A stretch of 64,000 nucleotides of DNA. Origin: Gemmatimonadaceae bacterium (lineage in GTDB: Bacteria > Gemmatimonadota > Gemmatimonadetes > Gemmatimonadales > Gemmatimonadaceae). The stretch covers positions 372,001-436,000 of the forward strand of contig JADLCY010000011.1 in NCBI GenBank assembly GCA_020846935.1. Reading direction: 5' to 3'. Made by a program: the position numbers and the translations under genes. Shown here one piece after another: positions 1 through 64,000 of this stretch (positions are counted from its first letter, which is position 1; each line of letters begins with the position of its first letter). The notes under the pieces were generated by a model that did not search any database, was not told the origin of the DNA, and saw only the letters and a program-made list of their open reading frames with translations.

Positions 1-805
1 CGACGATCGGCCACACGACCGTCGCGCCGCCGTCACGGGCAAACGCCGAGTCGGCGGCCGTGAGGGACGCGCGTGACAACCGCAGGTGTGCCGGCACGCC
101 GCCCCACGCCACACGCACCGACGCCCCAACGGCGTCATCGATCGACGGGAGGGCGCTCCCCGGTGGCGTGGCCCGCGGCGCAGGGGCTGCGGCCCGCAAC
201 CGACGGAAGGTCACCGGACCACGCGTCGTGGCCACGATGCGGCCGAGCGCGGCGTCCACCTCCTCCTCGACGAGCGGAGACACCACCGCGACCTCGACCG
301 AGTCGAAGCGCGCGTGTGCGTCGGCCACGGCACGCGCGGCCACAATGAGCGCCGCCCCGAGATGACCCCGTCCACCGACGGTGGTATCGGCCCGCAACCC
401 ATCGGGCGTGGTGGTGCGCGCCACCGTATCAAAAGCGATGACACGTAGCTCGGCGACACCGGTGGCCAGCGAATCGAGCACTGAAATGTGCTCGCGGGGA
501 TCGGCCACGGCTCGCGACCGGTCGACGACCACGACGCGCGCGACCCCGCCCACTCGCCAGCGCAGCAGCGGTCCCACGGCCGCAGCTCCAATAGCCAGGA
601 TCGCGAGCACGCGAATCGCGAGCACACTCAGGTCGCTCGGTTCGAGGCGGCGAAAACGCGAGGGTTGGGTGGCGGCAGGGAGGAATCGCGCCGTCGGCAG
701 CAGCCGTGGACGCGGGCGGCGCCACGAGAGCAGGTGCAGCGCACCGATCCCCGCCACGGCGGCGGCGACCGCCCACCACACCAGCGGCGACGCAAAGGCC
801 ATCAT
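1..805 (-). CDS. BatA-like membrane protein, 3' end beyond window
   Basis: The frame is open from an ATG at 805 to the window edge (268 codons), so the C-terminus is missing. The N-terminus (MAFASPLVWW, then a GIGALHLLSWRRPRPR stretch) has the two-helix, arginine-rich layout of the BatA/aerotolerance N-terminal domain (PF07584 type). It is followed by a second membrane segment (residues about 58-80) and a degenerate von Willebrand A-like fold starting RVVVVDRSRA. The start overlaps the DUF58 stop as ATGA, so translation is probably coupled. Proteins of this type follow MoxR and DUF58 genes in Bat operons and are thought to assemble membrane or secreted complexes; the substrate is unknown. The family call rests on motif reading and gene order. 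Confidence 0.75.
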   Translation of the reverse strand, partial: MMAFASPLVWWAVAAAVAGIGALHLLSWRRPRPRLLPTARFLPAATQPSRFRRLEPSDLSVLAIRVLAILAIGAAAVGPLLRWRVGGVARVVVVDRSRAVADPREHISVLDSLATGVAELRVIAFDTVARTTTPDGLRADTTVGGRGHLGAALIVAARAVADAHARFDSVEVAVVSPLVEEEVDAALGRIVATTRGPVTFRRLRAAAPAPRATPPGSALPSIDDAVGASVRVAWGGVPAHLRLSRASLTAADSAFARDGGATVVWPIV

Positions 806-1668
806 CCCACCGCCTGATCCCGCGCGCCCGCCACGATCGCGCGTACGCTGGCGACAGGATCATCCTCAGCGACCACGCGAACATAGGTGGCGCCGAGCGC
901 GATCCAGTCACGCCGAACCGCGTCCAGCCACGCGCCGAACGACGCGCCGTAGCCGGCCGCGCTCGTCGCGTCCACCGGGTACGGCTCGCCCGGACGCTCC
1001 GGATCCTCCACCAGTGCCACCGCCGGATCGAGGTCGAGTTCCCCGCGGGACACGAGGTGAAGGACCAGGACTTCTCCACCGCTGGCGAAGTGTGTCGCCG
1101 CTAGGCCACGCACCGCGCCTTCGTCGCCAAGCAGGTCGGTGACCAGCACGAGTCGCACGCCCGTTGCCACGCGCTGCAGCGTCGGCGCAAGCGGTGTGTT
1201 GCCCCCGACGTCGACGGCATCGAGTGCGGCCCCGATGGCGAACACGGCGTCGCGACGCGTGGTGGGCGCCAGCTGAGCTGACGCCGTTCCGCCAGGCACG
1301 AGCAGCGCCACGGGGTCACCGGCGCGCTGCGCGATGGCCGCGAGCCCCACGGTCAGCGCACATGCTGTCCGCCACTTGTCCCGCGTCGCCTCAGGGAACG
1401 CCATCGACGCCGAGGCATCCACGACGAACCAGGTCTCGTGGATCGCGCGGTCATCGGACAGGCGAACGAACGGACGGTCGCTGCGCGCGAGGAGCTTCCA
1501 GTCGAGGTCGCGCGGGTCGTCGCCCTGTCGGTACGCCCGATATTCGCTCAGCTCCGGCGCTCGCCCGCGCAAGCGGGAGACGTGCGTGCCGGTCCGCGCC
1601 CCACTCACGCGTCGGCGCGACGGCCACGTGAGCGAGCGAATGGCGTCCAGGAGGGGCCCGTGATTCAT
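802..1668 (-). CDS. DUF58 domain protein
   Basis: A 288-residue protein with the DUF58 hallmark YRQGDDPRDLDWKLLARSD near residues 50-68, followed by a von Willebrand A-like domain starting at VVDASASMAF, which gives a DxSxS metal-site pattern. DUF58 proteins are encoded next to MoxR ATPases and are thought to act with them in metal-dependent assembly or chaperoning; the biochemical role is not established. It lies 110 bp downstream of the MoxR gene and overlaps the BatA-like gene by 4 bp, so these three probably form one transcript. The ATG at 1668 is the natural start, because the conserved N-terminal segment LDAIRSLTWPSRR follows at once. Confidence 0.9.
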   Translation of the reverse strand: MNHGPLLDAIRSLTWPSRRRVSGARTGTHVSRLRGRAPELSEYRAYRQGDDPRDLDWKLLARSDRPFVRLSDDRAIHETWFVVDASASMAFPEATRDKWRTACALTVGLAAIAQRAGDPVALLVPGGTASAQLAPTTRRDAVFAIGAALDAVDVGGNTPLAPTLQRVATGVRLVLVTDLLGDEGAVRGLAATHFASGGEVLVLHLVSRGELDLDPAVALVEDPERPGEPYPVDATSAAGYGASFGAWLDAVRRDWIALGATYVRVVAEDDPVASVRAIVAGARDQAVG

Positions 1669-1778
1669 GACCGGCGACCGCTCTGGTCAGCGACCTGGTG
1701 TTTCGGGCGGACCGCCGGACCCGGCGGCGCCGCTGACTCCGTTTCCGACAGCCCTCATCTGCCTACCCAACCACCCGG

Positions 1779-2810
1779 CTATCCAACTGCAATGCCACTC
1801 CCGGGAACCTTGACCTCTCGCAACACACCGTCGATCACGCGTTCGACATCGATGCCCTCGGCCTGGGCTGTGAAGTTGGTGAGGATGCGGTGACGCAGCA
1901 CCGGTCGGGCGACCCGCACGATGTCGGCGGGACTCACCGCCATGCGGCCCTGCAACAGCGCGTTGGCCTTGGCACCGAGGATCAGCGCCTGACCCGCGCG
2001 CGGACCGGCGCCCCAGCGGACGTACTTCTTCACCACGTCAATCGTGGCGCCCTCGGGTCTCGAGGCACGCGCGAGCCCGGCCGCGTATGCCAGAATGGGC
2101 TCCGACGCCACGACGGAGCGAGTCAGGTGCTGCAGCGCACGTGCCTGCTGCGCATCGAGGACCGGTGTGAGTTCGGCCGGAGCGTCACCCGTGGTGGCCC
2201 GAAGGATCGCGATTTCGTCATCGGCCCCGGGATACCCGACGCGCACGTCAAACAGGAACCGGTCGAGCTGCGCCTCCGGGAGCGGATACGTGCCCTCCTG
2301 CTCGATCGGGTTCTGCGTCGCGAGCACGAAGAATGGCTCAGGGAGCGCCATGGTCTCGCCGGCCGCGGTCACGCGGTGCTCCTGCATGGCTTCGAGCAGG
2401 GCCGCCTGCGTGCGTGGCGGCGCGCGGTTGATCTCGTCGGCCAGCACGATGTTGGCAAAGATCGGCCCGCGGACAAACCGAAAATGCCGGCCGCCAGTGC
2501 CCGCCGACTCCTCCAGGATTTCGGTGCCGGTGATGTCGCTCGGCACGAGGTCCGGCGTGAACTGCACACGACGGAACTCGAGGTGCAGCGCCTCCGCCAG
2601 TGACCGGATCATGAGCGTCTTGGCCAGGCCGGGGACGCCAACGAGCAACGCGTGCCCCCCGGCGAGCAGCGCCATCAGCAGTTCGTCGATGGCCTCGTGC
2701 TGTCCGACGATGCGGCGTGCGACTTCATGGCGCAGGCGGGCCACCCCGGCCAGCAGGGCATCCGCGCCGGCGGTCGTCTCGGCGCGATGGATCGGTGTGA
2801 CGGTACTCAG
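1779..2810 (-). CDS. MoxR-family AAA+ ATPase
   Basis: AAA+ ATPase of the MoxR family. Walker A is GVPGLAKT (about residues 58-65 from the start used here), Walker B is ANIVLADEINRAPP, and sensor 1 lies around FVLATQNPIEQEGTYPLPEAQ; all are strongly MoxR-like. These ATPases work with the DUF58 and VWA proteins encoded next to them. The start is unclear. The only long-frame start is TTG at 2906, which would overlap the upstream gene by 100 bp. There is no ATG or GTG before the conserved domain. A CTG at 2810 forms a CTGA overlap with the upstream stop and gives MSTVTPIHRAE; I use it as the best guess. Confidence 0.85.
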   Translation of the reverse strand: MSTVTPIHRAETTAGADALLAGVARLRHEVARRIVGQHEAIDELLMALLAGGHALLVGVPGLAKTLMIRSLAEALHLEFRRVQFTPDLVPSDITGTEILEESAGTGGRHFRFVRGPIFANIVLADEINRAPPRTQAALLEAMQEHRVTAAGETMALPEPFFVLATQNPIEQEGTYPLPEAQLDRFLFDVRVGYPGADDEIAILRATTGDAPAELTPVLDAQQARALQHLTRSVVASEPILAYAAGLARASRPEGATIDVVKKYVRWGAGPRAGQALILGAKANALLQGRMAVSPADIVRVARPVLRHRILTNFTAQAEGIDVERVIDGVLREVKVPGSGIAVG

Positions 2811-3133
2811 CGGACTGGGCGCCGATGGCGGCTCGTAAGGAGCAGGATTGAGCCCGCGACGACACCTGCCGCGGCAAGCGACGTGTTCTCGTCGAGGATC
2901 TCCCAACCCGCCAGTTTCATCACGTAGTCGTCCGCATACTCAGCGGCGGGCACGAGCACCTCGAGGGCGCGTTCCTTCACGACGGACACCGGCGTATCTG
3001 CCGGCGCTTCGACCCGGATCGTATCCCAAACCTCGGGAACCTGCACGCGCAGCGTGATCAGCGGTTCGGTGCCTGTGCCCAACCGGATGGCGCCGGGACG
3101 GCTGCGGAGAGTAGTCGTGAACGGAGCGCTCAT
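2807..3133 (-). CDS. Ubiquitin-fold small protein upstream of MoxR
   Basis: A 108-residue protein whose second half reads like a ubiquitin-type beta-grasp. It has a strand LRVQVPEVWDTIRVEA, a helix VSVVKERALEVLVP, then WEILDENTSLAAAGVVAGSILLL, which matches the ubiquitin pattern of a dipeptide-led loop and a 'tL..lGv..Gs.L.L' ending. It ends in HRRPVR with no terminal Gly-Gly, so conjugation by the classical route is unlikely. It overlaps the gene before it by ATGA and abuts the MoxR gene. The fold call is from pattern only. A YukD/EsaB-like role as a non-conjugated partner protein is possible. Confidence 0.65.
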   Translation of the reverse strand: MSAPFTTTLRSRPGAIRLGTGTEPLITLRVQVPEVWDTIRVEAPADTPVSVVKERALEVLVPAAEYADDYVMKLAGWEILDENTSLAAAGVVAGSILLLTSRHRRPVR

Positions 3134-3426
3134 GCGGCACCAACCGGTGTGGCAACCACCGGGAGTACCGAGAAAAAGCGCGAGACCTGGGCATCGAACA
3201 TGTACGTCGAGCCGGTGACCCGCGTGTGCGCCCCGTCCTGCACGGCGGCGATCACGATCTCTTCGCCGCCCTGCCCACGCAGCGACAAGTGCCGATCGCT
3301 CGCCTGTTCGACGAACGCCGCATAAAGCGAGTTGCGCCGAGTGAAGAACTCGCGCGCGGCGGCGAGAACCTCGCCGGGCGCGAGCGTGGTGGAGGTCTCG
3401 AGCAGGGTACGTCGCTGGAGTGACAC
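3130..3426 (-). CDS. Small conserved-looking protein of unknown function
   Basis: 98 residues, soluble, with no membrane segment or signal peptide. It has an alternating hydrophobic pattern (HLSLRGQGGEEIVIAAVQ, then THVRVTGS-type strands), suggesting a small alpha-beta sandwich. I do not recognise the family. It is the first gene of the apparent operon and overlaps the ubiquitin-fold gene by 4 bp (ATGA), so it is probably made together with it and the MoxR-DUF58-BatA proteins. START-like or polyketide-cyclase-like folds sometimes look like this at low similarity, but I cannot support that. Confidence 0.7.
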   Translation of the reverse strand: MSLQRRTLLETSTTLAPGEVLAAAREFFTRRNSLYAAFVEQASDRHLSLRGQGGEEIVIAAVQDGAHTRVTGSTYMFDAQVSRFFSVLPVVATPVGAA

Positions 3427-3462
3427 GTGTCGGGCGGGAAGGAAGGTGATGCGGTGAGCTGG

Positions 3463-4749
3463 CTAGTTGGTCGGCGCCTCGAGGGGGAGTCGGACGACGT
3501 ACGTCACGCTGTCTGAACCACCCTCTACCTCGACCGAACCACCAAGCGTGTGCGCGAGGTGGATGGCGAGCGGCACCCCAAGTCCGGTGCCGCCAGCGCG
3601 GCCTTCGATCGAGCGATACTCCTGCAGCAGGGCCTCGAGCTCGCGCACCCCCGCGGCGCCTGCGGTGACAACGCGGTAGGCGACGTGATCGTTGCCTGCC
3701 TCGACCGAGACCCTCACCGGCTCCTGCGAATGCGTGCGGGCAGCCGACACCAGCAAGCTAGCCAGGAGTCGCGCGGTTTTGCGCCGGTCCGATCGGAGTC
3801 GCGGCGCGTCCTCGGGGCCGGTCTCGGCAAGGACGTGCACCGCCATGCCCTGCGCGTCGAGGAGTCGCCGCGCAGCGCCGATCGGTTCCCAGGGGGAGAA
3901 CGACTCCAGGTCGATCGGACCAGGCCCGGCGCGTAGCGCCGCGTACTCCAGCAGTTCGTCGATGCGCCAGAGCAGGTCTGCCGCCGAACGACGTGCGACG
4001 TCGAGCCGGGGGCCGTCCTCGTGCGCGTCGAGCGCCGCCAGGAGTGCGGTGAGGGGCCCTCGCAGGTCCTCGGACGCGTTGGCGAGAAACTCGTCGCGGC
4101 CTCGTCGCGCTTCGAGCACGGCGGCGTACTGCCGTTCCAGCTCGGCGTTCGTGTCGCTCAGCGCGGCGCTGGTCCGACGCAGTTCATCGGCGATCCGAAC
4201 CTTCTCGGCGATCGCCGCGATCTGGTCGGCGAGCAAGCGCATGAGGTTGCGCCGCTCCTGCGTGGCGGTCCCGGCCTCGGCGAAGTAGAACGTGACCGTA
4301 CCCAGTGCGCCGGCGCCGTTCTGCAACGGCAGGGCGACCAGCGAGCGGAACCCAAGTTCTGCCGCCACCTCGGCCCAGTCCTCCAGCGAACGATCGGTCG
4401 TCACGTCCGGCACCTCGATCAGGCGCCGTTCCGTCACCGCCTCTCCACTCGGCCCGAACCCGACCCGCACGCGCATTTCGCCGAGCCAGGGGCGAAACTT
4501 GGCCGGCCAGTTGAACGCGGCCGCGAGTCGCATCAGTTCGGAAACGCCGTCCACCAGGTAGATGGAGGCAAAGCTCGCCCCGATGAGCGGCGTGACGCGA
4601 TCCAGCGCGAACTGAAAGGCTTCCTCAGGCCGGTCGGCCTGGAGATACGCGTGCAGGATCTCCCGGATGGCATTGAGCTCGCGCTGCGCCGGATCAGGGG
4701 CAGCGGTGCGGGCAAAGCGTTCGTGGGTGAGGATTCGCGACCGCGACAC
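3463..4749 (-). CDS. GAF and degenerate histidine-kinase-like protein
   Basis: GAF domain (about residues 40-190) that could bind a small ligand, a coiled coil (190-220), then a region laid out like HisKA plus HATPase. The usual phospho-acceptor block (F-x-x-x-x-S-H-E-L-R-x-P-L) reads FLANASEDLRGPL, so the histidine is replaced by Glu227. The N-box asparagines are absent (LLASLLVSAARTHSQ), but the G2 box GGTGLGVPLAIHLAHTLGGSV is kept. It therefore looks like a pseudokinase. No response regulator is adjacent. A longer frame begins at GTG 4830; I prefer the GTG at 4749 because the extra 27 residues look non-conserved. The 220 bp from 4750 to 4972 hold no other gene. Confidence 0.8.
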   Translation of the reverse strand: MSRSRILTHERFARTAAPDPAQRELNAIREILHAYLQADRPEEAFQFALDRVTPLIGASFASIYLVDGVSELMRLAAAFNWPAKFRPWLGEMRVRVGFGPSGEAVTERRLIEVPDVTTDRSLEDWAEVAAELGFRSLVALPLQNGAGALGTVTFYFAEAGTATQERRNLMRLLADQIAAIAEKVRIADELRRTSAALSDTNAELERQYAAVLEARRGRDEFLANASEDLRGPLTALLAALDAHEDGPRLDVARRSAADLLWRIDELLEYAALRAGPGPIDLESFSPWEPIGAARRLLDAQGMAVHVLAETGPEDAPRLRSDRRKTARLLASLLVSAARTHSQEPVRVSVEAGNDHVAYRVVTAGAAGVRELEALLQEYRSIEGRAGGTGLGVPLAIHLAHTLGGSVEVEGGSDSVTYVVRLPLEAPTN

Positions 4750-4972
4750 GTCCGGGAAAGTAGACCCGCGGGCCACCGGGCGGATAGGCGGGCCGGCGCC
4801 GTGGGGCGCCGCTGCGCAGAGGCCAGCCACCGCCTCGCTGGCTCGTTAGGCCTTTCCGGTCGCGAGTGCGCGCCTTCGACTGGCCATCATTCGTGACCGG
4901 GGATGGCGCGGTGATCCTGGACCGTGCCAACCCCGCGCACCCGAATCACCCGCAGCGGACCGTCCCGGCGCG

Positions 4973-5656
4973 TCAACCCTTTCGTGGCCGTGACGCGCGC
5001 ACTTCGACGTTGTAGACGAGCGCGTGCGCCGGCATCGCCACCATCTGCGCCACCACCTCGGCCACGTCGTCGGGGCGCAGGGCCCAGGTCACGCTCGATC
5101 CGCCCGGGGTGAGTTCGGTCGCGACCGAACCCGGCATGACGCACGATACCCGGACCCCGTGGTCGCGGACCTCGAGCATCAGCGTCTCGGTAAACCCGAG
5201 CACCGCGTGTTTCGTCGCGACGTAGCCTGTCCCGCCCGGAAACGTCGTGCGACCGGCGATCGACGCGATGTTGATCACCTGCCCCGAGCCGCGGGCGATC
5301 ATGCCGGGAAGCACCGCGCGCGTGACGTGATAGAGGGCGTTGAGGTTCACGTCGACCATCCCGTGCCATTCGTCGGGCGTGAGTTCGAGGAATGGTTTCC
5401 TGAACATCACACCGGCGTTGTTCACCAGTACATCGCAGCGGACGCCGTCCAGCGCGAGCGCGAGCCCGGCCGCATCCCGCAGGTCGACTTCGAGGCCGGT
5501 GAAGGTCCCGCCGGCGCCCGTGATCGCGGCGCCTAACGACTCCAGCTCACCACGCGTGCGACCGAGGCCGACCACGTGGTGCGTCCCGGCGAGGCGGAGG
5601 GCGACGGCGCGGCCAATGCCGCGCGTGGCCCCGGTAACCAGCACGGTCGGTGTCAC
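4973..5656 (-). CDS. Short-chain dehydrogenase/reductase (SDR)
   Basis: Classical SDR of about 227 residues. It has the NAD(P)-binding TGATRGIG near the N-terminus, the NNAG motif (DVLVNNAGVMF), and the catalytic Ser-Tyr-Lys set: serine in NIASIAGR and YVATK. Substrate is not predictable. The GTG at 5656 forms a GTGA overlap with the stop of the M20 peptidase upstream, giving MTPTVLVTGATRG, the usual SDR N-terminus; an earlier frame start inside the peptidase gene is unlikely. Coupling to the peptidase suggests a two-gene operon, but no pathway is evident. Confidence 0.9.
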   Translation of the reverse strand: MTPTVLVTGATRGIGRAVALRLAGTHHVVGLGRTRGELESLGAAITGAGGTFTGLEVDLRDAAGLALALDGVRCDVLVNNAGVMFRKPFLELTPDEWHGMVDVNLNALYHVTRAVLPGMIARGSGQVINIASIAGRTTFPGGTGYVATKHAVLGFTETLMLEVRDHGVRVSCVMPGSVATELTPGGSSVTWALRPDDVAEVVAQMVAMPAHALVYNVEVRASRPRKG

Positions 5657-7011
5657 GACAGTTCCTCCACGATCGCACACGTGAGCCAGAGTCCGAATCC
5701 GATCGCATCCACGCCCACACGTTCATCGTGCCCGTGCATGCGCGACTCGTCGCCTTCGGTGAGCGGAAACGGCAACAGGCCGTAGCAGGCGATCCCCGCT
5801 TCGCGCAGCGCCGCGGAGTCCGTCGCGCCCGTGCTGAGGTACGGCACCGTGATCAGCCCGGGGTCCAGGCGTTCCACCGCGCGACGGATCGCCGCGAACG
5901 CCTCGGTGTCGATCGCCGAGGACGGCGACACGCGACCACTCGAGCGCACCGTGAACTCGATGGCCGGATCGTCGCAGACCGTGGTGAGCCGTGCGATGAG
6001 GTCGGCGAGCGGCTCGTCAGGCAGCATGCGCACGTTGAGCGTCGCGGACGCCTCGGTCGGGATCACGTTGGAGCGCAGCCCGCCGGTGATGAGCGTCGGC
6101 GAGATGCCGTTGCGCAGCGTCGCATCGAGACCAGGATCCTGCCTGAGCCGCGCGGCGCCGCGCGACACGCGGGCCTGATCATCGCTGGCGACGTCCGCCA
6201 TCGCCTCCCGCAGCGCTTCATCAGGCCAGATCACCGAGAGCGAGCGAAAGAACTCGCGCGTCACCGGGGTGAGCCGCAACGGCTCCTCGTGCTCGGCAAT
6301 GCGGGCCACGGCCCGGCTGAGCCGAGCGATGGCATTGCCCGCGAGCGGTACCGACGCGTGCCCGCCTGGACCACGCGCCGTGACCACCACGTTGTAGGGC
6401 ACCTTCTCGGCGCACTGCACGGCGGCGTAGAGGCGCTGGCCACCACGCTGCCGCACCCGACCTCCCTCGTTCAGCGCGACGTCCGCGGCGATGTCGTCGC
6501 GATGATGGTCCAGCACCCACTGGATGCCCAGCCGGCCACCCGCTTCTTCGTCCGACGTGGCGAGGAACACGAGGTCGCGGTCCGGTCGCTCGCCGGTGGC
6601 CTCGATCGCGCGCTGCCACAGCAGCATGGCCTGAAGGTTCGTCGCCAGCATGCCCTTGTCGTCGATGGCGCCACGGCCGTACACGTAACCGTCGGCGATC
6701 TCGCCGCTGAAGGGATGTTGCCGCCACTTGTCCCGTTCGACGCCCACGACGTCCATGTGCGCCATCAGCAGCAGCGCGCCCTTGCGACCGGTTCCGTGGA
6801 TGCGCGCGATCACCGCACCGCGCCCGGGCGCAGGCTCGAGCAGCTGGGCTCCGATTCCGGCTTTCTGCAACACGTCGTGGAGATATCGCGCCACGCCGAT
6901 CTCGTTGCCGGGCGGATTCACCGACTCGATACGAATCAGCGCCTGCAGGTGGCCGATGCACTCCCACAGCACGGCCTCCCGATCGGCAAGGGAAAGCTCG
7001 GAGATCCTCAT
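5653..7011 (-). CDS. M20 family metallopeptidase
   Basis: 452-residue M20/ArgE-DapE-type zinc hydrolase. Metal-binding HMDVVG (first His-x-Asp), the bridging Asp in GRGAIDDKG, the catalytic Glu pair in ATSDEEAGG, and a C-terminal MHGHDERVG histidine are all visible, with the dimerisation (lid) domain between. Such enzymes cleave dipeptides, N-acylated amino acids or carbamates; the substrate is not inferable here. The long variant starting at 7092 adds 27 unconserved residues; ATG 7011 (MRISELSLADRE) fits the family N-terminus. It lies 31 bp downstream of glyQS and overlaps the SDR gene by 4 bp. Confidence 0.9.
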   Translation of the reverse strand: MRISELSLADREAVLWECIGHLQALIRIESVNPPGNEIGVARYLHDVLQKAGIGAQLLEPAPGRGAVIARIHGTGRKGALLLMAHMDVVGVERDKWRQHPFSGEIADGYVYGRGAIDDKGMLATNLQAMLLWQRAIEATGERPDRDLVFLATSDEEAGGRLGIQWVLDHHRDDIAADVALNEGGRVRQRGGQRLYAAVQCAEKVPYNVVVTARGPGGHASVPLAGNAIARLSRAVARIAEHEEPLRLTPVTREFFRSLSVIWPDEALREAMADVASDDQARVSRGAARLRQDPGLDATLRNGISPTLITGGLRSNVIPTEASATLNVRMLPDEPLADLIARLTTVCDDPAIEFTVRSSGRVSPSSAIDTEAFAAIRRAVERLDPGLITVPYLSTGATDSAALREAGIACYGLLPFPLTEGDESRMHGHDERVGVDAIGFGLWLTCAIVEELS

Positions 7012-7042
7012 GGCTGGTCGCAGCGCCCGCTCGCCACGCGCG

Positions 7043-8401
7043 TTACAGGCTCCCCGCCTGCACGGCGCGACCCGCAATCCACTCGCCGACACGATCCGCC
7101 GCCACTCGGTCCTGGGCGAGCGTGTCGCGGTGCCGCACGGTCACCGTCTGGTCGGCGATGGTCTGGCCGTCGATCGTGATGCAGTACGGCGTGCCAATCT
7201 CGTCCTGCCGACGGTAGCGACGGCCAATGGCGCCGCTCTCGTCCAGGAACACCGGGAATCGCCGGCGCAGCTCCCTGGCCAGCGCATCGGCAAACTCCGG
7301 CATCCCGTCCTTCCTGACCAACGGAAAGATGCCCGCCTTGATCGGCGCGATCCGAGGATCGAAACCCAGGACGACGCGGCCCTCGGTTTCACCCGGGACC
7401 TCTTCCTCGCGATAGGCATTCACCAGCGCGGCGAGCGTCGTACGGTCGGCGCCCGCCGAGGTCTCGACGACAAAAGGCACGTACCGGCGGTTCGACACCT
7501 GGTCCACGTATTCGAGCCGCTTGCCCGAGTACTCCTGGTGCCGACCGAGGTCGAAGTCACCGCGATGATGCACGCCCTCGATCTCCTGGAAGCCTAACGA
7601 GCCGCCAAAGTCGAACTGGATGTCGAACGCGGCCCGTGCATAGTGCGCGAGTTCCTTTTCCGTGTGCTGATGGAACAGCAGCCGGTCCTCGGCAAGGCCG
7701 AGGTCACGGTGCCATGCCATGCGCTGCGCCTTCCAGTGCTCGAACGCCCCCATATGGTCGCCCTGGGGATCGACGAAGAACTGCATCTCCATCTGCTCGA
7801 ACTCCCGCGTCCGGAAGATGAAGTTCCCGGGCGTGATCTCGTTGCGGAACGCCTTGCCGATCTGCGCGATGCCGAACGGGATCTTCTGGCGCGATGCCTG
7901 CTGGACGTTGAGGAAGTTCACGTAGATGCCCTGCGCCGTCTCCGGGCGCAGGTACGTCACGCTCGCCGTGTCCTCCAGCGGGCCGACGTGCGTCTTGAAC
8001 ATCAGGTTGAACAACCGCGGTTCGGTGAGCTGACAATCGCTGTGCTCCCCGGGATGCCGGCTCGGCTTCCGCGGGCACGACGCGTCGCCGAGCTGGTCGG
8101 CCCGGAACCGCGCCTTGCACGCCTTGCAGTCGACCATGGGATCCGTGAAGCCGGCCACGTGGCCCGACGCCTCCCACACCCGTGGATGCATGAGGATCGC
8201 CGCGTCGAGGCCCTCGATGTCGTCACGTGAACGCACCATCGCGTGCCACCAGCGATCCTTGATGTTCCGCTTGAGCTCGACGCCGAGCGGGCCGTAGTCC
8301 CACACGGACCCGGCCCCGCCGTAGATCTCGGAGGACTGGAAGATGAAACCGCGCCGCTTGCAGAGCGACACGAGCTTCTCCATCACGTCGGGATAGGGCA
8401 T
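7043..8401 (-). CDS. glyQS: Glycine--tRNA ligase (alpha2 dimer type)
   Basis: 452-residue class II synthetase of the single-polypeptide type, which attaches glycine to tRNA-Gly. Visible landmarks are SSEIYGGAGSVWDYGPLG near the N-terminus, a zinc-like Cys cluster (CKACKARF), class II motif 2 (GKAFRNEITPGNFIFRTREF), and the C-terminal anticodon-binding domain starting near GFDPRIAPIKAGIFPL. ATG 8401 is a clear start (MPYPDVMEKLVSLCKRRGF). The next gene is the M20 peptidase. The 82 bp upstream, before the qhpE stop, probably carry the promoter. Confidence 0.97.
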   Translation of the reverse strand: MPYPDVMEKLVSLCKRRGFIFQSSEIYGGAGSVWDYGPLGVELKRNIKDRWWHAMVRSRDDIEGLDAAILMHPRVWEASGHVAGFTDPMVDCKACKARFRADQLGDASCPRKPSRHPGEHSDCQLTEPRLFNLMFKTHVGPLEDTASVTYLRPETAQGIYVNFLNVQQASRQKIPFGIAQIGKAFRNEITPGNFIFRTREFEQMEMQFFVDPQGDHMGAFEHWKAQRMAWHRDLGLAEDRLLFHQHTEKELAHYARAAFDIQFDFGGSLGFQEIEGVHHRGDFDLGRHQEYSGKRLEYVDQVSNRRYVPFVVETSAGADRTTLAALVNAYREEEVPGETEGRVVLGFDPRIAPIKAGIFPLVRKDGMPEFADALARELRRRFPVFLDESGAIGRRYRRQDEIGTPYCITIDGQTIADQTVTVRHRDTLAQDRVAADRVGEWIAGRAVQAGSL

Positions 8402-8483
8402 TGCGGACGTTCGTGGTCGAGGTGGGTCGAACCTTGGGGCGGAAGCGCAAGATAAGCGCTCGCAGCGCAGCCGGCCCGAGCGG

Positions 8484-9188
8484 CTACCGCATGGACCCGC
8501 TGGCCACCTGCCGGATTTCGTCCGCAGTTCGGAGTTCGGGCCGCGCCCCGAGCAACCGCCCGATCAGCCCGGTGGCGTTGGCGACGGCAAACGAGACCCC
8601 GGACAGGTTGCGCTCCGCAGCGACACCGGGAATCGGCCGCGGCCAGGGCGACGCGCCCACGGGCCCGTCAGCTGAAGCCGAAACCGCCAGCGAGAAGCGC
8701 GGACAGGAAGGATCGACCACGACGCCAAGGACGCCGGCGAGCGAACCGGGATACCACTGGACTTCCCCGTCGTCGTACGCCGAGACGACGAGCGCACCAC
8801 GCACCAACGCAGCGCTCAGCGCGGCTTCGAAGATGGGCACGTGGACCGCGTTCCTGGTGCCGAGGCTCAGGTTCACGAGGCGGGCGCCATCCTCCACCGC
8901 CCACACGATCGCGTCGGCGAGCATGCGCGCGCTTGTAGCGAGCGTGCGATCGAGCACGCGCACGGGAACGAGCGTCGCCTCGGGGAGCTTCTCCCGGATC
9001 GCCGCCGCGACGGCCGTGCCGTGTCCGAGGCGATCCACCGTGTCCGCTCGGTCGTCTCCAACGAGCGAGATCCCGCAGGCCAGCGCACCCACGTGGGGAT
9101 GTCCCGGCGCCACGCCGCTATCGATGACGGCGACGCGGAGCCCGGCGCCGCCCGACGCCTCCGAGGGCGACCACAACTTGCCGCTCAC
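8484..9188 (-). CDS. qhpE: Subtilisin-like protease, QHNDH maturation (QhpE-like)
   Basis: S8 serine protease domain of 234 residues with Asp23 (VAVIDSGV), His56 (RLGHGTAVA) and Ser199 (SGVSFAVANATG) as the triad. It has no signal peptide, so it acts in the cytoplasm. In known QHNDH clusters QhpE removes the leader of the cross-linked gamma subunit, and its place as last gene of this cluster fits. The oxyanion Asn of subtilisins appears replaced by Asp (SAYDDG where AGNDG is usual). GTG 9188 overlaps the stop of a 21-codon ORF (GTGA). The open frame continues to 9407 but would run inside the ABC transporter gene. Confidence 0.85.
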   Translation of the reverse strand: MSGKLWSPSEASGGAGLRVAVIDSGVAPGHPHVGALACGISLVGDDRADTVDRLGHGTAVAAAIREKLPEATLVPVRVLDRTLATSARMLADAIVWAVEDGARLVNLSLGTRNAVHVPIFEAALSAALVRGALVVSAYDDGEVQWYPGSLAGVLGVVVDPSCPRFSLAVSASADGPVGASPWPRPIPGVAAERNLSGVSFAVANATGLIGRLLGARPELRTADEIRQVASGSMR

Positions 9189-9250
9189 GGCATCAGGTCG
9201 GGCTCGAGGAAGGCGGAAAGCTCTTGCGTGATCGCCGAGCGCGCGAGCAT
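9185..9250 (-). CDS. 21-residue ORF between qhpF and qhpE
   Basis: ATG at 9250 and TGA at 9187-9185 encode MLARSAITQELSAFLEPDLM plus a final Pro. It begins 24 bp after the qhpF stop, and its stop overlaps the qhpE GTG as GTGA. Either it is a real tiny gene or coupling leader, or it is the true N-terminus of QhpE displaced by a frameshift. The peptide looks helical and acidic, more like the beginning of a protein than a processed peptide. I cannot decide between these. Confidence 0.4.
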   Translation of the reverse strand: MLARSAITQELSAFLEPDLMP

Positions 9251-9274
9251 TGACAAGGGTGGCACGGGCTGTCG

Positions 9275-10963
9275 CTATGCGCTCGCCGACGTCACGACGG
9301 AGCGGTCCTCCACCAGGCGGCCGGCCTCCAGCACGACGGTGCGCCCAGCCATGGCGGCCACGTGTGCGCGATGCGTGATGAGGATGACCGTACGCTGCGC
9401 GAGCCATGGTCCCATGGCGCCAAAGACCGTTGCTTCGGTCGCGGGATCCAGCGCGTTGGTCGCCTCGTCGAGCAGGAGCACGCGCGGATTGGCCAGCCAG
9501 GCACGGGCGAGCGCCAGGCGCTGCCGCTCGCCCGACGACAGCGAGCGCCCGCGTTCTCCGAGCACCGTCGCCAGTCCCTCCGGGGCAGCGGCGAGCCAGT
9601 CACCAAGGCCCGTCACGGTGAGTGCCTCCTGCAGGCGCGCATCGGTCGCACTCGGGTCGGCCACTCGGAGGTTCTCGGCGATCGATGCGTGGAACACGAA
9701 CGGCTCGGTCTCGACGGCAAGCACCGACTGCCTGACGACGGCGAGCGGAAGCTGGCGCAGATCGATGCCGTCGAGACGCACCACGCCGCGCTGCGGGTCG
9801 GCGTGCCTGACGAGGAGGTCGGCGATGGTCGACTTTCCGCCCCCACTCGTGCCAACGACCGCCAGGCACGCCCCGGGGTCGACGGACAGCGACACACCGT
9901 CGAGCACCGCGCCGCGGTCGAACGCGTACAGCACGTCATCGAGCCGCACCTCGCCACGAACGGGGGTCGCCGCGCGCGTGGGCGCTTGCGGATCCACGAC
10001 CTCCACGGGCACATCGAGGATCTCGTGGACACGTTTGAGTGACACGCGCGCCGAAGCCACACTCGCATAGATGCCCATCAGTCCCTGGACCGGGCCCAAC
10101 AGGCGCATCTGATAGGCGGCGAACGCGACGAGCGTGCCCATCGTGATCTCGCCGGTGATCACGCGCCACCCACCGTACATGAAGACGACGGCACTGCCGG
10201 CGGCGAGCAGCACCCCGGGCAATCCACCCGACAGGTACGTCTGCCGCCTCATGGTCATCAAGGCGTCAACAAACCCGGCGTTGCGCTCCCGAAACTCGGA
10301 CTCGCTTCGCTGCTGCGCGTTGTGCGCGACGAGCAGCTTCATGCCCTGCAACGCCTCGATGAGGAACGTGCCCGTTCCGGCCGAGCGATCGCGCACCGCC
10401 GTGACCGAGCCTTCGAGCTGTCGCCGGTAGCGCCGCAGCGCCCACAGTGCCGGGGGCAGCGCGAGCAGCCCAACGACAAAGAGCCGCGAGTCGAGGAGAA
10501 CCAGCATCACGACGCTGCCGACGAGGTAGACCACCTGCCCGATCCACGCCAGCGCCACCTCGGCCGCCACCCGCTGGATCTCGGCGATGTCGCTGTTGAT
10601 GCGGGACGCGATCTGTCCGATCGGCGTGGCGGCGAACCAGCGCGGCGACAGCCGCTGCAGGTGGCGGAACACGTCGAGCCGCATGTCGAACAGGATGTCC
10701 GCCGACACGCGCGTGTAGCGGAGCCCGCTCACCACGTTGACGAAGAACGACGCAGCCGTGAGTCCGACGAACCCGGCGACCACCCAGGCAAGCGCCGTGA
10801 GGTCACGACCGATCAGCGCGCGATCGACGAGGATCTTGGAGAGGAACGGTTGCGTCAGCGAGAGCGCCGTGCCGACGAGCGAAAGGCCAACGACGGGAAG
10901 CAGGCGGCCGACGTAGGGACGCACGTAGCGCAGCGCGCGTCGAAAGTCACCACCGTCAGCCAC
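9275..10963 (-). CDS. qhpF: ABC transporter, fused permease-ATPase (QhpF-like)
   Basis: 562-residue type I exporter half-transporter. A six-helix membrane domain fills about residues 15-310. The nucleotide-binding domain has Walker A GTSGGGKST, the signature LSSGERQRLALARAWL, Walker B RVLLLDEATNALD and the switch histidine LITHR. There is no N-terminal peptidase domain, in line with proteolysis by the separate QhpE. In QHNDH systems QhpF is needed to move the matured gamma subunit to the periplasm. Start is GTG 10963; the gene lies 25 bp after qhpB. Generic multidrug export is the alternative reading if context is ignored. Confidence 0.85.
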   Translation of the reverse strand: MADGGDFRRALRYVRPYVGRLLPVVGLSLVGTALSLTQPFLSKILVDRALIGRDLTALAWVVAGFVGLTAASFFVNVVSGLRYTRVSADILFDMRLDVFRHLQRLSPRWFAATPIGQIASRINSDIAEIQRVAAEVALAWIGQVVYLVGSVVMLVLLDSRLFVVGLLALPPALWALRRYRRQLEGSVTAVRDRSAGTGTFLIEALQGMKLLVAHNAQQRSESEFRERNAGFVDALMTMRRQTYLSGGLPGVLLAAGSAVVFMYGGWRVITGEITMGTLVAFAAYQMRLLGPVQGLMGIYASVASARVSLKRVHEILDVPVEVVDPQAPTRAATPVRGEVRLDDVLYAFDRGAVLDGVSLSVDPGACLAVVGTSGGGKSTIADLLVRHADPQRGVVRLDGIDLRQLPLAVVRQSVLAVETEPFVFHASIAENLRVADPSATDARLQEALTVTGLGDWLAAAPEGLATVLGERGRSLSSGERQRLALARAWLANPRVLLLDEATNALDPATEATVFGAMGPWLAQRTVILITHRAHVAAMAGRTVVLEAGRLVEDRSVVTSASA

Positions 10964-10988
10964 GGGGACACCGCCGGTCAGTCACTCG

Positions 10989-12071
10989 TCACGGAACGAC
11001 GAGAACGCGCGTCATGTCGGCCCGATACTCGACGGTGCGGATCTTCTGCAGCGTCTCCGCATCGTAGAGGTCGATCGTCGGACCAGCCGTGTGCACGTAC
11101 AGCACGCGACCGTTCGAGCTCACCGAGAGGCCCATGCGTGGTCGCCCGTCGAACTCGACGCGCTGGCTCACCTGACGGTTCTCGAGGTCGAACGTCCAGA
11201 ACTGGTAGTTCCCTACCTGTTGACGCAGGCCGAACGCCCGGCGTCGGCCCGGCGCGAGCGCAAACCCCACGGGCTCGCTGGGCCCCAGGGAATAGAAGTC
11301 GACCGCACGCCGGGCCAGGTCGACGCGCGCCACGCCCATGAGCGCGCGGTGGTTCACCGGATCCGTCGTGCGAAAGAGGCTCGTGTAGAAGCCTGGCTCA
11401 TCGTACAGGCTCTCCGGGAACCCGAAGCTCAGCCGCCCCACGCCGTCATCGATCGAGTGCTGCAGGTCGAAACGATCGACTTCCCTGAGCGTGGCGGTGT
11501 CGTACACCAGGATGTCGTCGGCCGTGAAGAAGTACATCAGGCCGCCGTCGGGCGAAAAGAGCACCTGCGCGAACTCGCGCTCCTCGCCACCGGGCCAGCG
11601 AATCGTGTCCGTCACCACCTTCCGCGCCAGGTCGTACTTGAGGAGCGTGGGCCTCCCGATCACCCACCGATCCGACTTGCGCTGCGCCGTCTTCACCAGC
11701 AGTACGGCGAACCGGTCGCGAGGATCGATGTTGAAGTTCCGGATGCGCACCCGCACCGAATCGTTGGAGAGCGAGAACTGGCCTTTCGCCTTCCGCGTCG
11801 CGAGATCGAACACTTCGATGGACTCGAAGTTGGGTTCGATGATGTACATCGACTTGCGATCAGCCGAGAGCGTCATGCCCATCGGGATGCCGATGGACAC
11901 GCGCATCGAGTCGCGCACGTTCATCGACGCCTCGTCGATGACGAGGACCTTCCTGTCGTAGGTGCCGTAGTAGATCGTGCCCGTGCCGCCGCTGGGCGCC
12001 TGCGCCGCCAGCGACCGGATGGCCGCGGCGCCGAGCAGCGCCGCCGCGAGCACTTGGGCGCGGACGCTCAT
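10989..12071 (-). CDS. qhpB: QHNDH beta subunit (seven-bladed propeller type)
   Basis: 360 residues with an N-terminal signal peptide (hydrophobic AQVLAAALLGAAA then SLAAQA) followed by repeated beta-propeller blades: GTIYYGTYDRKVLVID, GMTLSADRKSMYIIEPN, VLFSPDGGLMYFFTADDILVYD, LSVSSNGRVLYVHTAGPTIDLYD. This is the layout of the 40-kDa beta subunit of quinohemoprotein amine dehydrogenase, which docks on the gamma subunit and helps form the active site in the periplasm. ATG 12071 overlaps the gamma stop (ATGA), tying the two together. On its own it could be any propeller protein; the neighbours make the call. Confidence 0.88.
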   Translation of the reverse strand: MSVRAQVLAAALLGAAAIRSLAAQAPSGGTGTIYYGTYDRKVLVIDEASMNVRDSMRVSIGIPMGMTLSADRKSMYIIEPNFESIEVFDLATRKAKGQFSLSNDSVRVRIRNFNIDPRDRFAVLLVKTAQRKSDRWVIGRPTLLKYDLARKVVTDTIRWPGGEEREFAQVLFSPDGGLMYFFTADDILVYDTATLREVDRFDLQHSIDDGVGRLSFGFPESLYDEPGFYTSLFRTTDPVNHRALMGVARVDLARRAVDFYSLGPSEPVGFALAPGRRRAFGLRQQVGNYQFWTFDLENRQVSQRVEFDGRPRMGLSVSSNGRVLYVHTAGPTIDLYDAETLQKIRTVEYRADMTRVLVVP

Positions 12072-12427
12072 GGGAAAATGAGGTCGATCTTGCGCCAGTC
12101 CTGCTGCGCGGCCGCACACTTGGCCGTCCAGTCCGGCGCGTGGTTGTACAGGTCGGGAACGTGGATCGGCCAAAAGCAGGTGATGTAGCAGTCGTACAGA
12201 TCCCGCTCGACGGGCTGACAGAGCCCGGCGGTGGATCCGGTGCTATCGACCTCCCAGCCGGGGGAGAACACGAAGGAGCACCCGAGCGGGATGTGCGGCC
12301 CTTCCGGTACGCGAGGCCCCTGGGTCCCCTGGAGGGCCACGACGTCGCTCGCATCGTGAACGTCCGGCGGAGCATTCAGCTGCTCGATCGTCCGGGCCTT
12401 GCGGTTGACGGCCTTGAGATGGCGCAT
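12068..12427 (-). CDS. qhpC: QHNDH gamma subunit, CTQ-bearing precursor
   Basis: 119-residue precursor of the small catalytic subunit. The C-terminal 70 residues match the spacing of known gamma subunits: Cys50-Glu59, Cys70-Asp76 and Cys84-Asp92 fit the three thioether pairs, and Cys80-Trp86 fits the pair that becomes cysteine tryptophylquinone. Landmarks are PGWEVD, LCQP, VPDL and the closing DWRKIDLIFP. The leader (MRHLKAVNRKART...) is not Sec-like, as in known systems where the radical SAM enzyme acts on it in the cytoplasm. It has two extra cysteines-free linker residues before Gly49, making it longer than the roughly 28-residue leaders described elsewhere; cleavage site unknown. Start ATG 12427, 27 bp after qhpD. 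Confidence 0.93.
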   Translation of the reverse strand: MRHLKAVNRKARTIEQLNAPPDVHDASDVVALQGTQGPRVPEGPHIPLGCSFVFSPGWEVDSTGSTAGLCQPVERDLYDCYITCFWPIHVPDLYNHAPDWTAKCAAAQQDWRKIDLIFP

Positions 12428-12454
12428 GTCCGATGATCGGTGATCGGTGGTCGA

Positions 12455-13873
12455 TCAGGCGTCGAACTGACGAAGGAACTCGGGACGACGTGCGGCGAGC
12501 GTCGCGTACACCTCGAGGCACGTCGCACTCCAGCGACGGATCCACTCGCAATAGTGCAGGTTTGGCGCCTCGGTCGATCCGTAGCGCGTCTGTGCCTCGT
12601 GGTAGCACCCCCCGGCACAGAGCGATCGCGCCCAGCAGGTATGACAGTCGGTCTTGTTGTCGATGTGGTGCCGGCGGAGGTAGTCGTCCTGCAAGGCATG
12701 ATCGACCCCGTCGCGCACCGTGCCAAGCTTGTGCCGGTCGGAGCCCGCGAAGCGATGGCAGAGCCCGACGTCGCCGTCGGTGGCCACGCCCAGCAAGCCG
12801 AGCCCTGCACCGCACGGGTAGGCCTTGGCCACGCCCTTGTGGATCTCGTCGAGCGTGTCGCGCACGTTGGAGAACCCGTGGTGACGTCCCTGGAGCGACG
12901 TCTCCCTGTACTCCGCCGCCAGCACCTGAAACTGCCCGAGCATCTCCTCGAAGCCTTCGGCCTGGATCGCGTAGTCGCGCTGCCACGACGTCGTCACGGG
13001 CGCGAAGCCCACTTCCCAGAACCCGATCTCCTCCTTGAGGTGCCGGTAGATGTTGACGACATCGAGGTTGCCCTTCGTGAGCGTCACCCGTGCCCCGATC
13101 GGCCGGCGGTTGTGGCGACGCAGCAACTCCTTCACACGCGGGATCACGACGTCGTAGCTCCCCGCGCCATTGGCAAACACGCGCAACGCATCCTGCTGCT
13201 CCCGTGCGCCGTCCATCGACACCGTGACCCCGACGTCGTTCTCCACCATCCAGTCGATGATCTCCTCGCGCAGAAGCGTCGCGTTGGTCGTCAACGAGGC
13301 GTCCACCGACTTGCCCAGGGCCGCGGCGCGCTCCTTCGCGTAGCCGAGCGCGAATTTCAGCACCTTGAAGTTGAGCAGCGTCTCGCCGCCAAAGAACGTG
13401 AGGTGCACGTGGGACTGCGCGCCCGACTCGGACAACATGAAGTCGACGCTCTCCCGCGCGGTCTCCTCGCTCATGAAGCGCGGCTTCGTCGTGGGCTCGA
13501 CGATCCGATCCTCGCCGTATTCGTAGCAGTACTTGCAACTCAGGTTGCACTTGCTCGTCACGTTCATGACGAGCGTGGTCAGCGGAATGCGTCGGCGCGG
13601 ACCCTCGGCGGCGGGCGCGGGCTTTGGCGCGGCCACCGGACGCACCGCCTGGGCCGCGACCAGCTCGTCGATCGTCTCGCCCAGCAGCGTCGGCTCGAAG
13701 CGCGCCGCGAGGCGGTCGAGCAGCGCGTCACGAGCGAGGTCGCCTTCGCCGAGGGCGTCGAGTACCGCCGCCGACGGGCCGTCGAGGCGAAAGACGGCGG
13801 CCGACGGCACGAGATAGACGTGCGTGGCGCCGTCGGCGTCGAACTGATGAAACTCCCCGCGTCGCAGCAGCAT
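12455..13873 (-). CDS. qhpD: Radical SAM/SPASM peptide cyclase QhpD
   Basis: 472-residue radical SAM enzyme. The CX3CX2C cluster is Cys109-Cys113-Cys116 (SKCNLSCKYCYEYG). A C-terminal SPASM region carries further cluster cysteines (CHTCWARSLCAGGCYHEA and a late YCEW). An N-terminal segment of about 80 residues looks like a PqqD-type peptide-recognition domain. QhpD makes the Cys-to-Asp/Glu thioether links in the gamma subunit, which is encoded 27 bp downstream. The start overlaps the alpha-subunit stop as TGATG. The frame is open to 13993, but the ATG at 13873 (MLLRRGEFHQFDADG) is the sensible start. Confidence 0.93.
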   Translation of the reverse strand: MLLRRGEFHQFDADGATHVYLVPSAAVFRLDGPSAAVLDALGEGDLARDALLDRLAARFEPTLLGETIDELVAAQAVRPVAAPKPAPAAEGPRRRIPLTTLVMNVTSKCNLSCKYCYEYGEDRIVEPTTKPRFMSEETARESVDFMLSESGAQSHVHLTFFGGETLLNFKVLKFALGYAKERAAALGKSVDASLTTNATLLREEIIDWMVENDVGVTVSMDGAREQQDALRVFANGAGSYDVVIPRVKELLRRHNRRPIGARVTLTKGNLDVVNIYRHLKEEIGFWEVGFAPVTTSWQRDYAIQAEGFEEMLGQFQVLAAEYRETSLQGRHHGFSNVRDTLDEIHKGVAKAYPCGAGLGLLGVATDGDVGLCHRFAGSDRHKLGTVRDGVDHALQDDYLRRHHIDNKTDCHTCWARSLCAGGCYHEAQTRYGSTEAPNLHYCEWIRRWSATCLEVYATLAARRPEFLRQFDA

Positions 13874-15573
13874 CAGGGCGCCGTCCGCGCCGGCTCCCAG
13901 CGCATGTACAGCGGGACGGTGACGATGAGCAGCGCCCGACCCTTGAGCGCCCGGGCCCCTGCGGTTGCTGGCGTGTAGGTCGCCACAACCCACACGTCGC
14001 CGATGTTGTTGCGGTTGCGGGAGCGCTGCGCGTTGGGCCCGTCCACGGCCGGCGTGAACAACCCCGTGCCGTCGATCGTTCCCACGAACTTCGTGTCGTC
14101 GTCCTTGAACGTCACGCCATACTCCTCGAGCCCCCAGCTCACCGGCACCGCACCCACCTCGATGTCGTCGTCGGTCTCGGGCTTGCCGTCGGGACCGTTG
14201 AGGTAGCCCACCGCCTCGAAGCGGGAAAATTGCTTGGGGAATCGTACGCCGCCGATGCGCGCCATGCCGGAGGCGGGCGTCACGCGGATGCGGTCGATGG
14301 TGCGCCAGGCCACCAGCGCCTGACGCAGCGAGGCGCCGCCAACAAAGAGATCCCGGGCTCCCACGGTCGCGGTGCTGTCGACGCTCACCCGGACGACCAG
14401 TTCATCGCCGGTTCCCCGCACCACGCGCTCCACCGCGACGCCGGGGCCGAAGTCAATGGCGCCCGGGGTCGCGGCGCGCGGGAGGTTCGATCCGTACACC
14501 GTCACGTCGACGCCTCGCTCGCCGACCCGTACGCCGCGAGGCCACACACCGGTCACCTGGGTGCCCGTGCCGGCGCGGCGCAGCGTCACGTCCATCCCAA
14601 ACTCGTCGTAGCCGCCGCGGAACCAGCGGCCGGTCACTTCCTGCCATCCGGGCTCCACCGACAGCACCTCGCGCCACGAGCTGTCGCTCGGCGTGCCCGT
14701 CACCGACGAACGGCCGCGCCACTGATGCCCGGTATACACCACGGACTTGCCGTCCCTCGTGATCACCGGACCGCCGGCAGCATAGCGATAGGTCGCCCGC
14801 GTCGTGAACTCGTCATCGGTGCCGGGCACGCGCGTAGCGACGAGACGGCCATGGAATGGGCCCTTCCCCGCTTCGTAGCCGGTGAGCAGCCACGTGCCCT
14901 CGAGTGGCGCCGGCCGCATGGTCGCCGACCACGCGTTCCACTCCGTCGTGCGAAGCGGGAACGCGCGCGACAGGTGCGCGATCGCCTGATCCATCGGGTG
15001 CGGCTGCGGCGCGCTGTCCGCCGGGCTCGGCGCCGCGCGTCGGAACGCCTGGAAGTCGGAGTTGGGGTAGTAGCCTCGGTGTGTGGCCACGAGCAGCTCC
15101 CACTCCGTTCGCGTTCGCCGCTGCGTGATCACGCGACCCAGCGAGTGACAGGCGCGACACGTTCGCTCGGTATTCGCATCCGCCGTATAGCGGTAGTCGA
15201 TCGAGCGACGCTCGGTCTCGAAGCGCCCCGGCCTCACCTCGGCGGGAGCAAGGCCCTGCGTGTTGGCGAGGTACTTCACGATCGCGCGCGCATCCGCCGG
15301 GTCGAGACGCACGCGGACGAGACTCGCCATTCGTCGGATCGACGCCTCCCACCCCTCCGGCGTCTTGCGCATGAACGAGATGCGTCCAAGGCGACCGGCC
15401 GAGTCCGCCTTGTGACAGGTCGCGCAGCGTCGCAGGATCAGCGGGTCGCGGATCACGAAGCCCGAGGTGTCTGCATTGCGCGGCGCCTGCGCGCCGGCGC
15501 CGGGCGCCGCCAGGACGCCTGCCACCAGCACGAGCGCAAGAACCGTTGGTCGTCGTGGGCGCATGAGAGCCAT
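13873..15573 (-). CDS. qhpA: QHNDH alpha subunit, diheme cytochrome c
   Basis: 566-residue secreted protein. A signal peptide (TVLALVLVAGVLAAPGAGAQA) leads to two heme c sites, CATCH at residues 50-54 and CRACH at 139-143, then a long beta-rich region with Ig-like or barrel segments. Diheme head plus beta-domain tail is the plan of the QHNDH alpha subunit, which takes electrons from CTQ and passes them on in the periplasm. Two ATGs (15573 and 15564) lie close together; I use the first. The frame stays open back to 16014 but would overlap qhpG, so that start is rejected. It begins 27 bp after the qhpG stop. Confidence 0.92.
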   Translation of the reverse strand: MALMRPRRPTVLALVLVAGVLAAPGAGAQAPRNADTSGFVIRDPLILRRCATCHKADSAGRLGRISFMRKTPEGWEASIRRMASLVRVRLDPADARAIVKYLANTQGLAPAEVRPGRFETERRSIDYRYTADANTERTCRACHSLGRVITQRRTRTEWELLVATHRGYYPNSDFQAFRRAAPSPADSAPQPHPMDQAIAHLSRAFPLRTTEWNAWSATMRPAPLEGTWLLTGYEAGKGPFHGRLVATRVPGTDDEFTTRATYRYAAGGPVITRDGKSVVYTGHQWRGRSSVTGTPSDSSWREVLSVEPGWQEVTGRWFRGGYDEFGMDVTLRRAGTGTQVTGVWPRGVRVGERGVDVTVYGSNLPRAATPGAIDFGPGVAVERVVRGTGDELVVRVSVDSTATVGARDLFVGGASLRQALVAWRTIDRIRVTPASGMARIGGVRFPKQFSRFEAVGYLNGPDGKPETDDDIEVGAVPVSWGLEEYGVTFKDDDTKFVGTIDGTGLFTPAVDGPNAQRSRNRNNIGDVWVVATYTPATAGARALKGRALLIVTVPLYMRWEPARTAP

Positions 15574-15599
15574 GTTGTAACGCGGGCAATCGCGGGCTG

Positions 15600-17105
15600 T
15601 CAAGCGAACGTGGCCCCACCCAGGCCAACCAGCACGGCGAGCGCCCCAAGGAAGTCGGGGAGCGCAACGGGTCCGAGCCGCCTGGTGTATTCGCCGTACA
15701 TGGCGCCGGCGTCGTCGCTCGTGGTCGCGACCTCCAGCGCGACCATCAGGTCGACGTTCCGCAGGTAGCGCACCGGCTCCTCGAGCCCGGGGAGCACCAG
15801 GTGGCGCGCCTCCACCACCACGTTGCCGCGCACGAGTGGCCGATTCGCGAACGCGAGACCCGCGGCCGGAACGAGTCGCGCGCTCGCGCGAGTGCGCAGC
15901 GCGTCGAACGCCCGCTGCACCTCGGCCGAGCCGCGCAGTCGCTCGATGGACTCGGACTCCGGTTCGTCCACGTGCAGCGCGGCTCGGGCGCCCCAGAAGC
16001 CGGCATCGCTCCATCCCGCGGCCCGGTAAACGGAGACCAGTTCCCGGTGGGCTGCGGACACGTAGGCGCGCTCACGCTCGGCATACAACGCGAGCGCCGG
16101 CGCCGTCGAGCCCGGCGTGATCAGCGCGCTGTGCACCACCACCGCCGCGAGCCACGCCGAGGCCAGCGCCTTCTTTACTCCAAAGGACGACAGCGGGTCG
16201 ATGAACGAGGCGGCATCCCCGACAGCCAGGAGACGTTCTGCGGGCACCGCATCGGCTACGTAAGGCGTCGCGTCACACGCCCACGCCGGCCCATCCCACC
16301 GAGCGCCCTCTGTTGCCGCGGCAAGGGCGGGGAGGTCGGCAAGCAGGTCGTGATACCGCGCAGCGAGTTCGGGGCCCGCCGCGAGAGGTGTCGCCGCCGG
16401 GTCGAGCATAACGGTGAAGTACCGGCGCACCCGCGATACCGGCACCGACCATCCCCAGCCCCACGGCCGGCTCTCGACCAAAGTGTGCGACGCGTCGGGC
16501 AGGTCCCAGGCGTCACGCTCCCACACACCGACCAGCCCGAACATCCGCGGGGCGCCTGGCCCGAGCTGCGCAACAGTGGCGCCAGCCGCCGGCTGCATGT
16601 TCGCAGCACGCCACTGCCGAGCGACCGCACGAGCGCGACCGGTGCAATCGAGCACCCAGCGTGCGCGTACCGCGCGCTCACCAGTCGGCGACGCAATGCA
16701 CGTCGCATACCGCATCCCGTCGTCCGCAATGGAGGTGAGGGAGGCCAGGTGCCAGACCGTTGCGCCGGCGGCGTGGGCCGCATCGCTGAGCACGGCCTCC
16801 AGGTGATCACTCGCGACCTGATAGCCAGTGGCTCCGTCAGGGAAGTACTCCACGCGACGCGGCGTGTCGCCCCACCACACAGTGTTGCCGGTGCTTCGGA
16901 CAAAGCCGGCCTCCTCCACCGCGGCGCGGATCCCAATCGCGTCCAGCAGTCCGTTGCAGCTCGGCGGGAGGGACTCGGCGAGCGGTCGCCGGCCGGCGCT
17001 CCCGGCCCGATCGAGCAGCAGCGTCGTGTGGCCCCAGCTCGCGAGCAGTCGGGCGGCGGCGCATCCCGCCGGCCCGGCCCCGACAACGAGGACGTCGACG
17101 TCCAC
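15600..17105 (-). CDS. qhpG: FAD-dependent monooxygenase, QhpG-like
   Basis: 501-residue flavoprotein with a Rossmann GAGPAG at residues 9-14 and a later FAD contact motif VGDAASFIDPLSSFGVKKALASAW, resembling tryptophan halogenases and related monooxygenases. In QHNDH clusters QhpG oxygenates the gamma-subunit tryptophan on the way to CTQ, and it directly precedes qhpA here. The GTG at 17105 is 2 bp after the stop of the upstream gene and gives MDVDVLVVGAGPAG. The longer frame to 17426 lies inside that gene and is rejected. Confidence 0.87.
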   Translation of the reverse strand: MDVDVLVVGAGPAGCAAARLLASWGHTTLLLDRAGSAGRRPLAESLPPSCNGLLDAIGIRAAVEEAGFVRSTGNTVWWGDTPRRVEYFPDGATGYQVASDHLEAVLSDAAHAAGATVWHLASLTSIADDGMRYATCIASPTGERAVRARWVLDCTGRARAVARQWRAANMQPAAGATVAQLGPGAPRMFGLVGVWERDAWDLPDASHTLVESRPWGWGWSVPVSRVRRYFTVMLDPAATPLAAGPELAARYHDLLADLPALAAATEGARWDGPAWACDATPYVADAVPAERLLAVGDAASFIDPLSSFGVKKALASAWLAAVVVHSALITPGSTAPALALYAERERAYVSAAHRELVSVYRAAGWSDAGFWGARAALHVDEPESESIERLRGSAEVQRAFDALRTRASARLVPAAGLAFANRPLVRGNVVVEARHLVLPGLEEPVRYLRNVDLMVALEVATTSDDAGAMYGEYTRRLGPVALPDFLGALAVLVGLGGATFA

Positions 17106-17107
17106 GC

Positions 17108-18067
17108 CTAACGGCGCAGCTCGCGCGCCCAGGCCGCGAACGCGCGCGGATAGAATGCCGGGCCGAAGAGCAGCCACTCGCCAAGCGACGGTGGCAACGT
17201 AAACCTCGCCGCGGCCTGCTCCGCGGGCACGCCGTCGGCGAGCGCCTTGCGCGCCGCGTTCTCGATCTCGCCAAGGACGGCGACGTAGCGCTCGACGTCG
17301 GCGGCCGTGGCGACCGCGCCGTGACCGGGGACGTAGGTCGTTTCTCGCGAGCGGCGAAGCGCCGCGACGCTCGCGGCGAGCTGCGTCGGCACCGTGTCCA
17401 CGTAGTTGGGGATCATCCCGTTCCACACGAGATCCCCGCAGAACACGACCGACGGATCGTCGATCCCGATCGTGACGTCGCTCGCCGTATGGCCTCCGCG
17501 CGGTACGAGTCGCACCGTGCGCCCGCCGAGATCGATGGTGGTTTGCGCCAGCGGGTCGAGGGCGATGACCGACGCAAGGGCCGCTGATCGCTCCCGATCG
17601 GCCGGCTGGTTGCGTTCGAGCACCTGCGTCCTCGTCGCGTCGGTCGCGTACACCTTCGGTCGTGACTCATCGCTCACGTATCCGGCCACGCCATTCGTGT
17701 GATCCGCGTGGTAGTGCGTGACCGCCACGTGCGTGGGCCAACGGCCGGTGAGCGTCTTCGATTGCGCCGCAAGCCACCGGGCGCCGGCCGGTGTCATGAA
17801 TCCCTCGATCGCGAGCACGCCGCTCCGCCCGGCGATAAGTCCGCCGTTGCTCAGCGTCGTGCGATCACCAGCGAGGGGCGTGGAGACGAGGGCCCACACG
17901 CCCTCGGCCACCTGTTCGAGGCGACCGAACGGCTCGATGGCCACGGGGCGACCCACCGGACGCGCAGCCCACGCCGCGCGCGCCAGCAGCGTCGTCGAAG
18001 CGGCGGCCAGCGCCAGGTGCGTGGCACAGCTCGACGTGTCGCGGAGAAAGGTGCGGCGATCGATCAT
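17108..18067 (-). CDS. Metallo-beta-lactamase-fold hydrolase, exported
   Basis: 319 residues with a Tat-like N-terminus (DRRTFLRDTSSC followed by AALAAASTTLLA-type hydrophobics) and a metallo-beta-lactamase fold: THYHADHTNG supplies the HxHxDH zinc ligands, then GGHTASD and a late VPGHGAVAT. Hydrolases of this fold are recurrently found with quinoprotein dehydrogenase systems, where their role is unclear. It is first in the QHNDH gene run, 2 bp before qhpG. The 68 bp between it and the YpdA-like gene show no clear terminator. Confidence 0.85.
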   Translation of the reverse strand: MIDRRTFLRDTSSCATHLALAAASTTLLARAAWAARPVGRPVAIEPFGRLEQVAEGVWALVSTPLAGDRTTLSNGGLIAGRSGVLAIEGFMTPAGARWLAAQSKTLTGRWPTHVAVTHYHADHTNGVAGYVSDESRPKVYATDATRTQVLERNQPADRERSAALASVIALDPLAQTTIDLGGRTVRLVPRGGHTASDVTIGIDDPSVVFCGDLVWNGMIPNYVDTVPTQLAASVAALRRSRETTYVPGHGAVATAADVERYVAVLGEIENAARKALADGVPAEQAAARFTLPPSLGEWLLFGPAFYPRAFAAWARELRR

Positions 18068-18135
18068 CGCGCGTCGCGTGAGAGAGCGGCAGAAGCTAGT
18101 GTGCGGGTGCCCGGACCGCGATCCACGAACGTGCG

Positions 18136-19164
18136 TTACCCGCCGTCGAGATCCCGGCTCACTCCCGGTGTCTCGGGGGCGGTGCGGCCCTGCAGGCGGG
18201 CCACGATGCGATCGCCATGGTGGCGCCCGTTCTCGATGAACACCTTGTTTGCATCAAAGCCCGCAATCACTACACCGGCCACGAAGAGGCCCGGAACCGT
18301 GGTCTCGAGTGTGGTCGGCTCGTGTGCCGGGATGCCCGTCACCGGGTCGATGGGTACTCCAACCGCGCGCAGCAGGTCGACGTTGGGTGCGTATCCGGTG
18401 AGCAGATACACGTGATCCGCCCCGAGACGATGTGCCGCGCCGTCGACATCGCGCACGTGAACCGCTTCGGCATCGATCGCCGTGACCCGTGCGTTCCAGC
18501 AGGCCGCGATGCTCCCCTCGGCGATACGGTTCGTGAGATCGGGCACCACCCAGGGCTTGATGCGCTTGTCGAACGTCGGGCCAAAGTGGCTCAGCGTCAC
18601 GCGCGCGCCCGACCGCCAGAGGTCGAGCGCGGCTTCGGCGGCCGAGTTGCCTCCGCCAACGACCACGACGCGCTGCTGAAAGGCGTGGTGTCCCTCACGG
18701 TAAGCGTGCGACACGTGCGGCAGATCCTCGCCGGGGACGCGGAGCAGGTTCGGCGACCCCCAGTAGCCCGTGGCCACGACGACGGCGCGGGCGCGCACCT
18801 GCCTGACGACGCCACGTCGCTCGGTCGAGATGGTGAACACCGGGGCCTGTCCCTCGATGGCCGTCACGCGTTCGTATTGCCTGACGACGAGGTCGAAGTA
18901 CGTAACCACGGCGCGATAGTACGCGAGGGCATCGCGACGCGTCGGCTTGGGCTCGGAGATCACGAACGGCAGGCCACCGAGCGACAGCTTCTCCGCCGTC
19001 GAAAAAAACGTCGCGTGCGTGGGGTACTGGGTGATCGCATTCACGACGCAGCCCCCGTCGAACACCACCGTGGTGAACCCGGCCCGTCCGAGCGCGATCG
19101 CCGTCGCCAGCCCGCAGGGGCCGGCGCCGACCACGACCACGTCGTACGCCTCGGGAGCGGTCAT
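18136..19164 (-). CDS. YpdA/Bdr-like FAD-NAD(P) oxidoreductase
   Basis: 342-residue flavoprotein. FAD-binding VVVVGAGPCGLATAIALGRAG is at the N-terminus, a second nucleotide site QRVVVVGGGNSAAEAALDLW sits in the middle, and the C-terminal flavin contact is VPGLFVAGVVIAG. It lacks the CxxC of thioredoxin reductases. This matches the YpdA family, in which some members reduce bacillithiol disulfide; without bacillithiol genes in view, the thiol is unknown. ATG 19164 overlaps the purA stop by 4 bp (ATGA). A frame start at 19335 would lie inside purA. Confidence 0.88.
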   Translation of the reverse strand: MTAPEAYDVVVVGAGPCGLATAIALGRAGFTTVVFDGGCVVNAITQYPTHATFFSTAEKLSLGGLPFVISEPKPTRRDALAYYRAVVTYFDLVVRQYERVTAIEGQAPVFTISTERRGVVRQVRARAVVVATGYWGSPNLLRVPGEDLPHVSHAYREGHHAFQQRVVVVGGGNSAAEAALDLWRSGARVTLSHFGPTFDKRIKPWVVPDLTNRIAEGSIAACWNARVTAIDAEAVHVRDVDGAAHRLGADHVYLLTGYAPNVDLLRAVGVPIDPVTGIPAHEPTTLETTVPGLFVAGVVIAGFDANKVFIENGRHHGDRIVARLQGRTAPETPGVSRDLDGG

Positions 19165-20456
19165 GCGCCGCTCGGCGGCACCTCGATGATCTGGTCGCGC
19201 CGCGTACCGACACTCACGTACCGGATCGGCGTCTCGACCAGTTCCTCGATGCGATCGAGGTAGCGACGCGCCGCCACCGGCAGGTCGCTCACGGTGCGCG
19301 CGTCGCCGGTCGGGCGCTGCCAGCCGTCCATCCATTCATAGATCGGCTCGAGGCGCTCGAGATCCGTGATGTCGGCCGGGAACTCCTGCAGCACGTCGTC
19401 CCCGCTCCGGTAGCCCGTGCACAGCGCGACGCGCTCCAGCGTGTCGAGCACGTCCAGCTTGGTGACCGCGAGGCCGGTGAGCCCGTTCACGCGCGCGGCA
19501 TAGCGCACCACCACGGCGTCAAACCAGCCGCAGCGGCGCGGCCGTCCCGTGGTCGCACCGAATTCGTTGCCCAGCGTCCGGATGCGCTCTCCCAGCTCGG
19601 CATCGAGTTCGGTCGGGAGCGGACCGTTGCCGACCCTGGTCGTGTAGGCCTTCACGATGCCTAACGCGGCGCCGAGCGCCGTGGGGGCGATGCCAGCGCC
19701 AATCGCCGCGCCGCCGACGGTCGTGCTGCTCGACGTCACGAACGGGTACGTGCCGTGATCGACGTCCAGAAGCGAGCCCTGTGCGCCTTCCAGCAGCAGC
19801 GCGGCGTCGCTCCTGAGCGCGCGGTGCAGCATCACCCCAAGATCCTCGGCGAGCGCGAGGAGCCGGTCCGACACGGTGGCGAGGCTGGCCAGCGTCGCAT
19901 CCACGTCCGCCCGTGCCGAGGAGCCAAAGCGCGTCAGCCGCATGTTGGCGTGATCGCACCCCTGCTCCACCAGCTTCCGCAGCCGTTCGGGATGCTTCAG
20001 GTCCACCACGCGAATACCGCGACGCCCCGCCTTGTCCTCATACGCCGGCCCGATCCCCCGTCCCGTGGTGCCGATGGCCTTGCTGGCGTGGCTCTCCTTG
20101 TCCACGAGCTTGTGGTACGGCATCACAAGGTGCGCACGATCCGAGACATAAAGCCGCCCCTCGACGTCTATGCCGTCCTTCACCAACTCGTCGATCTCGG
20201 TGAACAGCGTCTCCGGATCGAGCACCACGCCGTTGCCGATGGCGCATCGCACCCCGGGGTGCAGGATACCGCTCGGGATCTGGTGCAGCACGAACTCGTC
20301 GTCGCCGATGTGCACCGTGTGCCCCGCGTTCGCGCCCCCCTGGTATCGCACGACCCAGTCCGCACGCTCGGCCAGCACGTCCACGAGCTTGCCCTTCCCT
20401 TCATCACCCCACTGCGCGCCAACGATCACGACGGTGCGATTCCTGGAGTTCCACAT
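19161..20456 (-). CDS. purA: Adenylosuccinate synthetase
   Basis: 431 residues, the usual length. It makes adenylosuccinate from IMP, GTP and aspartate in purine synthesis. The P-loop GAQWGDEGKGK, the Asp/His pair region GGANAGHT, LLEGAQG, and the guanine-site TKLDVLD are visible. ATG 20456 (MWNSRNRTVVIVGAQ) is preferred over an ATG eight codons earlier, since family members begin close to the P-loop. No good Shine-Dalgarno is seen. It shares a transcript with the overlapping YpdA-like gene. Confidence 0.97.
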   Translation of the reverse strand: MWNSRNRTVVIVGAQWGDEGKGKLVDVLAERADWVVRYQGGANAGHTVHIGDDEFVLHQIPSGILHPGVRCAIGNGVVLDPETLFTEIDELVKDGIDVEGRLYVSDRAHLVMPYHKLVDKESHASKAIGTTGRGIGPAYEDKAGRRGIRVVDLKHPERLRKLVEQGCDHANMRLTRFGSSARADVDATLASLATVSDRLLALAEDLGVMLHRALRSDAALLLEGAQGSLLDVDHGTYPFVTSSSTTVGGAAIGAGIAPTALGAALGIVKAYTTRVGNGPLPTELDAELGERIRTLGNEFGATTGRPRRCGWFDAVVVRYAARVNGLTGLAVTKLDVLDTLERVALCTGYRSGDDVLQEFPADITDLERLEPIYEWMDGWQRPTGDARTVSDLPVAARRYLDRIEELVETPIRYVSVGTRRDQIIEVPPSGA

Positions 20457-20479
20457 GGAGAGAAGTCGGGTTGCGGACA

Positions 20480-20514
20480 AAGAAAAACGCCCCGGACCGG
20501 AAGCTCGGGGCGTT
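20480..20514 (-). terminator. Rho-independent terminator after DUF1269 gene
   Basis: On the minus strand the sequence AACGCCCCG, an 11-nt loop, then CGGGGCGTT is followed by TTTTC. Stem arms are 20506-20514 and 20486-20494. It ends transcription of the gene at 20627-21115 just before the purA promoter region. The rest of 20515-20626 shows nothing recognisable. Confidence 0.85.
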
Positions 20515-20626
20515 GGCGAAAGCTATGGCGCGGTGTGCGTGAGGGCAAACGGACGTCGAGGGTCAGGGCGCGCGGGAACGGCGGTGAGACGGCCCCGACC
20601 GAGCGCCATGCGCCACGCCCTGCGGC

Positions 20627-21115
20627 CTACCCATTCGCCTTCCCGATCGCGCTGATCGCCGCCGAGAGATCCGACTCGAGACCCGAACCCAGGATGGTGG
20701 CGCCACCATCCGTGAGGGTGCGCTCCGCGTGTGCAATGTCCGCCGACTCGACCAGCGCCACGAGCATCGAGGTGCCCACACCGATCCCGCTTCCCATCTG
20801 TTTGAGCAGCGGGTCGGGGAAGCCTGCGTCGACGAAATGAGCGGCGAGCCCCCCGACGATGGCGCCGGCGAAGGGTCCGATGCCAGGCAGCAGCAGCGCC
20901 GCCACTGCGCCGACGGCCGCGCTCTTCCCGATCCCCCAGTCCTGCGTCTCCTTGAACTCGACCTGACCATCGGCCATTCGCCGGATCACCGCGGCGTTCC
21001 CGAGTCGTGCGCCCGCTGCCTTGAGCCGATCGAGCCCACCACCTGCTCCTTCGGACGTGGGAAAGCTCGCGACGATGATGCGTTTGGTGGATGCAGGGCC
21101 CGATGGAGCGGTCAT
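20627..21115 (-). CDS. DUF1269-like glycine-zipper protein
   Basis: 162 residues. The N-terminal half has the pattern of DUF1269 proteins (IIVASFPTSEGAGGGLDRLKAA, then a GQVEFKETQDWGIGKSAAVGA turn), followed by a glycine-rich hydrophobic stretch (LLLPGIGPFAGAIVGGLAAHFVD) likely to insert into or associate with membrane, and a closing SADIAHAERTLTDGGA segment. Function unknown; relatives are often stress-linked. It stands alone between a terminator on its 3' side and the DUF456 gene. Confidence 0.75.
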   Translation of the reverse strand: MTAPSGPASTKRIIVASFPTSEGAGGGLDRLKAAGARLGNAAVIRRMADGQVEFKETQDWGIGKSAAVGAVAALLLPGIGPFAGAIVGGLAAHFVDAGFPDPLLKQMGSGIGVGTSMLVALVESADIAHAERTLTDGGATILGSGLESDLSAAISAIGKANG

Positions 21116-21193
21116 GGGAGTATGGGAACGGAGTGGGATCGAAACTGTAGAAAAAAACCTAACCTGGCGAGTTCCACCCCTCGGTGTGGCGGA

Positions 21194-21688
21194 CTACGCC
21201 GCCGCGCCGATCATGAGAGTGACCGCGACGGCGCACCCCAGCCCGGTCTTGGCCGCGGCAGCCGCCACGCGCCCGAGCAATGCACCCGTGGCCACACGTG
21301 TCGCGCCTGCCCTCGTGGCGTCGGGGCGTGTGTACTCGAGCACGAGGGCGCCAACGAACGCGCCTGCGAATGCGCCGATCACCGAGCCGACGATCGGCAC
21401 CGGCACTCCGACAATGGCACCCGCGATGCCCCCGAGGATCGACCCCCACGCCGCGCGCCTCGATCCACCGTACTTCTGCGTGTAGCGCGCCGAGAGCGTG
21501 AACTCGAGCACCTCGGCAAGCACCGCGAGGCCGACCGCGATCGCAACCGTGACCCAGCCGACCGATGCTGCCGGAACGAGCCAGTCATAGGCCAGCGCCG
21601 CGATGATCATGACCCACAGGCCAGGCAGGCCGAGTGGGACCAGGCACAGCGCAAGGAGCAGGACGCAGCCGAGGAGAACGAGGGACAC
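21194..21688 (-). CDS. DUF456 family membrane protein
   Basis: 164 residues, almost wholly hydrophobic with about four to five membrane segments and glycine-zipper repeats (GSILGGIAGAIVGVPVPIVGSVIGAFAGAFVGA). The segment EVLEFTLSARYTQKYGGSRRAAWG is typical of DUF456. Function is unknown. The 78 bp on its 3' side, before the DUF1269 gene, contain an A/T-rich patch (positions 21149-21165) that may serve as promoter for that gene. Confidence 0.85.
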   Translation of the reverse strand: MSLVLLGCVLLLALCLVPLGLPGLWVMIIAALAYDWLVPAASVGWVTVAIAVGLAVLAEVLEFTLSARYTQKYGGSRRAAWGSILGGIAGAIVGVPVPIVGSVIGAFAGAFVGALVLEYTRPDATRAGATRVATGALLGRVAAAAAKTGLGCAVAVTLMIGAAA

Positions 21689-21729
21689 AGACGGACGGGA
21701 TTGAGCGACTGCGGTGCGGGAAAGGACGA

Positions 21730-21756
21730 AGGGCGGAGAGAGTGGCTCCCCGCCCT
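21730..21756 (-). terminator. Hairpin after DapA-like gene, possible terminator
   Basis: Arms AGGGCGG and CCGCCCT (21750-21756 and 21730-21736) form a stem about 30 bp past the stop of the DapA-like gene. The tail on the minus strand is only mildly T-rich (TCGTCCTTTCC), so termination may be partial. Confidence 0.5.
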
Positions 21757-21785
21757 ACGGATCGCTGCCTGAGCCGGATTCGACG

Positions 21786-22685
21786 CTATGCGACGCCAAC
21801 CAGGCTCGCGTCGCGCAGCAGGCGCTCGACCTCGGCGATGTCGGCCGCGGACGGCGGCAGCAGCGGGAGCCGCACCGGGCCACCCTTGAGTCCCACCCGC
21901 TCCATTGCCGCCTTGACCGCGGGGATCCCCATGCGGCCGACGATTTCCAGCGCACATGGCGTCAGGCGCCGCTGGGCGTCTGCGCTGTCCTCGATACGCC
22001 CGGCCCGGAACGCATGGTAGACCTCGAGGGACAGTTCGGTCGCGAACAATGCCACGGCCAGGATCCCTCCGCGCACGCCGAGAGCCAGCGTCTGGTGGAC
22101 CGTGCCGCCGTGCCCGGTGATGACCGCAAAGTCGTCCGACTGTGAGGCGAGATAGTTGGGCAGGTAGGCCAGATCGCCTGACGAGTCCTTCATCCCGACG
22201 ATGTTGTCGTGTCCGGCAAGTCGCGCCACGAGGTCGCCCTCGAGGCGGAAGTGCATGTACTTGGGAATGTTGTAGAGCAGCACCGGGACGGGCGACTCAT
22301 CAGCAACGCGCTCGTAGTGGGCCTGCAGCGCCGCCGAGGTCATGGCGTTTGAATAGTAGTGCGGTGCAACGACCAGCACGCCATCCGCGCCACGCTCCGC
22401 GGCCTCACGGCATCGTCGCACGCACGCCTTGGTGGACTCCGCGCCCGTGCCCACGATCAGCCAGCGATCGGCTGGCGTCACCGAGCGCGCCATTTCCACG
22501 AGCCGGAGGCGCTCGCTCTCCTCGAGCAGCGCGGCCTCTCCGGTCGAGCCGGCGATCACGAGCCCGTGCAACCCGGCATCGAGGTGGGCACGCGCGTTGG
22601 CACCGAACGCATCGAGGTCGAGTTCCCCGCGCGCATCGAACGTGGTGATCACCGGGCCGAGCACGCCGGCGAGAGTCCTGGTCAT
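21786..22685 (-). CDS. DapA-family aldolase/synthase
   Basis: 299-residue TIM-barrel enzyme of the dihydrodipicolinate synthase family. The Schiff-base lysine is in NIVGMKDSSGD, the tyrosine in VLLYNIPKYMHF, and the loop AGSTGEAALL stands where DapA has GTTGE. The GTTGE-to-STGE change and overall look fit 4-hydroxy-2-oxoglutarate aldolase-type members as well as DapA, so I give no symbol. These enzymes condense or cleave pyruvate-containing substrates. ATG 22685 gives MTRTLAGVLGPVITTF. It lies 15 bp from the pilT-like stop; the same transcript is likely. Confidence 0.85.
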   Translation of the reverse strand: MTRTLAGVLGPVITTFDARGELDLDAFGANARAHLDAGLHGLVIAGSTGEAALLEESERLRLVEMARSVTPADRWLIVGTGAESTKACVRRCREAAERGADGVLVVAPHYYSNAMTSAALQAHYERVADESPVPVLLYNIPKYMHFRLEGDLVARLAGHDNIVGMKDSSGDLAYLPNYLASQSDDFAVITGHGGTVHQTLALGVRGGILAVALFATELSLEVYHAFRAGRIEDSADAQRRLTPCALEIVGRMGIPAVKAAMERVGLKGGPVRLPLLPPSAADIAEVERLLRDASLVGVA

Positions 22686-22700
22686 GCTGTCACTCCTCTC

Positions 22701-23819
22701 CTAGGTCAGGTTGCCCGCGTTGAACGGGTCGTTGTTCGCTTCCTCACGGCGCGCGGCGCTCCGGAACATGCTCATCTGCAGCTCGAAGTCCGCCGGGCGC
22801 GTCGACGCCGCCAGGGCCGTCTCGAACGTCACGACATTCTGGGTCACGAGGTCCGCGAGGTGCTGGTCGAACGTCTGCATACCGTATTGGTCACGCCCGT
22901 CGGCCATGTATTCGCGGATCTCGCCCACCCGCTGGTTGAGGATCAGGTCCGCGATCAGTGGCGTGTTCAGCATGACCTCGCACGCCACCGCACGCCCGTT
23001 GCCGTCCTTGCGCGGGAGCAGGCGTTGCGAAACGACGGCCGCGAGCGACTCCGACAGGCGGATGCGGATCACGTCCTGCTCCTCGGGCGGGAACATGGAC
23101 ACGACACGCATGATAGTCGCCTGCGCGTCCGGCGTGTGGACCGTGGCCAGCAGCAGGTGTCCGGTTTCCGCCGCCTTCATCGCCGTGTCGATGGTTTCGG
23201 TGTCGCGCAGCTCGCCGAGGACGATGACGTCCGGGTCCTGGCGAAGCGCGGCCTTGAGCCCGACCCGGAAGTTCTCGGTGTCGACGCCGATCTCCCGCTG
23301 CGTGATCGAGCTCTTGAGGTCACGATGCAGAAACTCGATCGGCTCCTCGAGCGTGACGATGTGCTTCTCGAGGTTGGCATTGATGTGTGCCATCACCGCC
23401 GCCAGCGTCGAGGACTTGCCCGAGCCGGTGACCCCGGTGATGAGGACCATGCCCCGTTCGGTCATGGCGATCCGCTCGAGCACCGCAGGAAGACCGAGCT
23501 GGTCGAACGTCGGCACGCGGAACGGGATCACGCGCATGACGATCATGAAACTCGATCGCTGGCGCAGGATGTTCACGCGAAAACGCCCGATGCCCGGGGC
23601 GCCCCAGGAGCAGTCGTAGTCGAGCAGCGAGTCGATCCGCTCCTTGACCTTCTCGTTGGTGATGAGGCGCAGCGCGATCGCGCGCGTCTGTTCGGGCGTG
23701 AGCGCCTGTTTCGTCATCGCCGTCAGCACGCCGTCGATGCGGGCGCGGAAGACGTCACCCGCCTTGATGTGCAGGTCCGACGCCCCACGGTCCACCGCCG
23801 CCTTGATGATCTTCTCCAC
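22701..23819 (-). CDS. pilT: Type IV pilus retraction ATPase, PilT-like
   Basis: 372-residue secretion ATPase. An N-terminal domain (SDLHIKAGD, FRVNILRQR) precedes Walker A GVTGSGKS, the Asp box VTLEEPIEFLH, Walker B DPDVIVLGELRD and the His box ATVHTPDA. AIRNLIRE-type C-terminal features are replaced by IADLILNQRVGEIREYMADG. PilT depolymerises type IV pili; PilU is a close alternative. No other pilus genes are in the window. It follows trpS by 10 bp. The start is ATG or GTG at 23819 (MEKIIKAAVDRGASDLH). Confidence 0.9.
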   Translation of the reverse strand: MEKIIKAAVDRGASDLHIKAGDVFRARIDGVLTAMTKQALTPEQTRAIALRLITNEKVKERIDSLLDYDCSWGAPGIGRFRVNILRQRSSFMIVMRVIPFRVPTFDQLGLPAVLERIAMTERGMVLITGVTGSGKSSTLAAVMAHINANLEKHIVTLEEPIEFLHRDLKSSITQREIGVDTENFRVGLKAALRQDPDVIVLGELRDTETIDTAMKAAETGHLLLATVHTPDAQATIMRVVSMFPPEEQDVIRIRLSESLAAVVSQRLLPRKDGNGRAVACEVMLNTPLIADLILNQRVGEIREYMADGRDQYGMQTFDQHLADLVTQNVVTFETALAASTRPADFELQMSMFRSAARREEANNDPFNAGNLT

Positions 23820-23829
23820 TCACCCTCCC

Positions 23830-24804
23830 TCAGTCCAGGCCCATCAGTTCACGTACATAACCGATCGTCTGCTTCGCGATCCCCCGCGCCTTCGCGGCCC
23901 CGGCTTCGAGCCGCTCTCGCACGCGCGCGGGATGCGCGGTCAGCTCCGCCGCGCGCTCACGGATCGGCGTGAGCTCGGCGTTCATGTTCTCGAACAGCAC
24001 CTTCTTGCAATCGATGCAACCCCAGCCCGCCGAACGGCACTGCATCGCCACATAGTCCACGGTCGCCGGTGGACTGAACGCCTTGTGCAGATGGTAGATG
24101 TTGCAGATGTCGGGGTTGCCGGGGTCTGTCCGCCTCACCCGCGCTGGATCGGTCATGGCCGGTCGCAGCTTTTCCCAGATGGTCTCGGGCGGATCGAGCA
24201 ACCCCACCGTATTGCCGAGGGACTTCGACATCTTGGCCTGCCCGTCGAGCCCCATGATGCGCCGCGTGGGCGTAAGCCGCGCCTTGGGCTCCGGAAAGAA
24301 CCCCTCGGAGAATCGGGCATTCCAGCGCCGGGCGATCTCGCGCGTCAGCTCGAGATGCTGCAGCTGATCCTCGCCCACCGGCACGGTGTCCGCCTTGTAG
24401 ATCAGGATGTCCGCCGCCTGCAGGACCGGATAGTTCAGGATGCCAGCGGGTACGCTCTCAAAGCGCGCCGACTTCTCCTTGTATTGCGTCTGGCGCTCCA
24501 GCTCACCCACCGGCGTGATGGCGTTGAAGACCCACTGCAACTCGGTGTGTTCGGGCACGCGTGACTGCACAAACAGCGTGGCCTTGTCCGTGTCGATGCC
24601 CACCGCAAGCAGGGAAATCCCCATCTCGAGTGTGCGCCGCCGGAGGTCAGCCGGCTCGTACGGCAGCGTGATCGCGTGGTAGTCCACGACACAGAAAAAC
24701 GACTCGAACTCGTGCTGCAGCTCGACCCAGTTCTTCACCGCACCGAGGTAGTTTCCAATGTGGAGTTCGCCCGAGGGCTGGATTCCGCTGAAGATCCGGG
24801 GCAT
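23830..24804 (-). CDS. trpS: Tryptophan--tRNA ligase
   Basis: 324 residues, standard length. Class I signature HIGN (GELHIGNYLG) and the KMSKS motif (DGQAKMSKSLGNT) are both clear, with the tryptophan-pocket GEDQLQHLELTR. A cysteine pair region (RSAGWGCIDCKK) near 240-250 may bind an Fe-S cluster or zinc, as in some TrpRS. ATG 24804 is only 3 bp from the start of the divergent gene, so its promoter must lie within or across that gene. Confidence 0.97.
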   Translation of the reverse strand: MPRIFSGIQPSGELHIGNYLGAVKNWVELQHEFESFFCVVDYHAITLPYEPADLRRRTLEMGISLLAVGIDTDKATLFVQSRVPEHTELQWVFNAITPVGELERQTQYKEKSARFESVPAGILNYPVLQAADILIYKADTVPVGEDQLQHLELTREIARRWNARFSEGFFPEPKARLTPTRRIMGLDGQAKMSKSLGNTVGLLDPPETIWEKLRPAMTDPARVRRTDPGNPDICNIYHLHKAFSPPATVDYVAMQCRSAGWGCIDCKKVLFENMNAELTPIRERAAELTAHPARVRERLEAGAAKARGIAKQTIGYVRELMGLD

Positions 24805-24807
24805 TCG

Positions 24808-25662
24808 ATGAAACTAAGGTGGCCGACTTTGCCGTCGCAACGAGACCAAACCTTTCCTGCGGTGCTTCTCACGGCGTGCACCGCTGCGGCGCAGGCCGGG
24901 GCAACTTACATCCGATCGCGCACGGCCGACCTTGCAACGATCGACTGGCAGGAGAAAGCACGCGCCGATTTTGTGAGCGAGGTCGACCTGGGCGCCGAGG
25001 AGCGCATCACCAACGTGCTCCATGCGGCCGTTCCAGGCGCCGTGGTCGTGGGCGAGGAGCGCTCACCGGGCCTCGCCCCGAACGACCATGAGATCGCGTT
25101 CATCGTCGATCCGCTCGACGGCACCACCAACTTCCTGCACGGGTACCCGCAGTATGCGGTGTCCATCGCCGCGGTGGCCGAAGGCGGCCTGGTCGCCGGG
25201 ATCGTGCTGGACGTGCCGCGCGGCATCACGTACGCGGCCACCCGCGGCGGAGGCGCAACGCGCGACGGGACGCCGATCCGCGTGTCGCGGCTCGTGGAAC
25301 CGGCGCGCGCGCTCGTGGGGACGGGATTCCCGTTCAAGGATCCACAGCGCATTCCGGAGTACCTCCCCTCATTTTCTCGCGTCGTGGGGCAGGTCGCGGG
25401 CGTGCGCCGTGCCGGGGCGGCTGCGCTCGACCTGGCCGACGTCGCCGCCGGGCGGTTCGACGGCTTCTGGGAGCTCATGCTCGCGCCGTGGGACCACGCC
25501 GCCGGCACGCTGCTCATTCGCGAAGCTGGTGGCCGCGTGAGTGACCTCGCCGGCAACGAGCTGCGCGTGGAGCACACGCCGGTGGTCGCGTCGAACGGCG
25601 TCCTGCACGAATGGCTCCTCGCCCAGTTGCGCCCGAGCGCACCGTTCACGATCCCTTCCTGA
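24808..25662 (+). CDS. Inositol monophosphatase family protein
   Basis: 284-residue Li-sensitive phosphatase family member. Metal sites: Glu in VGEERS, the block DPLDGTTNF, and the C-terminal WDHAAGTLLIREAGG. Substrates in this family include inositol phosphates, PAP and NADP; the last cannot be told from sequence. Start ATG 24808 gives MKLRWPTLPSQRD; a GTG at 24862 right before the first conserved helix is an alternative. It is one of two plus-strand genes, followed after 23 bp by ftcD. Confidence 0.9.
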   Translation: MKLRWPTLPSQRDQTFPAVLLTACTAAAQAGATYIRSRTADLATIDWQEKARADFVSEVDLGAEERITNVLHAAVPGAVVVGEERSPGLAPNDHEIAFIVDPLDGTTNFLHGYPQYAVSIAAVAEGGLVAGIVLDVPRGITYAATRGGGATRDGTPIRVSRLVEPARALVGTGFPFKDPQRIPEYLPSFSRVVGQVAGVRRAGAAALDLADVAAGRFDGFWELMLAPWDHAAGTLLIREAGGRVSDLAGNELRVEHTPVVASNGVLHEWLLAQLRPSAPFTIPS

Positions 25663-25685
25663 ACTCCCCACCCTCAACTGCCCGC

Positions 25686-27218
25686 ATGAAACTCGTCGAG
25701 TGCGTTCCCAATTTCTCCGAAGGTCGCGACGCCGCGGTCGTTGACGCCATTCGCGCGGCGATTGCCAGCGCCGAAGGCGCGACCATCCTCGACGTGTCGA
25801 GCGATCCGTCGCACCACCGGTCGGTGATCACGTTCGTAGCGCCCGTCGAACACGCGGTCGAAGCCGCGTTCCGCGGCATGAAGGAAGCGGCCAGCCGGAT
25901 CGACCTCACCCGGCACCAGGGGGAGCATCCGCGCATCGGTGCCACCGACGTGGTACCCTTCGTGCCGCTCGAAGGGGCCACGATGGACGACTGCATCGCG
26001 CTGGCCCACGCGTTAGGCGCCCGCGCCGCCAGCGAACTGGGGATCCCCGTGTACCTCTACGAACGCGCGGCCTCGCGACCGGATCGCGAAAACCTGGCCG
26101 ACGTGCGCCGCGGGGAGTTCGAGGGTCTGCGCGACGAGATCGCGGCCAACGTCAGGCGCGCGCCCGACTACGGCGAGCCCCGGATCCACCCGACCGCCGG
26201 CGCCACGGCCATAGGCGCCCGCCCCTTTCTGGTCGCCTACAACGTCTACCTGGGCGGTGCCGAGAACCTGCAGGTTGCCAGGGATGTGGCTCGGGCGGTG
26301 CGCCACTCCACCGGCGGGCTGCGCCACGTGAAAGGCCTCGGTCTCGAAGTCGACGGGCAGGCCCAGGTATCCATGAACCTGGTCGACATCGAGAAGACGC
26401 CGCTCTACCGCGCGTTCGACATGGTAAAGATGGAGGCGCAGGCACAGGGTGTCTCGCCGACGTGGAGCGAGGTCGTGGGACTCGTGCCGGAGCGCGCGCT
26501 CTTTGATACGGCTGCGCGCCACCTGCAGCTACGCGGGTTCTCCGCCGACGCGGTGCTCGAGCGCAAGGTGCGCGCGGCAGTCTCCGGCGGGGAGTCGCTG
26601 TCGACGTTCGTTGCGTCGGTGGCCGCGCCCACGCCGGCGCCCGGCGGAGGATCCGTCGCCGCCATCGTCGCCGCGCTCGCTGCGGCGCTCGCCCAGATGG
26701 TGGCGGGCCTCACGATCGGACGAAAGAAGTACGTCGCCGTCGAAGGCGAGATGAAAGACGTGGCGCGCGAAGCCGCCGCACTCGGCACGGAGCTGCAGGC
26801 GCTCGCGCCGCGCGATGCGGCCGCCTACGAGGTCGTCATGCAGAGCTACCGTCTGCCCAAGGAAACGCCCGAGCAGGTCGCCACGCGCCAGTCGGCGATC
26901 GAGGCGGCGCTGCTGGGCGCGGCCCACGTGCCGCTCGAGACCGCACGCACCTGCGCGTCCGTCGCGCGGCTCGCCGCGATCGCGGCGACCAAGGGCAACA
27001 CCAACGCAGCCTCGGACGCCGGGGTCGCCGCACTCCTCGCCGAGGCCGCATGCCGCGGCGCGTCGTACAACGTGCAGATCAACGTGGCATCGCTCACCGA
27101 CTCCGCCGAGGCGCGCGGCATGCTCGCCGAACTCGCGCGCATCGTGGAGGAGGCCGCCTCGCACGCCAAGGCCGCCGCAGAGGCCGTGCAACGGAGCATC
27201 GCGGCAAGCGCCGGGTAG
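25686..27218 (+). CDS. ftcD: Bifunctional glutamate formimidoyltransferase/formimidoyl-THF cyclodeaminase
   Basis: 510 residues with two parts. Residues 1-300 are the formiminotransferase (KLVECVPNFSEG, DPSHHRSVITFVG-like, GEHPRIGATDVVPFVPL, YLYE, RVGAR-like AIGARPFLVAYNVYL). Residues about 310-510 are the cyclodeaminase (APTPAPGGGSVAAIVAALAAALAQMVAGLTIGRKKY). The enzyme moves the formimino group from formiminoglutamate to tetrahydrofolate and then releases ammonia, the last step of one histidine breakdown route. No other hut genes are nearby. ATG 25686 (MKLVECVPN) fits the family. Confidence 0.93.
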   Translation: MKLVECVPNFSEGRDAAVVDAIRAAIASAEGATILDVSSDPSHHRSVITFVAPVEHAVEAAFRGMKEAASRIDLTRHQGEHPRIGATDVVPFVPLEGATMDDCIALAHALGARAASELGIPVYLYERAASRPDRENLADVRRGEFEGLRDEIAANVRRAPDYGEPRIHPTAGATAIGARPFLVAYNVYLGGAENLQVARDVARAVRHSTGGLRHVKGLGLEVDGQAQVSMNLVDIEKTPLYRAFDMVKMEAQAQGVSPTWSEVVGLVPERALFDTAARHLQLRGFSADAVLERKVRAAVSGGESLSTFVASVAAPTPAPGGGSVAAIVAALAAALAQMVAGLTIGRKKYVAVEGEMKDVAREAAALGTELQALAPRDAAAYEVVMQSYRLPKETPEQVATRQSAIEAALLGAAHVPLETARTCASVARLAAIAATKGNTNAASDAGVAALLAEAACRGASYNVQINVASLTDSAEARGMLAELARIVEEAASHAKAAAEAVQRSIAASAG

Positions 27219-27227
27219 GGTTACCCA

Positions 27228-27250
27228 GGGTGGGGCGCCTCGCCCCACCC
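27228..27250. terminator. Bidirectional hairpin between convergent genes
   Basis: Perfect 10-bp stem GGGTGGGGCG / CGCCCCACCC (27228-27237 and 27241-27250) with a 3-nt loop, lying between the converging ftcD and the glycosyltransferase gene. There is no T-tract on either side, so it may work with Rho or as a stability hairpin. Confidence 0.6.
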
Positions 27251-27257
27251 GCCGGCG

Positions 27258-28892
27258 TCACGGCAGCCGATAGAGCAGGATCGATCGGCCGATCCTTGCC
27301 TCGGGCTCGCGATCCCTGAGCCACGCCAGGGCCTCCGGATACAGCGTCCAGACGCCGTTGCGCAGCACCGCATCGCCGCGTTGGAGGCGTGTCTGGCTCA
27401 CGGCAAACCAGCCGTGGGCCTCGTCACCGCGCACCCACTCGTGCTTCACCGGAATGCCGTACATCCCGGGAACCGCACTCCCGAAGTACGCAGTCGTCAC
27501 GCTGTCGATGCCGCGCGCCTGAATGGTGTCGCGCAAACGGCGCAGGTCCTGCCCCCAGTCGAGGTCACTGTCCACCAGCACACGCTCGGGATGCGCGCCG
27601 GCCAGTTCGTTGAAGTACGCGAGGTAGTCGGGGTGCACCCGGAACGTCGACACGAGGCCAGCGGTGGCGAGCGCGGCCAGCAGCGAGCGGGCAGCCGGAG
27701 TCTTCCATCGGGCGAATGCGGCTGACACGGCAACGCCGCCCGCAATCGCAAGCGTGGCGAAGACGGGCAGCACGTGGCGCACGCCGATGTTGATGCGCGC
27801 CGGGATCGATACGGCGAGGATTGCCACCGCGAGCAGCAGTGGCACGGCGATCTGCCAGTCGCGCGAGGCCCGCGACCGCCGCGCCAGCAGCCACGCACCC
27901 GCAAGCCCAAAGACGAGCAGCGTGAGCGGCGACTTGACCGCGAGCCCAACCGGGAAGAACAGCCATCGCCCGTCGGCGTAGGCCTCGCCCAGCAGGAAGG
28001 AGGCGTGGCCCAGTCCGTTGTGCGCCGCCAGGTCGCGCACGCCCTGGATGAGCGTGGTGAGCGGGAACGGCACGCCACGCAGGCTGCCAACCTGAAACCG
28101 GTACACGGTCCACACGGCGAGGAAGGCGACAGGAGCCACCACCAGCAGCCGGCGAAGGTGCGCCGGTGTCAGCGTCAGCCAGCGCGCGAGTCGACCGGCG
28201 AACCCCGGAGCTGGCGCCGCATCACGGGCCGCCCACACGTGACGCAGCGCGAGTACCAGCAATGCGGTGAGGCCAAAGAACGCGATGGACGAGAGCTTGG
28301 CGGTGAGCGCGGCCGCACCTGCGATGCCCAGCCACACGCTGCGCTTCGTGGTCGGCGACTCCACCCACAGCATCGCGGCGAACAGGAGCGCGATGAGCGT
28401 CGCAACGAGCGCCATATCGGTCGTGGCAACACTCGAATGCGCGAGCACGGGCGGCGCCGTCGTGAACAGCGTGACTGCGGCCAGGCCCGCGCCGTCGCCT
28501 GCGATGCGCCGAGCCCACGCCCACACCAGGCACGCCGCGAGCACAAAGAAGGGCAGCACACCAAGCCGCGCCAGGAACAGGGTGCGGTCGGCGTTCACCG
28601 CGTGAATGATCGATCGCCCCTCGCCCCAGATGTTGCCCACACCCTGCGAGCCGACACCACTGAGCCATGGCCCCAGGGCCACGGCCGCGCGCGCGAGCGG
28701 AGGGTGCTTGGGTTCATACGTGAACCGGCCGCGATCGAGCAGCTCCATGCCCGCGGCGATGTGAACCCCTTCGTCAAAGGTCTCGCTGAAGACCTCGTAG
28801 GTGGCAATGATGCGCGCAGCACCGATCGCCACCACCAGCACGAGGCCGAGGAGACTCCAGAGCGGAAGCGGACGATGGGACGATCGCACCAT
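27258..28892 (-). CDS. Membrane glycosyltransferase, GT39/ArnT-like
   Basis: 544 residues with about ten membrane segments. The first extracytoplasmic loop carries FSETFDEGVHIAAGMELLDRG and YEPKHPPLARA, the acidic-then-HPPL pattern of lipid-linked sugar transferases (ArnT/PMT type). A soluble C-terminal tail contains VLVDSDLDWGQDLRRL. Substrate is unknown; members move sugars from polyprenyl phosphate to protein, lipid A or glycans. ATG 28892 (MVRSSHRPLPLW) is preferred to the frame start at 28964. It lies 88 bp after map. Confidence 0.8.
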   Translation of the reverse strand: MVRSSHRPLPLWSLLGLVLVVAIGAARIIATYEVFSETFDEGVHIAAGMELLDRGRFTYEPKHPPLARAAVALGPWLSGVGSQGVGNIWGEGRSIIHAVNADRTLFLARLGVLPFFVLAACLVWAWARRIAGDGAGLAAVTLFTTAPPVLAHSSVATTDMALVATLIALLFAAMLWVESPTTKRSVWLGIAGAAALTAKLSSIAFFGLTALLVLALRHVWAARDAAPAPGFAGRLARWLTLTPAHLRRLLVVAPVAFLAVWTVYRFQVGSLRGVPFPLTTLIQGVRDLAAHNGLGHASFLLGEAYADGRWLFFPVGLAVKSPLTLLVFGLAGAWLLARRSRASRDWQIAVPLLLAVAILAVSIPARINIGVRHVLPVFATLAIAGGVAVSAAFARWKTPAARSLLAALATAGLVSTFRVHPDYLAYFNELAGAHPERVLVDSDLDWGQDLRRLRDTIQARGIDSVTTAYFGSAVPGMYGIPVKHEWVRGDEAHGWFAVSQTRLQRGDAVLRNGVWTLYPEALAWLRDREPEARIGRSILLYRLP

Positions 28893-28979
28893 GAGGGACG
28901 ACCAAACGGGGGAGCCGGCCACCAAGCGAGGGACAACCCGACCGGCCAACGCAGCGAACGCCACGGGCCCGGCCTACCC

Positions 28980-29735
28980 TCAGGCCGCCCGCGTGAGGAC
29001 CCGAGGGCCGGCCTCCGTAATGGCCACCGTGTGCTCGAAGTGGGCCGACCGGGAGCCGTCCGCGGTCACGATCGTCCACTTGTCGCTCAAGGTTCGCGTG
29101 GCCGAACCCCCGACGTTCACCATCGGTTCAATGGCAATAGTCAGGCCGGGCAGCAGCTTTGGGCCCCGCTTGGGCTTGCCCTTGTTGGGCACCTGGGGAT
29201 CCCCGTGCGGTTTGGTGCCCACGTAGTGGCCCACGAGATCGTCGGCGACGGTGTAACCGGCCGGACCCACCACGCCCCAGATCGCGGCACCAATATCGCC
29301 AACGTGGTTGCCGAGCACCGCGGCAGCGATCCCGGCCTCGAGCGAGGCCTGCGTGACCTCTATCAGCCGCTGCGTGGTCTCGTCGATCACCCCAACGGGC
29401 ACGGTGATGGACGCGTCCGTGAAGTACCCCTCCAGCTTCACGCCAACGTCAAGCTTCACGATGTCGCCCTCGCGCAGCAGGCGACGCGGCGAGGGAATGC
29501 CGTGCACGATCTCCTCGTTCATCGAAATGCAGATCGCACCCGGAAACCCGTACAGGCCCTTGAACGCCGGCTCGGCGCCAGCATGTGAGCGAATGAACGC
29601 TTCAGCGGCCTGATCGAGCTCCTTGGTAGACACCCCGGGCCGGACCAGTGGCCGAAGATGCTCGTGCGTGAGGCCGAGGATTCGGCCTCCCTTGGCCATG
29701 ATCTCGAGTTCGCGCTCCGACTTGAGGTGGATCAT
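28980..29735 (-). CDS. map: Methionine aminopeptidase type I
   Basis: 251 residues. Metal ligands of type I enzymes are visible: His79-type in GIPSP context EEIVHGIP, Asp in VKLDVGVKLEGYFTDAS, His in GHYVGTKPHGDP, Glu in IEPMVNVG and HFEHTVAIT. It removes initiator methionine from new proteins. ATG 29735 overlaps the adk stop by 4 bp (ATGA). The frame is open to 29981 but lies inside adk. adk-map is the classical partner pair after secY. Confidence 0.97.
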   Translation of the reverse strand: MIHLKSERELEIMAKGGRILGLTHEHLRPLVRPGVSTKELDQAAEAFIRSHAGAEPAFKGLYGFPGAICISMNEEIVHGIPSPRRLLREGDIVKLDVGVKLEGYFTDASITVPVGVIDETTQRLIEVTQASLEAGIAAAVLGNHVGDIGAAIWGVVGPAGYTVADDLVGHYVGTKPHGDPQVPNKGKPKRGPKLLPGLTIAIEPMVNVGGSATRTLSDKWTIVTADGSRSAHFEHTVAITEAGPRVLTRAA

Positions 29736-30367
29736 GTGCCGAGGGCCGCGCGGGCCCGCGCAAGGACGTCCGCCATGCTCCCGGTCGCGTCGATGGCGCG
29801 CACTGGGCCGCCCGTGGTCCGGTACCACGCGATCACCGGAGCCGTCTGCTGCTGGTAGGTATGGAGGCGATTCCGGATGGCTTCGGGCTCGTCGTCCTTT
29901 CGGCGAACGAGCGTTCCACCGCACTTCTCGCAGGTGGACCCCGGCTCGCGGCCCGTGTATGGCGTCTGGCAGGACTGGCACACGGTGCGACCCGACAGGC
30001 GCTTCACGAGATCCTCGTCAGGCACCTCGAAGACGAGCACGGCGTCGAGCGGGCGACCGAGTTCGCGGAGGACACGCTGCAGGCCTTCGGCCTGGGGCAC
30101 CGTTCGCACCACGCCATCCAGGATCGCGCCGCGGGCCGCCGACGGCGCAGCGAGGGCTTCCTTCATGATGCCGAGGATGACGTCGTCAGGCACCAGGTCA
30201 CCGCGGTCCATGGCCGCCTTGGCTGCCAGGCCGAGCGGTGTGCCGTCGCGCACGGCTGCGCGCAGAACGTCGCCAGTGGCGACCTTGGGAATGCCGAGTT
30301 CAGCGGCCAGGCGCTCCCCCTGGGTGCCTTTGCCGGCCCCTGGGGGTCCGAGAAGAACGAGAATCAT
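29732..30367 (-). CDS. adk: Adenylate kinase
   Basis: 211 residues. P-loop GPPGAGKGTQ at the N-terminus, and a long LID with four cysteines (CQSCQTPYTG and CEKCGGTL) that would bind zinc, as in Gram-positive-type enzymes. The usual DGFPRT next to the substrate site reads DGVVRTVPQAEGL here; the Arg and Thr are kept but Phe-Pro becomes Val-Val. It interconverts ATP, ADP and AMP. ATG 30367 (MILVLLGPPGAGKG) is right; an earlier frame start at 30451 is non-conserved. It overlaps map. Confidence 0.96.
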   Translation of the reverse strand: MILVLLGPPGAGKGTQGERLAAELGIPKVATGDVLRAAVRDGTPLGLAAKAAMDRGDLVPDDVILGIMKEALAAPSAARGAILDGVVRTVPQAEGLQRVLRELGRPLDAVLVFEVPDEDLVKRLSGRTVCQSCQTPYTGREPGSTCEKCGGTLVRRKDDEPEAIRNRLHTYQQQTAPVIAWYRTTGGPVRAIDATGSMADVLARARAALGT

Positions 30368-30411
30368 TGAAGCGGTTGGGCGGATAGGAACAATGCGTCG
30401 CTCGCTCCCAG

Positions 30412-30448
30412 GAAAAACGCAAGGCGCGAGCCAGCCTTCACTCGCGCC
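30412..30448 (-). terminator. Terminator after secY
   Basis: On the minus strand GGCGCGAG (30441-30448), a 10-nt loop, then CTCGCGCC (30423-30430), then TTGCGTTTTTCC. It separates secY from adk. A second 8-bp palindrome (ACGGTCGC-A-GCGACCGT, 30499-30515) lies right after the secY stop, next to a tandem CGGGTCCCG repeat. Confidence 0.8.
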
Positions 30449-30521
30449 CACTGACGGACAACGTACGATCGTTCCGGGTCCCGACGGGTCCCGCGTGAAC
30501 GGTCGCAGCGACCGTGCGTCC

Positions 30522-31856
<1,335 letters not shown>

Positions 31857-32324
31857 TTACTCCTCGATGCGGCCGCCGGCTGCGACGATCTTCTCGCGAG
31901 CGCCGCCGCTGACCTTGAGACCGCGAATGGTGTACGCCTGGGCCGCCTCACCATTGGCCAGCAGCTTCACCGGCCCGGTGCGCAGCTTCACGAGTCCTGC
32001 CTTCGCCAGCGTCTCCGGTGTCACCTCGGCACCGTCCACGCGCGCGAGATCGTCGAGCCCGACGATCTGGTACGCCGTGCGGAAGCGCGCGTTGTTGAAC
32101 CCGCGCTTGGGAATACGACGCGACAGCGGCATCTGGCCGCCCTCAAACCCGGGCTTGCCGCCGCCGGGACCGCCGTGACCGGCGCGCGCCATCGAACCCT
32201 TGTGACCCTTGCCCGACGTCTTGCCGGTGCCGGACCCGGGGCCGCGACCCAACCGCTTGCGATCCCGGTGCGAGCCCGGGGCCGGCTTGAGGTTGTGCAG
32301 CCCGATCTTTTCCTGAGTTGCCAC
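31857..32324 (-). CDS. rplO: 50S ribosomal protein L15
   Basis: 155 residues. Glycine-rich N-terminus (KRLGRGPGSGTGKTSGKGHKG) and RRGFNN-type centre (PLSRRIPKRGFNN), then a globular C-terminus with a KIVAAGGRIEE tail. Normal length. It follows rpmD by 4 bp and touches secY. Confidence 0.98.
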   Translation of the reverse strand: MATQEKIGLHNLKPAPGSHRDRKRLGRGPGSGTGKTSGKGHKGSMARAGHGGPGGGKPGFEGGQMPLSRRIPKRGFNNARFRTAYQIVGLDDLARVDGAEVTPETLAKAGLVKLRTGPVKLLANGEAAQAYTIRGLKVSGGAREKIVAAGGRIEE

Positions 32325-32328
32325 GTTC

Positions 32329-32583
32329 CTACTCCTTGATGGGCGTCACCTTCACCAGGTGGCGCACCTTCTTGATCGCCCCACGCAACTGCGGCGTGTC
32401 CTTCTGGATCGCCGTGTCCTGGTGGTGTCGAAGCCCCAGCGACTGCAACACGAGGCGCAGCTTGGCCGGGTGGCCGATGCTGCTCCGCACCTGCGTGATC
32501 TTGACCAGTTCTCCGGTCGGGACTTCGTCCTTCGGCGTGTGCTGTGGCCCGCGGGTGCGGTGCCACACGAATGTCCTAGGCAT
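32329..32583 (-). CDS. rpmD: 50S ribosomal protein L30, N-terminally extended
   Basis: 84 residues. The L30 core begins near [26 protein letters not shown] and ends with [10 protein letters not shown]30 is usually about 60 residues, so some 23 residues ([20 protein letters not shown]...) come before the core. ATG 32583 overlaps the rpsE stop by 8 bp; a GTG five codons in is possible, but no start lies at the usual L30 position. Confidence 0.92.
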
Positions 32584-33322
32584 GCGCGCGCTCCTTCGAC
32601 TTGTGGCGCGGCTTGTAGCGCAGCGCGGTCGTTTCGATACCACGCTCACGAGCGATCTGGTCGACCGTCGTGAGCTGGGCGAGTCCGTCAAACGCGGCGC
32701 GCACCATGTTGTGCGGGTTGGTCGAGCCAAGCGACTTGGTGAGGATGTCGGAGATCCCGACGCACTCCATCACCGCGCGCACCGCCCCACCCGCGATCAC
32801 GCCGGCACCCGGCGCCGCCGGCTTCATCAACACCTTGCCCGCGCCGTGACGCCCCACCACTTCGTGGGGGATCGTCGCGCCGGTGAGCGGCACTTGCACC
32901 AGGCGCTTGCGCGCCCCCTCGACCGCCTTGCGAACGGCCTCGGATACTTCATTTGCCTTGCCGGTGGAGAAGCCGACCTTGCCCTGCCCGTCGCCGACGG
33001 CGACGAGCGCGTTGAACGAGAAGCGTCGACCGCCCTTCACGACCTTGGCGACGCGGTTGATTGCGATCACGTTCTCGATCAGGTCAGAACCGCCCTCGCG
33101 GGACTGCGGCTCTCCGCCACGGCGATCACGTCCACCGCCGTCGCGTCCGCCTCCGGGACCGCCATCACGGCCGCCACCGGGGCCGCCGCGGCCGCGGCCA
33201 CCGCCACCGCCGCCCGGACCACCACGCCCGCGACCACCACCTGGGCCGCCACGACCACGCCCAGCCCCTCCGGGGCCGCGCGCTGCGGGTGACGACGATG
33301 CGCCCTGCCTTGGTTCAGCCAT
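32576..33322 (-). CDS. rpsE: 30S ribosomal protein S5 with Gly/Arg-rich N-terminal arm
   Basis: 248 residues against the usual 160-170. The S5 core starts around residue 85 ([32 protein letters not shown]) and includes [19 protein letters not shown] and the [11 protein letters not shown] end. Residues 9-80 are repeats of GRGG, GGPGG and RDGG with almost no other residues, like eukaryotic RGG boxes. S5 sits near the mRNA entry of the 30S subunit. ATG 33322 follows the rplR stop by 1 bp. The arm has no internal start in a good place, so it appears to be translated. Confidence 0.95.
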
Positions 33323-33323
33323 G

Positions 33324-33680
33324 TCAGAACTCCAACCCGCCTTCGCGGGCGCCATCGGCCAGCGCCTTCACGCGGCCGTGATATCGGTAACCAGCACGAT
33401 CGAAGGTGACCTTCGAGATTCCGGCCGCCTTCGCCTTCTCGGCGAGCGACTTGCCCACCAGCGAGGCGCGCTCGCTCTTCTTGCCGCTGAACGCCTGGTC
33501 GCCGACCGCCACCAGCGTGCGCCGGCTGTTGTCGTCCACCAGCTGCGCATAGATGTGCTTCAGCGATCGGAAGATCACGAGCCGCGGGCGCTCGCCCGTT
33601 CCCGTCACCTTCTTGCGCACCCGCAGATGTCGGCGGGCGCGCTGCTCCTCGCGCGTCTTCGGACTTGCGATGCGACGCAT
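33324..33680 (-). CDS. rplR: 50S ribosomal protein L18
   Basis: 118 residues; binds 5S rRNA. Typical [24 protein letters not shown] and [23 protein letters not shown] ending. The start overlaps the rplF stop by one base (TAATG). Confidence 0.98.
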
Positions 33681-34219
33681 TACTTGCCTCCTGCCTTGCC
33701 GGCCTTGCGGCGGATGACTTCGTTGGCGTACCGCACACCCTTGCCCTTGTAGGGCTCCGGCTTGCGGAGCTTGCGGATCTCAGCCGCGACGCGGCCCACC
33801 ACTTCCTTGTCGGCGCCCTCGACGATCACCGTCGTCGGCTGCGGAGCCGCCAGCTTGATGCCAGCCGGCGCCTTCACCTCGATCGTGTGCGAGTAGCCCA
33901 GCGACATCAACAGTCCGTAGGGCTTCACCTCGGCCTTGTAGCCGACGCCCGTGATCTCCAGCTGCTTCTTGTAGCCGTTGGTCACGCCCTCGACCATGTT
34001 GGCCACGAGCGTGCGCGACAGGCCGTGCAGGGCCTTGTGCCGCGGCTCGTCCGACGGACGGTTCACGGTGATCGTGCCCTCCGCCATCGCCAGCTGCATC
34101 TCGGGGTGGAACGCGCGCGTCAGTTCGCCCTTCGGCCCCTTCACCTTGAGCGTGTTCCCCTCGAGGTTGGCCGTGACACCACCGGGCACGCTCACCGGCT
34201 TCTTTCCGATACGAGACAT
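33680..34219 (-). CDS. rplF: 50S ribosomal protein L6
   Basis: 179 residues. Starts [15 protein letters not shown] and ends with the conserved block [25 protein letters not shown]. The ATG at 34219 is preceded by AGGAGGAAT, a strong ribosome-binding site 11 bp from the rpsH stop. Confidence 0.98.
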
Positions 34220-34229
34220 CGATTCCTCC

Positions 34230-34628
34230 TTACCACACCAGGGCGAGCAACTCGCCCCCGGTGTGCGCCTTGCGCGCGTCGTTGTCCGACATGAGGCCAC
34301 GCGACGTGCTCAGGATCGCCATGCCCAGGCCGTTGCGAACCCGCGGGATTCCGGTCGCCGGCACGTACTTGCGCAGCCCCGGTGACGAGACGCGGCGCAT
34401 CTCGCGGATCACCGACTGGCCCCCAGCGTACTTCAGGATCACCCGCAGCAGCTTGCGACCGCTCTCCGACTCCACGAGGCGGTAGTCCTGGATGTAGTGG
34501 TTCTCCTTCAGGATCCGTGCGATTTCGGCCTTCATCTTCGACGCCGGAATGTCCACGCGACGGTGCTTCGATCCGCAGGCATTGCGGATCCGCGTGAGCA
34601 TATCGGCGATGGGGTCAGTCATGCTCAT
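34230..34628 (-). CDS. rpsH: 30S ribosomal protein S8
   Basis: 132 residues, usual length. DPIADMLTRIRNACG start, and C-terminal ISTSRGLMSDNDARKAHTGGELLALVW with S8's conserved end (here ILSTSRG). Two ATGs, 34628 and 34622; GGAGAGAGAG lies upstream. A 118-bp gap (34629-34746) separates it from rpsN and holds no gene, only a short palindrome TCCCCTGGGGA. Confidence 0.97.
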   Translation of the reverse strand: MSMTDPIADMLTRIRNACGSKHRRVDIPASKMKAEIARILKENHYIQDYRLVESESGRKLLRVILKYAGGQSVIREMRRVSSPGLRKYVPATGIPRVRNGLGMAILSTSRGLMSDNDARKAHTGGELLALVW

Positions 34629-34746
34629 TCGTTGGTCTCTCTCTCCACCCGTATCCCCTGGGGACGCGGCGGAATCGGTGTGTCAGGAAGGAAGGCAGCC
34701 CGGTACGACGCGCGTGGCCATGCGTCGCCGGTGACTGCCCATCTGC

Positions 34747-35052
34747 TTACCAGCTCGACTTGCGCACGCCGGGGATCAGCCCGTTGAGCGCCATCTCGCG
34801 CATGGCCATGCGGCCCAGCCCGAAAAAGCCCTCGTAGCCCCGCGACCGGCCGGTCATCGAACACCGGTTGCGGATGCGAACCCGCGACGAGTTCCGCGGC
34901 AGCTTGCGCAGCTTGCTGTACGCGGCCTCGCGCTGCGCGTCCGTCGACTTCGGGTTCTTCACGATCGCCAGGAGGGCCTTGCGCTTCTCACGATACCGCG
35001 CGGTCAGCGCCTTGCGCTCCTCGTTCTTCACGATCTTGCTCGTCTTCGCCAT
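34747..35052 (-). CDS. rpsN: 30S ribosomal protein S14, zinc-free type
   Basis: 101 residues; the long form without the CxxC zinc site. Conserved [41 protein letters not shown] ends as in other long S14 proteins. It lies 3 bp after rplE. Confidence 0.97.
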
Positions 35053-35055
35053 GCG

Positions 35056-35763
35056 TCAGCTCGCCTGGAATTGGACCTGGATCGGCCGGTCGTCACCGCG
35101 GAACGGCATCCCGAGTTCGCGCAGCAGCGCAAACGCCTGGTCGTCCCGGTTCGTCGTCGTCACGAAGGTGATGTCCATCCCGTGGATCTGTTCGATCATG
35201 TCGTAGTTGATCTCGGGAAAGATCATCTGCTCCTTGATGCCCAGCGAATAGTTCCCGCGGCCATCGAACGAGCGCGTGCCCAGCCCGCGAAAATCGCGGA
35301 ACCTCGGCACCGCCGCATTGATGAATCGGTCCAGGAACTCCCACATGCGCGTGCCCCGGAGCGTCACCGATGCGCCGATCTCCTGGCCCTCGCGCAGTCC
35401 GTAGTTGGCAATGGACTTCTTCGCCTTGCGCCGCACCGGTCGCTGACCGGTCACGAGCGCCAGCTCCTCCACCACCGAGTCGAGGATCTTCGGCGTCTTG
35501 ATCGCCTCACCCATCCCGACGTTGAGCACGATCTTCTCGAGCCCCGGCACCTGGTTGGCATTCTTCAGCCCGAACTGCTGGGCCAGCCGGCCGCGCACCG
35601 TCGCGCGATAGTACTCGCGCAGCCGCGGGCTGGGCGTCGGGATCTTCGCGCCGGCGTGCGGTCCCTTGGGGAGCATCGACTTGCGATCGCCCCCCTTGCC
35701 GCCACCGGTGGAGCCGCCCTTGGGCGTGCCGCCGCCACTCTTCTTCTGTTCCTTGGTCGCCAT
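35056..35763 (-). CDS. rplE: 50S ribosomal protein L5, N-terminally extended
   Basis: 235 residues versus about 180. The L5 core starts near PRLREYYRATVRGRLAQQFG and contains GQRPVRRKAKKSIANYGLREG and the C-terminal DITFVTTTNRDDQAFALL. About 45 extra residues come first, rich in Gly, Lys and Ser (MATKEQKKSGGGTPKGG and on). ATG 35763 has no better alternative; MLPKGPHAG at residue 30 is possible. L5 contacts 5S rRNA and P-site tRNA. Confidence 0.95.
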   Translation of the reverse strand: MATKEQKKSGGGTPKGGSTGGGKGGDRKSMLPKGPHAGAKIPTPSPRLREYYRATVRGRLAQQFGLKNANQVPGLEKIVLNVGMGEAIKTPKILDSVVEELALVTGQRPVRRKAKKSIANYGLREGQEIGASVTLRGTRMWEFLDRFINAAVPRFRDFRGLGTRSFDGRGNYSLGIKEQMIFPEINYDMIEQIHGMDITFVTTTNRDDQAFALLRELGMPFRGDDRPIQVQFQAS

Positions 35764-35780
35764 GATCTATCGTCCTTGGC

Positions 35781-36182
35781 TCAGCGGGACCGCGGGATCG
35801 CCTGCCCGCTCTTCGCGCTGATCCGTTCCTTGGTCCCGTCGGCATCGATGCGGTGCTTCGACCGCGTCGGCTGCTCCGACTTCGGGTCGAGCAGCATCAC
35901 GTTGGAATGGTGAATGGGCGCCGGCATGTCGATGATCGCGCTCTGCTCCTCGGCGCGACGTGCCTTGCGGTGCCGCTTCACCATGTTGATCCCTTCCACC
36001 GTCACGCGGCCGGTCTTCGGGAACACGCGGAGGATCTTGCCCTCCTTTCCCTTGTCCTCGCCACGCATGACGCGCACGGTGTCGCCCTTCGTCACCGGCA
36101 TCTTCACGCGCTCCGACTTGATCGCGTGGCGGCCGGCGCCCAGGCGCTTGCCCTCCGTCTGGCGGTACTTCAGCACGCGCAT
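35781..36182 (-). CDS. rplX: 50S ribosomal protein L24
   Basis: 133 residues if the start is ATG 36182, one base from the rplN stop. The L24 KOW core begins at residue 28 ([28 protein letters not shown]) and continues with [10 protein letters not shown]. Most L24 proteins begin there, so ATG 36101 is a real alternative; the extra 27 residues ([15 protein letters not shown]...) are basic and plausible as a ribosomal arm. The tail is also long. Confidence 0.93.
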
Positions 36183-36183
36183 G

Positions 36184-36552
36184 TCAGAGCACCTCCGGCG
36201 CGAGCGAGACGATCTTCATGTACCGCTTCTCGCGCAGCTCGCGCGCCACCGGCCCGAAGATGCGGGTTCCCAGCGGCTCGCCGTTGTCGTTGATGATCAC
36301 GACCGCATTCTCGTCGAAGCGGATGTACGTCCCGTCCTTGCGACGCGTCTCCTTGACCGTGCGCACCACCACCGCCTTGGCGACGGCCGACTTCTTCACC
36401 GTGCCGTTGGGGAGCGCATCCTTCACGGCCACCACGACCTTGTCGCCGAGTCCGGCGTAGCGGCGTCGGGTGCCTCCGAGCACGCGGATCACGAGAGCGC
36501 GCTTCGCCCCCGAGTTGTCCGCCACTCGCACCATGGATTCCTGCTGGATCAT
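36184..36552 (-). CDS. rplN: 50S ribosomal protein L14
   Basis: 122 residues, exact family length. Begins [18 protein letters not shown] and carries [28 protein letters not shown]. Confidence 0.98.
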
Positions 36553-36564
36553 CGATCGGGTCTC

Positions 36565-36852
36565 CTATTGGGCGCGTTCGACGATCTCGACGACCCGCCA
36601 CCGCTTGTCCTTCGACAGCGGACGGGTCTCCATGATCCGCACGGTGTCACCGCGCTTCGCCGAGTTCTCCTCGTCGTGCGCTTTCACCTTGCTGGAACGC
36701 GTCACCATCTTCCCGTAAGTCGGGTGCGGCACGCGACGGTCCAAGCGGACCACCACGGTCTTCTGCATCTTGTCGCTCACCACCACGCCCACGCGCACCT
36801 TCCGCGTGCCGCGCGACGGCGCCTGCTGCCCGTTGTTGGTCATTTCGGCCAT
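36565..36852 (-). CDS. rpsQ: 30S ribosomal protein S17
   Basis: 95 residues. Core [29 protein letters not shown], and [27 protein letters not shown] at the end. A short Asn/Gln/Pro-rich start of about 15 residues precedes the core. Confidence 0.98.
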
Positions 36853-36863
36853 GATCGATTCCT

Positions 36864-37070
36864 CTAGCCCCTGGCCCCTGCGGCCAGCTGGCGCTCACGC
36901 AGGATCGTCCGCATGCGCGCTACGTCTCTCCGGATCGCGCGCAACCGCAGCGGATCCTCCAACGGCTCCGTCGCACTCTTGAACCCGAGGCGGAAGCTTT
37001 CTTCATCCAGCTCCGCCAGTCGCGCGCGGATGTCCGCATCGCTCATCTCGCGGATCTCTTCAGCTCGCAT
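36864..37070 (-). CDS. rpmC: 50S ribosomal protein L29
   Basis: 68 residues, two-helix L29 pattern ([24 protein letters not shown], then [19 protein letters not shown]). It overlaps the end of rplP by 11 bp, suggesting translational coupling. Confidence 0.97.
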
Positions 37071-37488
37071 CGGTGTGCGCCTCCTCGCGGACCACGAACT
37101 TGGTCTTCACGCCCAGCTTCGCCGCCGCCAGCGCCATCGCCTTTTGCGCGATCTCCGGCGTCACGCCCTCCAGCTCGAAGAGCACCCGACCCGGCTTCAC
37201 CACCGCCACCCACCCTTCCGGAGAGCCCTTGCCCTTCCCCATGCGGGTCTCGGCCGGCTTCTTGGTGATCGGCTTGTCCGGGAAGATCCGGATCCAGACC
37301 TTGCCGCCGCGCTTGATGTGACGCGTCAGCGCCACGCGGGCGGCCTCGATCTGCCGGTTGGTTACCCACGCCGGCTCGAGCGCCTGCAGGCCGTAGTGCC
37401 CAAAGGACACCTCGGCGCCACGGCCGGCCAGACCCTTGGTCCGGCCCTTGAACATCTTGCGGAATTTGACGCGCTTGGGACTCAGCAT
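37060..37488 (-). CDS. rplP: 50S ribosomal protein L16
   Basis: 142 residues. [24 protein letters not shown] start; [23 protein letters not shown] centre; family length. An 85-bp gap (37489-37573) without features separates it from rpsC. Confidence 0.98.
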
Positions 37489-37573
37489 CGCTGTCTATCG
37501 TTATGCACGATCCGTGGTGACCCGCTCGGGCTTCCCGCGCTTCTCGTGCTCCTCGTCGCTCGCTCGTGCGCTC

Positions 37574-38233
37574 TTACGAACCCGTGCTGTAGGTCTTCCC
37601 ACGTCGATCCTCCACCACCTCACCCCGGAAGATCCACACCTTCACCCCGATCGTGCCGAACGTCGTCTTCGCCGTGCTCGTCGCGTAGTCGATGTCCGCA
37701 CGCAGCGTGTGCAACGGCACGCGCCCCTCGTGGTAGCCTTCCACGCGCGCGATCTCCGCGCCGCCCAGTCGGCCACCGGCCTTCACCTTGATCCCCAGCG
37801 CCCCCATCCGCATCGCGCTCTGCACCGCGCGCTTCATCGCGCGGCGGAACGAGATGCGCTGCGAGAGCTGGTTGGAGATGTTGTCCGCCACCAGCTGGGC
37901 GTCGAGCTCGGGGCGCTTGATCTCTTCCACGTTCACTCCGACCTCCTTGCCCGACAGGCGCGCAATCTCCTCGCGCAGCTTGTCCACCTCGGCGCCCTTC
38001 TTCCCGATCACCACGCCCGGACGTCCGGTGTGGATCGTCACCACCACCTTCCCGGGCTTGCGCTCGATCTGCACGTCCGAGATGGCCGCGTGACCCAGGC
38101 GCGTCTTGATGTACTTCCGCAGCATCTGGTCTTCCTTCAGCAGCTGCGGGAACTCGCGGTTCGCGAACCAGCGCGAACGCCACGGCTTCGTGATTCCGAG
38201 GCGGAATCCGATCGGATTGGTCTTCTGTCCCAT
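37574..38233 (-). CDS. rpsC: 30S ribosomal protein S3
   Basis: 219 residues. [14 protein letters not shown] start, KH domain [17 protein letters not shown], and the C-terminal domain with KGIRIEE-like [35 protein letters not shown] overlaps the rplV stop by one base (TAATG). Confidence 0.98.
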
Positions 38234-38595
38234 TAGCGGCCTGCCTTCTCGGCCACGACGATCTCGACGTGGCTGGTGCGCTTGAAAATCGGGGTGGCGC
38301 GGCCCATCGCCGCAGGGGTCCACCGCTTCAGCTTCGGCCCTTCATTGATGATCGCCTTCTTCACGAACAGCGCGTCGACGTCCACCGATTCGTTGTTCGA
38401 TCGCGCATGCTGCTCAGCGTTTGCCACCGCCGACTCCAGCACTTTCGCGATCTCCGTCGCCGCCCGCTTCTTCGAAAACTTCAGCATCGACAGCGCATCG
38501 TTCACCATCTTCCCGCGGATCTGGTCGATCACCAGCCGCATCTTGTAGGGCGATTGGCGCGTCGTGCGCTGAATGGCACGTGCTTCGGTGGTCAT
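38233..38595 (-). CDS. rplV: 50S ribosomal protein L22
   Basis: 120 residues. [21 protein letters not shown], and the exit-tunnel hairpin region [29 protein letters not shown]. Its overlap with rpsC and 3-bp spacing to rpsS are typical of this operon. Confidence 0.98.
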
Positions 38596-38598
38596 GGC

Positions 38599-38916
38599 CT
38601 ACTTGCCTCCCCTGGCCGCCGGCGCCGCCGGGACCGGTGCCTTCTTGTCCGTCGGCCGGTTGCCGGAGTGCCCGCGGAACAGACGCGTCGGCGCAAACTC
38701 GCCGAGCTTGTGTCCCACCATGTTCTCCGTCACGTACACCGGGATGAACTTGTTCCCGTTGTGCACCGCGAACGTGTGCCCCACGAAGTCGGGCAGCACC
38801 GTGCTCGCGCGTGACCAGGTCTTCACCACGCGCTTCTCGTTCTTAGCGTTCATGCCAAGCACCTTCTTCATCAGTGCTTCCTGAACGAACGGTCCCTTCT
38901 TGATACTGCGAGCCAT
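38599..38916 (-). CDS. rpsS: 30S ribosomal protein S19
   Basis: 105 residues. [15 protein letters not shown] start, [40 protein letters not shown] core, then a short Ala/Pro/Lys tail. Confidence 0.98.
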
Positions 38917-38937
38917 AGGTCTCTGTCTCGGTGGTGG

Positions 38938-39777
38938 CTAGAACCCGGACTGGGTCGCCTTGCCGCGCTTGCGCCCGCGCACGATCAGCTTCGTCGAGGG
39001 CTTCTTCATGTTGCGCGTCTTCACGCCTTCCTTCTTGCCCCACGGACTCACCACGTTGCGCCCGCCACGCGTGCGGCCGCCGTGCGGGTGATCCACCGGG
39101 TTCATCACTTCGCCGCGCACCTTCGGACGGCGACCCTTCCAGCGCGTCTTGCCGGCCTTGCCGTACGAGATCAGCTCGTGCTCCGCGTTGCCGACCTCGC
39201 CGATCGTCGCCAGGCAGCGCATGTGCACGCGTCGCATTTCCGTCGATCCCATGCGCAACGTCACATAATCGCCTTCCTTCGCCACGACCTCCGCCGACAT
39301 GCCCGCCGAGCGCGCCACCTGTCCGCCCTTGCCCGGCACCAGCTCGATGTTGTGCACCGCCGTACCCAGCGGCACTTCGCCCAGCGGCAGCGCGTTCCCG
39401 GTCCGTATGTCGGACCCGGGGCCGGACACCACCGTGTCGCCCACCGACAGCCCCTTGGGGTGCAGGATGTATCGCTTCTCCCCGTCCGCGTACTCCACCA
39501 GCGCGATCCGCGCCGAACGGTTCGGGTCGTATTCGATCTCGCGCACCGTGGCCACGTCGACAAAGCGGTTGCGCTTGAAATCGATCACGCGATACATGCG
39601 CTTGTGACCACCGCCACGACGCCGCATCGCGATATGCCCGTGGTTGTCGCGGCCGCCGCTCTTCTTCAGTGGCTCGAGCAGCGACTTCTCGGGCGTCGAG
39701 CGCGTGATCTCCTTGAAATCCGCCACCGAGCGAAAGCGCGTGCCCTTGGTGACCGGCTTGAATTGACGAATGCCCAT
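38938..39777 (-). CDS. rplB: 50S ribosomal protein L2
   Basis: 279 residues. [17 protein letters not shown] start; the peptidyl-transferase-near block [16 protein letters not shown] is intact. It lies 10 bp after rplW. Confidence 0.98.
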
Positions 39778-39786
39778 GCGTGTGCC

Positions 39787-40077
39787 TCAGACCTCGAAGA
39801 TGGGAAGCTTGTCGCCGGCCTGCAGCGTCACGATCGCCTTCTTCCAGCTCGGGCGCAGTCCTGCCGTCTTCCCCATGTTCTTCCGCGGCTTGCCGCGCGT
39901 GTTCATGGTCCAGACGCCGGTGACCTTTACGCCCCACAAACGTTCGATTGCCTGCCGAATGGCGGGCTTGCTCGCGTCGCGTGCGACTTCGAAGACGTAT
40001 TCCCCCCGGTTCTGGTATTGCGCCGAGGTCTTCTCCGTGACGAGCGGACGCACAATGGTGCGGTGCAGCGTAGCCAT
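39787..40077 (-). CDS. rplW: 50S ribosomal protein L23
   Basis: 96 residues. TIVRPLVTEKTSAQYQNRGEYVFEVARDASKPAIRQAIERLWGVKV is the standard L23 fold; it lies at the tunnel exit. Confidence 0.98.
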   Translation of the reverse strand: MATLHRTIVRPLVTEKTSAQYQNRGEYVFEVARDASKPAIRQAIERLWGVKVTGVWTMNTRGKPRKNMGKTAGLRPSWKKAIVTLQAGDKLPIFEV

Positions 40078-40080
40078 CGA

Positions 40081-40923
40081 TCAGTCCCCCTTCTTCTTGG
40101 CCGACTTCTTCGCCGCCGGCTTCTTTGCCGTTGCCTTCGCGGGCGCCTTGCTCGCGGGCGCCTTCGCCGCCGCCTTCTTTGCCGCCGGCTTCGCCGCGGG
40201 AGCGGCCTTCGTCTTTCGGGCCGTGGGCTTCGCGGTCCCCTCGGCCTTCGCGGCTCTCGCCGCGGGCGCCGGGGCCTTCTCCGCCACCGGAGCCAGCGTC
40301 TGGCCGATCGCAGTGCCCTCGATCAGCACCACATCGGACCACAGGATGTGGTAGGTCGACGCGTCCTTGAACGGCATCACGTGCACCCTGGGCAGGTTGC
40401 GACCCGACAGGTGAACGTTCGGCTTGTTGCCGTCGGTCAGCACCAGCACCTTGCGCCCGGCGAGGCCGGCACGCTCGATGAGCCCCTGGATCAGCTTCGT
40501 GCGCGGCGCCTCGTAGTTGAAGGCATCGATCACGTAGATCGCCGACTCGCGCGCGCGCGCGTTGAACGCGCTGCGACGCGCGAGCTGCTTGACCTTCTTT
40601 GGGAGCGCCTGCTCGTAGTTGCGGTCCCCGTGCGGTCCGAAGACCGTACCGCCACCCGGCCAATGAGGGGCGCGTGTCGAGCCCTGGCGCGCACGCCCGG
40701 TGCCCTTCTGCTTCCACGGTTTCTGATTACCGCCAACCACCAAACCGCGTGTCTTGGTGGACGCGGTTCCCTGGCGCTGGTTGGCAAGGTACGCCTTCAC
40801 GGCGAGATGCATGGCCGGCATGTTCACCGTGCCATCGAACGTCTCCGCGGGCAGCGCCACGCGCTCGCGCGAGGTGCCCAGGCCGGTGAAGGCCGCCGCG
40901 TCGAAGGAAGTCTGGTCAGCCAT
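40081..40923 (-). CDS. rplD: 50S ribosomal protein L4 with Ala/Lys-rich tail
   Basis: 280 residues against the usual 200-210. The L4 body (residues 1-210) has the tunnel loop KPWKQKGTGRARQGSTRAPHWPGGG and ends near VVLIEGTAIGQTL. The last 65-70 residues are Ala, Lys and Pro repeats (KPAAKKAAAKAPASKAPAKA and similar) ending KKSAKKKGD, like histone-H1 tails. L4 lines the exit tunnel and in some bacteria represses its own operon. Start ATG 40923. Confidence 0.96.
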   Translation of the reverse strand: MADQTSFDAAAFTGLGTSRERVALPAETFDGTVNMPAMHLAVKAYLANQRQGTASTKTRGLVVGGNQKPWKQKGTGRARQGSTRAPHWPGGGTVFGPHGDRNYEQALPKKVKQLARRSAFNARARESAIYVIDAFNYEAPRTKLIQGLIERAGLAGRKVLVLTDGNKPNVHLSGRNLPRVHVMPFKDASTYHILWSDVVLIEGTAIGQTLAPVAEKAPAPAARAAKAEGTAKPTARKTKAAPAAKPAAKKAAAKAPASKAPAKATAKKPAAKKSAKKKGD

Positions 40924-40926
40924 GAT

Positions 40927-41610
40927 CTATTGCCCCTGCTTCCGCACCATCACGATGCCGTTGGTGGCACCGGACACCGAGCCGCGGATATAGAGCAGGT
41001 TGCGCTCGGTATCCACCTTCTCGACGCGGAGGTTGATTTGCGTGTGGCGCACGTTGCCGTGCTGGCCCGGCATGCGCTTGCCCTTGATGACGCGGGACGG
41101 ATCGGTGCCCGCGCCGATCGAGCCCGGGCGCCGGTGCTTGGTGTTGCCGTGCGTGTTGGGACCGCCGCCCGCCTTGTGGCGCTTCACGATGCCCTGGAAG
41201 CCGCCGCCCTTGCTGGTGCCGGTGACCTTGACCAGCTCGCCGACCTGGAAGATCGAGATGTCGACCGTATCGCCGAGCTTGTACTCGGGCGCCGTCGCCA
41301 TGTCGTCGAGTCGGAACGAACGCAGCACGCGGGGCGCGGCCGCGAGGCCCGCCTTCGTCGCGTGACCCAGCGCCGCCGCCGTAGCGCGATGGCCATGGGG
41401 CACCTTCTTCTCCCCCTTCTTCGCCTCACGACGCGTGCGCGAGCTGCCGTAGCCCAGCTGCACCGCCGCAAAGCCCGGCTTGTCGGACTCCGCACCGATC
41501 ACCTGCACGACCGGGTTGGGCTTTGCCTCAACCACCGTGCAGGGAATCTGCTGCCCCTGTTCGTTGAAGATCTGGGTCATGCCCAGCTTCTTCCCAATGA
41601 TGCCTAACAT
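40927..41610 (-). CDS. rplC: 50S ribosomal protein L3
   Basis: 227 residues. MLGIIGKKLGMTQIFNEQGQQIPCTVVEA start; GVVKRHKAGGG-type FQGIVKRHKAGGGPNTHGNTKHRRPGSIG block. ATG 41610; the longer frame to 41712 is spacer. Codon 2 is TTA, in the TTA-GGC context discussed below. Confidence 0.98.
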   Translation of the reverse strand: MLGIIGKKLGMTQIFNEQGQQIPCTVVEAKPNPVVQVIGAESDKPGFAAVQLGYGSSRTRREAKKGEKKVPHGHRATAAALGHATKAGLAAAPRVLRSFRLDDMATAPEYKLGDTVDISIFQVGELVKVTGTSKGGGFQGIVKRHKAGGGPNTHGNTKHRRPGSIGAGTDPSRVIKGKRMPGQHGNVRHTQINLRVEKVDTERNLLYIRGSVSGATNGIVMVRKQGQ

Positions 41611-41690
41611 CGGTTCCCCGTTCTCGTTGAGAGTCGCGACCCGGCGGTCGATACGCACCGGACTGCAGTCGTTGGACTCGTGTCGTTGGC

Positions 41691-41711
41691 TGCAGGGGTG
41701 ACATCCCTGCA
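41691..41711. other. Hairpin in rpsJ-rplC spacer
   Basis: TGCAGGG (41691-41697) pairs with CCCTGCA (41705-41711) around a 7-nt loop. It lies 80 bp before rplC on the transcript. It shares a 13-bp block with the fusA leader (see findings). The rest of the 118-bp spacer shows nothing. Confidence 0.5.
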
Positions 41712-41728
41712 CCCGTCCATCCGATCCC

Positions 41729-42037
41729 TTACTGAACCTTGATCTCCACGTCCACGCCCGCCGGCAGATCGAGCCGGGTGAGCGCGTCCACGGTCTGCGC
41801 GCGCGAATCCAGGATGTCGATCACACGCTTGTGCGTCTTCAACTCGAACTGCTCGCGCGACTTCTTGTCCACGTGCGGCGACCGGAGCAGCGTCCAGCGA
41901 CGCGTCTTGGTCGGCAGCGGGATCGGGCCGGAGACCTGCGCCCCCGTCTTCTCCGCCGTCCGCACGATGTCCGACGCCGCCTGGTCGATGACCGCGTGGT
42001 CGAACGCCTTCAGTCGAATTCTGATGCGACCCGCCAT
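41729..42037 (-). CDS. rpsJ: 30S ribosomal protein S10
   Basis: 102 residues. [60 protein letters not shown]; family length. First gene of the S10 series. Confidence 0.98.
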
Positions 42038-42060
42038 GGAAGCCTTGAAGTCGTGTCCTG

Positions 42061-42090
42061 ACGCGCGGGCAGCACTCGCTGCCCGCGCGT
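42061..42090 (-). terminator. Perfect 13-bp hairpin between tuf and rpsJ
   Basis: ACGCGCGGGCAGC and its exact complement (42061-42073 with 42078-42090) enclose a 4-nt loop, 10 bp after the tuf stop. There is no T-tract. It could be a partial terminator, an RNA processing site, or an mRNA-stability hairpin between tuf and the S10 operon. Confidence 0.6.
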
Positions 42091-42099
42091 CCCGGAGCC

Positions 42100-43302
<1,203 letters not shown>

Positions 43303-43392
43303 TGCTGCGTTTCCGGTGAAGTGGAGGTCTGCGTGAAAGGGAGTTGCTACGAGACGACCTCCGTCTCCCGTCTCCCGTCGTGGTCTTCCTGC

Positions 43393-45510
<2,118 letters not shown>

Positions 45511-45922
45511 GTCAGTCGTCAGTTCGTGAGGCCGTCGCGGGGACGCCGTCGTCGGCCGGAGCATCTCGATTCGTTCAGCAAAAACGCGGGTGGACCGTGT
45601 CACCCCTGCATGCAGGGGCCGGTATCCATCCGCTCTCGCCGGGTACATGCGCCACTCGAGCACGCACGGGGACCCATGGCGCGCCGGACCTCCTGCGGCC
45701 CGACGTTGAATTGTCCTGCGTCGCTTGTCGGGGCCGGACATCGCTGTCGAGTGCCGGCTGGCTGACCACTCCCCCGCGAACGATCGCGGGCCCTTAGGCG
45801 CCGACGCGCAGCTCGTCGGCCAGCATACCCCCAACGCCAGCCGGAGGCTGGACGCGGGAGCCGAGTAATGTGGACAGCGTCGAAGCGAAAGTCAATGCGC
45901 TAGTTGCGACGCTTCGCGACCC
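45511..45922 (-). promoter_or_regulatory. fusA upstream region with hairpins and possible promoter
   Basis: 412 bp without a gene. A TTGACT at 45895-45890 (minus strand), followed after 17-18 bp by CACATT/ACATTA, could be a promoter just past the nucleotidyltransferase stop, giving an mRNA leader of about 350 nt. Within that leader are stems CCAGCC-GGA-GGCTGG (45837-45851), CCCGCGA-ACGA-TCGCGGG (45773-45790), and the 16-bp palindrome CCCCTGCATGCAGGGG (45603-45618). Confidence 0.45.
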
Positions 45923-47113
45923 TCACGTCGCCCACAGGACGTTGAAGTAACGTCGCCATGCGCGGCCGCGCGTCAGCTGGGTCTTGATCCGCGTCACGAC
46001 ACCAGCGTCCCCCGCATACACGGTCGGTCGCCGCGCCGGCTCGGAGTCCCAGGGCCGCTCTCGGCTCGTCGCAGTCCGGTTCGGCTCGAGTGCCATGCTC
46101 CACATAGCCCTCCGCAGCTTTGCCGAAGGGCACGGGGTGATGATGGCGATCACATGGATGGCCAGATGGCGCTCCAGCAATTGGAGCATCCAGGCGGACC
46201 GCCGGGGTGCCAGGCTCGCCAGCACACCTACGGGGGCCACCGACACCCCACAGAGCAGGTCCGCCAGCCGCAGGCTCCAATACATGGCGAACTCGGCCTT
46301 GTATCCCCGCGAAAGCTCCAGCACGCGCTGCCAGTCGATCCCTCGCTCCGCGAGGGCGGCCACATCCCGCGCCAGTCGCCAGATCCCGAACGAGGCCAGG
46401 TGGCCCCAGGCGAAATGCACCGCCAGGTGCAAGAGCTGATGCTCGGGGTCGAGCACCCGTGTGAGTTCGCTCCGCTCCGAGATCGGGCGCGACACCGCGC
46501 GCGCCTGCTCGAACGACAGGGAAAAGGGATGGCTGCTCAGGCTCAGCGCCGTGTGCAGCTCGAGCCGCACCCCCGTTCGCGCCGCGTCGAACAACGGCGG
46601 CAGGTGGTGGTGCGCCTGATAATGACTGCTGGGGTACTCGTGCTCATCCCAGACCCAGCCCTGGGAGAGCGCGAGTTCCCATGCGCGCTTCGAATGTTCG
46701 GGCGCAATCAGGACATCCAGATCCCCCATGGGACGATCCGCAAATCGCGGATACGCCGACAGCGCCAGCCCCGCCCCCTTGAGGAGGATTGCCGGAATGC
46801 CCTCGGATTCCAGCCCGGCAATGAGGCGACGCAGCCGATCCTCCAGCATCAGCGCCGTGAAGCCCGATACGCGCGAGAGCCGCTCGATCTGATCGGCGCC
46901 GTCCTGCGATGCGTCGACCCCCAGGCGCTTGAGCCGTTCCCACGACACCGGAAGGGTGCGCTCCCACTCCAGCAAGGTGCGCAGGCCGTCCCACTGCACC
47001 GGGCCGGCGAGCAGATCCCGTAGCTGCGCGTCGTTGGACTCTCCACCACCGGTCAGGAGGAGAATCCGCATTTCGCGCGACATCAGGCCGAGCAGGCGGG
47101 CGTTGACGCTCAC
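45923..47113 (-). CDS. Nucleotidyltransferase family protein, lasso tailoring
   Basis: 396 residues. The centre has the NTP_transf_5 pattern: GIPAILLKGAGLALSAYPRFADRPMGDLDVLI, where the Gly-Asp-Leu-Asp supplies metal ligands, then HLPPLFDAARTGVRLELHTAL. Proteins of this family occur in lasso-peptide loci that also have an HPr-kinase-like gene, where a role in further modifying the phosphorylated peptide has been suggested. No signal peptide. It is last in the locus, 40 bp after the permease. The last 60 residues are basic and non-conserved-looking. Confidence 0.8.
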   Translation of the reverse strand: MSVNARLLGLMSREMRILLLTGGGESNDAQLRDLLAGPVQWDGLRTLLEWERTLPVSWERLKRLGVDASQDGADQIERLSRVSGFTALMLEDRLRRLIAGLESEGIPAILLKGAGLALSAYPRFADRPMGDLDVLIAPEHSKRAWELALSQGWVWDEHEYPSSHYQAHHHLPPLFDAARTGVRLELHTALSLSSHPFSLSFEQARAVSRPISERSELTRVLDPEHQLLHLAVHFAWGHLASFGIWRLARDVAALAERGIDWQRVLELSRGYKAEFAMYWSLRLADLLCGVSVAPVGVLASLAPRRSAWMLQLLERHLAIHVIAIITPCPSAKLRRAMWSMALEPNRTATSRERPWDSEPARRPTVYAGDAGVVTRIKTQLTRGRAWRRYFNVLWAT

Positions 47114-47153
47114 AGGGATGGCGAGGCGAAGAACCGGGACGGCAACGGGAAAC

Positions 47154-47954
47154 CTAAAGATGACTCAACGTACCGCGACGGCCAGCATAGCCAAGCGCCG
47201 CGCGAAACGCGACGACGCCAACCACGAGCGTTCCCGCCGTGATCGCGGCCAGGATCAGCACATCGGATGATACCGTCGCAACCGGCGCTCCATCCAGCAG
47301 CACGCGCCGCAGCGCTCGAAGCCCGTACGCGGCAGGGACGAACGACGCCAGACTCTGGATCCACGACGGAATCACGCTCGTGGGATAATACGCCCCTCCA
47401 AGCAAGGTGGATGCGACCACCACCGCTTGCGAGAGCGGACCGGACGTACGGAACGCGACGACCAGCGCCGCACCGATCAGACCTATCGCCCAGTGCACCA
47501 CCACGATGAGGGCCAGGATGCCAAGCGCGGGCACCACGGAACCGATCGCAATGCGCGCGCCGAAGAGCGCGCCGGCCGCGAGCATCAGCGCGCCACGGAA
47601 CACGGCCCACAGGATGGGATAGGCGGACAACCCCGCGAGAATGGCGACCCGCGGCGCGCGCGTCATGAGCACGCCCTCGAAGAAGCCGCTCGATATCCCC
47701 GCCTCCACCGCCCCTGGAAGGGTGGCCACGCAAATGCTGATGAGACTCACGGCAAACGTACCGATCAGCATGAATGGGAAGTACTGCGTCCCCTCGTTCC
47801 GGATGGCGCTGGCCATGGTCGGCTGCAGCGCCGTCGCGATGAAATACACGGGAATCACCGTGACCCAAAGCGTGAGCAGCGAGATGACGGTCTGCACGCG
47901 ATAGCTCATCGCGGTGAGCCATGCTGCGCGGATCAGCGCGCCTATCGTCCTCAT
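47154..47954 (-). CDS. ABC-2 type transporter permease
   Basis: 266 residues with six membrane segments (for example VQTVISLLTLWVTVIPVYFIATAL at the start) and the ABC-2 helix PLSQAVVVASTLLGGAYYPTSVIPSWIQSLASFVPAAYGLRALR. ATG 47954 overlaps the ATPase stop as ATGA. It most likely exports the lasso peptide or gives self-protection. Confidence 0.88.
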   Translation of the reverse strand: MRTIGALIRAAWLTAMSYRVQTVISLLTLWVTVIPVYFIATALQPTMASAIRNEGTQYFPFMLIGTFAVSLISICVATLPGAVEAGISSGFFEGVLMTRAPRVAILAGLSAYPILWAVFRGALMLAAGALFGARIAIGSVVPALGILALIVVVHWAIGLIGAALVVAFRTSGPLSQAVVVASTLLGGAYYPTSVIPSWIQSLASFVPAAYGLRALRRVLLDGAPVATVSSDVLILAAITAGTLVVGVVAFRAALGYAGRRGTLSHL

Positions 47955-49024
47955 CGCGTTCCCTCGCGCCGACGTGCCAGCACGGCGTCGATGAGGTCAG
48001 CCAGGGAAGCCTCGTCCTTTTCCATCGCGGCCACCCGGACGCCGGCGTTCACGAGCTGCGCGACGACCTCGCTCGCGGCAGCCTCGTTGGCAGCGAGGCG
48101 GATGGTGAGTCGCGCCCAGCCGGCGGCATCGGCCGGCTCGCGCGTCACGACCTCCAGCCTCCCCTCGTGCTCCAGCTCCGCTATCACAGAGTGCCATGGC
48201 TGATCGATCGTGACCCGGTGACGCGCCCCGAGCACATCGTATGCCAGGTCGCGCGCCGACCCCTCAGCCACGATCGCACCTCGATCGAGAATCGCGACAC
48301 GCCGGCAGAGGTTGAACGCCTCGTCCGCGTCGTGCGTGGCCAGCACCACCGCGCATTGCCTGCGATGGGACAATTCGTCGCGCAGAAAGCGCCGGAACTC
48401 GCGCGAGGCAATTGGGTCGAGGCTCCGCGTCGGCTCATCGAGCAGCAGGAGCCTCGGCCGAGGCAGAAGCGCTCGCGCGATGATCAGCCGCTGGATCATG
48501 CCGGACGAATACTCGCGCACCATGCGATCCGCGGCGTCCTCGAGCTGGACATCACGCAGCGCCTCCTGCACGCGCTCGTTCACGTCGCTCGCGGGGATCG
48601 CATGCAGGGCCGCGTAGAGCCTCAGGTTCTCGCGAGCAGACAGCCGCCAATAAAGACCACGCTCGCTGGCCAACGACAGCGACATCAGCGATCGCACCAC
48701 CTCCGGCTCGCGCCTCACGTCGTGCCCCTCAACGCTCACCTCCCCTTCGTCCGCGATGATCAGCGTGGCGATGACTTTCATCAGCGTCGTCTTGCCCGCG
48801 CCGTTGGCGCCGAGCAGTCCATAGAACTCGCCCGCGGCCACGTCGAACGAAACGCCACGCAGCGCGGGAGTCCACGTTACGTCGAACGGTGCCCGGATGG
48901 CCTCACGCCAGGGGCGGCGGCGCGGAAAGCGCTTGGCGACCCCACGAACGCGGAGCAGCGCAGGCTCTGCGCCCGACGCGCCCTGCCGAACGGTACCTGG
49001 CGAGGTCTCGAGGTCCACGCCCAC
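47951..49024 (-). CDS. ABC transporter ATP-binding protein
   Basis: 357 residues. Walker A GANGAGKTT, signature YSSGMIQRLIIARALL, Walker B RLLLLDEPTRSLD, switch LATHDADEA. A C-terminal extension of about 90 residues (HRVTIDQPWHSVIAELEHEG...) has an ACT-like pattern, as in some exporter ATPases. It starts 3 bp after the kinase gene and overlaps the permease gene, so these form one unit. Confidence 0.9.
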   Translation of the reverse strand: MGVDLETSPGTVRQGASGAEPALLRVRGVAKRFPRRRPWREAIRAPFDVTWTPALRGVSFDVAAGEFYGLLGANGAGKTTLMKVIATLIIADEGEVSVEGHDVRREPEVVRSLMSLSLASERGLYWRLSARENLRLYAALHAIPASDVNERVQEALRDVQLEDAADRMVREYSSGMIQRLIIARALLPRPRLLLLDEPTRSLDPIASREFRRFLRDELSHRRQCAVVLATHDADEAFNLCRRVAILDRGAIVAEGSARDLAYDVLGARHRVTIDQPWHSVIAELEHEGRLEVVTREPADAAGWARLTIRLAANEAAASEVVAQLVNAGVRVAAMEKDEASLADLIDAVLARRREGTR

Positions 49025-49027
49025 GCG

Positions 49028-49951
49028 TCAGCGGTGCCAGCCGAGGATCGTCGCGGCGGCATCCGCCAGGCGATCAAGGTCGCGTGCCACGTGGAGGAGA
49101 TAGACCGGCACGCGCCGGGCAATCGCAGCCGATTGCTCGAACATCAGGCCCGCATCCTTGCGGCCGAGCAGCGGCCCAAGCTTGGCGTGTTCGACGAGCG
49201 CAAGCGTGGCCTGGATCTCGGTGAGCACACTCCGTCGAGCCGACTCCGCGTCGTCAGGGGCGGACGGGAGCAGGACATACAAGGCCGCGAGCGGAACGGC
49301 GCTGCGTTGTACCGTGCCCTCATCGAAATGATCGAGCACCACTTTTCGGGCTGGTGCAGATTCTCCCATGCGCTCCGCGGCCAGCCGCGACGCGGAGTCC
49401 TTCCACAGTCGGAGCTGGTGCACGCCGGGGCGGACCAGAGGTGTGGCATCGGGCGTCACCGGGACCGTGTCGTCTGACAGGAGCCGGGCCCCACCGCGGA
49501 CCAGTGCCGTGGCCAGCGTGCTCTTTCCGTGCATCTTGGGCGCGAGGAGCGCAATGCCTCTGCCGTTGATGGACACCGCGCTGGCGTGCAGACAAAGCAC
49601 GTCGTGCTGGTGGAGCGCGAGGGCAAGCACCCTCCCGACCACGTCAGCGCGAACCGCCTCGAGCAAGCTGTCGTCGGCATCGTGCGGAGCGAACCACCGA
49701 ATGAGGGCCCCGTCGCTGACATCGAAGCGGCCCGTGTCATCATAGACGAGCGAGTGGCCCTGCATGGTGCGATAACACCGCACCTTGACCTCGCCGTAGA
49801 CGTCGTCGTCGCCAATGAGAGACGCGGGATCGAGGGGCGAGGGAATGTCACCCCGCTCCAGAATCCACGACGCCGGACCGGAGGTCTGCTGGAGCTCCGG
49901 GAATTGGAAGGGCGCCTTGAGCGTGCCGGCGAAGACGTCGTAGGAGTACAT
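49028..49951 (-). CDS. HPr-kinase-like protein, probable lasso-peptide kinase
   Basis: 307 residues of the HPr kinase fold used in peptide pathways. LHASAV (residues 121-126) and the P-loop APKMHGKST (137-145) are clear, followed by ARLLSDDTVPV, which supplies the acidic residues. It is too far from true HprK to be part of sugar regulation, and no PTS genes are near. In lasso loci such enzymes phosphorylate the C-terminal serine of the precursor, and the precursor here ends in Ser56. ATG 49951; spacing to the ATPase is 3 bp. Confidence 0.85.
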   Translation of the reverse strand: MYSYDVFAGTLKAPFQFPELQQTSGPASWILERGDIPSPLDPASLIGDDDVYGEVKVRCYRTMQGHSLVYDDTGRFDVSDGALIRWFAPHDADDSLLEAVRADVVGRVLALALHQHDVLCLHASAVSINGRGIALLAPKMHGKSTLATALVRGGARLLSDDTVPVTPDATPLVRPGVHQLRLWKDSASRLAAERMGESAPARKVVLDHFDEGTVQRSAVPLAALYVLLPSAPDDAESARRSVLTEIQATLALVEHAKLGPLLGRKDAGLMFEQSAAIARRVPVYLLHVARDLDRLADAAATILGWHR

Positions 49952-50090
49952 GTGGGGAGTGATCGACAGCTGATGCGACCTGCGCCTGCAGCGTGGACGA
50001 CCTGACCGAAGTGGCTGTGGTCAGGTGAGAAGTTGCAGAGGGCGTGCCGAGAGGGCGATGGGCGTGCGGCGCGTCCGCCACAACAAAACT

Positions 50091-50127
50091 GCCGTCCCGC
50101 AGCCACGGAAGGTGGCTACGGGACGGC
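50091..50127 (-). terminator. Strong hairpin after lasso precursor
   Basis: GCCGTCCCG-C-AGCCAC pairs with GTGGCT-A-CGGGACGGC (50112-50127 with 50091-50106), a 15-bp stem with one mismatch, followed on the minus strand by AGTTTTGTTG. It lies between the precursor and the kinase gene, so part of the transcript should end here. Confidence 0.75.
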
Positions 50128-50245
50128 GTTGAGTCCCGGGAGACTTGGGAGTGAGGTTGGTCGCCCCCGCAGCGCTTCCCGTCGTTCGCTTGTCGACCAG
50201 CGGCTCAGGAATCCGCCGAGCGAGCGACCCCGATCATGCACCGCC

Positions 50246-50267
50246 TGGGTCGCGCGGAGGCGACCCA
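50246..50267 (-). repeat. Hairpin just past the precursor stop
   Basis: TGGGTCGC (50246-50253) pairs with GCGACCCA (50260-50267), starting 10 bp after the precursor stop codon. No T-tract. It is likely an mRNA 3'-end stabiliser or a second, weak terminator. Confidence 0.6.
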
Positions 50268-50277
50268 AGTGGTGTGA

Positions 50278-50448
50278 TTACGAACGGATGCAGGCGCGCG
50301 GATCGCCCGGCGGGGCGTTGCCGTCGCAGTCCAGCCCGATGTTCGGAATCAGGTCGTCGCCGATGATGCGCTTGGTCGTATTGGGATTCCGCTGGAGCGT
50401 GAGCTCACGGAACGACCCAAATTTCTCGAGCGATGGTGCACTGTACAT
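50278..50448 (-). CDS. Lasso peptide precursor (A)
   Basis: 56-residue peptide. The leader has the conserved lasso pattern Y-x-x-P-x-L-x-x-x-G-x-F-x-x-x-T (MYSAPSLEKFGSFRELT, residues 1-17), the element that B1 binds. The rest has Asp31, Asp32, Asp40, Asp42 and Asp49, two cysteines (Cys41, Cys53), a GNAPPGDP turn, and ends CIRS with a C-terminal serine. No Asp or Glu lies 7-9 residues after the usual cut next to Thr17, so the core start is uncertain (see findings). ATG 50448 is preceded by AGGAGGAGAACG, a near-perfect ribosome-binding site, in keeping with high expression. It lies 145 bp after the cyclase gene. Confidence 0.85.
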   Translation of the reverse strand: MYSAPSLEKFGSFRELTLQRNPNTTKRIIGDDLIPNIGLDCDGNAPPGDPRACIRS

Positions 50449-50481
50449 CGTTCTCCTCCTCCCGTGACGGTGAGCACTGTG

Positions 50482-50517
50482 GCAGTACCGCAATTCCCAG
50501 GCCAAGGTGCAGTACCG
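50482..50517. repeat. 9-bp direct repeat upstream of precursor
   Basis: GCAGTACCG occurs at 50482-50490 and 50509-50517, 27 bp apart start to start, 35-70 bp before the precursor ATG. It could be a pair of operator half-sites, or chance. Confidence 0.35.
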
Positions 50518-50592
50518 GCTATTTCCTGTTCACCCCACGGTAAGCGCAGATGCCCAACTGGGCAATGAGCAGCTTTTTCCCGGTGCGCTACG

Positions 50593-52497
50593 TCACCCCA
50601 CGACCGACCGCATCCACAGTTCTGCCTGCAAGGTGAGCAGAAGCTGTACACCGATCATGTGCTCTCCGCTGGCCTCATACCGGGCCAGGCCTGCTCGATA
50701 TCGATCAACGTCGATGATCCCGGCGTCAGCGAGTCGTGGCGGGCTGGATCCGAGCAGGACGTCATGGACCCACGGCGCCAGTTCCTCTCGGAGTCGGCGG
50801 TGCAGGTACGCACGTGGAACGCCAGTCTTCGACTTTCTGGGGGCCAGGACGGATGCCGGGATCAGTCCTTCCACGGCCCGGCGAAGCACGCGCTTGGTCT
50901 CGCCGGGGCTCACCCGATCGCCGATGGGGCGGCTCGCCGCAAACTCGATGATGCGTCGATCCATCAGGGGCGACCGCACGTCCACGCCCCCCTGGAGCGC
51001 CACGGCGCCGGACCACGACACGGCACGGGGGAAGAAGGGAGTCTGGGTGTACCAGCGCGATTCGTACGCGGCCGGACTTTCGAAGAGTCGCTTTGGTGGG
51101 TCGAGCTCCACGCGCGCCTTCATCAGCGCCTCCTCACGCCAGGCGTCCCCGAGCCAGGGTGGAATGGACTGCGACGTCAGCTCCTCGGTGCTGCGCCCGC
51201 GGGCCTCCTGGATGCGGCGCCAGAGTCCGGGCGGTAGCCACGGCACGATGCAGTCGACAAAGAAGGCCCGAAACCCGATGGACTCCATGGAGCGTCGGAG
51301 CTCCGCGAGTTCGCGCCATCGACCCCGAACGAGGAGATCGGCGGCGTACACGGTCGAAACGTGGAAGAGCTGATCACCGCCGTAGCCATCGAACGCCACG
51401 CGACCACCAGCCGCGACGCTGGTGCGGGCCAACTGCCGATTCATCTGCTCAAACGTGTGTGCATACGGGTCATCGCGGACCGCGGCACTCAGCTCCGCGT
51501 CCACGAGGACCGGGACCGACTCACTGTCGATCCAGGTGACCTTCGAATGCCACTGCTCAGCGATGGCGTTGACGTGATGATCCTCCCGAGCGCTGTCGCC
51601 CTCCGGATAGGAAACCGTCACCGGGGCGATCGTGATCGCGCGGCTGTCTTGTTGGGCGGCAAGCTGGGTGGCCCCGAACACGGCGGTGGAGTCTGCGCCG
51701 CCACTCAGCCACACCGTGGTGACGGGTTCAACGGCGCGCTCCGCGACCGCCCGCACGAGGAGGGCCCGCAGCTCGCGGGCCCCTGCTTCGAGGTCGTGTC
51801 GTCCGCCAATGCGGAACTCCGGAGGAGTCCACATCTCGACGACGCGCGGAGCGGCGCCGGGCCGCCACTCCACCGCTGCGCCGGCGGCCACCGGAAGCAC
51901 GCCTTCGAATCCGGTCTGCAAGCTGCCCCCCAGCAGACCGCCAACGGCCGCCGCGATGGTCGAGAGCTGCAGGGGAAACCGGTGCGCGGGCGATGCCGCG
52001 ATGGCGCGCGCCGTCGACGCGGCCAGGAACGTGTCACCGCCGAGTGCGTAGTGCAGTGGCCGGCGACCCACGTAGTCGCGCGCCAACAGTACTTTCCGCT
52101 GCGCCTCGTCAACAACGATGAAGGCGAAGTCTCCCTCGAGCACGTGCACACACCGGGCGCCGAAGGCACGATACGCACCGAGAATGAGTGACGTGGCGTC
52201 GTCGCCGCGCTTCGCAGGCACGCCGGCACTCGTGAGCCGGTGGCACAGGTCGTCGACGTAGTACAGCGTGGCGTCGGCCACCGCGATCAGCGGGCCATCG
52301 CGAACCACGTGCGACGGACCGGCAAGGCCAGGAGCGATTTCCCAGGCAAAGCGCTGCACCCCGACGGCGCCCCAGGCCAGTTCGCCAATGGTGCGTCCCG
52401 CGTCACCGCGATGCGTCGCGGCTTCGAGCATGGCCCCAACCGATGGCGTGCCTGCGCCGCGGGCGGTGCCGTGGAAAATCCCCGCGATGGCGCTCAA
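50593..52497 (-). CDS. Lasso cyclase, asparagine-synthetase-like (C)
   Basis: 634 residues. An N-terminal glutaminase-like domain begins MSAIAGIFHG; the nucleophile Cys2 of true asparagine synthetases is absent, as expected in lasso cyclases. The C-terminal synthetase domain has the ATP-pyrophosphate loop VWLSGGADSTAV and AFDGYGGDQLFH. The enzyme adenylates the ring Asp/Glu side chain and closes the macrolactam. Start TTG 52497 overlaps the B2 stop as TTGA; the longer frame to 52590 is Arg-rich and lies inside the B2 gene. Confidence 0.92.
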   Translation of the reverse strand: MSAIAGIFHGTARGAGTPSVGAMLEAATHRGDAGRTIGELAWGAVGVQRFAWEIAPGLAGPSHVVRDGPLIAVADATLYYVDDLCHRLTSAGVPAKRGDDATSLILGAYRAFGARCVHVLEGDFAFIVVDEAQRKVLLARDYVGRRPLHYALGGDTFLAASTARAIAASPAHRFPLQLSTIAAAVGGLLGGSLQTGFEGVLPVAAGAAVEWRPGAAPRVVEMWTPPEFRIGGRHDLEAGARELRALLVRAVAERAVEPVTTVWLSGGADSTAVFGATQLAAQQDSRAITIAPVTVSYPEGDSAREDHHVNAIAEQWHSKVTWIDSESVPVLVDAELSAAVRDDPYAHTFEQMNRQLARTSVAAGGRVAFDGYGGDQLFHVSTVYAADLLVRGRWRELAELRRSMESIGFRAFFVDCIVPWLPPGLWRRIQEARGRSTEELTSQSIPPWLGDAWREEALMKARVELDPPKRLFESPAAYESRWYTQTPFFPRAVSWSGAVALQGGVDVRSPLMDRRIIEFAASRPIGDRVSPGETKRVLRRAVEGLIPASVLAPRKSKTGVPRAYLHRRLREELAPWVHDVLLGSSPPRLADAGIIDVDRYRAGLARYEASGEHMIGVQLLLTLQAELWMRSVVG

Positions 52498-52955
52498 GGC
52501 CGCGTGCTGACCTGGAGATCGTCGAACGATGCGTAGCGATCGACGGTGCCTTCGTCGTCGCCGACGACTTCGCCGGCGTATTCGACCCATGCGTGGGCCA
52601 TGAACTTCCCCTGACGGCGCGCGACGCCGACCCTGACGGCGCTCCCGGGGAGTCCCTCGGCGTCGAGGCGACGGCAGATGGCGAGTGAGCGGACGAGGCA
52701 GGTCGGATGGAAGACTCCGTAGACCGACGCCCGCGAAACGCCGAGGACGACACGACGCACCTCGTCGATTCGCTGGGGATCGGCGGCGCTCCCGGAGCGT
52801 GCATCCGCTGGGCCGGTCGTCACGAGTTCACCCTGTGGCCTGGTCCGCACGTCGCGTCGGGCTCGGAGCAGCGCCACCTGGCCGAGCAGCAACCGCCACC
52901 AATCGCGTGGGGTGAGCCGCGCCGCCTTACCGAGCAACGCGAGGAGCGCTGCCAT
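52494..52955 (-). CDS. Lasso leader protease, transglutaminase-like (B2)
   Basis: 153 residues of the lasso B2 family. The cysteine-protease triad fits Cys86 (HPTCLVRSLAICRRL), His121 (FMAHAWVEYAGE) and Asp133 or Asp134. It cuts the leader from the core. ATG 52955 or GTG 52961 both overlap the B1 stop by about 30 bp. Translation probably runs from B1 through B2 to C as a coupled set. Confidence 0.9.
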   Translation of the reverse strand: MAALLALLGKAARLTPRDWWRLLLGQVALLRARRDVRTRPQGELVTTGPADARSGSAADPQRIDEVRRVVLGVSRASVYGVFHPTCLVRSLAICRRLDAEGLPGSAVRVGVARRQGKFMAHAWVEYAGEVVGDDEGTVDRYASFDDLQVSTRP

Positions 52956-53262
52956 CGCCACCGGCCCTGGGCGGAGCGTCGATGACGAGGCCGTTGGCCC
53001 GGAGGTCCGCGAGAAAACTCGTCACGTCGCGCTGGATTCGCGCGAGGCCCACGTCGGAAAACTTTCTTGCGAGCGTTTCACACAACTCCTCGACGGAGCT
53101 GCACGTCGGGAGCATTTCCCAGATGATTGCGCCGACCGCGTTGACACCGAAGTAGACCTCGGAGTCGCTGGAAAAGAGCACCCCGCCCTCTGCCATCGCG
53201 CGGAAGATGGCAGCGGGAGCTGGCGTCGGGAGCGGCGTGCGGGAATCGGCCACCGGGGTCAC
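52927..53262 (-). CDS. PqqD-like leader-binding protein (B1)
   Basis: 111 residues. PqqD-fold signature: DSEVYFGVNAVGAIIWEMLPTCSSVEELCETLARKF, then a second helix IQRDVTSFLADLRANGLV. It holds the precursor leader for B2 and C. It starts at GTG 53262 and is first in the locus; the promoter should lie in 53263-53364, where I see no clear boxes. Confidence 0.9.
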   Translation of the reverse strand: MTPVADSRTPLPTPAPAAIFRAMAEGGVLFSSDSEVYFGVNAVGAIIWEMLPTCSSVEELCETLARKFSDVGLARIQRDVTSFLADLRANGLVIDAPPRAGGDGSAPRVAR

Positions 53263-53364
53263 TCACTTCGTGGAATGGGCGCGAGCGCTGTTTCGGGTGA
53301 CGACGGTCGAGCGGGAAAGGAAACCAGCCGCGTGTCGTGGCGCTAGATCGGGTTCGGCGGCGTG

Positions 53365-53397
53365 AAAAGGGCGCCACGGCAACTCGCCGGGCGCCCT
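53365..53397 (-). terminator. Rho-independent terminator after rpsG
   Basis: AGGGCGCC (53390-53397 on the minus strand), a 14-nt loop, then GGCGCCCT (53368-53375) followed by TTTC. It lies 24 bp past the rpsG stop, so rpsL-rpsG transcription should stop before the lasso genes. Confidence 0.85.
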
Positions 53398-53420
53398 GGA
53401 ACGTACGAGGCCAGTCGCGC

Positions 53421-53891
53421 TTACCAGCGGTAGTGTGCGAATGCCTTGTTGGCTTCGGCCATGCGGTGCGTGTCTTCTTTTTTCTTGACCGCGTTGCCTT
53501 CGCCCTTGGACGCGGCGATGACTTCGGCCGCGAGCTTCTCCGCCATCGACTTTTCGTTGCGATCGCGCGAGTAGGAGAGCAGCCAACGCATGGCGAGGGC
53601 CGTGCGGCGCTCCGGGCGAACCTCGACCGGCACCTGATACGTCGCGCCACCGACGCGGCGCGACTTGACCTCGATGACGGGCTTGAGGTTGGCCAGGGCG
53701 GCCTTGAAGACGTTCACGCCGGGCTGGCTGGTGCGCGACTCGACGAGATCCATCGCGCCATAGAAGATGCGCTCGGCGGTGCTCTTCTTTCCCTGAAGCA
53801 TCAGGGAGTTGATGAACTTCGAAACGGTCTGACTGTCGTAGCGGGCGTCGGCGAGGACGGGGCGCTTGACTGACTTCTTGCGACGGCTCAC
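53421..53891 (-). CDS. rpsG: 30S ribosomal protein S7
   Basis: 156 residues. [46 protein letters not shown] start and [41 protein letters not shown] end. ATG overlaps the rpsL stop by 4 bp (ATGA). fusA does not follow. Confidence 0.98.
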
Positions 53892-54283
53892 TTCTTCCCT
53901 CCGGCGGCGCCTGCTTTGGGCTTCTTGGTTCCGTACTTGGAGCGGCTCCGGTTGCGGCCGTTCACGCCAGCCGCGTCGAGGGTGCCGCGAACAATGTGGT
54001 AACGCACCCCCGGGAGATCCTTCACACGACCGCCGCGCACGAGCACGATCGAGTGTTCCTGGAGGTTATGGCCTTCGCCCGGAATGTAGGCGATCACTTC
54101 GATCTGGTTCGTCAGTCGCACCTTGGCGACCTTCCGCAACGCCGAGTTTGGCTTCTTGGGCGTCGTGGTATAGACGCGGGTGCAGACGCCGCGCCGGAAG
54201 GGATTCGCCTTGAGCGCCGGCGACTTCTCCTTCTTGAGGACGTCCTTGCGGGCCCGGCGAACGAGCTGGTTGATCGTTGGCAT
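53888..54283 (-). CDS. rpsL: 30S ribosomal protein S12
   Basis: 131 residues. [15 protein letters not shown] start; the decoding-site loop [19 protein letters not shown] has the wild-type lysine linked to streptomycin sensitivity, and [13 protein letters not shown] is intact. A hairpin with a T-tract lies only 14 bp before its ATG. Confidence 0.98.
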
Positions 54284-54296
54284 ACCGAGGGATAAC

Positions 54297-54322
54297 GAAA
54301 AACGCGCCCCACAGCCGGGGCG
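54297..54322 (-). terminator. Hairpin and T-tract just before rpsL
   Basis: On the minus strand CGCCCC (54317-54322), a 6-nt loop, GGGGCG (54305-54310), then CGTTTTTCG. It could end the acyltransferase transcript, or act as an attenuator in the rpsL leader if the promoter lies upstream of it. Confidence 0.7.
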
Positions 54323-54358
54323 GAGAGTCTGGTAAGATAGACGCCGGAGAAACCGGTT

Positions 54359-55834
54359 TCAAGTCACGGTTTCAGGCCCGCTTAGGCCGCCCCAGCCCCC
54401 CATCGCCACCGTGGACGGCAAGGCGTCCCGGGCCCGGACCGAGGCCGCGAATGGGCCCAGCAGGTGGGCGACGGAATTGGCGTAATAGCTGATCAGCGGC
54501 CGCCCCCGGGACAGCACGACGTACCCCTCCCCCTCCCGGGCGATCACGCGGCGCATCCGCAGCATCCGATAGGCCCGGTCGAATACCTCCTCGGTCGAGG
54601 ATTCGGCCTTGAGCACCCGTGCGTTCAGCTCGCGGAGCACCTCACGAAGCTCGCCCATCCGCTCGAGCAGCCGGTCCTGTCGGACGAAGTCCCCGTCCAG
54701 GCTCTGGAGCGCGGCACACGCCAGCGCCACGGGCGTGACCGGGATCAACCCCCCGATTCGTCCCATCATCTCGTCGCAGAAGGCCTGAACGTGGCCCAGC
54801 CGCTCCGGCCGCTCGAGGTCGAACGGGTGGATCCCCTGCCCTTCCAGCCGATCGAGCCACGATGAAACAGGTACCGGAACCCCGATGGTCACGGCGGCCC
54901 GGCCGTAGCGCTTCCACCGTCGACCGACCAGCCGCCCGAGGTTGAATACGACGTAGCGGGCCACCTCGCCCACCTGTCGCAGCCGCGGGGTTCGGTGTCC
55001 GTCGACACGGGACGCGAGTTCGGATAGCAGTGTTCGGTCCTCCAGCACCCGATCGTAGTTGATGCCGACGGGCACCACGTACATGCGTGCGCGGTACGCG
55101 GGGTCGCTCGCCACACCGAGGGCGTAGTCGAGCAACCCGATCTTCGCCGGGCGCAACGTGCCGTCGCGCGTGAGGCCACCTTCCGGGAAGATGCCCTGCG
55201 TCACGCCGTGCCTCGTGATGTGCTGCACGTACCGCGCGAGCACGGTGTGGTAGAGAGGTTCGCGATACTTCCGTCGGATGAAGTACGAACCAAAGCTCTT
55301 GAACAAATATTCGAGGGGGAACGCGCGTGCCCACTCACCCACGGCGTACGAGAGTGACACGTCGCCCAGCAACGCGTAGGCGACGAGGACGTAGTCGGCG
55401 TTGGATCGGTGGTTCATCAGGTAGATGACCACCGAGTCGCGAGGCAGGCCGCGGAACGGATCTTCCCGTTCGTAGTCCACCGTCACCTTGTAGAACAGGG
55501 TGAGCAGGGCGCGACTGAGGAGGTAGCCGAACTTGTAGTAGGCGAGAATGCTGAAGAACGGGATGATCTCGTCGAGGTAGGTGCGCACACGCCCCCACGC
55601 GGCGGCCTCGCTCACACCATGTTCGGCGGCGTGTTCGCGCACGGCGGTCGCGATTTCCTGGTCCCGGAGCAGTGCGGCGACGATGGTGCGCTTTCGCGTC
55701 AGTTTGTAGCGATCGAGGCGAGGGCGGAAACGCCTGACCGCGCGGCGCGCTGCACGCTCCACGACCGCGCGCCCGAGCAGCCAGACGGCGAGCAGCACGA
55801 CGAGGCCCGTGGCGAGAAAGAGCGCGGTTCGCAA
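54359..55834 (-). CDS. PlsB-type glycerol-3-phosphate acyltransferase
   Basis: 491 residues with an N-terminal membrane helix (ALFLATGLVVLLAVWLLGRAVVE). Acyltransferase blocks: NHRSNADYVL (block I, His-x4-Asp), GSYFIRRKYREPLYH (block II), IFPEGGLTRDG (block III), VVPVGINYDRVLED (block IV). This matches glycerol-3-phosphate acyltransferase, the first step of phospholipid synthesis. Shorter than E. coli PlsB (about 800). No symbol is given because DHAPAT-like relatives look alike. Confidence 0.88.
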   Translation of the reverse strand: MRTALFLATGLVVLLAVWLLGRAVVERAARRAVRRFRPRLDRYKLTRKRTIVAALLRDQEIATAVREHAAEHGVSEAAAWGRVRTYLDEIIPFFSILAYYKFGYLLSRALLTLFYKVTVDYEREDPFRGLPRDSVVIYLMNHRSNADYVLVAYALLGDVSLSYAVGEWARAFPLEYLFKSFGSYFIRRKYREPLYHTVLARYVQHITRHGVTQGIFPEGGLTRDGTLRPAKIGLLDYALGVASDPAYRARMYVVPVGINYDRVLEDRTLLSELASRVDGHRTPRLRQVGEVARYVVFNLGRLVGRRWKRYGRAAVTIGVPVPVSSWLDRLEGQGIHPFDLERPERLGHVQAFCDEMMGRIGGLIPVTPVALACAALQSLDGDFVRQDRLLERMGELREVLRELNARVLKAESSTEEVFDRAYRMLRMRRVIAREGEGYVVLSRGRPLISYYANSVAHLLGPFAASVRARDALPSTVAMGGWGGLSGPETVT

Positions 55835-55879
55835 GTTTGGCCGAGGCGAGGACGCTGAGGAGCCACCACAGGCCTGGTG

Positions 55880-56959
55880 CTACCGCACCGCGGCGAGCTC
55901 CAGATGCACCAGGCCGTCGTCGTCCGCGCGTGCAACGTACGCCCCGCGGGCCGTGACGGTGAGGATGCGAACACGCTTTGGAAGCACGAGCCGAGCAACC
56001 GCCGCACCGCGCGCGTCCAAGATGTCGTACCACGTAGAGTCGCGCCGGGCGGTCACGTGCCGGCGTACCCACGTCTCACCGTTGGCCAGTGCCACGACCG
56101 ACTGCGGCGGGAATGGCGGCAGCGTTTCGGGCCACTCGAGCGCCTCCGGCGCCGGTCGGCGCAGCAAGGTCGCCAGATACTCTTCGCGTTCCGCGTCTCC
56201 GACGGGAATCGACGTCACCGGGATCACCGGTCCGCGCACGACCCTGCCGTCGGCCATCACCTGGTCGAGCCGGTACGGCGCCCGCCGAGCAATCGCGACG
56301 CGCCCGCCCGGCGCCACGCCGAACGGCTCTCCGACGGCAAACGGCATGCGGACCACCTCGACCGACTCGATGCGCGTGCCGGTCTGCTTGATGTGGATCT
56401 TTGTCTGAGGCGCGGCCAGCGGCGTCACGGGCGTCACGCGCAACGACGCGACGTTGACTCTGACGAGTCGAACCGAGTCCGGCGCCTTCCCCGCAAACGT
56501 GCTCCCCTCGAACATGGCTGTGACCGCAACGAGGTTTCCCGCACCGTCACCGCCGCCCGCCTGGGCCAGCGGGACGCCTTCGGGCGCCGTCACCGTCGCC
56601 GGCAGCGATCCGTCGGGCGCCACCACCAGCAGCCGACGGTTGCCGGCGTCCACGAGCCAGGTGGTGTCCCCGCGGGCGGGCAGCAGCGCGGTTGCTCGAC
56701 GGAACTCGCCCGGACCGCTCCCGACACTGCCTAACGACTTCTGCGTCCCGCGCTCGAGGTCGACGAGGTGCAACGCCTGCTCCTTTGCGTCGTACACGAG
56801 GATCCGGCCGTCGGACAGCACGCGCGCCGCCGAGATGTCGGAATACGCGGCCGCGGCCTCACGCGAAGCGCCGAGTCGACGCTCGCGGACCTGCGCGCCT
56901 GCCGGTGTCGCGGCGAACAGCGCGAGCGCGGCCAGACAGACGATCGAAGGATCTCGCAT
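55880..56959 (-). CDS. Secreted six-bladed beta-propeller protein
   Basis: 359 residues. Signal peptide SIVCLAALALFAATPAGAQV, then propeller-like repeats: ISAARVLSDGRILVYDAKEQALHLVDLE, GSVGSGPGEFRRATALLPARGDTTWLVDAGNRRLLVV, APGGRVAIARRAPYRLDQVMADG. The G-S-G-P-G-E-F sequence is typical of BF3164-like or NHL-like propellers common in free-living Gram-negatives. Role unknown. It stands between rpoC and the acyltransferase gene, 46 bp from the latter. Confidence 0.75.
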   Translation of the reverse strand: MRDPSIVCLAALALFAATPAGAQVRERRLGASREAAAAYSDISAARVLSDGRILVYDAKEQALHLVDLERGTQKSLGSVGSGPGEFRRATALLPARGDTTWLVDAGNRRLLVVAPDGSLPATVTAPEGVPLAQAGGGDGAGNLVAVTAMFEGSTFAGKAPDSVRLVRVNVASLRVTPVTPLAAPQTKIHIKQTGTRIESVEVVRMPFAVGEPFGVAPGGRVAIARRAPYRLDQVMADGRVVRGPVIPVTSIPVGDAEREEYLATLLRRPAPEALEWPETLPPFPPQSVVALANGETWVRRHVTARRDSTWYDILDARGAAVARLVLPKRVRILTVTARGAYVARADDDGLVHLELAAVR

Positions 56960-57340
56960 GCGGCAACCATGCGGCGCATGGACATCTTGTCAACCCGAGG
57001 CCCGCAACGGAAACCCGGCCGCCTCCCCACCGGAGTGCCCGAGGCGCGGTCCCAGAAAATCTGGGCGTGATCAGCGCCTCGACCTTCGCGCGTGGGAGCA
57101 GCGGCCAGAGAGAGGGGCACGGTGTTCAACCAGCGCTCGATGGAGCCGGCATCTTCGCGTTCGTGGTCGCCAGGCTCGCCACCTGGCTCATCGATAACTC
57201 ACCGAACTCCCGGAATCGCGCCCACCTGACCGCAAGGGCATCGGTGCCAGTCTGGTTTTGGGAGTGAACGCAGGCTCGCGATCCGACTCAACCCTAGGGC
57301 CGTGGGTCACATGACGACGCGAAGGTCCAGCGACTCCACA
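56960..57340. other. Intergenic region, nothing recognised
   Basis: About 380 bp between the propeller gene and the rpoC terminator. I see no RNA gene or protein of either strand that I can support, only short open frames. It probably carries the promoter of the propeller gene. Confidence 0.5.
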
Positions 57341-57376
57341 AACGCAAACACGAGAGCCCGGGTGGGACTCTCGTGT
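57341..57376 (-). terminator. Rho-independent terminator after rpoC
   Basis: ACACGAGAG (57368-57376 on the minus strand), an 11-nt loop, then CTCTCGTGT (57348-57356) followed by TTGCGTTTG. It begins 24 bp past the rpoC stop. Confidence 0.85.
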
Positions 57377-57399
57377 CGTGCACTCGGCCTGTGCCTGAC

Positions 57400-60300
57400 C
57401 TACATGTCGTCGTTGCCGCCGAACGAGTAGGTCGAATCGGAGAACGACGTCGAGAAGATGCTGGGAACCGGCTCCGCCGTCCCCGGCAGCTCTTCTGGCT
57501 GCGGCATCTCGGTGCCCTCGATCGCCACCGTGCTGTACCGGAACTGGCCGGTCCCGGCGGGGATGAGGTGGCCGATGATGATGTTCTCCTTGAGCCCCAT
57601 GAGGTCGTCCCGTGCGCCGCGAATGGCGGCGTCGGTGAGCACCCGCGTGGTCTCCTGGAACGAGGCCGCGGAGATGAACGACTGGGTGGTGAGGCTCGCC
57701 TTGGTGATCCCCAGCAGCAGCGGTTCGGCCGTGGCAGCCTTGAGCTTCTTCTTCTTGGCCTTGTCGTTGACGTCGCGGAAGTTCTGCTTGTCGGCGTGTT
57801 CGCCCTCGAGGAACTCGGTGTCACCGGGCTCCACGATGCGGACCTTCTGCAGCATCTGCTTGACGATCACGCCGATGTGCTTGTCGTTGATCTTCACGCC
57901 CTGCAGGCGGTAGACCTCCTGCACTTCGTTGAGCAGGTACTCCTGCACCGCACGCGGACCCTTGATGCGAAGAATGTCGTGCGGGTTGACGGGGCCCTCG
58001 GTGAGGCGGTCACCGGCGCGCACGCGATCACCCTCGTGCACGCGAAGGTGCTTGCCGGCCGGCACTTCATAGAGCTGCGGATCGGCGGTCTCATCGACCA
58101 CCCACTGGCCCGCGTCGACGCGCGCCTGCGTGACGAACACCTCGCGCTTGCCGCGCTTGATGTCGCCAAAGCGGACGATGCCATCGATCTCGGAGATGGT
58201 GGCCGGATCCTTCGGGCGCCGTGCCTCGAAGAGTTCGGCCACGCGCGGGAGACCGCCCGTGATGTCGCGCGTCTTGTAGGCTTCGCGCGAAATCTTGGCG
58301 ATCGTCTCGCCGGCGTGGATCTCCTGGCCGTCTTCCGCCAGCAGCACCGCGCCGATCGGCATGACGAAGTCGCGGACCTTCTTTTCCTTGCCACCCTTGG
58401 TCTGCCAGATCTCGATGTGCGGGTGGAGCTTCTTTTCCCGGTCCTCGAGGATCACCCGCTGACGCAGGCCGGTGAGCTCGTCGAGTTCCTCGGAGACCGA
58501 GTCGCCCTCGACGATCTCGACGAACTTGAGGGTGCCCTCGATGTCGGCGATGATGGGGTTGGTATACGGGTCCCAGGTGAAGATGACCTGGTCCTTCTTG
58601 ACCTCGTCGCCGTCCTTGACGAACAGGGTGGCGCCGAGCGGTACGGCCAGGCGTGCGCCGATCGCCGCGTTCGGGTCGGACGACGTGCGAATGGTGAGTT
58701 CGCCCTCGTACGACGTGACGATGCGCTGGCCCTCGGGGTTGGTGACTTCAACCAATCGATCGCCAAACTCGATGGTGCCGGCCACCTTGGACTTGCGGGC
58801 GGTCTGCTCGGCGATACGCGCCGCGGTGCCGCCGATGTGGAACGTGCGGAGCGTGAGCTGCGTGCCCGGTTCGCCGATGGACTGCGCCGCGATGATGCCG
58901 ACGGCCTCGCCCAGGTCGACCATGGCCATGGTGGCCAGGTTGCGGCCGTAGCACATGCGGCACAGCCCGCGCTTGGCCTCGCAGGTGAGCACGGTGCGGA
59001 TGCGCACCGTCTCGATGCCGGCCTCCTCGATGCGGATCGAGGTGGCCTCGTCGATCATCTGTCCGGCCTCGGCGAGGAGCACCTGCCGACCGGCCTCGTC
59101 TCGCTCGTGCGGATCGTACACGTCCTCGGCGGCCACATTGCCGACGATGCGCTCGGAGAGCGCCTCGATCACGTCTTCGCCTTCCTTCAGCGCGCCGATG
59201 TCGAGGCCGAGGATGGTACCGCAGTCCTCTTCGGAAATGGTGACATCCTGCGCCACGTCCACGAGACGACGCGTGAGGTAGCCGGCATCGGCCGTCTTGA
59301 GCGCCGTATCGGCCAGACCCTTTCGCGCGCCGTGCGTCGAGATGAAGTACTCAAGCACGGACAGCCCTTCCCGGAAGTTGGACTTGATCGGACTTTCGAT
59401 GATTTCGCCGATGCCGCCGGTAAGCTTCTTCTGCGGCTTGGCCATCAGGCCGCGCATCCCGGCGAGCTGTCGAATCTGGTCACGGCTTCCACGCGATCCC
59501 GAGTCGAACATCATGAACACGGGGTTGAATCCGCGGTTCGACTCACGCATCGCCTTGACCATCGCATCGGCCACGTCGGAGTTCGCGTGGGTCCAGGTGT
59601 CGATGACCTTGTTGTAGCGCTCGCCGTTCGTGATGTTGCCGGTCGCGTAGGCGCGCTGGAAGCGCTCGACGCGCTCCTCCGCTTCCTGCAGCAGCGACTC
59701 CTTCTCGCCCGGGATGTGGAGGTCCTCGATGCCGATCGAGACGCCGCCGCGGGTGGCGTAGAAGAACCCGAAATCCTTGAGGCGATCGAGGAACTCGACG
59801 GTGCGCGAGAGTCCGCACGCGCGGAACGTCTCGAACGCGAGTTCACCGAGGGCCTTCTTTTTCATGTCCTTGTTCTGGAACCCGACCTCGGGTGGCACGA
59901 TCGCATTGAACAGCACGCGACCCGCGGTCGTGATCCGCCAGGAGGACTCACCATTTTCGGTGACGAGGTACCGGATGGCGGAGTGGTACGAGGGAAGGCG
60001 CCGTGTGGCGAGCGCCATCTCGACCTCGGCCGGGCTCGTGAACGTCTTGAGCGCCGCCGCGGCCTTGGCGTCCTTGGCGAGCCGGTCGAAGTCGGCCGGC
60101 GCCTTGGTGGCGAAGTAGCACCCCAGCACGATGTCCTGCGACGGCTCGGCGATCGGCCGGCCGTCGGAGGGCTTGAGGATGTTGTTCGAGGAGATCATCA
60201 GGAGGCGGGCCTCCAGCTGGGCCTCGAACGAGAGCGGGACGTGCACCGCCATCTGGTCGCCGTCGAAGTCCGCGTTGAACGCGGCGCAGACCAGCGGATG

Positions 60301-61725
60301 GATGCGGATGGCCTTGCCTTCCACGAGCACCGGCTCGAACGCCTGAATGCCCAGGCGGTGAAGCGTCGGCGCGCGGTTGAGCAGCACCGGGTGGTCGCGG
60401 ATGATCTCTTCGAGGATCTCGTAGACCTCGGGGCTCTCGCGTTCGACGATCTTCTTGGCGCGCTTCACCGTCTCCGCAATGCCCTTCTCCACGAGCTTGT
60501 GGATGATGAACGGCTTGAAGAGTTCGAGCGCCATGGCCTTGGGCAGGCCGCACTGGTGCAGCTTGAGTTCCGGGCCGACGACGATGACCGAGCGGCCGGA
60601 GTAGTCGACGCGCTTGCCGAGCAGGTTCTGACGGAAGCGCCCCTGCTTGCCCTTAAGCATGTCGCTCAGGGACTTGAGCGGTCGCTTGCCGCGGCCACGA
60701 ATGGCCTTGGAGCGACGGCCGTTGTCGAACAGGGCGTCCACGGCCTCCTGCAGCATGCGCTTCTCGTTCCGGAGGATGACCTCCGGCGCGCGATGCGAAA
60801 TGAGCTTCTGCAGGCGGTTGTTGCGGTTGATGACGCGCCGGTACAGGTCGTTCAGGTCGGACGTGGCAAAGCGTCCGCCGTCCAGCGGAACCAGCGGGCG
60901 GAGGTCGGGGGGAATGACCGGCACCACGTCCAGGATCATCCACTCCGGCTTGTTGCGCGTACCGCCCGCATCACCGGAGGTCCGGAACGCGTCGACGATC
61001 TTGAGGCGCTTGAGCATCTGCTTCTTGCGATGCTGCGACGTCTCGACGGCCACCTGCTTGCGCAGCTGCTCGGCCACCTTGTCGACATCGATGCGCTTGA
61101 GGAGATCGCGCACGGCCGGCGCGCCGATATCGGCGTGGAACCCCGTATCGCCTTCGGCCTTGGCCTTCTGCTTGAGCTCCAGGTAGCGGTCTTCGTCGAG
61201 CAACTCGTTGGTGCGCGCTTCCTGGTTGCCCGGCTCGATGACGACGTAGTTCGAGTAATAGATGACCTTCTCGAGATCACGGAGCGTGAGGTCGAGGAGG
61301 TTGCCCATCGGCGACGGCAGGGTCTTGAAGAACCAGATGTGCGCCACCGGCACCGACAACTCGATGTGTCCCATGCGCTCGCGCCGGACCTTGCTCAGCG
61401 TCACCTCGACGCCGCAACGATCGCAGATCACGCCGCGGTAGCGGATGCGCTTGTACTTGCCGCAATGGCATTCCCAGTCCTTGACCGGACCGAAGATGCG
61501 CTCGCAGAACAGGCCGTCCTTTTCGGGCTTGAACGACCGGTAGTTGATGGTCTCTGGCTTGGTGACCTCGCCCCACGACCACCAGGTGCGCGCGCCCTGC
61601 ATTTCCTGGCGCTCGCGTTCCTTGGGGTCCTTGGGTCCGCGGATCTCCTCCGGAGAGGCGATGCGGACCTGGATGAAGTCGAACGACGACGCGCGGGTCT
61701 CGCGCGCGCTGCGGAAGTCGATCAT
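57400..61725 (-). CDS. rpoC: RNA polymerase subunit beta'
   Basis: 1441 residues. N-terminal zinc site [23 protein letters not shown], the catalytic magnesium loop [15 protein letters not shown], bridge and trigger regions around [69 protein letters not shown], and the second zinc site CRMCYGRNL. Length is normal for a form without large insertions. It follows rpoB by 3 bp. Confidence 0.99.
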
Positions 61726-61728
61726 CGG

Positions 61729-64000
<2,272 letters not shown>

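Follow-up and report, generated by a model that had tools for sequence, protein, structure and literature searches.

A putative phospho-lasso peptide cluster between rpsG and fusA, at a family-wide gene-gain site in the str operon of Gemmatimonadaceae

The window analysed here is a 64,000-nucleotide stretch of a Gemmatimonadaceae genome (assembly GCA_020846935.1, contig JADLCY010000011.1) that carries the str operon, whose order rpsL-rpsG-fusA-tuf is a textbook case of conserved gene order. Inspection of open reading frame (ORF) calls together with profile searches reveals that rpsG and fusA of the window are separated by eight genes, all on the minus strand from 53262 to 45923, in the order B1, B2, C, A, HPr-type kinase, ABC ATPase, ABC-2 permease and NTP_transf_5. 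An earlier note, made from the letters alone, had proposed an eight-gene lasso-type locus at this position, and the locus is borne out at these coordinates. Its features and those of its surroundings are as follows.

53888-54283, minus strand: rpsL (S12), upstream half of the str operon (ORF and relatives)
53421-53891, minus strand: rpsG (S7)
53361-53397, minus strand: terminator-like hairpin 3' of rpsG, GGGCGCC..GGCGCCC followed by TTTT, plausible only
52927-53262, minus strand: B1, PqqD-type leader-binding protein (RRE; PF05402, E 3e-16)
52494-52961, minus strand: B2, leader peptidase (NF033537 lasso_biosyn_B2, above cut-off)
50593-52503, minus strand: C, lasso cyclase of asparagine-synthetase type (PF00733, PF13537; NF033535 the top NCBIfam match)
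50278-50448, minus strand: A, lasso precursor of 56 aa with leader YSAPSLEKFGSFRELTL and C-terminal RS (NF033521 above cut-off; homologues)
50091-50127, minus strand: strong terminator-like hairpin in the A-kinase interval, with a 16-bp stem (z -7.0)
49028-49951, minus strand: HPr-type peptide kinase, expected substrate a C-terminal Ser (TIGR04352/PF07475 weak; BsfK alignment)
47951-49024, minus strand: ABC exporter ATPase, DrrA type (profile searches)
47154-47954, minus strand: ABC-2 permease, DrrB type (profile searches)
45923-47113, minus strand: NTP_transf_5 nucleotidyltransferase, PsmN/BsfN-like role expected (PF14907, E 3e-39)
43393-45510, minus strand: fusA (EF-G), downstream half of the str operon (ORF)
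42100-43302, minus strand: tuf (EF-Tu; ORF)

The insert had also been described as free of transposase, integrase or repeat at its flanks and as host-like in base composition, and both descriptions hold. Profile searches of the insert identified none of the eight products as an integrase or transposase, a repeat search at the locus found no long repeat flanking the insert, and no tRNA was found at the locus. The GC content of the insert is 65-70%, compared with 63-71% in the flanks, with no compositional break. A mobile element as carrier of the lasso cluster was ruled out by the lack of an integrase or transposase product and of a flanking repeat. Misassembly was likewise ruled out, because the same order is found in independent assemblies of other genera. 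In the rpoC-rpsL interval of the window, the ORF at 55880-56959 is missing from the matching stretch of genome G154 (locus L180), and the rpoC-rpsL junction therefore varies too.

The assignment of B1, B2 and C to lasso families, which the earlier note had made without database searches, is supported by profile searches to differing degrees. B2 scores 63.3 bits against NF033537 (lasso_biosyn_B2; curated cut-off 33), and B1 is a PqqD protein by PF05402 (60.1 bits, cut-off 23.4, E 3e-16) that scores below the lasso_PqqD cut-offs. C exceeds the cut-offs of both Asn_synthase (PF00733) and GATase_7 (PF13537), and its top NCBIfam match is the lasso cyclase family lass_lactam_cya (NF033535), at 160 bits and under the strict cut-off of 525. 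The precursor A scores 24.4 bits against lasso_leader_L3 (NF033521, cut-off 19) and carries the YxxPxL leader motif as YSAPSL. For the remaining genes, the last is a clear NTP_transf_5 (135 bits, cut-off 31), the exporter genes are of DrrA and DrrB type by profile searches, and the kinase is HprK-related, with weak matches to TIGR04352/PF07475 and an alignment to the proven lasso kinase BsfK that includes the GKST and SDD/ADD motifs. The combination of a kinase in the cluster, its activity being predicted, with a precursor ending in serine (...ACIRS) is characteristic of the phospho-lasso subgroup, and the cluster is thus predicted to encode this known kind of chemistry. No second lasso cyclase of comparable score was found in the window's genome, and BsfK used as query found no relatives of the Bradymonas bsf system in genome contigs.

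In characterised phospho-lasso pathways, B1 binds the YxxPxL leader and the kinase targets a serine, usually the C-terminal one and Ser3 in BsfA. B2 of characterised lasso pathways cuts two residues after a Thr and C forms the ring. In the pseudomycoidin pathway NTP_transf_5 glycosylates the phosphate. Secretion of the product falls to the exporter. By analogy, B1 of the window would bind the YxxPxL leader and the kinase would phosphorylate the C-terminal serine, B2 would remove the leader and C would close the macrolactam ring, NTP_transf_5 may attach a further group at the phosphate, and secretion would proceed through the DrrAB-type exporter.

Inspection of the precursors reveals that the window departs from most of its relatives in one respect. 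With the core counted from Thr(-2), 33 of 40 distinct precursor sequences have Asp or Glu at core positions 7-9 (Asp8 in 30 of the 40) and 31 of the 40 end in Ser. The window precursor likewise has a C-terminal Ser, yet its first acids fall at core positions 13 and 14, with none at 7-9; because of this, the rule of a ring acid at 7-9 fails for the window subgroup. This subgroup (the window, G152, G153 and G079) has the common block KR[VI]IGDDLIP[NG]IGLDC, of which G079 carries the variant KIGDDMIPGIGLDC, and the linker between the leader Thr and an IGDD[LM]IPxIGLDC block varies in length (window; L067, L068, L056). As no acid lies at 7-9, lasso formation by the window precursor is not assured, and the failure holds only under the usual core rule, the cleavage site being predicted. 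An alternative cleavage start, at a Thr or Lys before KRxIGDD, might by eye place a ring acid suitably, against which stands the lack of conservation of the -2 residues.

The earlier note had given rpsG its own terminator, and a terminator there is plausible only. A hairpin with a T run is present, but it folds no better than its shuffles (z -0.75) and its run is just four T. Hairpins resembling the much stronger one between A and the kinase are found after A in many relatives, and in the window this hairpin would hold the level of precursor mRNA above that of the genes downstream. The rpsG-B1 gap measures 158 bp, and no sigma-70-like promoter was found before B1 by a scan that does not cover promoters of this phylum.

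Comparison of the rpsG-fusA interval across Gemmatimonadota, proposed in the earlier note, reveals short gaps outside the family and long gaps within it. The data comprise fetched intervals and, where a single contig carries both genes, hand-read coordinates, and cover 88 genomes from 27 genera of Gemmatimonadaceae and 39 genomes from other families of the phylum. In the other families, rpsL-rpsG-fusA is intact: rpsG and fusA lie 38-372 bp apart in 37 of the 39 and more than 400 bp apart in the other 2, with a median of 223 bp. This substantiates an insertion inside the str operon and rules out the alternative that fusA merely lies elsewhere in relatives. In contrast, the interval in Gemmatimonadaceae has a median of 5.6 kb and a range of 334 bp to 41 kb; it is longer than 1 kb in 71 of the 88 genomes, and in 21 of the 27 genera it does so in every genome sampled. 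The neighbouring junctions are closed: rpsL and rpsG are adjacent throughout the genomes compared, and fusA and tuf are separated by 46-153 bp in all 28 genomes checked. A gap of 3.1 kb between rpsG and fusA was observed in a genome of another family, f5 (L143, G223:C1:290600-297600).

The contents of the gap are diverse. Lasso genes, in complete or partial sets and always on the str strand, occupy it in eight genera, the window's own among them (g1, g5, g12, g14, g17, g20, g22 and g34). Position, strand and gene order are as in the window for g1, g5, g12, g20 and g22; the lasso order is rearranged in g14 and g34, and in g17 genome G091 has no detectable cyclase. Only B1 remains in the gap of G082. 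In G157 and G159 (g34), the str loci (L071/L073) hold B1, B2, ABC, permease and NTP_transf_5, and a second locus (L072/L074) holds C, A and a kinase. Other genera have unrelated cargo, often on the opposite strand: glycosyltransferase, UDP-GlcNAc 2-epimerase and PEP-CTERM genes resembling an exopolysaccharide set in g9 (L035-L052), exosortase and PEP-CTERM genes in g19 (L088-L090), and TonB-receptor genes in g7. Cargo differs even among close species within g9, g14 and g34. Such varied, unrelated cargo in the same gap marks this junction out as a gene-gain site used across the family, of which the lasso cluster is one long-held occupant.

The rpsG-fusA gap of G083 (L059, 973-12404) contains two each of cyclase, B1, kinase and precursor, lying together, and one of the precursors lacks a ring acid at 7-9.

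A species tree was built from S12, S7 and EF-G by a quick method with partial EF-G, leaving out g20, which had no joined contig. In this tree g1, g12, g14 and g34 form one clade (SH-aLRT 99). All of its sampled genomes carry lasso genes at str, and g5, g17 and g22 branch apart from it. The ABC/permease tree likewise groups g1, g12, g14 and g34 (93), without G158, apart from g5, g20 and g22. Together, the ABC/permease and cyclase trees describe two main str-linked groups, g1/g12/g14/g34 and g5/g20/g22 with G220, and the divergent lasso genes of G158 fall outside the former. The earlier note had called the insertion old and fixed. The position is common to four genera that form one species clade, which supports its age. 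Its fixation has limits: all sampled members of that clade carry lasso genes at the site, but many other genera of the family lack the cluster, G082 is reduced to B1 and the sets of G157 and G159 are split.

Two further loci come from other genomes of the order. In G220, which belongs to a different family of this order, a related lasso cluster immediately precedes rpsL and shares its strand (L159, G220:C222:5000-24516; lasso genes 4884-13495, rpsL 13816), and rpsG and fusA are separated by 2.5 kb with an opposite-strand MFS gene between them. In a Gemmatimonadales contig (L184, JACCSE010000120.1, 1-8084), a lasso-type cyclase follows the end of rpoC and a glutaminyl-tRNA-synthetase-like gene within 6 kb, and the contig then stops.

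Purifying selection acts on the lasso genes (dN/dS 0.09-0.44, versus 0.02-0.06 for fusA and rpsG), yet they diverge far faster than their flanks. Between the window and G154, the cyclases are 47% identical and the EF-G proteins 95% identical. Synonymous divergence of the lasso genes in this pair is 1.5-2.6 versus 1.46 for an ordinary neighbour gene, with no clear excess; it was therefore dropped as a sign of exchange. This result is consistent with vertical descent without exchange, and because synonymous divergence is not clearly above the neighbour's, exchange by recombination is something that we infer rather than observe.

We consider it probable that a complete phospho-lasso cluster is the long-held occupant of a permissive gene-gain site at rpsG|fusA, kept there since before the four genera split. 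Homologous recombination within the conserved flanks, rpsG and fusA, would bring cargo in or exchange it, with no integrase involved, and a terminator after rpsG together with a separate fusA promoter would keep the core genes expressed whatever the cargo. Placement in the str operon need not serve the function of the peptide. A competing account, to which we give somewhat less than an even chance, is that the junction is a hot spot on which lasso clusters from a family-wide pool landed about four times. The str label must have changed at least 3-4 times on the species tree and 6-7 times on the cluster trees, close species of g9, g14 and g34 carry unlike cargo, and the str-linked lasso genes form two distinct clades. 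However, the genes at the site almost always keep one order and orientation, all four genera of the clade carry the cluster, and the data are explained equally well by a single early entry with later losses and swaps. The trees accommodate either history, a single entry with subsequent losses or about four.

Explanations in which the location serves the peptide are less probable than the long-held occupancy that we favour. Insertion behind rpsG could tie peptide output to growth rate by read-through from the strong str promoter, as the constant str strand of the lasso genes, the short rpsG-B1 gap (158 bp) and the lack of a detected sigma-70-like promoter before B1 would suggest; the terminator-like hairpin within that gap, the frequent opposite orientation of cargo in other genera and a promoter scan that does not cover this phylum's promoters make this unlikely. 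It is very unlikely that the peptide hits RNA polymerase, the 30S subunit, EF-G or EF-Tu and that the cluster stays because rpoBC-rpsL-rpsG-fusA-tuf encode, or co-vary with, self-resistance. Precedents exist in the GE2270 genes, which lie between rpoC and rpsL-rpsG-fusA-tufR (PMC3943966), the berninamycin genes, which adjoin tuf-fusA-rpsG-rpsL (PMC9290621), and lariocidin, a lasso peptide able to bind the ribosome (PMC11451635); pointing the same way are the Bradymonas bsf cluster, bordered by unspecified ribosomal protein genes (PMC10368454), and the related cluster of G220, in another family and on the opposite side, just ahead of rpsL. Against this, no S12 residue tracks the cluster, and Ser at position 52 of S7 and Thr at position 168 of EF-G do so only weakly, such that convergent substitutions in the str proteins are not convincing; the EF-Tu comparison covered one of the two str-linked groups, the other having too few full sequences. 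Moreover, the same gap holds non-antibiotic cargo in other genera, str linkage is not shown for related clusters in g32, g9, g2, g11 and g35, and cyclases of about 50 genomes from other phyla have no rpsL, rpsG or fusA within 10 kb. A joint proposal is highly improbable, namely that the str-linked product acts on the adjacently encoded translation or transcription machinery, hence the two sides in two families, and that the window subgroup uses a ring outside 7-9 residues or a second processing step.

In the literature searched, we found no account of lasso genes placed within the str operon, none of a gene-gain site shared by a whole family at rpsG-fusA, and no dedicated study of lasso peptides in Gemmatimonadota. 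What emerges is a conserved operon that is routinely opened at one precise junction, by 0.3-41 kb of changing cargo, in a single family of soil-dwelling bacteria. The junction is a clean natural setting in which to ask how a core operon can accommodate insertions and swap them with no integrase at hand, and it points to a sizeable, unstudied set of predicted phospho-lasso peptides in Gemmatimonadota, for which the target idea is easily tested.

The phospho-lasso chemistry predicted for the window cluster is already known. Like the window, the paeninodin, pseudomycoidin and bsf (Bradymonas sediminis) systems combine split B1/B2, C, a YxxPxL leader, an HPr-type kinase, NTP_transf_5 and an ABC exporter, and the precursors of the window's relatives are, in likeness to them, mostly Ser-terminated. 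Unlike these systems, the window has a two-gene exporter of DrrAB type, a location in the str operon and no acid at core 7-9. In its setting the cluster resembles GE2270 and berninamycin, RiPP clusters that adjoin the str operon, and the G220 cluster lies on the same side as that of GE2270, upstream of rpsL. Those two encode thiopeptide enzymes, in contrast to the lasso enzymes of the window, which lie between rpsG and fusA, and, unlike them, the window shows no convincing resistance-type substitution in S12, S7 or EF-G (EF-Tu being compared in one str-linked group). Integrase-free chromosomal gene-gain sites between core genes likewise hold varied cargo at one position in related genomes. The flanks of the present site differ from theirs in belonging to the str operon, as a rule one of the least interrupted, and to our knowledge a gene-gain site with such flanks is unusual.
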